Assembly: GCA_021464245.1 (NCBI GenBank) | Contig: JADCRB010000066.1 | Location: 1,835,548-1,899,547 of the forward strand | Reading direction: 5' to 3' | Length of the DNA: 64,000 nucleotides | Source of the DNA: Carallia brachiata | Lineage: Eukaryota > Streptophyta > Magnoliopsida > Malpighiales > Rhizophoraceae | Part shown: positions 1 through 64,000 of the stretch, in pieces | How positions within the stretch are numbered: position 1 is the stretch's first letter | How the letters are laid out: each line of letters starts with the position of its first letter | Notes under the pieces: generated by a model | What the model was told of the DNA's origin: nothing | The model's database searches: none | What the model saw: only the letters and a program-made list of their open reading frames with translations | Made by a program: the position numbers and the translations under genes

Positions 1-1630
1 GATTCAGAAGAGTAGATTTACCAGCTCCATTGGGGCCAACAATAGCAACACGAGTTCCCATATCAATGCCTACATCAACATTTGAGAGTCTGAAATCCTT
101 TCGGTTAGGATAAGTGAAGCTGACCTCAATAAGCTGCAGAAGTGGTGGGGTCAATTCTGTAGGTTCTGGAAAATGAAACTCCACACTGTAATCTTTCCAC
201 TTCCTTGGAGCTTCTTGTATCGGCTCCTCTTCATCAACCTTGCCCTTACCCTTGCTTTTTATTGCTTCTTTTGTAGCAACAAACTTTGCACGCTCTTTAA
301 CCTTTTCCTGCTGAACACGGCTCCCTGACCGTTTAGCAGCTTTCACCTGTTTATCATAAATCTCAAACTTCTTATTCATCTCTCTGCGACGCTGCTCATA
401 ACCACTTTCAAAATCGTCAAAGTTCCCACGGTAGGAATGGAGCTTGAGGTCATGGAGGTGGATAATCTCAGTGCAGACTGTGTTAAGGAAATCCCGATCA
501 TGAGAGACAACAACAAGAGTTTTCTTCCACCTGCAAAGGTACTCCTCTAACCAGAGAACAGCCCTTAGGTCAAGGTGATTGGTGGGTTCATCCAACAGTA
601 GGAGAGTTGGCTGTACAAAAAGTGCCCTAGCCAATGAAATTCTCATCCTCCAGCCTCCACTAAATGACCGTGTAGGACGGCCCTGCATCTCCTTGGTGAA
701 ACCCAACCCAGCAAGAATCTTTGAAGCCTGAGCCTCAGCAGCATCAGACCCCAAGATCTGCAATTTCTCATAAAGTTCAGCAAGTTTTTCTCCAGCATCA
801 TCGCCATTTACATCATCTTCATCCTCATTGCCAGCAGCGGAAGATGAATTCTGCAAAGATGCAACTTCTTTCCGGACATTGATTAGCTCTTCATTAGCTG
901 CAACAACTGCTTCCAGAGCAGTTTTATCATCCCCAACCACTTCTTGTTCTACCAAAGTACATCAATATTTTTTGGCACTGGAAGCTTTCTCCAAGCAAGA
1001 AGCTTCAACAATGTAGACTTTCCTTTTCCATTGGGCCCAACCAAACCATACCTCTTTCCATGAGATATCTTCACCGATGAATTCTTTAGAAGTTCCTTAC
1101 CCCGAGCTGAGACAGAGAAATTTTCAATCATTATATCTTTGACATTTGCATCCGCTTCATCTTCTCCTTCAAGAACTGAAGTCCGGCTACCAATAACAAC
1201 AGTGAAAGCATCGTGATCATCCTTAAGAGCATCTTTTTTGGCCAGCTCTGCAGCATGGGCAGCAAGCATGTCCTTTTTTTCTCGTTTCTTCAGTTCTTTG
1301 TCAGTTACAGAGATTTCAAGCGGCCTTGCTTCATCCCTCTGCTTCCTATTCAACTGTTTTTCAGAGGCATAATCATCATCCTCCTCCTCATCAGATGGAG
1401 GAAGATCAATCCCTTCGGTATAAGATGGAAGCTTTGGAGCAACCTTTGCCTTCGGTTTACTGGATGCAGTATTTGATGATCCCTTCTTGGGTTTATCCGG
1501 TTTTTGGTCCATGCTAGCTAGCATTGCTGAGACAGAGATCCTCTCTTTCTTCCCATCCTTGGAAGCATCTTTGCTGTTTGGCTTAGCTTTACCAGCTGCA
1601 CCACTCTCCCTCTGCTTTGTTCCTTCCCAT
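1..1630 (-). CDS. ABCF4: ABC transporter F family member 4-like (GCN4/GCN20 type), C-terminus beyond window
   Basis: Soluble ABC protein with two ATPase domains and no membrane segments; the family acts in translation and ribosome-associated signalling in the cytosol. The charged N-terminus has the family features SVSAMLASMDQK and LPPSDEEEDDD. First Walker A GPNGKGKS lies near 1020-1045, the ABC signature SFSGGWRMR near 635-665, Walker B LLLLDEPTNHLD near 585-625, VVVSHDRDF near 500-520, and the second Walker A GPNGAGKS at 14-40. I read the frame open from about 954 down to 1. Two single-base indels break it: one near 952, where a run of three T gives a TAG after IDVL while the other frame resumes with LVEQEVVG, and one just after the ATG at 1628-1630. 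Family knowledge predicts an intronless CDS, as seen. The breaks look more like homopolymer errors than decay, because everything else is conserved. Confidence 0.9.
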
Positions 1631-1643
1631 TGCAGCAATTACT

Positions 1644-2268
1644 CTAAAACCAAGAATCTAAAATGTAAACAAAAGCTATCAACTTGTACAACTATAGATA
1701 GATTTATCTCAATAAAAACGAAACCCGACAAGAGAAATTTAATCTAAATCAAAAGAAATGACAAGAAAGAGGTTAATATAATTACTACAATAACCAAACA
1801 GCTTGGGATGACTTTCGAGAGACCAGCTCCAAAGACTTCCCGTGGTAAGGACGTTAAATCTATAACCGGCCTTCTTCAACCTATTCTTACGACAACTACA
1901 ATGTGTCACATGTAATTAAACCGTTGCAGTGGCCAAAAGCCGTTCCCTTTCTGCATTATCATATGCTCAATCCTAATGTGATTTGGGAATTAACATTATA
2001 ATCATCAATCAAAAGTAACTTCATACATTCCCATAACGCAAGTTTATGAAACAAACACCAAACAAGCAATTTATCTAGCAGCAAAAAGCCGGGTATTTTA
2101 GGTCTGTGCTATGTAGAAAAGGTATTTTATTTCCTTTTTTTTAAGGAAATTTGATTTCCCCTACTGTAAATTAATTAGTCTCTATTAAATGTTCTTTATT
2201 CTTCCAAAAATTAGCCACAACGCAATCCGAGCACGAAAGTAAATAAGCAATAAGATTCGGTTTCATAC
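1644..2268 (-). other. Predicted 5'UTR intron of the ABCF4-like gene
   Basis: On the minus strand a donor AACTG|GTATGAAA ends at 2269 and an acceptor GGTTTTAG|AG lies at 1644-1645, only 13 bases before the ATG. The interval is AT-rich, while the GC-rich stretch 2270-2665 upstream has the look of a transcribed leader. This is inferred from splice consensus only. Confidence 0.5.
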
Positions 2269-2693
2269 CAGTTTCCAAACCCCCGGTTCCGTAACCTGCC
2301 GGCGAACGCCTCCGATATGGATTGGCGTGCTGAGACGGCACGAGCTGCACGGCGCGACCGTTCGAAGATTACGAATCCCGGCGGTTCGACGGCAGTGAAG
2401 GACCGGTTGTCGGAGCAGCGACAGGATGGAATGAACACAACCGGGGGCGCGTGAAGTACGCCGAAAACGTGGATTCCTGCGCGTGGCGAGCACGGGGACT
2501 GATCAGCAAGGGAAGAATCTAACTGGCCGGGCCTCGGACAGTGACGGACATGGGTGGAATTGGCGGCAGTACGGCGGATTCGATTCCCGCCGGCTGCACA
2601 GTTCGGGAGGTTTTGTGAGTATTTTGGACGGCGGCCGCCAACAGAAAACGAAACGAGGGAAAATCTAAATGAAGAACGTGAGAAATCGTCCAG

Positions 2694-2701
2694 TATTTAT
2701 A
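2694..2701 (-). promoter_or_regulatory. TATA box of the ABCF4-like gene
   Basis: TATAAATA on the minus strand, followed downstream by a GC-rich leader and the predicted 5'UTR intron. Its position suggests a start site near 2665. No other gene on this side could use it. Confidence 0.5.
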
Positions 2702-2759
2702 CTTGCCTTGCTGTCCCTCTGACCGTTGGAGAATAAGCGGAACTGCGAAAATCCGAGTC

Positions 2760-3462
2760 GACTAACTCAAAGCTAATAAACTAAAAAGAATAATGAGAGC
2801 AGCTCTCGGAAGGGAATCCTACTCGAATCGGATTAGTTTAAATTTCAACACGGACTTTTAAATATTGGGGTTTACTAAAAAAAAATTATAAAAAAAATAA
2901 TAAAAAAATATAAATTATATTATTATTTAAAACATGCATTTTATGTAAAAAGAAAAAGTAGTGATTAATATTATTTTTTTTAATATAATTCACTTATATA
3001 AAATTTTATTTTTATTATTTTTTTATTTCAAGATACTTTAATTATTGTATAGTATAAAATTATGAATAAATAATATTCATATAAAAAAATGAGTCAAATT
3101 AAAAATTTTCAATATTTTTTGCTATAAAATATTGCTTCTACTAAGGCAATTAATTATGCATGTTATTAATATTTTTTTAGAAAAAATACATTATACATTA
3201 CATTTATTTTATATAAACTGGTGAGCAAAAAGTTTTAGGAGGACAGCCGATCGAGTTCAAGTCCAGACTAGTTTGGTTCCAATCATTCAAAAATACATAC
3301 CCTAAGTTGATTCAAAGTCAAGCTATTCGTTTGAGCGACTCAAACAAAAACCGGATCATTTAAAATTTCAGACACTTATTAAATTGTTTCGAATTCTGTG
3401 TTATTTGAATTTTAGTATATTTAAACCTTTTCGAGCCGAAGCAGGTATAAGCTTGGGTCACC
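2760..3462. other. AT-rich intergenic DNA
   Basis: Apart from the small dispersed repeat at 2963-3100, I see no coding frame, RNA gene or clear regulatory site between the ABCF4 promoter and the MITE-like element. Confidence 0.6.
2963..3100. repeat. Dispersed AT-rich repeat, member 1 (36945-37075, 38135-38265, 39378-39500, 40598-40720 are others)
   Basis: These segments share the order: ATATCATATAAATTTATTTT-like, TTTTTTATTTTAA, a TCTCACTTTTTGTG-like core, then TAAAATTATGAATAAATTAT. They are short, non-coding and AT-rich, consistent with a small non-autonomous element. The 36.9-40.7 kb copies also lie inside the tandem duplication, so four of the five come from two loci. Confidence 0.45.
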
Positions 3463-4122
3463 TATCAAACATGGAATTGAAAACCGAACCGGACCGACCG
3501 GTTCAACCGGAAAAATCGGGAACCGGTCCTAACTCCGGTCCGGTTCAAGTCTAAAAATGGAATTCGGACCGAACCGGAAAAAACCGGTCAAGAACCGGAA
3601 AAAACCGGTCAAGAACCGGAAAAACCGGGATCGGTTGAACCGGGTGAACCGGTTTAATTTTAATTAAAAAATTTTAAATTATAATTTAACCCAAAACTTT
3701 ATCTAAATTATAATTAAAACTCTAATTTTAACTAAAAATTCTAATTTAGTCCTTAATTGATTAAAATTTTCAATTTAATTTAAAATTTAAAAATTAATAT
3801 TAATCACTATTTATAAATATTATTTTTAAATTAATTTTTAAATTATATTTTGTTAAATATACTAATTGTAATATCTTTAATGTATGTAAATATTAATATA
3901 ATTCTCAAAATACACTTTATTTTAAATATTTATTTCATTCTTATATAATATAACATTTTATATAATTATATAAGCTATAAAAATTTAATTTTTATATATT
4001 TAATATTAATACCGGTTTTACCGGTTTAATCGCGGTTTTACCGGTCGAACCGGTTGAACCTTGAACCTCTCAATTTTCCAGTTCAATGACCGGTTCGGTT
4101 CTGAGAACCTTGCTATCAAGTC
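3463..4122. mobile_element. MITE-like element with CCGGTT-rich subterminal repeats, copy 1
   Basis: The left end is packed with AACCGGACCGACCGGTT motifs and the right end with ACCGGTTCGGTTCTGAG, in inverted orientation, around an AT-rich non-coding core. A diverged copy of the same core and ends lies at 31603-32452. No transposase frame is present, so it is non-autonomous. The superfamily is uncertain; hAT is my guess. Confidence 0.6.
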
Positions 4123-4879
4123 AAATTGAGTTTACATTATATTCTATAAAAGAAAAAAATTTGATAACTTTATTTAAATAATAACAAAATAATATAATCT
4201 ATTTAAATGATTAAATTTATAAAAAAAAAAATAAATGAATTATCAAGTACTGTTTGATAAAAATATGTTATTACTCATTGTTAACTATTTGAAACTATAT
4301 AATATTACTCTTGTATAAATTGTTTTTTTGTTCCAAGTTTCAATCTTGTTATCAATCTTGTTAGAACAAATAACACACTCAATCTCACTAGTATTGGAGT
4401 CGTCTGCAAAGGTTAGAGGACTTAAATTAGAGCCATAGTTAAACCAATGAACAACCAACCCCAAAAAAGAAAAAAAAAATGAAATGAACAAATAAAAAAT
4501 CTAGCAGATCCCCACATGGAGGAACATTGACAGAAAGCCAAAAATCACCAAGCACCTGAACATAAATTCTAGTTAAAGATTTTGCGTTGCAGGGGCGGGG
4601 TTAACCTGAAGATGGAGTCACGAAATCACAAACAGATTTGATATTGATCCACAGAGTAGCTTCCTTTTGTTTTCCAGAGATTTGAGTTCAAACCCAACAG
4701 AAAATCAAATATCCAATCAAGCTGCAATGTGTTATTTCAAGTCAAAAGTAAAAGCTGACAAAGAAATCATAGTTGGGAGTATCTAGAGCATCTCTCCTGT
4801 TATTATAGACCATAAAGCCAAACAAGGACATCAGCCTTCCTTCCTGCAGGAACTGCAATGACTGCATCAGTGTCCGATT

Positions 4880-7169
4880 TCACCTGTAAACATGACCGCA
4901 GAGCGATGTTATACATCATCTAGTCGAGAATTTCGATGTTAAATCTGTCAAAACTCATGACTTCCAAAAAATCTAGCAGGTTTGAGAAATACAACAAGGG
5001 AATATGGAGAATATATAACATCAATGCATCTCGAACACTGTCCAAAAGAAAGTATTTCTAGTGGCTAGCTGGCTGCTGATTGCCACTGAACTCTAGACAA
5101 AGATCTATCACAATAGCAGCAGAAAGTGAATTGAAAGGTTTAGTATTAGACCCACTATGGCAAAATTTCCGACAACCTCTAACGCAATTCCTCTTATGGT
5201 TGAACCATTCAAGGATGAAACATCCTGTAAATGTGAATTGGCTACATATATGCCTGGCTACATTTAGGCTACATCTAAGACCACAAGATAGAAGCAGAAA
5301 CATTTTATAACAACCACTAATTAACCGGTCCTCAAGAAAGAATTTATTCGACGAGTAGATCTTACATGCATGAGTCCTACTTCACCAATTTACCTAATGT
5401 GCAATTATAGCTTTCAAAATAAGTAACTTGTGAACCGAAGCCTTTGCTTATAATGATGCTTTGACGAAAAGTCTATCATGTAACACATTGATTTACCAGC
5501 AGGGCATGTGTAATCAGATCAACTTAAATTGCCCATTATGAACTAGTAGGAAAACTTAACAACCAGTTGTAGATCAATAAAATCACAAACCAAACAAAAA
5601 TTAATGATTTAATAAGTCATCCAACATTATGTACTATACTTTGTTACTAGAGTGCGAGGAAATTAGCTGTCCGGAAGCACTTAATTCTTATCTCTATTCA
5701 CATTAGTTCTTTGTTTCCCTAACTGGGAACATACATATTTCATTCATGAAAGTTCATATCTCCCTAGGTACATTCCATTAAACAAGTGAGAGTCAGAATG
5801 GAGTGGGGCCGTCCGTGCTACTAACCCAGGTTAGCCATAAACAAATAAATAAATAAATCATTCAAAAAAAAAAGGTAAAATGATCTATGTGCATGAAATT
5901 AAACTACAAACTTGCAAATTATCCCTACACACACTTGATCCGGAAGTCAATATGTCATTGGTTGTAAGTTTCAAGGCAAGAAAATTGATCAATTATCGCA
6001 GATTTCATTATTCTTCTTCTCCTTTTTTTTTTATATGCAAACCACACACAGAGGCACGTATGAATTGGAACAGTAGAGTCTGATAATTTAACAAAAAGGC
6101 AATACCAAAGTGTCACACTTAACAATGAAAAACAATTATAAATTCTGCCTTTAAAACTCTGTGGAGGGAATTAGTAGATTGATATAGATTTCTACCCTCA
6201 GAAGTTCTTTACATTCCTAGTCAAGAATCCTTTTGTCTGTGCTGCACAAATCATGTAAGCAAACAGAACAACACTCCTAATCTGGAGAAAAATTCAGCCC
6301 CTCTTTAACTGTGAACTCCTAATCATTCCATAGATGATATTCAAGCAACATGGGAGAGGGAGGGAAGGAAGGAGGGCGAGGCATGCAAATTCAAAATATA
6401 AGGCTTTAGGAATTAAATGCACCTCTTGTGCCTCTGTACGAATTTTGAATTTTTAGCATCTTCCTCTGAAAAACACCAAAGTAAATTGGAGTCAGAATTA
6501 TTGATTAGAATTTGAGTTACAATTTCAGCCATATGTATACACACAGACATGTGCATATTTGTTCATATAAAAAAACCCAAACATGCATCTATATTGATAA
6601 TGCAAATCTAGCAAATTCGGTTCTAAATATATTATTGAGGAGATAGACAATGAATCTCTCAATATTTCTATCAATGCATCAATCATGCTGCCAACAAAAT
6701 GACTAGATATAAGAATGTAAAAAAATGCTTGAATTTCACACGTAAAACTGTTTTAATTGCATGTGCTCTTGACTTCAAGGGCTTTTTCTCCAAATGAAAT
6801 GACAAAAGACATTGGTGCGAACAAAAATGTTGTCAATGAAGCACAGATAAAAGAGCATTAGAGAAATTTAAGCCTTTTGTTTGAATCAAAGAAATTTTAA
6901 TCACATTTTAGTATCCCAAATATCTAGCAGCAAATTGCTGCTGGATATTTCTACATTTCATGTAAATATTCAGAACATTGGACTTCTTTGGTGTCAGCAC
7001 ATATAAACAAGAAGAAATAAGCGAGAAATGGATGAGATATGGTACCAGTGAAACCATAAGTAAGCTTGGCGATGATGGTTCCAGTTACGGCAAACCCAAC
7101 CAGGAATGGCCAGTTCCGGTTCCACTCTCGTTTGAAGAAAACAGGCCAAGGATCGAACCACTTTTTCAT
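4880..7169 (-). CDS. ATP synthase 6 kDa subunit, mitochondrial (three coding exons)
   Basis: Model: exons 7046-7169, 6423-6465 and 4880-4883, all minus. Exon 1 encodes MKKWFDPWPVFFKREWNRNW followed by a hydrophobic stretch PFLVGFAVTGTIIAKL, the hallmark of the plant 6 kDa FoF1 subunit. Exon 2 gives EEDAKNSKFVQRHK and ends AG|GTGCAT. Exon 3 starts after TTTACAG with G|TGA, so the last arginine codon spans the junction and the stop follows at once. The product is 56 residues with one membrane segment, close to the roughly 55-residue Arabidopsis homologue. Phases agree (intron 1: G|AG for Glu; intron 2: AG|G). It would act in the membrane part of ATP synthase. If intron 2 were retained, the protein would end R-C-I instead, a two-residue difference. 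The 3'UTR probably runs to about 4500. Confidence 0.85.
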
Positions 7170-8170
7170 CTCTGCAGGCTCTTAGCTTCACTTGCACACT
7201 CTCTGGATGGTCTGCTATGTTGGTCTCTCCTCACAACCCCTTGTCACAAAGCCTGTTGGAGAACAGCAAAAACCAAATCGTAAATGATGAAAATGCGAAG
7301 AAAGTATCACCCTCTTCATTATTGCAGTCCAACACAAGTGGCTGCTTCCATATCACATTTGATTGCACAGAAGATTCATGTTTGCACTCATATAATCAAC
7401 ATCAGAATTCACAAGTCCAATCAAACCAACAACAAAAGAGTGAATAAGAAATAATTCCAGAGACAGGAATCTCTGGTCATTAGTCAAAAGTAACCGCAAC
7501 ATCACCATAGCCTTTGTTGTTTATATAGGCACAAAACTGATTTCTCTAATAAATAGAAACAATCAGCAAAATTATGCTTTCTAAATCATACTTTTATGCC
7601 AGACTAATAGAAAGAAAGAAACTCAAAGCTATCAACACAAATGTTGGTATCAGAAAGTCACCCGAAAACACGGATCGAAATCCAAAACCAAACACAGAAT
7701 AAACAAAAAAGAAAAATCAACAAAGATTAAGAAGTCATAGCCAAAAACAAAAAATAAAAACCAAAACCAAAACCCCATACCCCATACTTAAAAAACCCAA
7801 AAATTATATCCCTAACTATGAATCCAAAGGTCAACTTTTCTAGATCAAAAGTGTATTACTACAATCCCCCAATAACAAAATCAAATCAATTGAATTTCCC
7901 ATTCTAACAAAATACAGGGAATCTAACAACTGGGTTTAAAATTCAAATCTTAAAATCCAAAAAAAAAAAAAAACACCATGGCAGAAGAACAACAATTAAT
8001 CCATGAAATCACTCATATGAGGAAATGGGTCTGCCTGAAAACGCACTGTATTGAAAGGAATCAACTTGCCTGATCTGGGAAAGGTGGAAAGGCTCAAGCT
8101 TTGAGCTGAAACACAAGAACAAAGGTCTCAGTGGCAGGCTGATGACGGAGTAAAATAGGGTCACATTCGA
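7170..8170 (-). other. 5' leader or intron and promoter region of the ATP synthase 6 kDa subunit gene
   Basis: No coding frame is visible. A CTGCAG|AG acceptor sits just before the ATG, and a possible GC-AG donor ATCAG|GCAAGTTG lies near 8070 on the minus strand, suggesting a 5'UTR intron of about 900 bp. GC content rises at 8000-8170, as expected for a first exon and promoter. Confidence 0.35.
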
Positions 8171-8812
8171 GGGAGTCTCACAGTTGATGGGTCTGGGTAC
8201 CTATGGGCTTGGACTATCCATGGTTTTATGGGTAGCTAGTCTTATATTCAGCCCAATGTGTATATTGTAGGGCCCACTAGTTCAATAGCAATGGATAGGG
8301 GTGGAGCTACCTTGAACACGGAAAAAAAAAAAAAAAAGGATAATGAGACTTAAATTTTTAGTATTGTCCCCACTGTCCCACTGAAAAAGAAAAAAAATTG
8401 ATGAAATTTAAATTTATATTATTATTTTTATTAAAATTTATATTTTGTTCTCACTAATTATTGCATTTTATAATTAACTCTTGTTTTTTTATCACTTAAA
8501 AAAAAACATAACAAACTTACCGTGTGTCTATTAAAATAACATTATTTTATTATATAAGTTATTATTTATTAATAAAATAATATTATTTTATTATTTATTT
8601 CATTATGTATAATGCAAAAGTAAAAAAAAATATAGTTTTTTAATACATAATTGTCCCCAGTGCCTCCAATTCCTGGAATCGCTCTGGCAATGTGAGTGCA
8701 CTTCCTGCCTGGCTCTATCTATCAAAACGCGAGATCAGCCGCATCAGAGCGGATTGACGTATCTTGAACAAGTTTAAGAATTAATTTGATAAAAAAATTT
8801 ATTGAAAATAAT
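8171..8812. other. AT-rich intergenic DNA before the gap
   Basis: Contains short A- and T-runs and long ATTATTTTATT-type stretches. I see no coding or structural feature here. Confidence 0.6.
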
Positions 8813-9795
8813 NNNNNNNNNNNNNNNNNNNNNNNNNNNNNNNNNNNNNNNNNNNNNNNNNNNNNNNNNNNNNNNNNNNNNNNNNNNNNNNNNNNNNNNN
8901 NNNNNNNNNNNNNNNNNNNNNNNNNNNNNNNNNNNNNNNNNNNNNNNNNNNNNNNNNNNNNNNNNNNNNNNNNNNNNNNNNNNNNNNNNNNNNNNNNNNN
9001 NNNNNNNNNNNNNNNNNNNNNNNNNNNNNNNNNNNNNNNNNNNNNNNNNNNNNNNNNNNNNNNNNNNNNNNNNNNNNNNNNNNNNNNNNNNNNNNNNNNN
9101 NNNNNNNNNNNNNNNNNNNNNNNNNNNNNNNNNNNNNNNNNNNNNNNNNNNNNNNNNNNNNNNNNNNNNNNNNNNNNNNNNNNNNNNNNNNNNNNNNNNN
9201 NNNNNNNNNNNNNNNNNNNNNNNNNNNNNNNNNNNNNNNNNNNNNNNNNNNNNNNNNNNNNNNNNNNNNNNNNNNNNNNNNNNNNNNNNNNNNNNNNNNN
9301 NNNNNNNNNNNNNNNNNNNNNNNNNNNNNNNNNNNNNNNNNNNNNNNNNNNNNNNNNNNNNNNNNNNNNNNNNNNNNNNNNNNNNNNNNNNNNNNNNNNN
9401 NNNNNNNNNNNNNNNNNNNNNNNNNNNNNNNNNNNNNNNNNNNNNNNNNNNNNNNNNNNNNNNNNNNNNNNNNNNNNNNNNNNNNNNNNNNNNNNNNNNN
9501 NNNNNNNNNNNNNNNNNNNNNNNNNNNNNNNNNNNNNNNNNNNNNNNNNNNNNNNNNNNNNNNNNNNNNNNNNNNNNNNNNNNNNNNNNNNNNNNNNNNN
9601 NNNNNNNNNNNNNNNNNNNNNNNNNNNNNNNNNNNNNNNNNNNNNNNNNNNNNNNNNNNNNNNNNNNNNNNNNNNNNNNNNNNNNNNNNNNNNNNNNNNN
9701 NNNNNNNNNNNNNNNNNNNNNNNNNNNNNNNNNNNNNNNNNNNNNNNNNNNNNNNNNNNNNNNNNNNNNNNNNNNNNNNNNNNNNNNNNNNNNNN
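8813..9795. other. Assembly gap (983 N)
   Basis: Continuous run of N, followed at once by a poly-T tract at 9796. The true content and length are unknown. Long open frames spanning it are artefacts of the N translation. Confidence 0.99.
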
Positions 9796-10777
9796 TTTTT
9801 TTTTTTTTTTTATAAAAAATTTGGTTACAAAGAAGATCAAAAAGACTAAAAAAATGATAATATAACCACTAAAACTTGAATACAAAATCAAGAGCTTCAA
9901 TAAAAAATCCTTATGAGCACAGGACATACAGGAAGCCATTTTAATTTGCAACTCATGTCCAAAAACTTTCATGAGACTAGTTGTAAAGACCCATCATGGG
10001 TATTAAGTACACCAAAGAGCAGTGAGTCAAGCTTGATGGCTTGCCGACTTACATTGTCAGTTAGAGGCAATAAGTCATCACCATTCCAAGCACGCTTTTC
10101 TGAGTCTCTTCATTTGACCGCTAGACTAAAAGATTGACAACCACTTGCCTAGCCCAAGTGGCCAGGACGCTCAAAAGTGCCCAGCACAGGCAGGGTCCAT
10201 CAAAAGGAAGCTTGATATTTGTGAATGGTTGTATTACGCAAATAGGTCATTTTGCCTCTTTATTTTTGTTGGGTGATGAGCATTTTTATGCAAAAATTGT
10301 GTTTTTCGTAGATAAATAGAAATTCATCACATGAACATGATATACATCAATTTGAGACCGCTCGTGGTATGAATTTTAAATACGTGTTAAAAAATATTAA
10401 TATGAATTAAAGTAGATGCACGGTTGTGAAACTATTAAATCTAATCGTTGTAATAACTTGCACATACAACTATTAGAACACAAAACTGAGAAAACTTTAG
10501 GAAATGTTCAATAACCCCCCCAAAAAAAAGTAGAAAAGAAATCCTATTAGGGACCGGAAGTACATCGGACATATATATATATATGTCATTGTCGTTTTTG
10601 GCACTTAAGATTTATTTCAATGATTATGTTTGCTTTTGAGAAATTAAAAGGAAATTAATAGGCTTGTAGTCTAAAAAATGTACTCTTGATAATACAGGAT
10701 TAAGAAATCTCAATAGGGTATTTTAACAATTGTATTAGAAGCATGAGACTAAATGTACCTTTTGAGAAAGAAATTGA

Positions 10778-11478
10778 GGGGGGTGTTTAGTTTTATTATT
10801 AGTAACTGTTGTTACAGTTGTTGATTGTTGTTAGTTATTGTTGTTACTGAGGAATAAAATGAAATTATAGTATTTGGTTAAATTAATGTTTGTTGTTACT
10901 ATTGAATAATATAATGACCATTTTAGACATTCAAATTCTATTTTATTATATGTAATAGTTTTTATTTATAATTAATTTAAAGTAATATTATAAAATGTCA
11001 ATAGTATTTATAATTTTTTTTAATTGTGACTTAAAGATGAACTACAATTTATAACAAATATTATTTTTTTTACAAATATTATTTTTATTATATAGATTAT
11101 TGTATTTGAAAAAATATTATTATTTTTACTGTCTAAATTATTATTTACACACAAAAAAATATAAATAAGAGAAAAAGACGTGAAGTCAATAAATTCTATA
11201 TTAAGGTTATCATTTTGTTTTTTTTTTCTCCAACATGTTATTTTGTTAAAATTTTAATTGAAGTTTTTCCTTTTTTAATACTTTGGTAGTAGATAGTTGA
11301 ATTAGTTATAAAAGAAATGAGAATGATTGATGAGTTAGAGGTAGGAATCATGATTTCCTTAAATGTAAGAATTACATTTCCAAATTTAAAAGAATGAGAA
11401 TGAAATTATATAAAAATAAACACTATAATAAAAATTAACTACTTAATTCTCATTTTTATATACTAAACAAGCACCCCC
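10778..11478. mobile_element. MITE-like element with GGGGTG..TTTAGT inverted ends
   Basis: The left end reads GGGGGGTGTTTAGTTTTATT and the right end ATACTAAACAAGCACCCCC, which are imperfect inverted repeats around an AT-rich non-coding core. The element at 28986-29215 shares core motifs such as ATTTGGTTAAATTAATGT-like and TTATTTTAGATATT-like. No coding capacity is seen. Confidence 0.55.
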
Positions 11479-14400
11479 ATAAACTTTATCGAAGTTGTAT
11501 AGGAGCCATGATAGGAGTACTAACAATTTTTATGTAGTTTTTTGTTTTGTTTTGTTTTGTTTTTTCTTTTTTCTTTTTTTTACGTAACCTCTGCCCATTA
11601 AACCCATAAATGAAATTTGATTCACCATTGATATTTTCAGAAAGACTGAATGAAATGTCCCACAATTATAAGCGAACCATTGGACTCAATTTTCGTTATT
11701 CGTAATGATATTGCTATCAAATTAGTGAGCTTTTTAAGTAGATAATTTATCTTCTGAATTAAGGTTGTTAAGACTTTGTCGTTGGAATTGGGATAGGACC
11801 CTACATAAAAATGATAGTAATACAAAAATTAAATTAGACCCTTGAGATTTTTAAACCCCAAACGTTATTCTAAAGTTGAGCTATGGTATTATGAACTTTA
11901 CTGAAAGGATGTCTCAGCGTATGGAACTTCATATTGGGAAATCTGGGAAAATCATATTTACGTATCCTTATTATTATCTTTCAAAAAATTATTTTGATGA
12001 CTCGGACTTGTGATCCTTGGTTATGCTAAATAAAAAAAAAAAAAAGAATGATTCCTCGCAAGTTGGAAAACATTATAATAATTGATGAAAATTTTTGAGG
12101 AAACTAAAAAGGGGTCTTGTCAAGCTAACCTAGGACACAAATTTAAAGTTAACGCCAACACTATTTCAAAAAGTAATAACAAAAATATGGAAACAATAGG
12201 AGCATTTCTAGAACGAAGCACCCATGTTCTTATATTCTCATACATGAATTTTACCTTTCGAGAAAAATTATGCACATGATTAGCTAGGCAGCATTCAAAT
12301 TGAACCATAGACTATGTCACTATGGCCGAAAAAAAAAAAGGAACCGTAACTAATTGAGTACAGAATCTAATACGCAATCTCACATACGTGATGATGCTAA
12401 TGAACCTGCTCTCTCTCTCTTTTAGTCTTTTGTAAGATGAATTGATAAAAATTTCACGCAATGTCTTTCGAGAGATACCCTAAGGATTAAGAATTCAAAC
12501 ATTTATCTTAGAAATATTATGTTCTAATCTTAAAAAAAATGTATGAGATTTATCAAGACAATAAGAGTTGTTATGTAACTCACGGTCAAGTAGATCACTT
12601 CCTGATGAACAAAAAAATTGCATGCAATGCATATGTCGGCTGGATCAGTTGGAAGTTAAATGTATTGGGAATAACTGCTAAAGCTCTGCATACTTTTTTT
12701 TTATTGCAATTGACAGTTAATTAGCTGGTAGTAAGCCCATGGATTCTTTAATTTGTGAGGACGACTTTGATTGTCTACGTACATTTAACTTATTAGCTAA
12801 TAATCTGTGGTTAGTGAAACCGGCAGCTTGTTTAGTTTTTGCAATTCATTGTATGTATGTGGAGATCACCGATGCTGTTGATTACGTTAATAATTGATTA
12901 ATTTCTTTTCAATAATGAGAAATCTCTTTCAGGTAAACTAGAGTTGCTAGCAAAATACTCCACAATACACTTACGACACACACTCGTGTGCCTAATCTAC
13001 AAAATCTCAAGTTCGTACTTATCACAAGTTTAACTGTATAATTAATTCATTTATTGTAACAGTGATTTAATATGGTTTTGAATTTCCAATTCACGAATGT
13101 AATTTCGCAGATTTTGTGATTTAATACTGAATGCCAAGAGACTCCGGAACCCCTAATCTAGCGAAACCAATCATTCCTACGCATCATGGCAACGGCTACA
13201 ATTTCATTTTCTTAAACCAATTATCAACTCTAATCGAACACAATTTCATTCGATAATCTAATATTAACAAAAATGAATAAATAAATGAATTCAACATCTC
13301 TTAGGATTAAAACACTATTTAATTTACTCAAAATCATGATCCATAAATGCAATTCTCCCTTTCTCTTGTTTATTGTGACGAAGAATTCTATTGTTTATAG
13401 GAAATTTTGTTTTCTGGTCCAATTGTGGTGAACACGAAGATTTAACAATCAGTAAAGTACGAGGTTCAAACTAAAATCTCATCTCAAGTTTTAATTTTGG
13501 TGACTACTAAGCTACTCTAGAGTGAAAAATATCCTACTAACTGAAGCATGTAATAAAATTTCAGATGGGTAATCGAAATATCAAAATAAAATTGTTTACA
13601 CCTCTTAAGCTCGTCCACTTGTCAATTGACCAATGGTATGGGATTCATTTGATGCAGATTGTTATCCATAGCAACCTACAAGGAAATATTGTTATGTAAT
13701 TAGATTCAAAAAGCCATATATCGGTACAATTTCTTCCACAATGATTGAGTAAAATTCCAAATACTAGTTGGACAATGCCACAATGACTACTTCTTATGGT
13801 ACAAAGTGGAGACTTTTATCACTAGCAGCGAAACAAGAATTTCATTTGGTCCCAAATGATGGCTGCTTGCAGATAAAGTTGACGTGATCAAATGTCAAGC
13901 CATTCAGTTCTTAATTAATTACATCTAGGACAAAATGGGATTGGAATAGAGTGTTGGAAATCAAGTATGCCTTATTAAAACAAGAAAGTTGCATTCACGG
14001 TGAAACATATGGAGATTGAGTTTAAAGGTGACTTTTAGACAATTTTGTGCAACTTTTAATGTCTTTGGCCAAAATACATCTCCTTGTGTGAACCCATTAG
14101 GCTTCATTGCAAGTGGGCTGTATGTACCTGCTTAAAAGTGAATTCATGAGTGTTACCAATACCAGGTGTGAACATATTTGGTTAATAAATACAAAGAGTG
14201 GACACTAATAAAATTGTCGTCATCTCAATATGAAGGTCCCTTCAATGCATCAAGTTCCTAATTGGCAAGTTTTACTGGCGAAGCGATTTTAAAGGTGCTA
14301 GCCCCAATATAACAAGAAAGAGTTTGTAGTAACGTGTAAAATAGATAACAGTTGGCTTATTCTTCCATGGCGTGCCGCAATTGTTATGGTATCCATTCAT

Positions 14401-16710
14401 TTTCCGTTATCTCGGAATCTTATTTTGTTTTTTAGCCTAGCTCCCATAGATATGAGAAAACCACATGAGATAGTAGTATGATTAGCTGATTTTGTGCACC
14501 TTCTTTCTATATTGACTTGAGTTTAAATTTTTATAATGATGTCTTAACTTCTCGTGTAATGTTATGAACTACGCGTTGTGGATTTTAACTTGGCTAACAT
14601 TATAGTCGACTGTGAGAGAGACTCGTTTAAACATAACAATGCTTAAATGATGGGTCTCCTTGTAGGAATTAATCAAATAAAAATAGAAATAGATGACTTG
14701 TAGTCTTGACCCACAAGTGTAATGACTCTGCACCTTTTTTTTTATCGTTACAAATGTACGTAAGTTTAGACTTTTTTTTTTTTTTTTAAGATTGATTATG
14801 CGTGTCGAAAAATAATATTTTTGTTACAACAAATTCGATAAAGGGACCATATTTTGGAAAACGTTTCCAAAGATATGCGTTATTCAGATGTCTCATTTTT
14901 CTGAATGATAAATCGGAAATCGCAATTATTTTTTTGTCCCTAACATGAATCCCTTTTTTTTTTTTTTTTTCTCATCAGTATCAAAGTTGGAACCCTACTT
15001 GTTTAGACTCTTACACATCACCTCTAGGACTAATCCTTGAAATTAAGAAAATAGTGTTATGCAAGTTTCCTCAAATTTTTCACTTCTTAGGAAAGTCAGA
15101 GTTTCCAACCCATCTTCAAGGTAATGATTTTTTTTTCTTTTTTTTACAACTAGAGTTTTTTTTTTTTATTATAATAAGATAAATTCCTAAGTACCACGCA
15201 TGCAGTTCAAGTTTACAGTTGGAAATTGGAAACTAAATTCACTCTCGAAGAAAATTGTTGATTTTGTTCTCCTTTTATTACCATCGGCAAATCCAATTGC
15301 ATAATTGTTAGAGAGAAGAAAATTCAATTGGCACCCACTCTCCACCATAAAAAAATATAAAATAAAATTTATATTTTACAAGTAAACCATCGATGATTAC
15401 AAAATTCAGTAATAAAAAACAATTCAAAAAATATGTGGGAAAATCATATGTTCCCCTTTTCTAATAAATTAAAGCTACTTTGGCATAAAACGAAAATAGG
15501 TGTAGCAAAAAGTGACTAATCCTTTATTGGCTGTAGTAATTGAAAATTTGAAGACTGATTAGTATTGATTAATGAATGCTATTAGTACAGGCGAAGTAGG
15601 TGGTGCTGACTGGCAAAGGAAATTCTTCTATCTTGGACTCAATTCTCATACTCGCTTACACGTCAAAATTTTTTTTAAAAAAATTATTACAAAAAAATCC
15701 AACTTTGCTTTTTACTCTTGTGAATATAATGTCTTTTACAACATTAACTCTGATTTATGTGCTATAAAAGATTAGTCATATAAATAAAATTTAATTTTAT
15801 GTTATAGTTTATTAATATTTGTTTTGTTATTATATTATTATCAATATTAACAAGTTATTTTAGTCATTTAGATATTTATTTTATCTGATAACATTCACTC
15901 TACTTTTTTTGGTAAACGACGGAAATCTTTCCTGAGCACAAATCTTATAGACTCATTTGTACTAAATAATATTTTATATTACATATAAAATATTTCATAT
16001 TTTATGGATAATATGTTATAAAAAATTTAAAAGTTTTTTATTGTGATATAATAGATATTGATGTAAAAGTTCTTTGTGATTTATAAATTGTTATCAGTAC
16101 AGTATAAAAGTGTTCGGTATGTAATATAAAATCTTATTATATTTGAATAAATCTACGAGATTTTGTGTGTTGGTATGATCAAATTCAAAAAATTAAAAAA
16201 TTCAAATTTAACTCCTTTTGTTATATATATAGGCACACAAATGAATGACTGAGAGTTGAGTGCATCGTAAACGGAGTTACATTTGGCTTGGAATCAATGG
16301 TGCTATGTTTACACTTTTTTTTTCTTTTTTTGAAAAAGGTTTAAGAATAAGTGGTGTTTTTTCATCTTAAAATCAAGGAGTATTTATAAATCATTAAAAA
16401 TTTACAGATGAACTTATGTATAACTTATTTACAAAGAACTCTAATAATAATTAATTAAATTTGAATTTAAGATGGATCATATTTAATATCAAACCCTTAA
16501 TTGGTGAGTCCGCCCTCGTACACTTTTTACTTTATTTTTAGTGCACTGGTACGCAGCAAACACTCAAAAATCAAATATTGGAGCAACAACAGACTAATAT
16601 AGTAATTTTCTTAAGTTTAGCTATTTTTAACTTATGAGATTTATTAAGAAATGATTGATTTATATAATTTATTAATATGATGTTATTATTTAGTTTTTCT
16701 TTTTTTTTTT

Positions 16711-16990
16711 AAACACCAAAAAATTTTATTGCGGATATATTAGTAATTGAATCTATAGACTGAAGCTGAAGTAATCTCGTTTGTTATGTCTCGTTCAATT
16801 ATTATTAAGAGGTAAACTCACCACCTAAGTACTGTTGGGACCAACAAGCTTTCCTCGCATCCAACTACGATATTAACAAATAGTAAACTTTCAACCACAT
16901 TTCAGTATAAATCCTTATTATTTAAAGACAAGTGACAACTAAAGACTCGAACTCAGACCATTACGAAGAAAGACACATTAAATACCATCA
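16711..16990. repeat. Repeat remnant related to 33421-33700
   Basis: Both intervals contain TCGTTTGTTATGTCTCGTTCA or close variants, then CACC, then a CTTTC/CTCGC..CCAACTACGATATTAAC-like block. They are diverged copies of one non-coding repeat; its class is not recognised. Confidence 0.4.
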
Positions 16991-17050
16991 AATTAGTCTC
17001 AAATAATTTAATTTTCTCTTCTTTGTGAATTGGGATGCGTACATGATAAC

Positions 17051-17873
17051 TGTAAAGCGTAAATTCGAGTCTAAAATAATTAAACTCAAAAATACAGAAA
17101 TAAATTACAAATAAAAATTGTAAAGTAAAAGAAATTTTACGTGGGGTCGATCTCCGTAGATCCTCCGATTAGTGTTCCTTTTTTGACTCCGTCAAGGGCT
17201 GCACGAGCTTGATCTTAACAGAAATAAATTCCACAGATTTTTCTTGAACTGGGTAGACTGAAACCGGATCTGATTTGGATGTTTTGACTACGGTTAAGAA
17301 CCGTAGAGACCTGATCTGAGCCGATCTGGCTTAATTTCACCGAGGTCGAAGGGACTTGTTCTCGGATGAGTGCCTGGATTTTGCTGAGGGCCGTATGAGG
17401 CTTAATCCCAGCCGAATTTGTAGTAATTTGATATTTTTAACTCTATATTCTCAGAAATTCAGATCTAGAACGATCCAAGAATATAAATTTAAAAATAACT
17501 TTAGAAATGGAAACAGCAAATTTTTTGGGCTTTACCCCTGAAATATCTCTCAAAACGAAGTTAGGAGAGTATACTGCTAAGTAAAAGCACGTAAGAAAAG
17601 GATAAATTTTCTTGAGAGATTTTCAAAATTTTCTTTTTTCTCTCAAATTCTCTGAATTTTTCTGTTTACAGATTTGCTGAATCTGTTTTGAACTGGGGGG
17701 TAGGGGCCTATTTATAGGGTTCCTTTCCCATGTGAACATCACATGGGAAAGGAATCTTTTTTCCTTTAATTTTTCTTTGGCCGGCGTTGCCAATTCAAAA
17801 TTGGCAACGCCGGCCATTGAATTCAATGGCAATTGAATTCATTGAATTCAATGGCCATTGAATTCAACGAATT

Positions 17874-17913
<40 letters not shown>

Positions 17914-17926
17914 CTTTCTGTTTACA
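17051..17926 (-). repeat. 3' LTR of element 1
   Basis: Begins TGTAAAGCG and ends TTTACA on the plus strand, next to the polypurine tract. R-U5 (about 17051-17710) closely matches the other LTR of this element. U3 (17717-17926) is unrelated to it. U3 holds a near-perfect hairpin, 17779-17795 pairing with 17799-17815 (GGCCGGCGTTGCCAATT arms), a CCTTTCCCATGTG/CACATGGGAAAGG inverted pair near 17722-17752, repeated ATTGAATTC palindromes and a long T-run (17869-17913). Confidence 0.9.
17709..17716 (-). promoter_or_regulatory. LTR TATA box (3' LTR, element 1)
   Basis: TATAAATA on the minus strand, at the point where similarity between the two LTRs of the element stops, as expected just upstream of the U3/R border. 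The matching box in the 5' LTR is at 27400-27407. Confidence 0.6.
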
Positions 17927-17946
17927 AATGCCCCCACTTCAAGGGT
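17927..17946 (-). other. Polypurine tract of element 1
   Basis: Sense strand GAAGTGGGGGCATT directly before the 3' LTR start TGTAAACAG. The same GAAGTGGGGGCATT precedes the 3' LTR of element 2 at 50703-50716. Confidence 0.75.
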
Positions 17947-18031
17947 CGGTAAGGAAGAACTTTGTGGTCGTGATCCGATCCGAGCCTTGAAGTCCAGGTT
18001 GAAGTTGAATGTTGAAATCTTCTATCTCCGA

Positions 18032-18537
18032 CTATGCTGCTGTTGTTGGATCACAATAGGAACCCGATACGATCTTGAGAAAGTTAGCACCCCAGCCAAT
18101 ATAAAATTGAAGTCTGGCTCCAGGTGCGTTCGAGCTTCCATAGCCCGCAAAGGATTTTTTATATCTCTTAAAGTTCCAGAGCTCTGGTGAGGATGATCGT
18201 AGGCAAAGAACTTGAACCTCCCCAAGAGGAAGGCCAGCACTTGGAACTTTAAGACCTGCGCACAGAGAGACTGACTGTAGTGATGATTTCCAAGTCTGCT
18301 TCGACGTAAGGAGAGTAGTTGGAACTTCCCTATACGTCGCTGCATCCAAAGAAAGATTAGGATAATTGCAGCTTCTCATCCTCTGTGGTAGATGTGAACT
18401 AAGGAGAGTAGTTGGAACTCCATGACACCGATGGCGTTAGGGATCCCTCGAAGAAGACTACTCCTTCTTTTCTTAGCTCGTGCGCCTCCAACTTCTTGAT
18501 CGAAGAACTTCCTGAGACAAGTGCAGAGACTAGCCAT
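18032..18537 (-). CDS. Accessory ORF3 of element 1, unknown function
   Basis: Starts MASLCTCLRKFFDQEVGG at 18535-18537 and continues as MEFQLLSLVHIYHRG to a stop at 18376. Element 2 has one more G at that point (GAGGGATGAG against GAGGATGAG), which lets the frame run on; here the continuation is the frame beginning MRSCNYPNLSLDAATY. No domain is recognised: basic N-terminal part, two short Cys residues near the start, no signal peptide or membrane segment that I can see. Preserved in order and orientation in both elements. It could be a captured host fragment or a spurious conserved frame. Confidence 0.45.
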
Positions 18538-18589
18538 TTTCTTTTGAGAAAGAAGAGCTGAGGGGTGAATATTACTCGGACATGCAGGA

Positions 18590-18598
18590 TATATATAC
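18590..18598 (-). promoter_or_regulatory. Candidate TATA box of ORF3, element 1
   Basis: GTATATATATCC on the minus strand, about 55-60 bp before the ORF3 ATG, just downstream of a poly-A tract (18611-18643 on plus). Element 2 has GTATATAAATTT at the same place (about 49987-49996). Confidence 0.45.
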
Positions 18599-18607
18599 AA
18601 ATAATAA

Positions 18608-18645
<38 letters not shown>

Positions 18646-18728
18646 AAAAGTCAAAAAGGTACGCAGGGTCCCCACGTCCCTTTCCTGCATAAGAGACAAA
18701 AGAGGCAGCGGCTGACGCGTGTCACGAA

Positions 18729-18806
18729 AGTCGTTACCGTGTGTGGCAGAAGTCGTTGCCGTGTGCTGCGGAAGTCGTTGCCGCGTGCTGCAGAAGTCGT
18801 TGCACC
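18729..18806. repeat. Tandem array of about 22 bp units, element 1
   Basis: Three and a half copies of GAAGTCGTTGCCGTGTGCTGC-like units (GCAACGACTTC in sense) between the WOX stop and ORF3. Element 2 retains a shorter, diverged version near 49811-49870. Confidence 0.8.
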
Positions 18807-18823
18807 TTATCTTGTCGGCCGTC

Positions 18824-19443
18824 CTAGCGGGGCCCGAGGCAACTCCAAGTCAAGCTCGACCTCGTCTGGTGGGCCGATGATGTTGACGTCACGTCGACGT
18901 CGCTTTCCGGCTGGTTGATGCTGCCGGAATATTCTGGAAAGAGAGGCAAAGTTTCGCCGGAATGACTCCTTTCTGCTAGAAAAATTCCTCCTAGACTTAA
19001 GTACTAGGAGGGATGAACCCTTGGCTGACTCCGTAAGACCACCAGGACCAGCGTGCATGCTCCCATGGGCTACGGCTTTGATGAACATACCGTGGAGAGA
19101 CTATTGCGGTGGAAGAACTCGGACCTGCTTCATTTGACGGCGAAGTTGTACTGGTGGGATCTACCATCGGAACAGCAGACTGTTCTTTGGAAAAATCAGC
19201 TCTCAGTGCTGGTTTCTTCCTGCTTCTCCGATTCTGGAACCAATAAAACACATTTTTTCCTTCGATTGCCCCGAGTGGGCGCAATCGTGAGACAAGTTGG
19301 TAAATCTGAGATGCATTAGGCATAATACCTCCATTGTTGTGGAAGACTTCCTCTAGAATTTGCAGTTGCGCCATGGTTGGTTGCCACCTTGTGCGGGGTG
19401 ACCTTTCTTCTCCCTTGTCTTGAGGTTCTGCAACTGGTTCCAT
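18824..19443 (-). CDS. WUSCHEL-type homeobox (WOX) gene carried by element 1
   Basis: ATG at 19441-19443 in good context (AAGAAAGATGG). Residues 17-78 form a WUS-family homeodomain: TRWQPTMAQLQILEEVF, then RPLGAIEGKNVFYWFQNRR. The IEGKNVFYWFQN helix 3 and the extra loop residues are specific to plant WOX proteins. The frame is open to 18997. Beyond it, in an adjacent frame, 18935-18952 encodes TLPLFP, the canonical WUS-box, and near 18840-18860 LDLEL, an EAR-like repression motif, before a TAG at 18824. Compared with element 2, three small indels (one T missing near 19000, 11 extra bases near 18905, two missing near 18838) separate these parts. It lies in sense with pol, 3' of integrase. Likely a nuclear DNA-binding regulator derived from a host WUS-clade gene. 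Confidence 0.88.
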
Positions 19444-19530
19444 CTTTCTTGTGGCAGAGGAGCAAAGGTCTGGTGTGTGGTGAAGATCGATTGAGACTGA
19501 TGCTGAGTTTCAGACTCAAACCCTCCGTTG

Positions 19531-19538
19531 CTTTTATA
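19531..19538 (-). promoter_or_regulatory. Internal TATA box of the WOX gene, element 1
   Basis: TATAAAAG on the minus strand, 88 bp before the WOX ATG, inside a block (CCAAAAATATAAAAGC) that is conserved in element 2 at 49085-49092. This suggests that the accessory gene is transcribed from its own promoter rather than only from the LTR. Confidence 0.6.
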
Positions 19539-19589
19539 TTTTTGGGCCGTTCACAGTTTATACTCATGCGGGCCAGGAGTTGGATTGGA

Positions 19590-19830
19590 TTTTGAACCTG
19601 GTTTCTGGACTGTGTTTAGAACTTGGAATTTTTGGGTTTTGGGCTTTGAATTGAATTTGGGTTGATTTGGATTTGGGTTTTTGGATCGAGTGTTTGGGTT
19701 TGGACTTTTGGATTTGGGTTGAGTGTTTGGGTTTTGGACTTAGTTTTGTGTTTTCTGAATTGGGCTCAAGTGTTTGGGTTTGGATTTTTGGGTTTGGATT
19801 TTCGCTTGGACTTTCAGATCGGGACTTCCG

Positions 19831-19832
<2 letters not shown>
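19590..19832 (-). repeat. Degenerate CCAAACCCAAA-type repeats upstream of the WOX promoter, element 1
   Basis: Loose tandem repetition of CAAATCCAAA and CCAAACACTC-like words (TTTGGGTTTGGA on plus). The homologous stretch in element 2 is 48780-49040. It is non-coding in both and may be upstream regulatory DNA of the accessory gene. Confidence 0.6.
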
Positions 19833-19833
<1 letters not shown>

Positions 19834-19888
<55 letters not shown>

Positions 19889-19897
19889 ATTTTTTTT

Positions 19898-19956
<59 letters not shown>

Positions 19957-19976
19957 ATTTTTTTTTTTTTTTTTTC
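19834..19976. repeat. Long poly-T (poly-A in element sense) tract, element 1
   Basis: About 140 bp of nearly pure T broken by a few GA and G bases, between the integrase stop and the upstream region of the WOX gene. Element 2 has a shorter A-rich tract at 48669-48776 in the same place. Confidence 0.9.
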
Positions 19977-19984
19977 AAACATAT

Positions 19985-21250
19985 TTACACATAATATTGT
20001 TTCAGAAATTTACCATTGATTGGGCCGATTCGGACGCCTTCTTGGTCTGACAGCATGTAAGCGTTGTGAGTGTAGGCCTCCTGCACTAAGTATGGCCCGT
20101 CCCATTTGGAAGTAAGCTTGTCACCAGGCCGATGCTTCATGTTGATGGGCCGTCGCACTGCAAGAACAAGGTCTCCAACTTGAAAAGATCGAGGGGACCC
20201 TGCGGTTGAATGTGTTGGTGAGCCGGGCTTGGTAGCACTCAAGTTGCTGTTGTGCTTCGAGCCTCCTTTCATCGAGAGCTTCTAACTCATCCAGACGTAG
20301 GCGAGCATTCTCCTCCTGTGTGAGTCCTTCCAGAACAGCCATGCGCAGGGATGGAATCTGTGTTTCCAACGGCAGTATTGCTTCGACACCGTAGACAAGT
20401 GAGTATGGCGTCGCCTGTGTTGGAGTCCGGTAAGTTGTACGATACGCCCATAATGCCTCCGGAATTCTGTCATGCCAATCTCTTTTGGATTTAGAGACTA
20501 CCTTCGCAACAGGTTGCATAAGGTCTTGTTGAATGCTTCAGCCAAGCCATTTGCTGGGGCATTGTACATGGATGACTTGTACTGCTTGAACTTGAACTTC
20601 TCGCAGAGCTTGTCGATTAAGCTGTTGTAGAACTGCTTACCATTATCAGTGATGATGAATCGAGGGACTCCATAGCGATAGATCAGCTGAGTCCGGATGA
20701 AATTGGCAACATGCTCCTTCTTTACCTCTCTAAGTGGAATGGCTTCAGCCCATTTTGAGAAGTAGTCGGTTGCTGCGAGGATGTACAGGTGACCTAGGGA
20801 TGACTTTGGCAAGGGCCCCACTAAGTCGAGACCCCAAGCTTCAAAGGGCCAGGATGAGACAGTTGGATGCAGTGGCTCCGGTGGTTGATGTATGTAATTC
20901 GCATGAAATTGACAAGCTTGACAGGTTTTAGCAAACTCAATTGAATCACGTACCATGGTTGGCCAGTAGTATCCCATCCTTCTGAGGGAAGTGCAACTTA
21001 GGCCCTGATTGATGTCCGCCACAAACACCAGAATGTGCTTCAGTGAGAGCCTGTTTTGCCTCTTCATTGGCTAGGCAGCGAAGTAGAACTCCATCAAAAG
21101 ACCTTCGATACAGAGCATCCTTGAGATATATGAAGCGGGGAGCTCGTCGTTGAATTTCTGTCTTATGACGACGATCTTCGGGCAGCTTCCCGTGCTGTAG
21201 GTAGTCAATGATTGGTTGACGCCAATCCTCGTCCTCCGCGAGACGTACAG
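19985..21250 (-). CDS. Integrase, element 1
   Basis: Zinc-binding part includes TEAHSGVCGGHQSG and CQACQFHANY. The catalytic core has the three acidic residues in GLDLVGPLPKSS, FIITDNGKQFYN and NGLAEAFNKTL. The C-terminal part has FQVGDLVLAVRRPI and KWDGPYLVQEAYTHNAY. No chromodomain is seen. Frame changes occur near 21000, 20510 and 20200. All catalytic residues are present, so this would be a complete integrase once the indels are discounted. Confidence 0.85.
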
Positions 21251-21279
21251 ATACAGCGTTGGCTGCTGTAGTTTCTTCA

Positions 21280-21780
21280 TCATCCTTTTGTGGCACTATC
21301 CATTTCTGGCATACGGCAACAACTGTAGCCTGGATTTCTGACTTTGCAAGAGAAGTGGCCAGGTTAGCCAACGCGTCTGCCTGAGTGTTTTCTCGTCGAG
21401 GCACATGCTCCAAGGTGATGCTTTCAAATTCATCCATTAGCTGTCGAGCACGTTGATGGTAAGGTGCAAGGTCCTCTTTCTTCACATCATACAATCCTGT
21501 AAGTTGGTTGATGACGAGCTGGGAATCTCCATGGACTTCTATAGTTGGAATCTTCATATCGACAGCCATTTGAAGACCAATGATCAAAGCCTGGTATTCA
21601 GCAACATTATTTGAACATAACTCACCGAGAATGATAGCATATGGTAGTATTTGTCGTGAGGAGTGACAAACACTATACCGGCACCAGCACCATCACGCCT
21701 TGCTGCACCATCAAAGAACATCGTCCATGGTGGCAGTGTCTCAATGTAAAAGACCTCTTCATCTGGAAGATCATCTGTGA
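21280..21780 (-). CDS. Second, archaeal-type RNase H domain, element 1
   Basis: Motifs WTMFFDGAARRDGAGAGIVF, EYQALIIGLQMAVDM, IEVHGDSQLVINQL and HVPRRENTQADALANLA carry the acidic active-site residues. Location directly before integrase is the known hallmark of Tat retrotransposons. A frame change lies near 21590-21660. Confidence 0.85.
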
Positions 21781-21789
21781 ACTCCCAAT

Positions 21790-22275
21790 CGGATGGGATA
21801 GGGTGATCTGCAAGGAAGTCTGCTAGAGCTTGTCCTTTGACTGCTTTTTGAGGCACGTAGACAATGTCGTAGCTTTGTAGGATTACTGCCCACTTGGCAA
21901 GTCGTCCTGACAAGATTGGTCTAGATAAGATATATTTGACAGGATCAGCTCTGGCAATGAGACGTACCGTGTGAGCCTGCATGTAGTGCCTCAGCTTGTC
22001 AATGGCAAAGAACAGTGCTAGACATGTCTTTTCAATGGGCGAATAACTCAGTCCGGACCGTTTAGTGTTCTGCTCAAGTAATACAGGGCAACTTCCTTTC
22101 CCTGCTCGTTTTCCTGTGCAAGCAAGGCTCCCAAAGATCTTTCCTGCGCTGCAATGTAGAGAATCAACGACTTTCCTTGAATTGGAGCTCCCAGGACTGG
22201 TGGATTGGAAAGGTACTTCTTTATGCTCTCAAAGGCTTTTGCTGCAAGCTTCGTCCCACTCGAAGTTGACATCCT
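21790..22275 (-). CDS. RNase H domain (RT-linked), element 1
   Basis: Recognised by LILYIAAQERSLGALLAQ and ALYYLSRTL, then the region ending YDIVYVPQKAVKGQALADFL. The frame changes near 22050 through one base missing relative to element 2. It degrades the RNA of the RNA-DNA hybrid during reverse transcription. Confidence 0.8.
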
Positions 22276-23250
22276 TCTTCATCAACCGATGGAAAGGTTG
22301 ACATCTCCCAGCTAAATTGGAGATGAAACGGCGAATGTAAGCCAGCTTTCCTTGTAGACTTCGCAGCTCGTGCAGGTTTTTAGGTTCAGGCATCTTTTGA
22401 ATTGCCTCAACCTTTGACTGATCAACTTCGATTCCACGATGGCGCACCACGAACCCAAGAAACTTTCCTGATGTGACACCGAATGCGCACTTGAGAGGGT
22501 TCATTTTGAGCTGATGCCTCCGAAGTCTTTCGAACACTGTCTTGAGATCCTCGAGGTGGTCTTTGCGCTTCTTAGTCTTTACAACTAAGTCATCAACATA
22601 ACATTCTACAATCTTGTGCAGCATGTCATCAAAAATTTTTTGCATAGCACGTTGATAAGTGGCGCCAGCATTTTTTAATCCAAACGGCATAACTTTTAGC
22701 AGTATATACCTTTTGGGGTGCGGAATGCTGTCAACTCCTCGTCTTCTGGTGCCATTCTGATTTGGTTATAGCCTGAAGAACCATCCATGAAAGACAATGC
22801 TTCGTGACCCGTTGTTGCATCGACTGTGATCTCCGTTATGGGCAACGGAAAGTCATCTTTCGGGCAGGCCTTGTTAAGATCTCGAAAATCAACACATACC
22901 CTCAACTGTCCATTCTTCTTTCTTACCGGGACAATGTTGGCAATCCACGTTGGGTAGGTGACCTCTCGGATGAAGCCGGCATTGATCAGCTTGTTCACCT
23001 CCTCCTCGATTTGTGGAATGAGTTCCGGGCGGAACCGTCGTTGTGGCTGCTTGACAGAACGGACACTCTTCTTTACTGCTAGACGATGCACCGCAATTTT
23101 TGGGTCAAGTCCAGGCATTTCTTTGTAACTCCATGCGAACACGTCCCTGTATTGACTTAATACCTGAACATATTCCTGCTCTTCTTCTACAGTAAGTAAA
23201 GCACTTACAAATGTAGGTCGAGGATCTTCCGGAGAGCCAAGATTGACCTC
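22229..23250 (-). CDS. Reverse transcriptase domain, element 1
   Basis: Motifs in order: FIREVTYPTWIANIVPV, RVCVDFRDLNKACPKDDFPL, FMDGSSGYNQI, MPFGLKNAGATYQRAM and the catalytic CYVDDLVVK near 22585. One base is missing at about 22694, giving TGC TAA in place of TGC TAC AAA as in element 2. The frame therefore stops just before MPFGL and resumes in another frame. A second single-base gain near 22250 lies in a run of A. Confidence 0.9.
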
Positions 23251-24109
23251 CTTGAGTTCATCAACAGTTGCTTGGCCACCGTCTTCAAGTTCCGGGGGAG
23301 CCTCCTTCACTTCACCATCTGATGAGTCAGAATCAGCCTCCTCGCTAATTGTGACATGAAATGCAGAACCTCTGACTTCACCTTCTTTGTTTGACTGGAT
23401 AAGCCTGTCCTGTTTGGTGGTGGTGGTGATGGCACGTGCATCAGCTGCTTGGCTTCGGCTCTTTAGCGTGATCCGCACAGGTGACTTCTCCTGATAGCCT
23501 AAGCCAGGTCGGGACTGTGATGTTTGAGAAGCGGCGCCATGTGTGGACGGCAGCGTACCCATTGTGCTCGGGTTTGAAAAGTCATAGCCCGCCTTTGCCA
23601 AAAGCTTGTATGCATTAGGATCAAATCCTTCATGTGTTCTTCTTTCTGGAAGTGAGCCGCCTTCGACTGCCCCCGTGTGTGGTTTGACGAAGCCTTTTAA
23701 TGGTTTTGAAGATAAAACCGGCTCAATCTTTGGTATCGGCAGAGTGTAAGTCTCCTTCAGGTTGTGCAGCTCCTTTGTTTTGGGTTGGCTATGACCTTGC
23801 TCCTGTTTAAGATCAATACAATAAGAGAAAGGGGGTTGACCTTCTGAGCGTCGTGACCTAGGCACATAGCGTAGGACTGGAGTGGAGCTTGAAGATGCAA
23901 CATCCTTCGAACGAAGTTCAGCAGGCTGTGGCAGCTTTTCATTTGTTGGAGCCTGGGGTTGGGCATTGGCAGGTTCTTCGACAGCTTTTCCCTTTTTGTG
24001 GATGCCTCCAGTCCAAGTAGCTTTTGATGGAATGATCTCCGGATTGTCTGTGTCGGTGTAGAAGACTGCATCCGCCAAATGTGATTCAGCATCATCGAAC
24101 GGCTTTAAG

Positions 24110-24449
24110 TCAGCATTGACCTTTTGAACGCCACCATTGTAGTACTTGAAGCACTGATGCAGGCTTGAGAGCACAACTCCATTTCCATGAATCCATGGTC
24201 GTCCTAGCAACATCTTATATGTGGTACGTGCATCAATCACGTGAAATAGAGTGCTAGAAGTGAGATTACCGATAGTTAGCTCCAAGCGAATCATCCCAAT
24301 TGCTTTCTGTCCTCCTTGATTAAAGCCATGAATCATCAAGCGGCTGTCTGATAATTCATCAATGCCGATGCCGAGCTCCTTTATGGTGGATTTTGGGATA
24401 ATATTGACTGCTGAACCATCGTCGATCAGAATACGTCGGACCTTCTGTT
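24110..24449 (-). CDS. Aspartic protease domain, element 1
   Basis: In frame with gag within the 22696-26268 frame. The catalytic signature is RILIDDGSAVNII near 24400-24437, followed by LGRPWIHG near 24180, typical of Tat-type elements, where the motif is DDGSA rather than DTGA. It would process the polyprotein. No frame break lies between gag and protease. Confidence 0.8.
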
Positions 24450-26468
24450 CTCTCACATAGCCTGATACATACAGCGGCCGATTGTGGGGTTTGGACCCCA
24501 GTAGGAGATCCTCATCTGAAAATGAGATGGCAGAGTAATATCCGACGTGATTTCGGTCCGCCTGTTGCTCCGCTGAGTTAGACTCATTTGATGGCTGTGA
24601 TTCAGCTGAGGTCTGGAGAGTATTGCTGACTTGATTTTGCCACACTTCTGTTGATTGCAAAGCTATAAACAGCTGAGGGTTAGCGAGAAGGGTTTGAAGA
24701 GCTTCATATACCTTCTCCGTTGTCAACTTTTTGTTGTCGAGCGGCTCCTCCTTACGATGTGTCACCTCTTCTGATGGTTTTGAAGTGATGGTGGTTTGGT
24801 TTGCCGAGGTTACGCCTTCCTGGTCCAGAATGATTTTATTCTGGCTTTTGAGCTTCATGATTAGCTCCTTTAGGACGAAACATTTCTCGGTTGGATGACT
24901 TACTATCCGATGATATTTGCAGAATCTCGGATCGCTGACTCGATCCTTTTCATTCGGCCGCTTGCACTCTGGGAGTTCGATCAGCTTCGCCTCCAGGAGT
25001 TGGTCAAGGATGTCGGGGACGTCTGAGTCAGGGAATGGATACTGCTTTTGCTCCAACTCTCGCAAGGTCACCTTCCGCCTTTCCTGTTGTTTTGGCTGAG
25101 TTATTTGGGTCGGAGGATTTACCTTGGCTTTAGCTCCCACTTTTACTGGTGCGGCTTCAACAGTCATCACTTCTTTCCCTTTTCCGGAGCTGTTGGGTTT
25201 CTTAATCTCCCTTCTGCCCCCTTGCTGGTCCAACTGGATGGGAACCGTGCCTCCGGAAGTCTGGATGCTTATCTCCATATCATGTGCGCGGGTCGCCAAT
25301 TCTTCGAAGGTTCGGGGTTTGACACCCTGCAGGATGTATAACAGCTCCCAATGCATTCCTTGGATGCACATCTCCACGGCAGAAGTCTCCGTCAGGCGAT
25401 CTTTGCAGTCCAAGCTGAGGGCACGCCATCTGTTGATGTATTCGACAACGGGCTCTCCTTTTCTTTGTTTGGTGCTGGTAAGCTCCATCATACTTACCGT
25501 CCTTCGAGTGCTGAAAAATCTATTGAGGAACTCTCGTTGTAGCTGTTCCCAACTGTCGATCGATTCTGGTTCAAGATTTATGAACCAGGTGAAAGCGGTC
25601 TCCCTGAGTGAACGAACAAACTGTTTCACCAAGAGATCTCCGTAAGTCCCTGCGTTGTTGCAGGTTTCAACGAAGTGGGCGATGTGCTGTTTGGGATCGC
25701 CTCGTCCGTCGAATTGTTGAAATTTGGGCGGTTGGTAGCCCAAGGGCATGTTGAGACTTTCGATCCGTCTGGTGTACGGTTTGACGTACATCTGTGATCC
25801 TTGGAAGGATGTAGCTTGTTGCAGTCGGATCGTATTGGCTATCATTTCCTGCAATTGTTGAACAGATAGCGAAGCTATAGAATTTGAGGGTGGCAGCTGT
25901 GTAGAACTACCTGGTCGCTTTTCTGCAGGGAAGACGTCGGCTGGTGTGGCTTCTGGAGTGAAACCGGGTGGATATGGTTGCTCCTCGCGGATTTCGGGAT
26001 CAACTTGGATCGGGCTTTTTCCTTTGAGAGCTGCGATCTGTTGATCTTTTTCCTCCACGACTCTGATCAGCTGTAAAATTTTGTTTTCCAATTCTGAAAT
26101 TCTTTCTCTGTGCTGGTTGTGTTGGTCATCATGACGGCAACAGATGAGGCTCCGGGAAAGACTGGGGGAGAAAACTCTTCTGATTCTTCTGTGTGAGTCG
26201 GATTTTGTTGAGCAGGCTTCGTCGTGTTGCCCCCGATTTCGATCGGGGTGGGTGATCGACTCCTCCATGCGGCAAGAGAGTCAGGGGAGAGATCCTGTTG
26301 TGCAAGCTGTGGACTCTCCATTTCGACATTTTGTCGGGTTTGGACGGCAAGAAATTGTGTCCGTCCCCGGGTTTCTGGACCTGCGTACCCAGGTAGGGTA
26401 GTTGATGCAGGCAATGGAGCCGTTGCCTTCTTTTTTGTGGCAGCAGTTGTACTCCTTTTCGGTGCCAT
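24450..26468 (-). CDS. Gag, element 1
   Basis: Starts MAPKRSTTAATKKKATAP at 26468 and runs in two frames joined near 26100, where one base is missing between TSTEKE and ISELENKILQLI. The main part has the retrotransposon gag core: PLGYQPPKFQQFDGRGDPK, FVRSLRETAFTWFINLEP, SWEQLQREFLNRFFSTRR and YINRWRALSLDCKDRL. It ends in a linker leading to protease. The homologous point in element 2 is broken differently (two bases fewer), so the A-run there is unstable. Role: capsid of the virus-like particle. Confidence 0.85.
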
Positions 26469-26489
26469 TTGATGTGCTGAACACCTGTA

Positions 26490-26538
<49 letters not shown>

Positions 26539-26700
26539 TTTTTACTTTTTACTTTTTACTTTTTACTTTTTTACTTTTTTTTTACTTTTTACTTTTTACC
26601 TTTTTTTTTTTTTTTTTCTTTTTTTTTTTGTCTCTTTTTTTTTTTCTCTCTCGGCTCCCCTTTTACCTCTTTTTTTTTTTTTTTTTTTAAGAAACAAGAG
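26490..26700. repeat. A-rich leader of element 1 (poly-T on plus)
   Basis: Between the primer-binding site and the gag ATG lies a 200 bp homopolymer-rich tract with TTTACTTTTT units. The same kind of leader, longer, is in element 2 at 42519-42738. Confidence 0.85.
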
Positions 26701-27399
26701 ATGGGAGGTGAAGATGTCCCACCGAGCGTGCCAAAAATTTGTAAAGCGTAAATTTCGAGCCTAAAACAATTAAACTCGAAAATACAAAAATAAATTACAA
26801 ATAAAAATTTAAAAATAAAAGAAAATTTACGTGGGGTCGATCTCCGTAGATCCTCCGATTAGTGTTCCTTTTTTGACTCCGTCAAGGGCTGCACGAGCTT
26901 GATCTTGACAGAAATAAATTCCACAGATTTTTCTTGAACTAGGTAGACTGAAACCGGATCTGATTTGGACGTTTTGACTACGGTTAAGAACCGTAGAGAC
27001 CAGATCTGAGCCGATCTGACTTAATTTCACCGAGAGTCGAAGAGACTTGTTCTCGGATGAGCTGCCTGGATTTTGCTGAGGGCCGTATGAGGCTTAATCC
27101 CAGCCGGATTTGTAGTAATTTGATATTTTTAACTCTATATTCTCAGAAATTCAGATCTAGAACGATCCAAGAATATAAATTTAAAAATAACTTTAGAAAT
27201 GGAAACAGCAAATTTTTTGGGCCTTACCCCTGAAATATCTCTCAAAACGGAGTTAGGAGAGTATACTGCTAAGTAAAAGCACGTAAGAAAAGGAGAAATT
27301 TTCTTGAGAGATTTTCAAAATTTTCTTTTTCTCTCAAATTCTCTGAATTTTTCTGTTTACAGATTTGCTGAATCTGTTTTGAACTGAGGGGCATGGGCC

Positions 27400-27407
27400 T
27401 ATTTATA
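27400..27407 (-). promoter_or_regulatory. LTR TATA box (5' LTR, element 1)
   Basis: TATAAATA on the minus strand, preceded in sense by the tandem-repeat U3. This would drive the genomic transcript of the element. Confidence 0.6.
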
Positions 27408-27416
27408 GGGTTTCCC

Positions 27417-27615
27417 CTCTCGTGTGAAAGCACGCGTGTGAAAGGCATAAGTCGACTTTTCCGTGTGAAAGGCATAAGTCGACTTTTCCGTGTGAAAGCA
27501 CGCGTGAGAAAGGAATAAGTCGACTTTTCTGACTTTCCGTGTGAAAGCATGCGTGAGAAAGGAATAAGTCGACTTTTCCGTGTGAAAGCACACATGCGAA
27601 AGGAATAAGTCGACT
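27417..27615. repeat. Tandem repeats in U3 of the 5' LTR, element 1
   Basis: About six degenerate units containing GTGTGAAAG.. and AGTCGACTTTTC, with spacing of about 27-45 bp. Such arrays in U3 are typical enhancer-like modules. They are absent from the partner LTR. Confidence 0.75.
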
Positions 27616-27618
27616 ATT

Positions 27619-27679
<61 letters not shown>

Positions 27680-27688
27680 AATGTTACA

Positions 27689-28041
27689 GTCGCATTGACT
27701 CAAACTATGTCAAAACTATCCAGGACGCCGGCGACAAGTATTTGAATAAGATTAACAAGCAGGCCGAGCAAGTCGACAGTGGAAAGGTGCTCCCTCTAGA
27801 CTTCACCCCTTGTAGCAGTTTTCCTATTTATGACGTCAATTTCGGATGGGGCAAGCCTGCCTGGGTAGGCTCGCACTGGCCTTACAAGAACCTAGTTACG
27901 TATGCTGACACCCCAAAAGGGGATGGGGGTATAGAGGTATTAATGTACTTGACAGAGCAAGACATGGCCAAGTTTGAAGTTGATGAGGAGCTTGCTGCAT
28001 TTACTTCCGTATCTCCACCCCAAGATTATTTTACTTCGTAA
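27689..28041 (+). pseudogene. BAHD acyltransferase, 3' fragment
   Basis: An open frame of 116 codons begins at the LTR border (27691) and ends at TAA 28039-28041. It carries YDVNFGWGKPAWVG, the C-terminal BAHD signature (usually DFGWG, here NFGWG), and a typical tail with GGIEVLMYLTEQDMAKFE. BAHD enzymes transfer acyl groups from CoA esters in the cytosol. The N-terminal half with the catalytic HXXXD motif is missing: left of element 1 (before 17051) there is only AT-rich DNA. The gene is therefore a truncated remnant. No indel or stop occurs within the fragment, so truncation seems recent. Confidence 0.85.
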
Positions 28042-28420
28042 TAACATACTGTTACGGGCTTTCGGGCCTTCTCCTTCTTTGTTGTGTTGTTGTTTTCTTC
28101 AGTACTCCTTCTTAATTGTGTTTGTCTCTTGTTGTACGTTATGTGATTTTTGGTTTGGTTCGCTGTTCTGTTTGCTGAGGCAATAGGCAATAAGACACAA
28201 GCGGTATCTATGGTGTCTCATGTGTGAGTGGGGTCAGTCACGGGTGAGAGTCATGGGAAAGTGATGTTACGTTGTTTCACTATTTGTAAGCCTATGTAAG
28301 GCAATCCTCCGATCGGAATAGAAAGATCTGATGTACTATAAAAACCCAAATTAAGTTGTTGTTTTCTGCAATTTATTTTTTTGTCGGGAAAATGTTCGTA
28401 ATCATTAAAAAAATTATTTA

Positions 28421-28526
28421 GATAATATTTAAATTATAATAATTAATATATTTTATACTATTTTTTAATTTATATTTTTATTATAATTATATAAAATAAG
28501 TTAATTATTATAATCTAAATATTGTC
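28421..28526. mobile_element. Small foldback (MITE-like) element
   Basis: The 26-base arms 28421-28446 and 28501-28526 are inverted repeats with 24 matches by eye (ATATTTAAATTATAATAATT-type). The spacer is AT-rich and non-coding. Confidence 0.55.
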
Positions 28527-28985
28527 AGAACAACTTTTTTTATTTTGTACGAGGAAGTCCTGAAACTTTTTCTTTTATTCCTTCGATATAGCTTTAGGAT
28601 ACCGAACCTGTGTAGCTGACTAAGGCCGCACAAAAAATCATGATCGTAACGTATATTTATTTGTAATTCATGTTCATGTCAGTCATTTTGTATTTACTTC
28701 AATAAAAATGTTTTGTATACCCAACAAACATACACGCGTACATATTACTACGTTAGAGCGAGTAAGTCATAATGCTTGATCAGTAGCCTTTGTCTTTTTA
28801 TTTGCCAATGAACTTTTGTTACCTAATTAATGAGACGCAATAACTTTAATTTTTGTCCCGCAATGGAAGTTTGTTACACAATACCTGTTCGTAAGTGAAA
28901 AGCAAGACTTGATGTAGATGAGACTACGGGAACTCAACTTTGATCATTAAGTTAAAGTCTCATCTACTTTAATGTATATATGAAT

Positions 28986-29215
28986 GAGTGTTTGATTTAC
29001 TTATTATTGATTGTCATTATTGTTGCCGGTTGTTTGTTATTTTTATTTGTTGATTATTATTATTTATTATTTATTATTATTATTGATAAATAAAATAAAA
29101 TTGTAATATTTAGTTAAATTAACATCTGTTATTGTTTATTAAAAATAAAATAATTATTTTAGATATTTTATTTATTTTATTATAATATATAATCTTTTTA
29201 AGTTTGATTAATCTA
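28986..29215. mobile_element. Diverged or truncated relative of the 10.8 kb MITE-like element
   Basis: Starts GAGTGTTTGATTTACTTATT and shares the order of core motifs with 10778-11010, at lower identity. The right terminal repeat is not clear, so it may be truncated. Confidence 0.4.
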
Positions 29216-30657
29216 AACTAGTCACGTGCAAATGCAACTTACAGATTTATATATAAAAATTCATTAAAATTATGACTTAGGGATTAACTACAATTTATAT
29301 AAATATATAAAAAAAATTTCTGGTTTTAAAAAAGTAAAAAAGATGATTCAAATGTGAAATTCTACTCTTGTTGGTCCTTTTTAAGAGAAAAAGGGTGAAT
29401 TAAAGAGAATGATTTTCCTTTTAGAGGACAACAGCGAAGTGCTACCCATATATAGCTTGTTTCCTTGTCTTTTTTAACTAAAAAATATCCAATAAATCCA
29501 AACACAGTAAATAAAAAGGAAAAATTCTCACAGAACTCTTTCTGTGCACTTTGAAATCTGTATTTAATGAACAAAATAATTTCTGGTGAAACATTTGTTC
29601 AGCGTACGATAACAACAATGTGGCCCTTCTCTGTGTTTTTTTTTTTTTTACGAAATAAAAAATTATTTCGTGTGTATGACAATTATCAAATCTCTAAGTT
29701 GATACTAGTTTTTTAACAGTTAACATACTTACTCAACTTCTTTTATAGGAAGGACCCACTACCAGAGTACTATTAAACTTAGAACGGATCTTCTTCAAAC
29801 TCAATTACAGTGCTAATCAGTCTTAAACTCATACACTGCACTTACATTGAGTATCCCTACTGGGAGCGCTGGCGGGGAGTCGAACACACTCAGACTAGAT
29901 ATCCCTACTGTAAGGGGAAGCGCTGACACAAAAATCTAAACTCAGGTTAATATTAAGAGAAATAGGCCAAAATACCGTTAACTTGTTACCACCCATAATA
30001 TGTGACCCTTGTCTTAGCCTGTCATTATCCAGACAAAGTATTCACAACAAATACGGTACATAGCTGATCCAATAAATGATGCAATGCTCGTCATTTTGCT
30101 TGTTTCCTTGTATTTATTTGTACTTTGAGATCTGTATAGGCAAGGGATAAGTATTTGCTCTTCTTCCTTCTCTTGGAGATGAGGCCTGCTCAATTTATTA
30201 AACAAGTATTAAGAGTCCTCCTAAATTATGAGAAGCACTTGTTAGAATATGATATTTCGCTATTAATTTGCAAAAATTAACGTAAAAGCTTTTGGATACA
30301 AAATTATTAACTTATCCTAAATTTATTTTTGTCATAATAAAGAAAAGGAACAAGCTAGTAATTTTATACCAAAAATTTCATTTTCCTTCCACTTTCTCAC
30401 CATTTTAGGAAGAAAGTGAATTATATACCAAAAATACAACTTTTATCTTTACTTTCACTTTATTTTGTTCCTCTACTAGCTCCAAACACAAGAAACTTCC
30501 ATCTCCTTTCTATTCTACCAATCCACACATGGCGTTAAGAATACTTGGAACATGCATAACTTAACACTACTGGATTTTGGAAAAAAAAAAAAAATTAACA
30601 AAATAAACAATACCATCTGCATTTTTCAGCCTCTTCCTTGTCCATCGCAAGCTGTTT

Positions 30658-31031
30658 CTAAAGTTCTTGTATTTTTACTGAATAATCAGCCTTCTCCCCC
30701 TGAAAATATCATTAACACCAGGTCTTGTCAAAGTGATAAAGCTTTTCTATGAAACTGAGTTCCATCATAAGAAACTCAGAATCATAACCAAAAAAGATTG
30801 AGCCTAGGAATTGAGTCTTTACCTTTGTCGAACTTTTCAGCCGCTGAACAAAAGCCTCCAATTCAAATGTCTACAAAATTACTCATCAGATAATTGGTCA
30901 AATAACTTAAAGCCCCCTTTCCCGTTTCTGTATATAATATAGCAAGTTGGATACCTTGTGCTTCCTTAAACGCATTGTAGCTTGCCATTCGCTGGAGTTT
31001 AGCCTTTCCTCATAGGACCAAAATAAAACAT
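30658..31031 (-). CDS. Three exons of an unrecognised gene (3' part)
   Basis: Exons 30955-31031, 30823-30870 and 30658-30699 have good splice sites (ATGCAG|AT, AAG|GTATCC, TTTTGTAG|AC, AAAG|GTAAAG, TTTCAG|GG) and compatible phases. They encode SYEERLNSSEWQATMRLRK, then TFELEAFVQRLKSSTK, then GEKADYSVKIQEL and TAG. The peptide is hydrophilic and helical in character. I do not recognise the family. The 5' exons are not resolved; a 5' end near 32650-32850 (TATATATA and AAACCCTAAATCG leader on the minus strand, then ATGATCTCTGAAATC) is possible, with the MITE-like copy 31603-32452 in an intron. It could also be a decayed gene. Confidence 0.4.
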
Positions 31032-31602
31032 CTGCATAGTGCGCAAGTTGAAAGTGTGATTGGCTTTGCCTTTCTATGCACTTCTTGTCATAGTCTTGTG
31101 GTCCTCAGCAAGTGAAACTGTAGGTTTCAGAATATGGTTCATCCAGGGCGATGTCCTTCTGTCTGCTACCACTGTCCCTATCTGCCGACAACATACAATA
31201 AAATTAACGTTGTCAGGCAAAAATAATATGACACTGTTGCAAATTTGGCACCAGAATACTATAACACAGTAAATATTGCAAGAGAATAATTAATGTAATT
31301 CAACAACGAGTACGAATTATTTTTTGAGGATATTGAGCTGCATAAATAGAGGCTTCAAGAGACTCAAAAGAACCAAAAAAAAAAAGTTAGAAGATGTATG
31401 TATACCTACTGAAATATAAGCGAATGCATTATTCTGGTAAATCCAAATTCATCCCTTGATTGCATTGGTCAGCTTTAGATTAGTCTTCCATACGAGCCTG
31501 TCTACCATTTCAGCACAACGGCTGAGCAAGTTACATGCGAACAAGACTGCCACACACATCAAAATCAATATCAATATCAACATCAACTCTCAATCAATAG
31601 TG

Positions 31603-32452
31603 TAAGAACCAAACCGGACCGATTGGTCAGATCGAGAAAATTGGAAACTGGTCAGCTGACCGTTCGGTTCTCTATTAAAACCAGAATTTTTGAAAACTGA
31701 GTATAGAACCGGTAAACTGGCTGATTGAACCGAAAATCAACGAACTGATCACAATTTTTACGGGTCAATCGGTTCGGTCAGCAATTATTTTGAACAGTCA
31801 ACAGCAGCGATATGACACTTTTATAAAGTGTTACGTTGCCCACCATATTTGCTTATTTGCTTAAAAATCTCAACATATATGGTTTAGTGCACAAGGTGGG
31901 TTTTGAACCCATGACTCTTCATTTATAGTGTGTAAGCTCTCACTACTAACTAGTGTATGTGTTGTTCTTTTTTTTTTTTTTTGAAACTTATTGTTTTACT
32001 AACAACAGCCAGAGTTATTTTTACTTTCTCATTCTATTTTTTTGTAAATAATAAATTAATAATTGTGCTAAATTATTTTTTAAAAAATTGAATTAATCAA
32101 AATAAAAATATATTTTATTTTAAAATATTTAACATAAATTATTGACATTTATTATTATATTAATTTAGTTATTTTTTTAGTTTTATAATTTGTTTAATTA
32201 TAAATTATATTTTATTAAATATACTAATTATAATATCTTTAATGTGTGTAATATTAATATGGTTTCTAAAATACACTTTATTTTAAATATTATTATTATT
32301 TTTATATAATATAACATTTTATATAATTATATAATATAAATATATATTTAATTTTTATATATTTAATATTGAATATCAATTTTTACTGGTTCATTATACC
32401 ATTGAGCTTTCAGTTCAATGAAAAGTTTGGTTTTTAAAACATTGCTGTCAGT
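31603..32452. mobile_element. MITE-like element with CCGGTT-rich ends, copy 2
   Basis: Diverged from the copy at 3463-4122: left end AACCAAACCGGACCGATTGG, right end CAGTTCAATGAAAAGTTTGG, and the same AT-rich core with ATATACTAATTATAATATCT. It is about 190 bp longer, with extra sequence between the left end and the core. Confidence 0.6.
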
Positions 32453-33420
32453 ATGATTCTACTTCATTTCAACAAAAAATAATTCTCAAATGAGACAAGA
32501 TATGCTTTGCTTACTGAAGAAATTTAAGAGACTCAACAGGAAAAGAAATTTTTTTTTAAAAAAAGATAGGAGATTGTATATACGTACAGGAATATAAGAG
32601 AATGCGTTCTGATAAACCACTGATTTGATTTGTGCTGATCAAAAGAAGAGAACTATCTTCATCTTCTTCACCTTAGCCTCCTCGGTGCTGATTTCAGAGA
32701 TCATCTGATGAACACACAAAAATCCTCCAATTGACAACACCAATGGCTGCGTTCCCAAAAATTAAACGATGGGCAGGCTTGGTTGACGATTTAGGGTTTC
32801 TCCGAGTCCCCTGCAAAGCCTATGCTGGAGACTCTGGCTGGGCGGTATATATAATAGATATGACATTGGTAAAAGAATGTGTGGCATAGCATACATGGTA
32901 AGTAATTGTAAATGAGGATAGACATGAATCTTAAAATAAGAAATTAGGATAATGGTTTGAAATGGTAGTTTTATTTTTGAGATTATAAAAGGAAACACTA
33001 GGTTGACACGTATTATCCATCCAACACAAATAAATATAAATTATAATAAAACTGATTTTTTTTTTTTTGTTTATTAATAAGAGTTTCATTAAACATTTGT
33101 TTTTTTAGGTCTTTGGGAGCTATTAGCCTAATAGTCGGTAATGAGACATAAAAAGAGGAATCTATTTCGAACTTTAAATCTATTAATTGGAGATCAAAGC
33201 TTCAATTACTTTAATTTTAATGATGTTGAATCTGTAATTTAATTTTATGTAATATAAAATAGTTATATAATTTATCTAATAATATTTAATATCTTATTTT
33301 TTTAATTATAATTATTTAATAATCCATCACTATTTGTTATTATATAAAATATTATTACCAAATATTTCCCTATTAATAAAGGAGAAAAGCTTGATCTTAT
33401 CCCTTCTTCTTACCATTTTT

Positions 33421-33700
33421 ATCAAGAAAAAAATTCATCGTGAGTATATCGATTATCGGATTTATAAATTGAAGTCGAAATAACTTTGTTTGTCGTGTCT
33501 CGTTCAGCCACCTATAAGGGACAGATTATCACCTGAACACTGGTGGGCCTAATGCCTTCTCTTGTCCGATCACCGTGTTAACGAGTTGTGAACTGTACCA
33601 CGCTTCTACTAAATCCCCAAATATTTGGGAGTAGGCAACAGTACAAGAGTATGAATCCAAGTTATTGCATAAAAAATACTTCACATTACTACCAAATTTT
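33421..33700. repeat. Repeat remnant related to 16711-16990
   Basis: Same motif order as the 16.7 kb copy: a GTCTCGTTCAGCCACC-like block, GGTGGGCCTAATGCCTTCTC, then CGTGTTAACGAG. Non-coding; class unknown. Confidence 0.4.
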
Positions 33701-35539
33701 ATCTCTAATAGTCTTCTTCCTACAATTAGATGAGGCAAACAATGTTCTACATATGATTAACTTGTCAGTTCTCCATTTTTTTATTAAAAGAAAAAAAGAC
33801 ACCCTAGTAGCTTAGTGATAAGAGGCATAATTATTAAAACAAGTTTAGGAAATGATATGTGAGAAAAAAAGTTGCAATAGATTTTAAGTAAATTTACAGA
33901 AAACAAATTTAATCAAATTTATATACACTTTCTCTCTTTTTTTTTTTTTTCCTAGAGAGTGTATATCTAAATTTGATACACACTTTCTCTTCAAGTCTCA
34001 ATATAATGGAAAAATCAGGGAGTCCATAAGTTTCAAGCCACGATTGGCACTCTACACATTCTATCATATCAAATAAAGGTAAATATCATACTCAATTACG
34101 TTTAATTTATGAAGAGTGCAATAATAAGTGTATTTTGTAACTGCAATAAAAAATTTGAAAAAAAATAGTGATATTTTTTCGTAAGTTTAGTTTTTATCAC
34201 TGTGGTTGCACAAAAATACTCATTGTTTCAATCTAAATATTGTCTAAATAATGTTTGTTTGACCATAAACATTAACTGTTCTATTAATAGTTTATTTTGA
34301 TAATAAATTTCCTAATTAACAAATAGATAAATCTCCTTACAAGTAAAATTTTGCCATATAAGCAAAAAAGACTTATAGAATCAAGGAGAACAAAGATAGA
34401 ATTTTCTCTTTTTACGTAAATTACTATCAGACCCGCACAATATAATATTTATTTATGAAATTTGTTAAGAATTTTGTTTTCTCTTGTGTTTTATTATATT
34501 GGAAAAACAAAAAGACATTCAAATGTTGCGTATTATTTTTCTTTTTATAATATGATTTAAGTTAAGTTTGCTTTATGTTAATTTAGGTTCAAAAGAAACA
34601 TTAAAATAAACTGATTTTTAGTGAAAAAGGGGAAGATTTTGTGTTGTTTATTTTTTTTCTATTTTTGATGCAATAGTGATTTTTTTAAGAAAAAAATGTA
34701 GAATTGAAATATTTTTTTTTTCTTGAAAAAAGGGATTTGAAATTAGTTTTTTTTTTCCCTTTTGTCTTTCATTTTTCTATATAGAAAATTAGTTACATTA
34801 AAGTAAGATCATAAGAATTAGTAGAATTCTTGTTTGATTATAATTAGATATAATTGATGATTCATAAAATTTATTTTGATTGTAATCAATTTTCATAACT
34901 ATAAGACTTATATTTTATATGTAAAATAAGAAAAAAAGTGATCAAAAATTAAATAACTATCATCATTAATTATAAACACAAACCCAATAGTCCATAAACA
35001 TTGCTCTTCAATTATAAGGAACCTGCCCCATTACGCTGTCTGACAGACTTGCAATGGCCTGCTGCACAGCCTCTTCATCGACATGTTAATTGAAGGATTT
35101 ATTTATTCCAACCCCTGCTTCACACGCCAATAATCCGTAACTGTTGCTCTTGCTGCTTCCAATTGGACCCCGCTTCCTTGAACAAATATTGGATTCCATT
35201 CTCTAGAAATCTATTCAGTCATAGTTACTCTCTTAACAATCACTTTTGGCATATATAATTACTCCTTTTCCTACAGGTTGCCACTATTTGTAACTATCAG
35301 CGTACCATTTCAAAATTTTGACTGAGAAAATTGAGGAACTCAAGGTAACGTGGTGAGAGCGGACCCAGGCGGAAGCGGGGATTGTCGCCTCAAATTTTAA
35401 ATCATATTTGTTTAGCAGATAACTATATAATTTTTAATGCTTGCTTAGTGGCAACAGCCTTATACCCTCACCGCCCATCGTCAAATTTTAGTCTGCCCCT
35501 CAGATCCCGCGTTCGATTCCATGCCAAATCAATTTCTTT

Positions 35540-35850
35540 CGTTCTCGCTCTCTTTTTTTTTCGCTTCCCTTCTTTTTTCTTCTCGCTGATTCCGTGGCTC
35601 CGTGCTTCTTTGCTTTAGGTTTTTTTTTCTTTTTTTTTGCCTTCTTTTTTTTTCTCCCTTCTCGTTTTTTTTTTTTTTTTTTTCCTTTGGCTTCTTCACC
35701 TTTTTTTCATCAAAGAATTCTTTCTCTTAGTTTTTTTGCTCTCTTTATTTTCTTTTTCAAAGAAATCCATTCCTTTTTTTTCTTTTTTTTTTTTTTGCTA
35801 CTTCGCTTTCGTTCCTCTTTGTTTTTTTTTTTATTTCTTTGGCTATCCAT
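35540..35850 (+). repeat. Polypyrimidine (T/C-rich) low-complexity tract
   Basis: About 300 bp of T-runs separated by C, G or short mixed words on the plus strand. The long phenylalanine-rich frames over it are compositional and not genes. Confidence 0.8.
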
Positions 35851-36569
35851 TTACAATGTATTTACCAAATTATTTTCATTTATTTTAAAATTGTTTCAAT
35901 AATTTTTATTCATATTATCACTCTTTTTTAAAATATTTTATCCTTTAATAAATAAATTATTATAATGATTGTTACTAACAAGAAAAAATATTTAAAAACA
36001 CATTATATATCTAAATATGTAGTTTTTATAAATTAACTTCATTTTATCAGTTATAAAAATTATAGTAAATATTTTTACAATAAACATCATAAAGAATCTA
36101 TTACAAACTGCATAATAGATGAATATTAAATATTTAAATGATTAATTTATAAAAAATGTATTGATTATATATAAAAATAAAATAAGTTTTAAATATTATA
36201 ATTCACATGATATAATTATAATGTTTATTATCTGAATAATTAAGTTAATTTTTTTACCATATATATTAATTTTTTATTTTTGTATTTATACATATAACAT
36301 TTGTCTCTGTTGACAATTTTTTCTACATCTGTCACTAGTGAGAACATCTAAGCTTTTATTTATCAATGAAGATTAACGAGAATCTGAAAACTGTGGCAGT
36401 AGGTGCTTCTAAAATCAATAGCCTTAATCCTCGGATCATAGTTGCATGTTGCAAGCGACATGAAGTTTCCATCGAGAAGGCAGTCGTTAAACACTTTATG
36501 CGAATATTTTGGTTAGTGAAGTCAAAGGTTCAAAACCCAACGAAGGCCTTTATTGGGATGGAAGCACTT

Positions 36570-39016
36570 ATCTCCATTTTTAAGGTGGTTGCCCAGTTTA
36601 GCCATCATTTTAATCTGATAAAAAAAAAAAGGGCAAGGACTTCTGTGATAAATTCTCTGTGTCACAGTCTCAAAGTGCAATAATTTCTGCAGATATTCAA
36701 CAAGTCTCTTCCAGCAAAATTTGATTCGGCAATGGATGTTAAACCCAATTTCATATTCTGATCACAGAGAGTTGGGAATGATGGTAACTTTGGAACAAGA
36801 AAACATGATCCCCACCAAACTACCCAAACTCAAAAAAAGAACCTGCTGTTTGCTATTAATAAACTACCACTTTGTTTTTCCAACGCCGCCCTCTATGGTT
36901 TATCTATATCATGCTTGTTAATTTATTCTTTTTTTTAGAAAGTAAAATACACTCATGTTTTAATATCATATAAATTTATTTTTTTATTTTTTATTTTAAG
37001 TGAATCTCACTTTTTGTGAAATATAAAATTATAACTAAATTATTCTATCAAAAAATATAAATTAAATTAAAAATTTCTTATCGTATCGTGATATAACCAT
37101 TTAAAATTGTCCCAGCGGAAAATGCAAAAAACGGATGGCACTTTATAAGGACTGTGGCCACACAAAACTCAAGCATAAAACCATGAAAAATCTCAACTTC
37201 AGCCAAAAATCCTTTTAAGGCTTAGAAGATTTAATTCATGTAGGCATCCAAAGCAAAACTAACGTGGATGCTACGCCAAATAGTCCAGGGGCACCATTAC
37301 ATGATCAGACAAAATTTTATTCAAATAGTATTTTATATTATAATTAACAATATATTTTGTGCAAACACAATAAAAAAATGTGAATCGAAAAAATAATAAT
37401 ATTTTTTATTGTACATTTTATTATTATAATTACACAAAATACAATAATTACTATAATATAGACACTATTTGGCCAAATTTTCATTTGGCCATCTAACATT
37501 TACCATATTCCATAAACAAATAAAAACATTTTCTCCTGAAAATAGCATGTTTTTCAGAATGATACAAGCCCAGGGTATTTTCTCTTTCTTCTCCTTCCTT
37601 TGGAAGAAAAAGAAATAAAGTACGAAGAAAGGACCCACAAACAAAGACATTAATACACAATTACACACACAAAAAAATAGGGAAAAAAAAGAAACAAAGC
37701 CTAAAATAAAAAATTGTATATCCAGTAGGTATCTCCAGCACATTCACTTTCACTGTCCACAAAACGTGTTTAGGTATACAACAGGGCATGTCTCACATAC
37801 TTCCACTATGGCACGTGATGCAATTTTAAATCTATACTCTATAGACGACCACTCATTAACTTTAAAACCGATTAGGCATGAGGCAGCCCTAGTTCAGAAC
37901 TTGCCTTTTAGGATGTGTACAGAGAACTTTTGCTGTAAGGCCAGGAATGAGTTCCTTTAGGAGAGCATTCAACTTAATTGTATCTAGCTCATGAAAAGAG
38001 ACCATCAGTTTGCTTTTTTCTAGTAAAAAAATAATCACGTACCCTCCTAATCTATCGGGTTTTCTAATTTGTTATAGTAATTTAAGTCCTATGATGCGAT
38101 TTGAAAAGTGCTTACTTAATTTTGTTCTTTTTTATGATAAGTAAAACTCATCCATAATTTTATACCACATAAATTTACTATTTTATTTTTTATTTTAAAT
38201 AAATCTCACTCATTGTATACTGTAAAATTATGAATAAATTATATTTATGAAAAATAGAAGTCAAAAAAAAAATCCCCATATAGCAGGGAATAGAGCTTTG
38301 GCATGCTTCTGAAATAATACTCAGTATTACAGAATTAGAGAATTATAACTTGAATAGTAATCACATACAAACAAAAACGTACTGCATAAACAGGTATCAT
38401 GATTAAGGAACTTCGATAGAAGCATGGCAATCAGCATAGTATCCATTGAGGTAGAAACAAAAGGGATAAGAACACTGAACATAAATATCAGATGGATAAT
38501 CCTTGCCTTGAAGTGCTATACAATTTTGGTGGGCAGCTTCTAGCATAGACATTCCAATTGGGACCTCATCTCCATCCTTATCTGTCCAATTGGGACCTTA
38601 ATATTCATTTCCATCCTTATCTACAAAGGTTAAGAGATATCCTGTAAACACATCAAGTGCGTAAAATCACGGGCAGCGATAGCTCGCTCGCGTGGTTCAT
38701 CCTAAGGCGTGAACCTCCTAATTATTAAAGACATAAGATCTATATTGCGTAAACTTAATGTAGGCAAAATCAATGAGACAATCAGTTGAGGCATTAAATA
38801 TGCATTCTCAAGACACAAGAGCTTACTTTGGTGCTTCCGAAACATAGCATTGTGGACTACTTTGGCTTCTCGATGAAATTCAAACTGAATTCCAAAGGGC
38901 TCAATCCCAAATTAGTTTCTAGATACGACTATTGCTGTTTTGGTTCTCTCAACAAAATCACGGAAACGATTGATATAAAGAGGGCTTTTCTCGGCATTTA
39001 CATGAACTATGGGCAT
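36570..39016. repeat. Tandem duplication, unit 1 (2447 bp)
   Basis: The unit starts ATCTCCATTTTTAAGG and ends AACTATGGGCAT. It repeats as unit 2 at 39018-41472 with scattered substitutions and small indels. Within it, minus-strand 38407-38590 encodes IGMSMLEAAHQNCIALQGKD and a cysteine-bearing tail ending in TAA, similar in both units. Plus-strand 38828-39016 also has a shared open frame (VDYFGFSMKFKLNSKGLN). Neither is recognised, so these are noted and not called genes. Confidence 0.85.
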
Positions 39017-39017
39017 N

Positions 39018-41472
39018 ATCTCCATTTTTTAAGGTAGTTGCCCATTCAGCCATCATTTTAATCTGATTAAAAAAAATGGGTAAGGAATTCTGTGATAAAT
39101 TCTCTGTGTCAGAGTCTCAAAGTGCAATAATTTCTGCAGATATTCAACAAGTCTCTTCCAGCAAAATTTGATCGGGCAATGGATGTTAAACCCAATTTCA
39201 TATTCTGATCACAGAGAGTTGGGAATGATGGTAACTTTGGAACAAGAACACATGATCCCCACCAAACTACCCAAACTCAAAAAAAAGAAGCTGCCGTTTG
39301 CTATTAATAAACTACCATTTTTTTTTCCAACGCCATTATCTATATCGTGCTTGTTAATTTATTCTTTTTTTAAAAAGTAAAACACACTCATGTTTTAATA
39401 TCATATAAATTTATTTTTTTATTTTTTATTTTAAGTAAATTTCACTTTTTGTGAAATATAAAATTATAACTAAATAATTCTATCAAAAAAATATGAATTA
39501 AATTAAAATTTTCGTATCCTAAATAACTATTTAAAATTGTCCCAGCGGAAAATGCAAAAAAACGGATAGCACTTTATAAGGACTGTGGCCACACAAAACT
39601 CAAACATAAAATCATGAAAAATCTCAACTTCAGCCAAAATCCTTTTAAGGCTTATGAAAAATCTCAAGTTCAGCCAAAAATCCTTTTAAGGCTTAGAAGA
39701 TTTAAGTCATGTAGGCATCCAAAGCAAAACTAACATGAATGTTATGCCCAAATAGTCCAGGGACACCATTACATGATCAGACAAATTTTATTTAAATAGT
39801 GTTTATATTATAATTAATAATATATTTTGTGTAACCACAATAAAAAAAATATAAATCAAAAAAATAATGATATTTTTTATTGCACATTTTATTATTGTAG
39901 TTACACAAATAAGAATAGTATTACTAGGTAGATACTATTTGGCCAAATTTTCATTTGGCCATCTAACACTTCCCGTATTCCAGAAACAAATAAAAACATT
40001 TTCCCCTGAAAATAGCATGTTTTTCAGAATGATACAAGCCCAACGTATTTTCTCTTTCTTCTCCTTCCTTTGGAAGAAAAAGAAATAAAGGATGAAGAAA
40101 GGACCCACAAACAAAGACATTAATACACACACAAAAAAGGGGAAAAAAAAAGAAACAAAGCCTAAAATAAAAAATTTTATGTCCCGTAGGTATCTCCAGC
40201 ACATTCACTTTCACTGTCCACAAAACCTGTTTAGGCATACAACAGGGCATGTCTCACGTACTTCCCCTATGGCCCGTGATGCAATTTCAAATCTATACTC
40301 TATAGACATGCACCCATTAACTTTAAAACCGATTGGGCATGAGGAACCCTGTTCAAACTTGCCTTTTACGATGTGTACAGAAAACTTTTGCTGTAAGGCC
40401 AGGAATGAGTTCCTTTAGGAGAGCATTCAACTTAATTGTATCTAGCTCATGAAAAAAGATCATCAGTTTGCTTTTTTTCAGTAAAAAAATAATCGCGTAC
40501 CCTCCTAATCTATCGGGTTTTCTAATTTGTTATAATAGTTTAAGTCCTATAATGCGATTCAAAAGGTGCTTTCTTAATTTTACTCTTTTTTATGGTAAAT
40601 AAAACTCATCCATAATTTTATACCACATAAATTTATTATTTTATTTTTTATTAGACAATAAATTTCACTTATTGTCTAGTGTAAAATTATAAATAAGTTA
40701 TATTTACAAAAAATAGAAGTGAAAATAAAAATCCCTGTGTAGCAGAGAATAAAGCCTTATGCTTATGAAATAATACTCTATATTATAGAATTAGAGAATT
40801 ATAACTTGAATAGTAATCACATACAAACAAAAACGTACTACATAAACAAGTATTATGATTAAAGAACTTCGATAGAAGCATGGCAATCAGCATAGTATCC
40901 ATTGAGGTAGAAACAAAAGGGATAAGAACATTGAACAAAAATATCAGATGGATAATCCTTGCCTTGAAGTGCTATACAATTTTGGTGGGCAGCTTCTAGC
41001 ATAGACATTCCAATTGCGACCTCAGTGAGATCCTTATCTGTCCAATTGGGACCTTAGTATTCATGTCGATCCTTATCTAGAAAGGTTAAGAGATATCCTG
41101 TAAACACATCAAGTGCATGAAATCACAGGCAGCAATAGCTCGCTCACGTGGTTCATCCTAAGGCGTCAACCTCCTAATTATTAAAGACATGAGATCTATA
41201 TTGCGTAAACTTAATGTAGGTAAAATCAATGAGACAATCAGTTGAGGCATTAGATATGCATTCTCAAGACACAAGAGCTTACTTTGGTGCTTCCGAAACA
41301 TAGCATTGTGGACTACTTTGGCTTCTCGATGAAATTCAAACTGAATTCCAAAGGGCTCAATCCCAAATTAGTATCTAGATACGACTATTGTTATTTTGGT
41401 TCTCTTAACAAAATAACGGAAACGATTGATATAAAGAGGGCTTTTCTCGGCATTTACATGAACTATGAGCAT
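39018..41472. repeat. Tandem duplication, unit 2 (2455 bp)
   Basis: Matches unit 1 end to end. It contains an extra internal 46-base-scale repeat near 39612-39700 (AAAAATCTCAACTTCAGCCA and its near copy). It is separated from unit 1 by a single N at 39017. Confidence 0.85.
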
Positions 41473-41603
41473 TTACTTGAAACATAGCATGACTTGTTAA
41501 AAAGAAAATTGAATTACATTTCACTTTAAAATTAGCCCATCAAAATACTTTATATCACGAAAAGGAGGAAATTTTACTAAAACTTTGTATCAAAATACTT
41601 TAC

Positions 41604-42466
41604 TGTAAATAGGTATAAAAAAAAAAAAAAAGAAAGGTATTGGCAGCCGCCAACCTTGAAGTCAAGGTTGGCAGCTGTCAACCTAATTAAATGCCACCAA
41701 CCAAATGGTTGGTGGTAGACAGGCGGGGGGAGACCTATAAATTGGCCTCCCCAAATTGAATTAAAGCAGAGCAGAGAGAAGCAAGCGAAGAAAAAAAAAA
41801 AAAGAAGCAGAGAGGAGTGAAAAATAAAAAAATCTCTTGAAAATTCAGTAAATTTATAATAGAAAAATTTAGAGAATTTGAGAGAAAAATAAAATTTTGA
41901 AAATCTCTTAAGAAAATTTTCCTTTTTTTACGTACTTTTACTCTGCAATATACTCTCCTAACTCCTTTTTTAGAGATATTTCAGGGGTAAACCTCAAAAA
42001 ATTTGCTGTTTCCATTTCTAAAATTTTTTAGGTTTATATTCTCGGATCGCTTTAGATCTGAATTTATGAGAATATAGATCTAAAAATATCAAATTACTAC
42101 AAATTCGGCTGGAATTAAGTCTCATACGGCCCTCAGCAAAATCCAGGCAGCTCATCCGAGAACAAGTCCCTTCGACCCTCGGTGAAATTAAGCCAGATCG
42201 GCTCAGATCAGGTCTCTGTTCTTAACCGTAGTCAAAACGTCCAAATAGATACAGTTTCAGTCTACCCAGTTCAAAAAAAGCGTGTGAAAATTATTTCTGT
42301 CAAGATCAAGCTCGTGCAGCCCTTGACGGAGTCAAAAAAGGAACACTAATCGGAGGATCTACGGAGATCGACCCCACGTAAATTTTCTTTTATTTTAAAT
42401 TTTTATTTGTAATTTATTTTTGTATTTTCGAGTTTAATTGTTTTAGACTCGAAATTTACCTTTACA
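41604..42466 (+). repeat. 5' LTR of element 2
   Basis: TGTAAATAGG to TTTACA. U3 has an imperfect hairpin (TTGGCAGCCGCCAACCTT against AAGGTTGGCAGCTGTCAA, about 41641-41682) and CCACCAACCA/TGGTTGGTGG. A TATA box TATAAAT is at 41736-41742. U3 differs from both U3 types of element 1, while R-U5 is homologous in inverted orientation. Confidence 0.9.
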
Positions 42467-42518
42467 AATTTTTGGCACGCTCGGTGGGACCTCTTCACCT
42501 CCCATCTCTTGTTCCTTA

Positions 42519-42564
42519 AAAAAAAAAAAAAAAAAAAAAAGAGCCGAGAGAGAAAAAAAAAAAG

Positions 42565-42638
<74 letters not shown>

Positions 42639-42703
42639 ACGAAAAAGTAAAAAAGTAAAAAAAAAAAAAGTAAAAAGTAAAGTAAAAAAAAGTAAAAAGT
42701 AAA

Positions 42704-42738
<35 letters not shown>
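42519..42738 (+). repeat. A-rich leader of element 2
   Basis: About 220 bp of poly-A with GTAAAAAGTAAAAA units between PBS and the gag ATG, homologous to 26490-26700 of element 1. Confidence 0.85.
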
Positions 42739-42744
<6 letters not shown>

Positions 42745-42762
42745 AGGTGTTCAGCACATCAA

Positions 42763-44455
42763 ATGGCACCGAAAAGGAGTACAAGCTGCCACAAAAAGAA
42801 GGCAACGGCTCCATTGCCTGCATCAACTACCCTACCTGGGTACGCAGGTCCAGAAACCCGGGGACGGACACAATTTCTTGCCGTCCAAACCCGACAAAAT
42901 ATCGAAATGGAGAGTCCACAGCTCGCACAACAGGATCTCTCCCCTGACTCTCTTGCCGCATGGAGGAGTCGATCACCCACCCCGATCGAAGTCGGGGGCA
43001 ACACGACGAAGCCTGCTCAACAAATCCAACTCACACAGAAGAATCAGAAGAGTTCTCCCCCAGTCTTTCCCGGAGCCTCATCTGTTGCCGTCATGATGAC
43101 CAACACAACCAGTACAGAGAAAGATTTCAGAATTGGAGAACAAAATTTTGCAGCTGATCAGAGTCGTGGAGGAAAAAGATCAACAGATCGCCGCTCTCAA
43201 AGGAAAAGCCCCGATCCAAGTTGATCCCGATCCGCGAGGAGCAACCATATCCACCCGGTTTCACTCCAGAAGCCACACCAGCCGACGTCTTCCTGCAGAA
43301 AAGCGACCAGGTAGTTCTACACAGCTGCCACCCTCAAATTCTGTAGCTTCGCTATCTGTTCAACAATTGCAGGAAATGATAGCCAATACGATCCGACTGC
43401 AACAAGCTACATCCTTCCAAGGATCACAGATGTACGTCAAACCGTACACCAGACGGATCGAAAGTCTCAACATGCCTTGGGCTACCAGCCGCCCAAATTT
43501 CAACAATTCGACGGACGAGGCGATCCCAAACAGCACATCGCCCACTTCGTTGAAACCTGCAACAACGCAGGGACTTACGGAGATCTCTTGGTGAAGCAGT
43601 TTGTTCGTTCACTCAGGGAGACCGCTTTCACCTGGTTCATAAATCTTGAACCAGAATCGATCGACAGTTGGGAACAGCTACAACGAGAGTTCCTCAACAG
43701 ATTTTTCAGCACTCGAAGGACGGTAAGTATGATGGAGCTTACCAGCACCAAACAAAGAAAGGAGAGCCCGTTGTCGAATACATCAACAGATGGCGTGCCC
43801 TCAGCTTGGACTGCAAAGATCGCCTGACGGAGACTTCTGCCGTGGAGATGTGCATCCAGGGAATGCATTGGGAGCTGTTATACATCCTGCAGGGTGTCAA
43901 ACCCCGAACTTTCGAAGAACTGGCGACCCGCGCACATGATATGGAGATAAGCATCCAGACTTCCGGAGGCACGGTTCCCATCCAGTTGGACCAGCAAGGG
44001 GGCAGAAGGGAGATTAAGAAACCCAACAGCTCCGGAAAAGGAAAAGAAGTGATGACTGTTGAAGCCGCACCAGTAAAAGTGGGCGCCAAAGCTAAGGTAA
44101 ATCCTCCGACCCAAATAACTCAGCCAAAACAACAGGAAAGGCGGAAGGTGACATTGCGAGAGTTGGAGCAGAAGCAGTATCCATTCCCCGACTCAGACGT
44201 CCCGACATCTTGAACAACTCTTGGAGGCGAAGCTGATCGAACTCCCAGAGTGCAAGCGGCCGAATGAAAAGGATCGAGTCAGCGATCCGAGATTCTGCAA
44301 ATATCACCGGATAGTAAGTCATCCAACCGAGAAGTGTTTCGTCCTGAAGGAGCTAATCATGAAGCTCAAAAGCCAGAATAAAATCATTCTGGACCAGGAA
44401 GGCGTAACCTCAACCAACCACACCATCACTTCAAAACCATCAGAAGAGTGACACA
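42763..44455 (+). pseudogene. Gag of element 2, frameshifted
   Basis: Begins MAPKRSTSCHKKKATAP and matches gag of element 1 in pieces: MENKILQLIRVVEEKDQQ, GYQPPKFQQFDGRGDPK, AVEMCIQGMHWELLYIL. At least four single-base indels (near 43130, 43240, 43480 and 43780) change the frame. No intact capsid protein can be made from this copy as assembled. Confidence 0.85.
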
Positions 44456-44765
44456 CCGTAAGGAGGAGCCGCTCGACAACAAAAAGTCGACAACGGAGAA
44501 GGTATATGAAGCTCTCCAAACCCTTCTCGCTAACCCTCAGCTGTTTATAGCTTTGCAATCAACAGAAGTGTGGCAAAATCAAGTGCAATACTCTCCAGAC
44601 CTCAGCTGAATCTCACCATCAAGTAATTCACTCACGGAGCAACACGGCCCAAAATCACGTCGGATGTTACTCTGCTATCTCATTTTCAGATGAGGATCTC
44701 CTGCTGGGGTCCAAACCCCACAATCGGCCGCTGTATGTATCAGGCTATGTGAGAGAACAGAAGGT

Positions 44766-47400
44766 CGACGTATTCTGATCGACGATGGCTCAGCAGTCAA
44801 TATTATCCCAAAATCCACCATAAAGGAGCTCGGCATGGCATTGATGAATTATCAGACAGCCGCTTGATGATTCATGGCTTTAATCAAGGAGGACAGAAAG
44901 CAATTGGGATGATTCGCTTGGAGCTAACTATCGGTAATCTCACTTCTAGCACTCTATTTCACGTGATTGATGCACGTACCACATATAAGATGTTGCTAGG
45001 ACGACCGTGGATTCATGGAAATGGAGTTGTGCTCTCAAGCCTGCATCAGTGCTTCAAGTACTACAATGGTGGCGTTCAAAAGGTCAATGCTGACTTAAAG
45101 CCGTTCGATGATGCTGAATCACATTTGGCGGATGCAGTCTTCTACACCGACACAGACAATCCGGAGATCATTCCATCAAAAGCTACTTGGACTGGGGGCA
45201 TCCACAAAAAGGGAAAAGCTGTCGAAGAACCTGCCAATGCCAACCCCAGGCTCCAACAAATGAAAAGCTGCCACAGCCTGCTGAACTTCGTCCGAAGGAT
45301 GTTGCATCTTCAAGCTCCACTCCAGTCCTACGCTATGTGCCGAAGTCACGACGCTCAGAAGGTCAACCCCCTTTCTCTTATTGTATTGATTCTAAACAGG
45401 AGCAAGGACATAGCCAACCCAAAACAAAGGAGCTGCACAACCTGAAGGAGACTTACACTCTGCCGATACCAAAGATTGAGCCGGTTTTGTCTTCAAAACC
45501 ATTAAAAGGTTTCGTCAAACCACACACAGCAGCAGTCGAAGGCGGCTCACTTCCAGAAAGAAGAACACATGAAGGATTTGATCCTAATGCATACAAGCTT
45601 TTGGCAAAGGCGGGCTATGACTTCTCAAACCCGAGCACAATGGGTACGCTGCCGTCCACACATGGCGCCGCTTCTCAAACATCACAGTCCCGACCTGGCT
45701 TAGGCTATCAGGAGAAGTCACCTGTGCGGATCACGCTAAAGAGCCGAAGCCGAGCAGCTGATGCACGTGCCATCACCACCACCACCAAACAAGACAGGCT
45801 TATCCAGTCAAACAAAGAAGGTGAAGTCAGAGGTTCTCATTTCATGTCACAATTAGCGAGGAGGCTGATTCCGACTCATCAGATGGTGAAGTGAAGGAGG
45901 CTCCCCCGGAACTTGAAGATGGTGGCCAAGCAACTGTTGATGAACTCAAGGAGGTCAATCTTGGCTCTCCGGAAGATCCTCGACCTACATTTGTAAGTGC
46001 TTTACTTACTGCAGAAGAAGAGCAAGAATATGTTCAGGTATTAAGTCAATACAGGGACGTGTTCGCATGGAGTTACAAAGAAATGCCTGGACTTGACCCG
46101 AAAATTGCGGTGCATCGTCTAGCAGTAAAGAAGGGTGTTCGTTCTGTCAAGCAGCCACAACGACGGTTCCGCCCGGAACTCATTCCACAAATCGAGGAGG
46201 AGGTAACAAGCTGATCAATGCGGCTTCATCCGAGAGGTCACCTACCCAACGTGGATTGCCAACATTGTCCCGGTAAGAAAGAAGAATGGACAGTTGAGGG
46301 TATGTGTTGATTTTCGAGATCTTAACAGGCCTGCCCGAAAGATGACTTTCCATTGCCCATAACGGAGATCACAGTTGATGCAACAATGGGTCACGAAGCA
46401 TTGTCCTTCATGGATGGTTCTTCAGGCTATAACCAAATCAGAATGGCACCAGAAGACGAGGAGTTGACAGCATTCCGTACTGCTACAAAGTTATGCCGTT
46501 TGGATTAAAAAATGCTGGCGCCACTTATCAACGTGCCATGCAAAAAATTTTTGATGACATGCTGCACAAGATTGTAGAATGTTATGTTGATGACTTAGTT
46601 GTAAAGACTAAGAAGCGCAAAGACCACCTCGAGGATCTCAAGACGTGTTTCGAAAGACTTCGGAGGCATCAGCTCAAAATGAACCCTCTCAAGTGCGCAT
46701 TCGGTGTCACATCAGGAAAGTTTCTTGGGTTCGTGGTGCGCCATCGTGGAATCGAAGTTGATCAGTCAAAGGTTGAGGCAATTCAAAAGATGCCTGAACC
46801 TAAAAACCTGCACGAGCTGCGAAGTCTACAAGGAAAGCTGGCCTACATTCGCCGTTTCATCTCCAATTTAGCGGGATGTCAACCTTTCCATCGGTTGATG
46901 AAGAAGGATGTCAACTTCGAGTGGGACGAAGCTTGCAGCAAAGCCTTTGAGAGCATAAAGAAGTACCTTTCCAATCCACCAGTCCTAGGAGCTCCAATTC
47001 AAGGAAAGTCGTTGATTCTCTACATTGCAGCAGGAAAGATCTTTGGGAGCCTTGCTTGCACAGGAAAACGAGCAGGGAAAGGAAGTTGCCCTGTACTACT
47101 TGAGCAGAACACTAAACGGTCCGGAGCTGAGTTATTCGCCCATTGAAAAGACATGTCTAGCACTGTTCTTTGCCATTGACAAGCTGAGGCACTACATGCA
47201 AGCTCACACGGTACGTCTCATTGCCAGAGCTGATCCTGTCAAATATATCTTATCTAGACCAATCTTGTCAGGACGACTTGCCAAGTGGGCAGTAATCCTA
47301 CAAAGCTACGACATTGTCTACGTGCCTCAAAAAGCAGTCAAAGGACAAGCTCTAGCAGACTTCCTTGCAGATCACCCTGTTCCGTCATTGGGAGTTCACA
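44766..47400 (+). pseudogene. Protease-RT-RNase H region of element 2, frameshifted
   Basis: Protease motif LIDDGSAVNI near 44775-44810, then LGRPWIHGN near 45000. RT pieces include FRPELIPQIEEEV, MPFGLKNAGATYQRAM at 46493 and CYVDDLVVK near 46580-46610. RNase H pieces include ALLAQENEQGKEVALYY and LADFLADH. The stretch before MPFGL lacks about 16 bp present in element 1. Frames change repeatedly. Confidence 0.85.
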
Positions 47401-48640
47401 GATGATCTTCCAGATGAAGAGGTCTTTTACATTGAGACACTGCCACCATGGACGATGTTCTTTGATGGTGCAGCAAGCGTGATGGTGCTGGTGCCGGCAT
47501 AGTGTTTGTCACTCCTCAACGACAAATACTACCATATGCTATCATTCTCGGTGAGTTATGTTCAAATAATGTTGCTGAATACCAGGCTTTGATCATTGGT
47601 CTTCAAATGGCTGTCGATATGAAGATTCCAACTATAGAAGTCCATGGAGATTCCCAGCTCGTCATCAACCAACTTACAGGATTGTATGACGTGAAGAAAG
47701 AGGACCTTGCACCTTACCATCAACGTGCTCGACAGCTAATGGATGAATTTGAAAGCATCACCTTGGAGCATGTGCCTCGACGAGAAAACACTCAGGCAGA
47801 CGCGTTGGCTAACTGGCCACTCTCTTGCAAAGTCAGAAATCCAGGCTACAGTTGTTGCCGTATGCCAGAAATGGATAGTGCCACAGAAGGATGATGAAGA
47901 AACTACAGCAGCCAACGCTGTATCTGTACGTCTCGCGGAGGACGAGGATTGGCGCCAACCAATCATTGACTATCTACAGCACGGGAAGCTGCCCGAAATC
48001 GTCGCTCATAAGACAGAAATTCAACGACGAGCTTCCCGCTTTATATATCTCAAGGATGCTCTGTATCGAAGTCATCCATGTACAATGCCCCGGCTAATGG
48101 CTTGGCTGAAGCATTCAACAAGACTTTATGCAACCTATTGCAGAAGGTAGTCTCTAAATCCAAAAGAGATTGGCATGCCAGAATTCTGGAGGTATTATGG
48201 GCGTATTGCACAACTTACCAGACTCCAACACAGGCGACACCATACTCACTTGTCTACGGTGTCGAAGCAATACTGCCATTGGAAACACAGATTCCATCTC
48301 AGTGCATGACTGTTCTGGAATGACTCACACAGGAGGAGAATGCTCGCCTACGTCTGGATGAGTTAGAAGCACTCGATGAAAGGAGGTTCGAAGCACAACA
48401 GCAACTTGAGTGCTATCAAGCCCGGCTCACCAACACGTTCAACTGCAGGGTCCACCCTCGATCTTTTCAAGTTGCAAATCTTGTTCTTGCAGTGCGACGG
48501 CCCATCAACATGAAGTATCGGCCTGGTGACAAGCTTACTTCCAAATGGGACGGACCATACTTAGCGCATGAAGCCTACACTCACAACGCTTACATGCTGT
48601 CAGATCAAAAAAGCGTCTGAATCGGTCCGATCAATGGTAA
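47401..48640 (+). pseudogene. Second RNase H and integrase remnant of element 2
   Basis: Archaeal-type RNase H is recognisable by GELCSNNVAEYQALIIGLQM and VHGDSQLVINQLTG. Integrase is reduced: KDALYR at about 48060 runs straight into SSMYNAPANGLAEAFNKTL at about 48072. The zinc-binding part and the first two catalytic aspartates are therefore absent. The C-terminal DNA-binding part persists to about 48640. Confidence 0.88.
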
Positions 48641-49084
48641 ATTTTTTGAAACAATATTTGTGTAAATATATTTAAAAAAAATTAAAAAAAAAATAAAAAA
48701 AAATTTCAAAAAAATAAAATATAAAAAAAAAAATAAAAAATAAAAAAAAAAGAAAAGAAAATCAAAAAAAAAAAAAGTTGGGAGTCCTGATCTGAAAGTT
48801 CAAGTGAAAATTCAAACCCGAAAATCCAAGCCCAAACACTTGAGCCCAATTCAGAAAACTCAAAGCCCAACTCAAAAGCCTGAAAACTAAGTCCAGACTC
48901 AAATCTCAAAAACTCAACCCAAATCCAAAAAAATCCAAGTCTAGAAGTCCAAACACTCGACCCAAATCCAATCCAAAGCCAAAAAACCCAAAAATTTCAA
49001 GTTCCAGACACAGTTCAAAACCCAAGTTCAAAATCCAATCCAACTCCTGGCCCGCATGAGTATAAACTGTGAACGACCAAAAAA

Positions 49085-49092
49085 TATAAAAG
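49085..49092 (+). promoter_or_regulatory. Internal TATA box of the WOX gene, element 2
   Basis: TATAAAAG 95 bp before the ATG, with the 5' leader between them strongly similar to element 1 (CTCAGCATCAGTCTCAA is shared). Confidence 0.55.
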
Positions 49093-49179
49093 CGACGGAG
49101 GGTTTGAGTCTGAAACTCAGCATCAGTCTCAACCGATCTTCACCACCTACCAGACCTTTACTCCTCTGCCGCAAGAAAG

Positions 49180-49791
49180 ATGGAACCAGTTGCAGAACCT
49201 CAAGATAAGGGAGAAGAAAGGTCACCCCGCACAAGATGGCACCCAACCATGGCACAACTACAAATTTTGGAGGAAGTCTTCCACAACAATGGAGGTATTA
49301 TGCCTAATGTATCTCAGATTTACCAACTTGTCTCATGATTGCGTCCGCTCGGGGCAATCGAAGGAAAAAATGTGTTTTATTAGTTCTAGAATCGGAGAAG
49401 CAGGAAGAAACCAGGACTGAGAGCTGCTTTTTCCAAAAAACAGTCTGTCGTTTCGATAATAGATCACACTGGTACAACTTCGCCCTCAAATGAAGCAGGT
49501 CCAAGTTCTACCACGGCAATAGTTTCTTCAGGCTATAACGATCAAAGTCGTAGCCTATGGGAGTATGCGTACTGGTCCTGATGGTCTTACGGAGTCAGCC
49601 AAGGGTTCATCCCTCCTAAATTTTTAAGTCTAGGAGAAATTTTTCTAGCAGAATGGAGTCATTCCAGCGAATTTTTGCCTCCCTTTCTAGAATATTCCGG
49701 CAGCATCAACCAGCCGAAAAATGACGTCAACATCATCGGCCCACCAAACAAGGTCGAGCTTGACTTGGAGCTGCGCCTCGAGCCCCGCTAG
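49180..49791 (+). pseudogene. WUSCHEL-type homeobox gene of element 2, with nonsense changes
   Basis: The 612 bp keep one reading frame from ATG 49180 to TAG 49791 with no indel. Against element 1 the homeodomain is the same (TRWHPTMAQLQILEEVF, RPLGAIEGKNVFY) except for three stops: CGA to TGA near 49336, TGG to TAG at 49381 and CAG to TAG at 49387. A fourth, TGG to TGA, is near 49579. The C-terminus ends VELDLELRLEPR, with the EAR-like LELRL as in WUSCHEL. The WUS-box position reads FLPPFL (49672-49689), degraded from TLPLFP. It was probably a working gene inactivated by substitutions. Confidence 0.88.
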
Positions 49792-50052
49792 GACGGCTGA
49801 CAAGATAAGGTGCAACGACTTCTGCAGCACAGGACAACGACTTCTGCAATACACGGTAACGACTTTCGTGACTCGCGTCAGCCGCTACCTCTTTTGTCTC
49901 TTATGCGGGAAAGGGACGTGGATGACCCTACTCGATTTTGCGTACCTCCTTTTTGACTTTTCAAAAAAAAAAAACTTTTTATGTTCTGTATATAAATTTT
50001 GCATGTCCGAGCCATAATACTCACCCCTCAGCTCTTCTTCTTCTCAAAAGAC

Positions 50053-50481
50053 ATGGCTAGTCTCTGCACTTGTCTCAGGAAGTTCTTTGATTAAGAAGTT
50101 GGAGGCGCACGAGCTAAGAAAAGAATGAGTAGTCTTCCTCGAGGGATCCCTAAAAGCCCTCGAAACTCAGTCTCCAACGCCATCGGTATCATGGAGTTCC
50201 AACTACTCTCCTTAGTTCACATCTACCACAGAGGGATGAGACGTTGCAATCATCATAATCTTCCTTTAGATGCGACGACGTACAGGAAAGTTCCAACTAC
50301 TTTCCTTACGTCAGAGCAGACTCGGGAGTCATCACTACAGTCAGTCTCTCTATGTGCAGGTCTTGAAGTTCCGAAGTGCTGGGCCTTCCTCTTGGGGAGG
50401 TTTAAGCTTTTTGCCTACCGGATCATTCTCACCAGAGCTTTGAAACTTCAAAGAACCTTTGCCAGCCTTTGCGAGCTATAG
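50053..50481 (+). pseudogene. Accessory ORF3 of element 2, one nonsense change
   Basis: Begins MASLCTCLRKFFD at 50053. CAA in element 1 is TAA here at codon 14, another C-to-T change. After it the frame is open to 50481 and matches element 1: MEFQLLSLVHIYHRG, PLDATTYRKVPTT, SLQSVSLCAGLEVP. It is about 143 codons including the stop. A short in-frame insertion relative to element 1 lies near 50155. Function unknown. Confidence 0.5.
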
Positions 50482-50716
50482 AAGCTCAAACGCACCTGGA
50501 GCCAGAATGTCAATTTTTATATTGGCTGGGCTGTTAACTTTCTCAGGATCGTATCTGTTTCCTGTTGAGATCCAACAAAAGCAGGTCTAGCTGGAGATAG
50601 AAGGCTTCAACATTCAATGTTCATCAAGACATCTCAAGCTTCAAACTAGATTTCAAGACTCGGTTCACATCATTTCTGTAAAATTTTTCCTTATCAACCC
50701 CTGAAGTGGGGGCATT

Positions 50717-51580
50717 TGTAAATATGTATAAAAAAAAAAAAAAAGAAAGGTGTTGGCAGCCGCCAACCTTGAAGTCAAGGTTGGCAGCTGCCAACCTAAT
50801 TAAATGCCACCAACCAAATGGTTGGTGGCAGACAGGCGAGGGAGGCTTATAAATTGGCCTCCCCAAATTGAATTAAAGCGGAGCAGAAAGAAGCAAGCGA
50901 AGAAAAAAAAAAGCAGAGAGAGAGAGAAAAATAAAAAAATCTCTTGAAGATTCAGTAAATCTGTAAACAGAAAAATTTAGAGAATTTGAGAGAAAAAGAA
51001 AATTTTGAAAGTCTCTCAAGAAAATTTCTCATTTTCTTACGTACTTTTACTCTGCAGTATACTCTCCTAACTCCTTTTTGAGAGATATTTCAGGGGTAAA
51101 CCTCAAAAAATTTGTTGTTTCCATTTCTAAAATTATTTTCAGGTTTATATTCTCGGATCGCTCTAGATCTGAATTTATGAGAATATAGATCTAAAAATAT
51201 CAAATTACTACAAATCCGGCTGGAATTAAGTCTCATACGGCCCTCAGCAAAATCCAGGCAGCTCATCCGAGAACAAGTCCCTTCGACGCTCGGTGAAATT
51301 AAGTCAGATCGGCTCAGATCAGGTCTCTGCGGTTCTTAATCATAGTCAAAACGTCCAATCAGATACAGTTTCAGTCTACCCAGTTCAAGAAAAGCTGTGG
51401 AAATTATTTCTGTCAAGATCAAGCTCGTGCAGCCCTTGACGGAGTCAAAAAAGGAACACTAATCGAAGGATCTACGGAGATCGACCCCACGTAAATTTTT
51501 TTTTATTTTAAATTTTTATTTATAATTTATTTTTGTATTTTCAAATTTAATTGTTTTAAACTCGAAATTTACCTATTACA
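50717..51580 (+). repeat. 3' LTR of element 2
   Basis: TGTAAATATG to ATTACA, with the same U3 hairpins as the 5' LTR and TATAAATT at about 50848-50855. The two LTRs differ by scattered substitutions and a few indels, so the insertion is not very recent. Confidence 0.9.
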
Positions 51581-52238
51581 TTTATATCTCGTCAAACTAA
51601 ACCTATATAAAAAGTGGATTATAAAGAACCTTGGAAAAAATGTATTCCAAGTTAAAGTAATTATTGTTGAATTTGGACACCATAGATTAATTAGGAACAG
51701 AAAAATTTTCTTAACAAGAAAATCTAATCAAAACATAGGCCAAGCTCCTCCAATTAGTAGGTTGACTCAATCAGGACAAAAGAAAAGACCGCAGCATTTT
51801 AATTTCCTCTAAATTTCGGTTTTTTAAGGCAATTTCTCTGCATACGTATGTAGAAAGTAATATAGGCATGGGGTCTTTTCGGACCATGACATTGTGGAAA
51901 TCAGAGAGCTTATAGTTCAAGTAAGTCAATGACCGAAATTTCTAGGAAATGTTTCTTCCATTTGTCTTTTTCCAGTCTGGGACACGCTTCGGAGAAATCC
52001 AAGCCTCTATTTTGTTAGAACATGAACATCAGTTCCATCACTCGTACGTGCTCCAAGTCATGGTCTTCTTTTGAACACGAATCTAGAAAATGAGACTTTA
52101 ATGCCGATTACAATAATTGTGACAATTCTGTAATCGGGACAATGATGACTATACTTTTGATCATTAACAGGCCAATTAGATCTCATTTTCCAAATTTACC
52201 ATATACTTTTGATCATTAACAATGAACTCTCATCACTA

Positions 52239-52865
52239 GAGGTGTCAAAATTGGACTTGATCCCTTCCAAAAAAATATGGTTCGAACTCAACTTGAAAAT
52301 GATTTAACTAGAAATGACTTCAAAATTATGGGTCAAACCCAACCCGACTTAAATGACCCGCACGACTCAAATTTTTTTAAGAGAACAAAAAATAAAATAA
52401 AAATATTGTAGTATATGAATAATATATTTTATGTTACAAAATGTATAAATTTTTATTTTAATATTAATATGAATTATAAATTCTGTTCAAAAAATTTTGA
52501 GATTTTTTTATGAATTTTTAAATTTTATTTTGAATTTTTAAAATTTTTTAAAAAAGCTTGTTGAATTATTTTTTTATTCTGTAATTTTCTTTGATTTTTA
52601 AGAATTTTTTAAAAAATATTCTAAACTTTTTAAAAATTTTAATTTTTTAATAAAAATGTCACGTCATTATTTTGATGTTCATTATTTTTTATGATGTGTT
52701 ATGAAATGACCAACTTGTAAGTTGACTTAAATATGAAGTAATGCAAATCAAAAAGACCTCAAATAATTTGACTTATAGTAATTCGACCCAAAATGACTCA
52801 AACTTAAAATAATTCAACACGAATCTGATTCGATGACTTGTTTTAATATCTCAACTCACCACTAA
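52239..52865. mobile_element. MITE-like element with GAGGTGTCAAAA-type ends
   Basis: The left end GAGGTGTCAAAATTGG and the inverted right end (GAGATATTAAAACAAG read on minus) are imperfect terminal repeats. Subterminal parts have repeated words such as AACCCAACCCGAC, GACCCGCACGACTCAAA and TGACTCAAACTT. Non-coding; superfamily not assigned. Confidence 0.5.
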
Positions 52866-53251
52866 AATGTTTTGAACCACCCAAAATCCTGCTTTCTCCA
52901 CGAAGCTTTGCACAATGCTCCTTTGGTTTTACTAATATCTCAATTTGCAGCTTTTTTCCCCTCTCCACGCCATCCTCTTTTACCTAATTTCAAGTGGAAC
53001 AAGAAGTTTAGATTGAAACTAACGTCTTCAATTAGGAGTTCGACAAAGTTATGGCCCCAAACCATTCTATAATCGGCGGGATTTTAACCGCCGAGATGGA
53101 CCCCTAATAATGTGCCCGACTTTTCCCACTCTTCCCCACTTACGTTTAAAGTAATTCATTTTTATAATTAATTGCCACGTCACTTTGGTTAATGTCTTGA
53201 ACCTTGATGCTTAGTTTGGCTACACCTTTTTCGAAGGAGGGAAAAGGATAA

Positions 53252-53394
53252 AGAACCAGAAGGAGGGGAGAATGAGTTAAAAGAGAGGAACGCCAGAGGA
53301 AAGAGAACGAAAGAAAAATTGTTAAACTTTTACAAGAATACACTGACTTAGAGAAGAGTTTTGCCCGGTTCTACTATGAAAGAGAAGGTGGTTC
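53252..53394 (+). repeat. Exact 143 bp direct repeat, copy 1
   Basis: Begins AGAACCAGAAGGAGGGGAG and ends GAAAGAGAAGGTGGTTC. Identical by eye to 53678-53820, offset 426 bp. Confidence 0.9.
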
Positions 53395-53677
53395 TATGTG
53401 ACATTTTTTGTAACTCAGTTCAATGAGATTGATCGCATTGGATGCTACATAGCTGCCACCTCACGAGTTATTCATAATTTTCAAATAATTAGGATTGTTG
53501 ATCTATTAATATCTTTTTTTTTAAGAGTTTTGCCTTTAAATATATGATTTTTTAAGTTATTCGCTCGTAATAATAAAAAACACAGATTATTAAAGATAAT
53601 AATTTAGTAGTGATTTAACATATTACTCTAATATTGATTTAGATTCGAGTCTTTGCACCTATATTTTTCTAATATAT

Positions 53678-53820
53678 AGAACCAGAAGGAGGGGAGAATG
53701 AGTTAAAAGAGAGGAACGCCAGAGGAAAGAGAACGAAAGAAAAATTGTTAAACTTTTACAAGAATACACTGACTTAGAGAAGAGTTTTGCCCGGTTCTAC
53801 TATGAAAGAGAAGGTGGTTC
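53678..53820 (+). repeat. Exact 143 bp direct repeat, copy 2
   Basis: Identical to 53252-53394. The 283 bp between the copies are unrelated and AT-rich. Confidence 0.9.
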
Positions 53821-54137
53821 AGTAGTGTTCTACTATCAAATTTATCAATGTTTTACGTTCAATAATGTTTCAGTAGTAAGTTATGTATAAAAAAGAAGTT
53901 GAATTAAGACGTGAACGTTTTAAAAATTAATTTTAACTTAAAAATTTGATAATCGTTGTGCTGGTTTTTCGTGAATTAAAACGAAAGCAATGAAAAACAT
54001 AGAAAATTAAACGTAAATCTAGGAAGTATTTATAATTTAAAAGCGATTTATACTTTTTTTTTTTTTTAAGCAATGAAACATGTAAAGGTCAAAGGGGTCG
54101 ACAGTTGACCAAAGGGGCCATAGTTGAGGGGGGAGAG

Positions 54138-55815
54138 ATGGAGGAGGGAGCGGAGGCATCAAAGCCAGTTATCAAAGTGGGAGCCATTTGTGGGTCTCTT
54201 CGAAAAGCCTCCTTCAACCGTGGTCTCATTAGCTCTGGTAAACCCCCAACCTTTAGACTTTTCTTTTCATTTCTTTCCATCAATTCATGTATTTTTCTTC
54301 AGTAGTTGGTATTTGTCATAAAGTTTACAACTTTTCTCGGAAAATTGTTTGATTTCTGGTAAATTTTGTATCTTTGTTATGGTATGTGAGTTCGGTTTTT
54401 GATATATGGATGCGGGGTTGGTGTTATTTTCTTGTTTTGTAGCAATTGACCTAAGCCAGAGCTCAGTTGTGGGCATCCAAATTGAATACATAGACATTTC
54501 GCAGCTGCCAATGCTAAATACCGATCTTGAAGTGAATGGTAGTTTCCCACCAGTCATTGAAGCTTTCAGGGAAAAGATACTAGAGGCGGATAGCATCCTC
54601 TTTGCTTCGCCTGATTATAATTACTCCGTCACTGGTGCTTTTTTTATTTTTTTTTTTTTCTCTCCATCTCCTTATGCACACACACAAATATATAAACAAT
54701 GTGCGTTGGTGCTTTTATATTTAATATATTGGCATGATGTTCGTATGGCTCTGCTATGCAGCATAGAACTTCTATCATTATCCTGTTTCTTATTAAGCTA
54801 ATTGCAGTATGGATGGTGAATTGAAACGGGATTTTCTGGGAAACAGCCATATTTGGTTAATCTATGAAAGGGGATGTAAAAGAGTTGCTGAAACAATGAC
54901 TCTTTGTCATTACCTAAATTGTTAGATGGCAAATACTGGTTATATAATGGAAGGCATTACGGCTTTTTAATTTTCCCCTATCGCAACATTACTTTTAATT
55001 TTTGACATTTACTATATTGAAGTGAAATAGCCTCATGTATTGAAATCTTGAAATTGTCTTATGCATGAGCTTCTAAGACATCCTTTTGCAAACTTGTTTT
55101 CTTGAGATGTCCCCTCATGCCGCATCAAAGTCTTTAAACAAACTACCAAGATGCGTGAATTCTCCTATGTCCATTGACAAGTAACTAGATGCTGAGAAGA
55201 TTGCAAATGATTATTAAATTAGATGGAAATTGAACGGTAATAAAAGTTTTAGGATTTTGGTTCTGTATTGAAGATGATGCACTTGGATGGAACCCCTCTG
55301 AATTTTAGTTAGGTCCTCTGCTAACTGCTGTCACAGATTCGTTCTCTTTATGATAAAATAAAAAGCTTGCCTTATTGAATGCATTTATGGATGATAACTA
55401 GTTTAGCAGGTGTGTCGATTCAACATGCGTTACTCTTGATTACAATACGATTTATGGTTTGAATAAATTAGTTGTTGTTCTAAGCTTTTATTTTCTTCCA
55501 ATTTTGCTAGCACCTTTGAAGAATGCCATTGATTGGGCATCTAGACCACCAAACTGCTGGGCTGATAAGGCTGCTGCCGTAGTAAGTGCTGCAGGAGGTT
55601 CTGGTGGTCGGCGAGCACAATACCATCTTCGCCAGATCGGAGTTTTTCTAGACCTTCATTTCGTCAACAAACCTGAGTTTTACTTGCGTGCGCATGCCCC
55701 TCCTGCAAAATTCGATAGAGATGGTAATTTGATTGATCCAGAGGTCAAGGAGAGATTAAAGGAAGTTCTAGTAAGCTTGCTTGAATTTACTCTGCGACTT
55801 AAAGGTAAAAGGTAA
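54138..55815 (+). CDS. NQR: NAD(P)H:quinone oxidoreductase (flavodoxin-like, FMN)
   Basis: Exons 54138-54237, 54443-54634 and 55511-55815 join to 198 codons, close to Arabidopsis NQR. Splice junctions are SSG|GTAAAC, GTAG|CA, CACTG|GTGC and GCTAG|CA, all in phase 1. The product has the flavin phosphate loop GSLRKASFN at residues 19-27, LPMLNTDLE, the FASPDYNYSV loop near residues 90-99, PLKNAIDWASRPP and GGSGGRRAQYHLRQI. It reduces quinones by two electrons with NAD(P)H, limiting semiquinone formation, in the cytosol or at membranes. The ATG at 54138 is chosen because it is the first ATG in frame and gives the expected N-terminus. No breaks are seen. A tandem paralogue follows at 57555. Confidence 0.93.
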
Positions 55816-57554
55816 CCTTTGTCATTCGGACACAACCATGCTACCATTTCAATACGTAATCATTTGGACAAGGAATGTATTGCATATTGAGTGAATTTAT
55901 CAACTTTAGCATTTGCAACGTAATCATCATCTCTATTTACATAGATGTGTAAATATATTACCTTTTTCTGGATGCATCCTGATTTCACCTAACTAAATCA
56001 TGAAAACTACTGATGTAAGGAGGGCTCTGATGTAAAATTAATGGGGTCTATTTTGTAATTTTGTAATACATCTCTTTTCACCAATTACAAAACGAAAACA
56101 TTGATTTGTAAAAATGAGTTTCTCTCTTCTCTTCTAGTCTCGCGTTCAATAATGACCTTAACGGGAAGCATGTATTCTGGAACTAATTTCCTAGAAATTT
56201 GGCTCATTGTTAGCTGTTACTTACGAGCTCTCTAATTTCCACATGAAATGGACACAAGAATAGACCCCATGTATATATTACTCTGTTTTCTCAGATAAAA
56301 CAAAAAAAAAAAAAAAAAGCATGGTTAAGATGTTGGTCATCAGGCCTGCAAGGCAAATATGAAGAGAGCTTTGATGTAAATGTAATGGGGATTATTTAGT
56401 AAATTTGGAATACTTTTTTATACCAATTACAAAACAAAAACATTGCTCATAAAGATAAGTTGTAGGCTTGTAGAGCGTGAGAGTGAAACAACTCCTCTAG
56501 TTTCGCGTTCGAAGGATGACCTTGACATTTGGCATGTCCAACGGCCGGACAGGGCCTAAACCGACGGTGCCGGTTCGAGTTGGAGCCAATACTTGGCCCG
56601 GCCTTTGATAGTACAGGTTCATGCGGGCCAGGCTGAACGGTGGTTCTGGTCCTAGTTTGGGCATCAGCAGTTCGGCTCAGCCAATGGAATCTTCTTTTTA
56701 AAAAATTTTTTAGTTAAAAATAAATAATATTACTAAATATTTGAATCTACATTGAAGTGAAATTGAAATAACATGAAATTCATTTCATTTCATTATTTGT
56801 AGAGATTTTTTTTTAATACAAGTAACTTAATATTATTAAAGTGTAAAATTACAAATAAAAACAGACTAAAAAGTATAATATGTATAACTTTTACATTTCA
56901 ATCTTGAAGTTAGTACAACCTTTTTAGGCTTTTGATTTGTAATATATACATACAATGGGAAAAAAAGAAAAAAAAAAGGGTGGGAAATTGCCAATGTATC
57001 CTCTCTGGGGAGAAAGGAATCAAAGTATCCATAATTCTCTTATCGTTTTGATGCTATTAAATCTCAATACACACCTTTTGAACGTCTGTATCCCTTGAAG
57101 AGCACCAACATCTTTAACTTGAGTCGACAATCTTTTCATTCTAAGGAAAATCGGCCAACAAATAACTGAATTATGCAATAGAATCGTGAAATTGAAATAA
57201 AATAAAATAAAATAAAATAAACAAAACAAAACTTGTTATTAACTCAAAAGAAACATTAAAAAAAAAAAACGATTGTGTGTTTGTTGAGAGATGGAAGGAG
57301 GAGATGAAGAGAGGGCATTCAGATTGTTAGGTCAAAACTAAATAAGTGAAAGATACATGAGACAAGAAAGAGAATTATTTGTATAATAAAACAGTTCCGC
57401 TGTATATATATGGCATTCAGGTTGCGGGGGGCAGGGATCTCACACCACGTCATTCTTATTTGCATAATATAGCATGTTCCGCTATATATTTACGTAGAGA
57501 ACGTAATTTAGTCCTTCGTCAGTAAGCATACAAGCTTTTTGCAGGCACAGAGAG
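55816..57554. other. Region between the two quinone reductase genes
   Basis: Starts with the 3'UTR of the first gene. It holds two related segments, 56012-56170 and 56356-56540, and a GC-rich block at 56540-56690 (ACGGTGCCGGTTCGAGTTGG) that looks like a repeat. I see no gene. Confidence 0.6.
56012..56170 (+). repeat. Diverged direct repeat in the intergenic region, copy 1 (copy 2 at 56356-56540)
   Basis: Both contain GGCTCTGATGTAAAATTAAT / AGCTTTGATGTAAATGTAAT, ACCAATTACAAAACGAAAAC-like words and TTTCGCGTTCGAAGGATGACC-like ends. They may be remnants of a duplicated 3' flank or an unrecognised element. Confidence 0.6.
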
Positions 57555-58042
57555 ATGGAGGCAGTAGTGGCAGCAAAGCCACTGTTCAAAGTGGCAGCCC
57601 TTTGTGGGTCTCTCCGCAAAGCCTCTTTCAACCGTGGCCTCCTTCGTGCTGGTACAACAAACACACTTCTTTTCTTTCCATTTGCTAATTGTTAATTTTT
57701 TTCCAATTGCAAGTTAATGTTCTGTACTATTTTAATTGATTCTTCAGCATAGTTGGAATCTTCATTTGATTTGATTTGATTTATGAACTGGGTTGTGTGT
57801 GGTTTTGATGGATTGGTCTGGTTTGGTGTTCTGTTCTATTTGTTTCGAAGCAATTGAGCTAAGCAAGGAGTCAGTTCAGGGTTTGCAAATTGAATGCTTA
57901 GACATATCCCCGCTGCCAATGCTGAATACTGATCTTGAGGTTGGTGGTTCTTTCCCACAAATTGTTGAAGCTTTTCGGAAAAAGATTCTTGAGGCAGATG
58001 GTGTCCTTTTCGCCTCGCCGGAGTATAACTACTCTGTCACTG
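57555..58042 (+). CDS. Second NAD(P)H:quinone oxidoreductase gene, exons 1 and 2 only
   Basis: Exon 1 is 57555-57651 (MEAVVAAKPLFKVAALCGS, then LRKASFNRGLLRA). Exon 2 is 57851-58042, the same 192 bp as exon 2 of the first gene, with LPMLNTDLE, FRKKILEADGVLFASPEY and a CACTG|GTAACC donor. Fifty-eight bases into intron 2 lies the copia element. Exon 3 is not found in 63388-64000, so it should lie beyond the window if it still exists. The coding exons are intact, and the insertion would be spliced out only if the enlarged intron (over 5.9 kb) is handled correctly. Tandem paralogue of the gene at 54138. Confidence 0.88.
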
Positions 58043-58100
58043 GTAACCATTCCATCTCCCTCTAATCATCCGATGCAAACACATATTTTCATCTTGTCTA

Positions 58101-58586
58101 TGAAAGTGCAAACTGAACTTCAAAGGTTCAAAGAACATAAGAAGAAGAACAGAAAATGCAGAAAAAAGAAAACACAGCAGAGAACCTTTTTTTTGGAGCT
58201 AGAAAAAACCACCACACCTTCATCTGTATAAGAAAACCCATTTAAAGGGTCATAGTACAAAAGTAGATACAGCAATGATACAAAAGAGCATGCACACCAT
58301 GCTTAAAAAGCTACCTAACAAGGCATTGTCTTTCACAAATTCAGAAAAGTGGACTGACAAGAATCCACTAACAAAAGTATGCTTCTAGTAGCAGCTAAAA
58401 CTTTTCAAAGTACAAAAAAAGATCATTAGTTGGTAGCTTGAACTAAAACACATTCCAAGCTTAACCAAAAACAACAAAAAATACATTGCTTGCTGCTGAA
58501 GTTGCTGGTCTGCTGTCACTGCACTTCAGCTCTGACCTTTTCAGCATAAAAGGAAGCTTGAACATGCAAGAAGCTAGGCTTCAACA
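58101..58586 (-). repeat. 3' LTR of the copia element
   Basis: 486 bp with TG..CA ends, nearly identical to 62906-63387. Differences are one substitution near 58140 (AAGAAG against ACAAG) and a few short-run indels. Confidence 0.93.
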
Positions 58587-60162
58587 CTCCTCCTTAGCTT
58601 CTTGGATGTTCAGTCCCAAATCACTCCTTAACTTCTCAAATCTAATCCTTGACAAGGACTTGGTCATAATGTCTGCAAGCTGCAAATTAGAATTACAATG
58701 GAGCAAAATAACTTCACCTTCCTGCTGAGCCTCTCTCAAAAAATGATATTTGATCTTAATATGCTTTGTTCTCCCATGAAAAATGGGGTTTTTAGAGATG
58801 GCAATTGCAGATTTGTTATCCACAAAAATCTCAGTAGGCATATCTTGAGGGCATTTCAAATCAGCTAACACCTTCCTGAGCCAAATCCCTTGATTCACAG
58901 CCTCAGCAGCTGCAATATACTCTGCTTCAGCAGTTGACTGAGCTACTGTAGCTTGTTTTTTTGAACTCCAAGTGACCAATGCAGAACCAAGGAAGAAAGC
59001 TTGACCAGAAGTGCTCTTCAAGTCATCAACAGATCCTCCCCAGTCACTATCTGAGTACCCTTTCAGAATTAAATCTCCCTTTCTGCAGTACTTTAACCCA
59101 TAATTTATAGTGCCCTTAATATACTTGAGCACTCTTTTAGCAGCTTGAAAATGTAGCTCACTGGGATTCTGCATAAACCTTGAAAGCAAACTGGTAGCAA
59201 ACATGATATCTGGTCTGGTTGCAGTTAGGTACAGTAGACAACCAATCAAACTTCTGTAAATGGTTGCATCTGTTCTACTGGTTCCATCATCTTTTCTGAG
59301 TTTCTCATTTAACATAAGAGGTGTAGAAACAGACTTGCAATCCTTCAATTTGAATTTCTTCAATACTTCTTTTGCATATTTCACTTGGCTGAGAAAGATA
59401 GCCTCCTGACCTTGTGAGATCTGCATTCCCAAGAAGAATGACATAAAACCTAGGTCAGTCATTTCAAAATCCTTTTTCATATTGGTCTTCAATTCCTCAA
59501 CCAAGCTATTGTTGCTTCCAGTTATCAATAAATCATCTACATAGACTGCAATGATTATCAAATCAGCAAGTGCAGTCTTTACATAGAGGGTAGCTTCACT
59601 GCCGCTTCTTACAAAACCCTGCTGTATGAGATGCTCATCAAGTCTGCTGTACCAAGCTCTTGGGGCCTGCTTTAAACCATATAAAGCTCTCTGCAGTAAA
59701 TACACTTTTTCTTCTTGTCCCTCTTTGACAAAGCCTTCAGGCTGTTCAACATATTTCCTCTTGTAACTGACCATTTAAAAATGCTGATCTCACATCAAGC
59801 TGGAAAACATTCCAATTCTTTTGTGCTGCAAATGCAAGAAGAAGCCTGATAGTGTCCAGTCTACTGACAGGCGCAAAAGTCTCCATGTAGTCCACACCAA
59901 ACTCCTGTGAATATCCCTTCACAACTAGTCTAGCCTTTTGCTTATTCAGTGAACCATCTGCATTGAGCTTTGACTTATAGACCCACTTTATACCAATCAC
60001 TTGCCTGTGAATTGGTCTTTCAACAAGCTTCCAAGTGTTGTTTTTTTCAATCATACTGATCTCTAATTTCATTGCTTCTATCCAAGAAGCTGACCTTGAT
60101 GCTTCTTCAAAGGATACAGGATCAAGAGAGACTTGATTGCTTCTCTCATAAACATCTGCCAA
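58581..60162 (-). CDS. Reverse transcriptase and RNase H of the copia element
   Basis: RT begins near 60162 (SASWIEAMKLEISMIEKNNT, IGIKWVYKSKLNADG, QLDVRSAFLNGQL). It shifts frame near 59752, where two bases (AT) appear missing before YVEQPEGF, and continues with RALYGLKQAPRAWYSRLDEH and the catalytic VYVDDLLITG near 59540. RNase H has GYSDSDWGGSVDDLKSTSG, QSTAEAEYIAAAEA and FVDNKSAIAISKNP. The frame ends at the edge of the 3' LTR. Confidence 0.92.
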
Positions 60163-60211
60163 AGTCCTGGTGCCTCTAACTGGATCATCATCAAACTCAG
60201 CAATAACCTCA

Positions 60212-61705
60212 TCAGAATCTGCATCTGGCAGATTTGGAGCTTGGTTTGTTGTTGTTGTTCAATCTTGAACTGATTTGATCTTTATTCCAATCCCAGCTAG
60301 CTTCTTCATCAAAAACTACACTCCTGCTGACTTCAACTTTCTTAGTTTGCAGATTATAAATCCTATAACCCTTGACATTTGAACTATAGCCCAACATGAT
60401 TCCCATTTCTGCTTTTGCATCAAGCTTAGTTCTCTTAGCTTCAGGAACATAGCTGTAGCATATACAACCAAACACTCTCAAGTGTTGCAAAGAGGGTTTT
60501 ATGCCATGCCAAGCTTCATATGGGGTCTTTTTTCCTCCCAAAGACTTTGTAGGAAGTCTATTTTGCAAATAAACAACAGTGTTTGTTGCTTCTGCAAAGA
60601 AAGTTTTGGGCAACCCCTTTTCAAATAACAAACACCTTCCCATCTCCATTACAAATCTGTTTTTTCTCTCACACACCCCATTTTGTTGAGGTGTATAAGC
60701 AACAGTTAGTTGGTGATGAATACCTTCATCATGACAGAATTGGTTGAACTTTTCAGAAGTGTACTCACTTCCATTATCAGACCTTATCATCTTGAGCTTG
60801 CAACCAGATTGAGTTTCAACCCATGCTTTAAACTTGAAAAAAACTCCAGACACCTCTGACTTCTGTTTCAAGAAATAAATCCAGCACATTCTAGTACAAT
60901 CATCAATGAATAGAATAAAATATCTACTTCCATTCAGTGATGGTGTACTCATAGGTCCACATACATCAGTGTGCAAGAGTTCTAACTTCAATGCTGCTCT
61001 TCTAGCTTGATTAACAGGGAATGGCAACTTACTTTGCTTTCCCAATTGACAGGCTTTGCACACATCAGTCTTTTGTGAAATAGCAGGCACATCTAGCACC
61101 ACTTCATTCTCATACAACAAACTCAAGGTTTTGTAATTAAAGTGTCCTAATCTCTTATGCCAGAGAGTGGACTCATCAACAGAATGAGCTAAAGCTTGAC
61201 ATTGCATGTGCTCCCATTCAACAGAAAAGCTCTTGTTCTTCATCTCAACAGAGATTAATTCACACCCTTGTGAATCTAAAATTTGGCAAGCATTGTTCTT
61301 AAACACCAAAGTATAGCCCTTTTCAATTAACTGACCTACACTAAGTAGGTTTTGTTCAATTTCAGGCACATAAAGCACGTCAGAAATGAGCTTAGTACCT
61401 GTGATAGTGTTGATGGCTACTGTGCCTCTTCCCTTCACATCAATAAACTCACCATTGCCCACTTTCACTCTGGTCTTGAATGACTGATCTAAAGTCTTGA
61501 ACTTGCTCACATCATTTGACATATGGTAGGTACAACCACTGTCAATCAGCCATCCATTTGTTTTACTTCTTTCTTTCCAGCTAGTGACCATGAACAATTG
61601 CTCCTCCTGCTGCTCATTTTCAGCTATTTGAGCTTGCTGTGGCTTCTGCTGCTGATTCCCTTTTGTTTTGCACACTTTGGCCATGTGTCCAAACTTCTTG
61701 CACAC
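60212..61705 (-). CDS. Protease-integrase region of the copia element
   Basis: Protease active site WLIDSGCTYHM near 61520-61555. Integrase: HKRLGHFNYKTL and CKACQLGKQSKL (zinc part), then LLHTDVCGPM, MIRSDNGSEYTS and PQQNGVCERKNR, which hold the DDE residues. The frame ends early near 60212 because of a single-base change at the AAC repeat near 60245. In the neighbouring frame the linker PNLPDADSDEVIAEFDDD connects to RT. Confidence 0.9.
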   Translation of the reverse strand: MCKKFGHMAKVCKTKGNQQQKPQQAQIAENEQQEEQLFMVTSWKERSKTNGWLIDSGCTYHMSNDVSKFKTLDQSFKTRVKVGNGEFIDVKGRGTVAINTITGTKLISDVLYVPEIEQNLLSVGQLIEKGYTLVFKNNACQILDSQGCELISVEMKNKSFSVEWEHMQCQALAHSVDESTLWHKRLGHFNYKTLSLLYENEVVLDVPAISQKTDVCKACQLGKQSKLPFPVNQARRAALKLELLHTDVCGPMSTPSLNGSRYFILFIDDCTRMCWIYFLKQKSEVSGVFFKFKAWVETQSGCKLKMIRSDNGSEYTSEKFNQFCHDEGIHHQLTVAYTPQQNGVCERKNRFVMEMGRCLLFEKGLPKTFFAEATNTVVYLQNRLPTKSLGGKKTPYEAWHGIKPSLQHLRVFGCICYSYVPEAKRTKLDAKAEMGIMLGYSSNVKGYRIYNLQTKKVEVSRSVVFDEEASWDWNKDQISSRLNNNNKPSSKSARCRF

Positions 61706-62808
61706 CCTGCACTGTATATCTGGTCTATACCAGCAAAACCTCTCAGTGTGAGTGGTCTTTTTACAGTGCTTGCAAGGTGGAAAAACCTTCTTTTTCTTCT
61801 CTGACCCTTTGCTGCTCTCAACATCAGCTTTCTCTTTGTCTTTCTTATCTTCAATATGTCTTTTTGAAGTTGAAGATGACTTTCCTTGCTCCTTACTATC
61901 AAGGCTGCTTCATTTGAATCATTTTGCCTGATGGCTCTTCTGAGTTCCAAGGCTTGCAGGGCATTTACCAACTCAGCAAGTTTGAGCTTGCTCAAGTCTT
62001 TGGAATCTTCCAAAGATGAAATTTTTGTTTCATACTTTTCTGGCAAGCAAACAAGAACCTTCTCTACAATTCTCTGGTCAGAAAGTTCTTCTCCTAGCAG
62101 CCTGATCTCATTGACAGTCTTCATCAACCTGTCTGCAAATTCTTTCACAGACTCAGTGTCCTTCATTTTGATAGACTCAAATGCCCTTCTCAAGTTCAAA
62201 ACTTGAATGTTCCTGGTTTGATCACTGCCATGAAACTCCTCCTTCAACTTATCCCAAGCCTCTTTTGCTTCTTCCAAAGATGAAATTTTTGTTTCATACT
62301 TTTCTGGCAAGCAAACAAGAACCTTCTCTACAATTCTCTGGTCAGAAAGTTCTTCTCCTAGCAGCCTGATCTCATTGACAGTCTTCATCAACCTGTCTGC
62401 AAATTCTTTCACAGACTCAGTGTCCTTCATTTTGATAGACTCAAATGCCCTTCTCAAGTTCAAAACTTGAATGTTCCTGGTTTGATCACTGCCATGAAAC
62501 TCCTCCTTCAACTTATCCCAAGCCTCTTTTGCTTCCTCACAAGCCATTATTCTGGAGAAAATAGCATCAGTGACCCCAGAATGAATGCATGTAAGAGCCT
62601 TATAAACTTTGGCTGTTTCTTCACTGTGATACTTTATTTGGGCAACAGTTGGGTTATTGGGCAAAGCAGGTATCTGATCTCCATTCTCAACAAACTTCCA
62701 GAGATCTAGAGACCTCAAGTATGTCTTCATTTTAACTGCCCATACTGGATAATTTTCTCCAGCAAACACTGGAGGTGCTGAAGTAGGAAAAGAGCTGCTG
62801 GTAGCCAT
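61624..62808 (-). CDS. Gag of the copia element, with an internal tandem duplication
   Basis: Starts MATSSSFPTSAPPVFAGENY and has the copia gag core (NYPVWAVKMKTYLRSLDLW, LKEEFHGSDQTRNIQVLNL). An 88-residue segment from EAKEAWDKLK to ETKISSLE occurs twice in perfect tandem. The frame shifts near 61897, where one G is missing (AAGGAAAG). In the other frame two zinc knuckles follow, CKHCKKTTHTERFC and CRVCKKFGHMAKVC, near 61775-61660. Gag forms the particle and binds RNA. The duplicated segment would alter it. Confidence 0.88.
   Translation of the reverse strand: MATSSSFPTSAPPVFAGENYPVWAVKMKTYLRSLDLWKFVENGDQIPALPNNPTVAQIKYHSEETAKVYKALTCIHSGVTDAIFSRIMACEEAKEAWDKLKEEFHGSDQTRNIQVLNLRRAFESIKMKDTESVKEFADRLMKTVNEIRLLGEELSDQRIVEKVLVCLPEKYETKISSLEEAKEAWDKLKEEFHGSDQTRNIQVLNLRRAFESIKMKDTESVKEFADRLMKTVNEIRLLGEELSDQRIVEKVLVCLPEKYETKISSLEDSKDLSKLKLAELVNALQALELRRAIRQNDSNEAALIVRSKESHLQLQKDILKIRKTKRKLMLRAAKGQRRKRRFFHLASTVKRPLTLRGFAGIDQIYSAGCARSLDTWPKCAKQKGISSRSHSKLK
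62007..62534. repeat. Perfect 264 bp tandem duplication inside copia gag
   Basis: 62007-62270 and 62271-62534 are identical by eye, each beginning CTTCCAAAGATGAAATTTTT. 264 is a multiple of three, so the frame is kept. Confidence 0.95.
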
Positions 62809-62887
62809 TTTTCTGGTTTTTTTTGGTAAGGTTCTCTCTTGGTTTTATCCCTCACAAATTCCTAAGGTACAGGTCTCGTAAGATCAC

Positions 62888-62904
62888 ACCAGGCTCTGAT
62901 ACCA
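62888..62904 (-). other. Primer-binding site of the copia element (initiator tRNA-Met type)
   Basis: CTGGTATCAGAGCCTGG on the minus strand next to the 5' LTR; TGGTATCAGAGC is the standard copia primer site in plants. Confidence 0.9.
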
Positions 62905-62905
62905 G

Positions 62906-63387
62906 TGAAAGTGCAAACTGAACTTCAAAGGTTCAAAGAACATAACAAGAAGAACAGAAAATGCAGAAAAAAGAAAACACAGCAGAGAACCTTTTTTTTG
63001 GAGCTAGAAAAAACCACCACACCTTCATCTGTATAAGAAAACCCATTTAAAGGGTCATAGTACAAAAGTAGATACAGCAATGATACAAAAGAGCATGCAC
63101 ACCATGCTTAAAAAGCTACCTAACAAGGCATTGTCTTTCACAAATTCAGAAAAGTGGACTGACAAGAATCCACTAACAAAAGTATGCTTCTAGTAGCAGC
63201 TAAAACTTTTCAAAGTACAAAAAAAGATCATTAGTTGGTAGCTTGAAAAACACATTCCAAGCTTAACCAAAACAACAAAAAAATACATTGCTTGCTGCTG
63301 AAGTTGCTGGTCTGCTGTCACTGCACTTCAGCTCTGACTTTTCAGCATAAAAGGAAGCTTGAACATGCAAGAAGCTAGGCTTCAACA
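62906..63387 (-). repeat. 5' LTR of the copia element
   Basis: 482 bp, followed inwards by the tRNA-Met-type primer-binding site (TGGTATCAGAGCC on minus) with a two-base spacer. Confidence 0.93.
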
Positions 63388-64000
63388 GTATATACATAGA
63401 TGTTTTCCGATTGTATTTTTGTGAGTCAGTTATACAACAAAGAGTAACTCTCAGCTTACTCCACTTTGATTCAATAGCGGAAGTGGGAACTTTGAGTGAA
63501 ATTGCAACTTGATGTGTCCTGGTACACTTCCATTAGAATATTGGAATCAGTTGATAGACAAGTTCTTCGGATGTTGACTTCTGGAAGGAACTAAGAGAAA
63601 GCCATAGAATTATGGAACATAATGCGAACGCAACATCTACTACAGAATTGTTTTCCCTCTTCGAACTTTGTTCTTCGAACTTTAGTATTTTCATTTTAGT
63701 AATCGAAAGTTGATGACAGCATTTAAATGAAAGGAAAAAGTTTGTTATCCGGAGGCAAAATTGCCGAAGAATTTCTTGATTATAAGTCGCTGGATTTTTT
63801 GTACAACCACATAAATTACAAGTGTAATAAAAAAATACTAATTTTCTTTTTCATTTTTTTCGTTGTGTTTCTAATCCACACAATTACACAGCAAATTCAA
63901 TGAGTTACAATCTAAAAATTTTTTTAATAACTTTTCTCTGGCTATGTAACTCATAAAATGAAAGAAAAAGGGGAATAAACAAAATCCGGTTGTCTAGTGT
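63388..64000 (+). other. Continuation of intron 2 of the second reductase gene
   Basis: AT-rich, with no exon 3 motif (PLKNAIDWASRPP-type) in any frame. Taken as intron by position only. Confidence 0.5.

What the first reader, a model, noticed from the sequence alone, without database searches (positions are those of the whole stretch)
18824..19443. A Ty3/gypsy retrotransposon carrying a WUSCHEL-type homeobox gene
Sense to gag-pol and between integrase and the PPT, element 1 encodes a WUS-family homeodomain with IEGKNVFYWFQNRR (seen directly). WOX proteins keep plant stem-cell niches (family knowledge). Inference: a mobile element that makes a stem-cell regulator could favour its own passage through the shoot meristem to the germline. 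The same gene is in element 2, so it belongs to the family and is not a chance capture by one copy.
Basis: partly seen in the sequence, partly recalled or inferred. Interest (0 to 1): 0.95.

Follow-up and report, generated by a model that had tools for sequence, protein, structure and literature searches.

The report
Retrotransposon family carrying a WUSCHEL gene
A jumping-gene family present in hundreds of copies in one plant genome carries its own version of the plant stem-cell regulator WUSCHEL, and selection has kept its DNA-binding part working about as strictly as part of the element's own integrase, which suggests that the element uses a stem-cell regulator for its own spread.

Summary
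Confirmed, and larger than reported. An ORF of 148 aa (19443-18997, minus; sense to gag-pol, between integrase and PPT) holds a WUS-type homeodomain (Pfam E 1.1e-12; PDB best hit WUSCHEL, E 1.4e-18). Element 2 has the same gene with four stops. The genome (337.5 Mb) has 615 matches to its helix-3 47-mer, control 0. Of 71 copies read, 38 are open for 203-212 aa to an EAR-like LxLEL tail, 30 of them with a WUS-box TLxLFP: the layout of WUS. Host WUS1 is split into exon-like stretches; the element's gene is one ORF. Homeodomain omega on internal branches is 0.11 (2dlnL 20.2 against 1), like the integrase C-terminus (0.14, 0.21); the linker is near 1 (0.84). Variants in two or more copies: homeodomain 15 syn/6 nonsyn, linker 13/31. 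TATAAAAG in a conserved block at -93 to -96 in 67 of 71 suggests an own promoter. So: a captured, selected, WUS-derived accessory gene of a Tat-type Ty3/gypsy family. Meristem or germline function is untested. The searches named found no report of it.

The parts
18997..19443 (-). WUS-type homeobox ORF of element 1, 148 aa; homeodomain at residues 16-79
   Evidence: AlphaFold2 model with three helices, Foldseek best hits WUS-HD 6ryd/6ryl
18824..19003 (-). C-terminal stretch with WUS-box-like TLPLFP, in another frame in this copy
   Evidence: in the homeodomain's own ORF in 38 of 71 copies
18840..18860 (-). EAR-like VELDLEL, again in another frame in this copy
   Evidence: ORF 18807-19100; tails LELRL/LELHL in most open copies
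19444..19583 (-). conserved block upstream of the ATG, putative internal promoter and leader; TATAAAAG at 19531-19538
   Evidence: diversity 0.019 and 0.033 (-140 to -21) against 0.137 and 0.252 further upstream; TATAAAAG at -93 to -96 in 67 of 71 copies
19985..20281 (-). integrase C-terminal end (SH3-like), element 1
   Evidence: PF24626, E 1.5e-4, below the curated cut-off
20498..21070 (-). integrase core, element 1
   Evidence: PF00665
20946..21692 (-). second (RVT_3, archaeal-type) RNase H, element 1
   Evidence: PF13456
21584..22228 (-). first RNase H, element 1
   Evidence: PF17917
22696..26280 (-). gag to start of reverse transcriptase, element 1
   Evidence: PF03732, PF00078
17052..17926 (-). 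3' LTR of element 1
   Evidence: ends read by eye
26740..27688 (-). 5' LTR of element 1; its U3 differs from that of the 3' LTR
   Evidence: ends read by eye
49180..49791 (+). WUS-type gene of element 2, four in-frame stops
41604..42466 (+). 5' LTR of element 2
50717..51580 (+). 3' LTR of element 2

Best explanation
A host WUSCHEL-clade gene was captured, without the introns of the host gene, by a Tat-type Ty3/gypsy retrotransposon and became a 3' accessory gene between integrase and the PPT. It is probably transcribed from its own internal promoter. The product is a small (about 207 aa) nuclear regulator whose homeodomain reads WUS-type sites and whose WUS-box and EAR tail recruit a corepressor. 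It most likely acts in trans on host transcription in cells where WUS-type sites matter (shoot meristem, the plant's route to the germline), as a mimic or competitor of WUS, to the element's benefit. Shown: gene, position, copy number, WUS layout, single ORF, selection on the homeodomain, conserved upstream block. Inferred: RNA-mediated capture, promoter activity, nuclear and repressor activity, site of action, benefit.
For: Homeodomain by sequence and fold. Spacing between RWxPTxxQ and NVFYWFQN of 37 residues, as in 120 of the 128 WOX proteins held, against 36 in the other 8; N-terminal MEP as in 65 of the 128 (most of the 128 are WUS because the query drew them). Own ORF open to the EAR-like end in 38 of 71 copies, 30 of them with TLxLFP. 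Purifying selection: homeodomain omega internal 0.106, terminal 0.377, 2dlnL 20.19 against internal omega 1; linker 0.84/0.88, not different from 1; with open copies only, homeodomain 0.14/0.27 (2dlnL 10.75), linker 1.00/0.74; two integrase C-terminal stretches internal 0.139 and 0.209. Tree-free: homeodomain private variants 11 syn/37 nonsyn, shared 15/6 (Fisher 0.0003), linker shared 13/31 (Fisher against homeodomain 0.0027). Residues that read bases in WUS (R38, Q89, N90, R94; passages of PMC7203112) and the docking W39 are kept in 69 of 69 gap-free copies, Q89 in 68. Host WUS1 matches WUS in three separate stretches over about 1.5 kb, taken as exons, while the element gene is one ORF. Recent activity: LTR pairs near the expected distance in 6 of 8 elements tried, five of them compared over part of the LTR; for example 0 mismatches (gaps not counted) in 418 columns and 15 in 828.
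Against: No expression or binding data. The last third (147-end) as a whole is not significantly constrained (omega 0.63/0.93, 2dlnL 1.94), and 33 of 71 copies are not open to the EAR-like end, so corepressor recruitment may be lost in part of the family. Residue F101, important for WUS dimerisation on tandem TGAA (passage), is A in 55 and T in 14 of 69 copies, so cooperative binding may be lost. The homeodomain is only 31 of 60 identical to the host WUS homeodomain and sits outside the other WOX in a 60-column tree, so targets may have changed. Of the first 60 aRNase H places 30 have no listed WOX downstream.
Confidence: 0.5

Rival explanations
1. Self-regulator: the protein binds the element's own LTR or internal promoter and sets its transcription, as Tax or Bel1 do for some retroviruses (recalled); host effects are side effects.
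For: One U3 type holds, in its fuller versions, 11-15 TGAA/TTCA motifs against about 2 to 2.6 expected from base-composition shuffles. The block upstream of the ATG is conserved.
Against: The same gene is carried with many different U3 types, several of which have no excess of TGAA (for example 1 against 1.0 in element 2, 1 against 1.1 in L006): no common target in U3.
Confidence: 0.28
2. The first reader's reading in the strict sense (a special case of my best explanation, so the odds overlap): the protein maintains or enlarges the stem-cell niche, so that the element passes through the meristem into the germline more often.
For: WUS identity of the gene. In Arabidopsis, LTR elements are among those transiently expressed in shoot stem cells (PMC7560203, passages).
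Against: Homeodomain half diverged from host WUS, dimer residue changed; no developmental evidence.
Confidence: 0.2
3. Decoy (also a special case of my best explanation): the protein blocks WUS-dependent protection of stem cells against viruses and mobile elements (WUS as antiviral factor is recalled, not read here).
For: Base readers kept, F101 changed, as expected of a competitor that binds single sites.
Against: No data on targets.
Confidence: 0.15
4. Passenger: the gene hitchhikes and has no role.
For: Linker and last third evolve nearly neutrally; with variants in four or more copies the homeodomain-linker contrast is 7/3 against 9/19, P 0.06.
Against: Homeodomain constraint by two methods, with the linker of the same copies as a control for choosing high-scoring copies.
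Confidence: 0.05
5. Assembly error, or a host gene into which elements inserted.
For: Element 1 is a mosaic: its two LTRs differ in U3, and the assembly has a suspicious join at 39017.
Against: The first 30 fetched copies lie on 23 contigs; the gene sits between integrase and PPT/LTR in most of the 71 copies; host WUS genes are elsewhere.
Confidence: 0.01

Closest known systems
Retand lineage Ty3/gypsy elements with additional ORFs (Vicient 2025, PMC11963269; abstract and passages seen)
   Same: gag-pol of non-chromovirus gypsy type with an extra coding region between pol and 3' LTR; a DNA-binding accessory protein proposed there.
   Different: Those ORFs are mostly antisense and mostly TRP28; the passage states that none of the sense ORFs there encodes a known domain. 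Here the ORF is sense and a homeodomain, the region is about 2.06 kb, and no TRP28 was found in six antisense ORFs scanned.
Plant Gypsy elements with host-type domains: orchid 2-ODD m6A demethylase, Citrus YgdH (LONELY GUY type), Aegilops B3 domain (PMC9289625; section 12 and passages seen)
   Same: Host-type protein domain in a plant Gypsy family; LOG is linked to cytokinin, B3 is a DNA-binding domain of plant transcription factors, so a transcription-factor domain in such elements has a precedent.
   Different: No homeobox: 'homeo' occurs 0 times in its main text; its figure and supplementary chart were not available. No selection on a complete developmental regulator in what I read.
WUSCHEL and WOX proteins of plants (PMC7203112, passages seen; PDB 6ry3, 6ryd)
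   Same: Homeodomain fold and spacing, base-reading residues, WUS-box, EAR-like tail, N-terminal MEP.
   Different: About half the homeodomain residues differ, F101 replaced, one ORF, carried by a mobile element with 615 motif matches.
Retroviral trans-regulators such as Tat, Tax and Bel1, and foamy-virus internal promoters (recalled)
   Same: Accessory regulator near the 3' end, possible own promoter.
   Different: Here derived from a host developmental gene; trans-regulation not shown.

Membership tests
Ty3/gypsy LTR retrotransposon, Tat family | gag, RT, RNase H and integrase in gypsy order between LTRs | tested here: met
Ty3/gypsy LTR retrotransposon, Tat family | dual RNase H (named as a Tat feature in a passage of PMC9289625) | tested here: met
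   PF17917 and PF13456 in successive ORFs
Ty3/gypsy LTR retrotransposon, Tat family | place in an RT phylogeny | not tested
   only similarity to plant gypsy polyproteins
Retand as surveyed in PMC11963269 | pol-3'LTR region of 2,933-6,566 bp, in nearly all clusters with an antisense TRP28 ORF | tested here: not met
   about 2.06 kb in element 1; no TRP28 in the six antisense ORFs of element 1 that I scanned; the survey's sizes are for its own set
WUSCHEL (WUS clade of WOX) | WUS-type homeodomain with WUS spacing | tested here: met
WUSCHEL (WUS clade of WOX) | WUS-box TLxLFP | tested here: met
   in the ORF of 38 of 71 copies: TLPLFP 34, TLSLFP 4; out of frame in element 1
WUSCHEL (WUS clade of WOX) | C-terminal EAR motif | tested here: met
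   LxLEL in the last 16 residues of 38 of 71 copies; by sequence only
WUSCHEL (WUS clade of WOX) | groups with WUS in a phylogeny | tested here: inconclusive
   element homeodomains on a branch of 0.95 apart from the 24 other rows; 60 columns, midpoint root
WUSCHEL (WUS clade of WOX) | F101 of the dimer interface for cooperative binding to tandem TGAA | tested here: not met
   aligned residue is A (55) or T (14) in 69 copies; alignment only, binding not tested
WUSCHEL (WUS clade of WOX) | expression in and action on the shoot stem-cell niche | not testable with these tools
   no RNA or protein data

The most novel reading that the evidence does not exclude
A plant retrotransposon family has domesticated WUSCHEL: it makes a selected, promoter-equipped WUS-type repressor that rewires transcription in the host's shoot stem cells so that new copies reach the germline. 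It would be a mobile element that uses the host's own stem-cell master gene as its transmission factor.
Probability: 0.3. Interest if true: 0.97.

Novelty: new variant of a known kind. Interest (0 to 1): 0.86.

Why it matters
Plants set no germline aside early; an element must be active in the meristem lineage to be inherited, and how elements gain that access is open. A high-copy family that keeps a WUS-derived homeodomain under selection offers a direct test, with many natural copies, recent insertions and the host's own WUS in the same genome. It also warns WOX-family surveys that WUS-like hits may be element genes.

Tried and rejected
Rejected: host gene or misassembly; chance similarity; passenger status. 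TGAA clusters in U3 as a common target: in one U3 type, not in others. Similarity of the upstream block to the 110 and 141 nt upstream of the host WUS genes: 5 of 300 and 21 of 300 shuffles score as high, not convincing. Relatives in viral contigs: none confirmed; three stretches matched a pattern only. Close relatives in the protein database: 13 hits of 24 candidates, all read as ordinary WOX; with an alignment 4134 hits, 120 listed, the top ones WUS-like at 35-53% identity. gag-pol hits carrying PF00046: none among the 120 listed of 887. Places that were not: 27 added to the list; the two fetched were the same family. The dN/dS between elements 1 and 2 alone (0.37; homeodomain 0.22) is weak evidence, since much of it postdates insertion; a neutral simulation gave P of 0.015-0.03 for the ORF, about 0.01 for the homeodomain and 0.10-0.20 for the rest. 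The first codon-likelihood run had not converged for two of three regions and was replaced. One search failed by a script error and was replaced. Host species: not identified; WUS2 is nearest to Hevea WUS among the 128 proteins held (83% over 113 residues). Two WOX surveys whose texts hold both WOX and Gypsy (PMC5501002, PMC6482515; passages) speak of elements near host WOX genes, not of WOX inside elements.

Limits: the 71 copies are element 2, the 30 best-scoring places and 40 chosen lower-scoring ones of the 150 scored (L003 is element 1 itself). Two with length differences were left out of the codon counts, leaving 69, 43 of them distinct; 11 stop codons were masked in the likelihood. The choice favours open copies; the linker serves as control. 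Gap-free integrase stretches were available in 31 copies for each stretch (13 and 18 distinct). The low-complexity A-rich sequence above -141 aligns poorly, so its diversity may be overstated. LTR ends and target-site repeats were read by eye.

Full report
Observation. The window holds two inverted copies of a Ty3/gypsy element: element 1 on the minus strand (LTRs 17052-17926 and 26740-27688) and element 2 on the plus strand (LTRs 41604-42466 and 50717-51580) (ends by eye). Domains of element 1 are gag, RT, RNase H, a second RVT_3-type RNase H and integrase; a dual RNase H is reported across the Tat family (PMC9289625, passage). Between integrase and the PPT, in sense, ATG 19443 opens a 148-aa frame with a homeodomain. 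Among solved structures the best sequence match is WUSCHEL, and the model (pLDDT 90-92 in the blocks 21-70, low elsewhere) matches WUS-HD first.

It is a family gene. A protein search of the plant's own genome scored 150 copies (the cap; 2047 candidates), 15 of them with a stop inside the matched stretch and 27 with 100% identity over it. A 47-mer over helix 3 has 615 matches at up to 3 mismatches and none for the reversed control. All 71 copies read have ATG at the aligned start; integrase C-terminal sequence was found upstream in 59 and 60 of 71 for two stretches, PPT and LTR start downstream in 63 of 71. Of the first 60 of 150 places for the second RNase H, 30 have a listed WOX place 2.1-2.6 kb downstream (against 177 WOX places); for the others the capped lists do not decide, and some elements may lack the gene.

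It keeps the layout of WUS. 38 of 71 copies are open for 203-212 residues to an LxLEL tail, mostly LELRLGPR (17) or LELHLGPR (14); 30 of the 38 have TLxLFP. A TLxLFP box lies in the ORF of 38 of 71 copies in all, at residue 165 (TLPLFP 34, TLSLFP 4). WUS has a homeodomain, a WUS-box and an EAR motif in that order (PMC7203112, passage). Of 128 WOX proteins held, 93 have TLPLFP and 89 of these an LxLxL after it; of the 8 with the shorter homeodomain spacing 6 have TLELFP, 1 TLQLFP and 1 neither. The host has two WUS-like genes elsewhere; the first matches WUS in separate stretches, homeodomain and WUS-box parts about 0.8 kb apart. The element gene is one uninterrupted ORF, so capture from spliced RNA is the simplest inference.

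It is under selection. On 43 distinct sequences a codon model with separate omega for internal and terminal branches gave 0.106 and 0.377 for the homeodomain (2dlnL 20.19 against internal omega 1), 0.84 and 0.88 for the linker (not different from 1). With open copies only: homeodomain 0.14 and 0.27 (2dlnL 10.75), linker 1.00 and 0.74, last third (147-end) 0.63 and 0.93 (2dlnL 1.94, not significant). Two integrase C-terminal stretches gave internal values of 0.139 and 0.209 (2dlnL 5.27 and 4.87). Without a tree: private homeodomain variants are 11 syn/37 nonsyn, not different from the neutral expectation of 2.48 nonsyn per syn; variants in two or more copies are 15/6 (P 6e-5 against neutral), those of the linker 13/31 (P 0.0027 between them). 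With variants in four or more copies the contrast is 7/3 against 9/19 (P 0.06). Choosing high-scoring copies does not easily explain a difference between two parts of the same ORF.

It probably has its own promoter. Nucleotide diversity falls from 0.252 (-260 to -201) and 0.137 (-200 to -141) to 0.019 and 0.033 (-140 to -21), and TATAAAAG lies at -93 to -96 in 67 of 71 copies. The sequence further up is A-rich and aligns poorly, which may overstate the drop. No transcript data exist here.

Binding. Residues that read bases in WUS are kept (R38, N90, R94 in 69 of 69; Q89 in 68), F101 of the dimer interface is A or T. I infer that the protein still reads TGAA-like sites but without the cooperativity of WUS. 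A TGAA cluster occurs in one U3 type (11-15 in its fuller versions against about 2 to 2.6 expected), but other U3 types with the same gene lack it, so U3 holds no family-wide target. Hence I prefer action on host genes over pure self-regulation, at modest confidence.

Activity and mosaic. LTR pairs were found for 6 of 8 elements tried, five over part of the LTR: for example 0 mismatches in 418 aligned columns (L012) and 15 in 828 (L031), gaps not counted. These are recent insertions. Elements 1 and 2 differ by 0.5-2.8% in windows of gag-pol but by 5-19% in windows of the 3' part; element 1 has two different U3 regions and unlike flanking 5-mers, so it is a recombinant or an assembly chimaera; element 2's flanks (TTTAC/TTTAT) fit one insertion.

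Literature. Searches (open-licence PMC papers; 0, 20 of 67, 1, 20 of 67, 0, 2 and 10 of 19 papers listed) showed no report of a WUS or homeobox gene inside an LTR retrotransposon in the titles and abstract starts. 'homeo' occurs 0 times in the main texts of PMC11963269, PMC7264820 and PMC9289625. The Retand survey states that no sense ORF between pol and 3' LTR encodes a known domain (PMC11963269, passage). The survey of 121 angiosperms names PMD, G-patch, AIR1, DUF1409, YgdH, L26, B3, ArgoL2 and 2-ODD among 15 domains (PMC9289625, section 12); its figure and supplements were not seen. Two WOX surveys speak of elements near host WOX genes only (passages). Subscription papers were not searched.

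Verdict.

Noticed in passing
window 36570-39016 and 39018-41472: Two adjacent direct repeats, 90% identical, with a single N between them at 39017: looks like an unmerged assembly join.
   Followed up: no
window 21103-26549 against 42673-48071: gag-pol of the two inverted elements differs by only 0.5-2.8% per window while the 3' parts differ by 5-19%: gene conversion between inverted copies, recombination, or assembly.
   Followed up: partly
3' LTRs of L001-L070 and element 2: The same accessory gene is joined to several clearly unlike U3 modules (judged by eye in the list), so promoters seem to be exchanged within the family.
   Followed up: partly
window 58101-63387 (minus): Ty1/copia element with LTRs 98.6% identical over 487 nt and a 278-nt duplication inside gag (61997-62274 / 62261-62538).
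   Followed up: no
window 949-1638 (minus): ORF with the start of an ABC transporter domain (PF00005, E 8.9e-9), resembling the F type (recalled); the only likely host gene seen.
   Followed up: partly
G000:C90:2365810-2367408 and G000:C65:260958-261359: The host has two WUS-like genes, 75% and 70% identical to hazel WUS over residues 1-131.
   Followed up: partly
L043: A divergent copy with several homeodomain changes in the loop and helix 2 but intact helix 3: a possible second subfamily.
   Followed up: no
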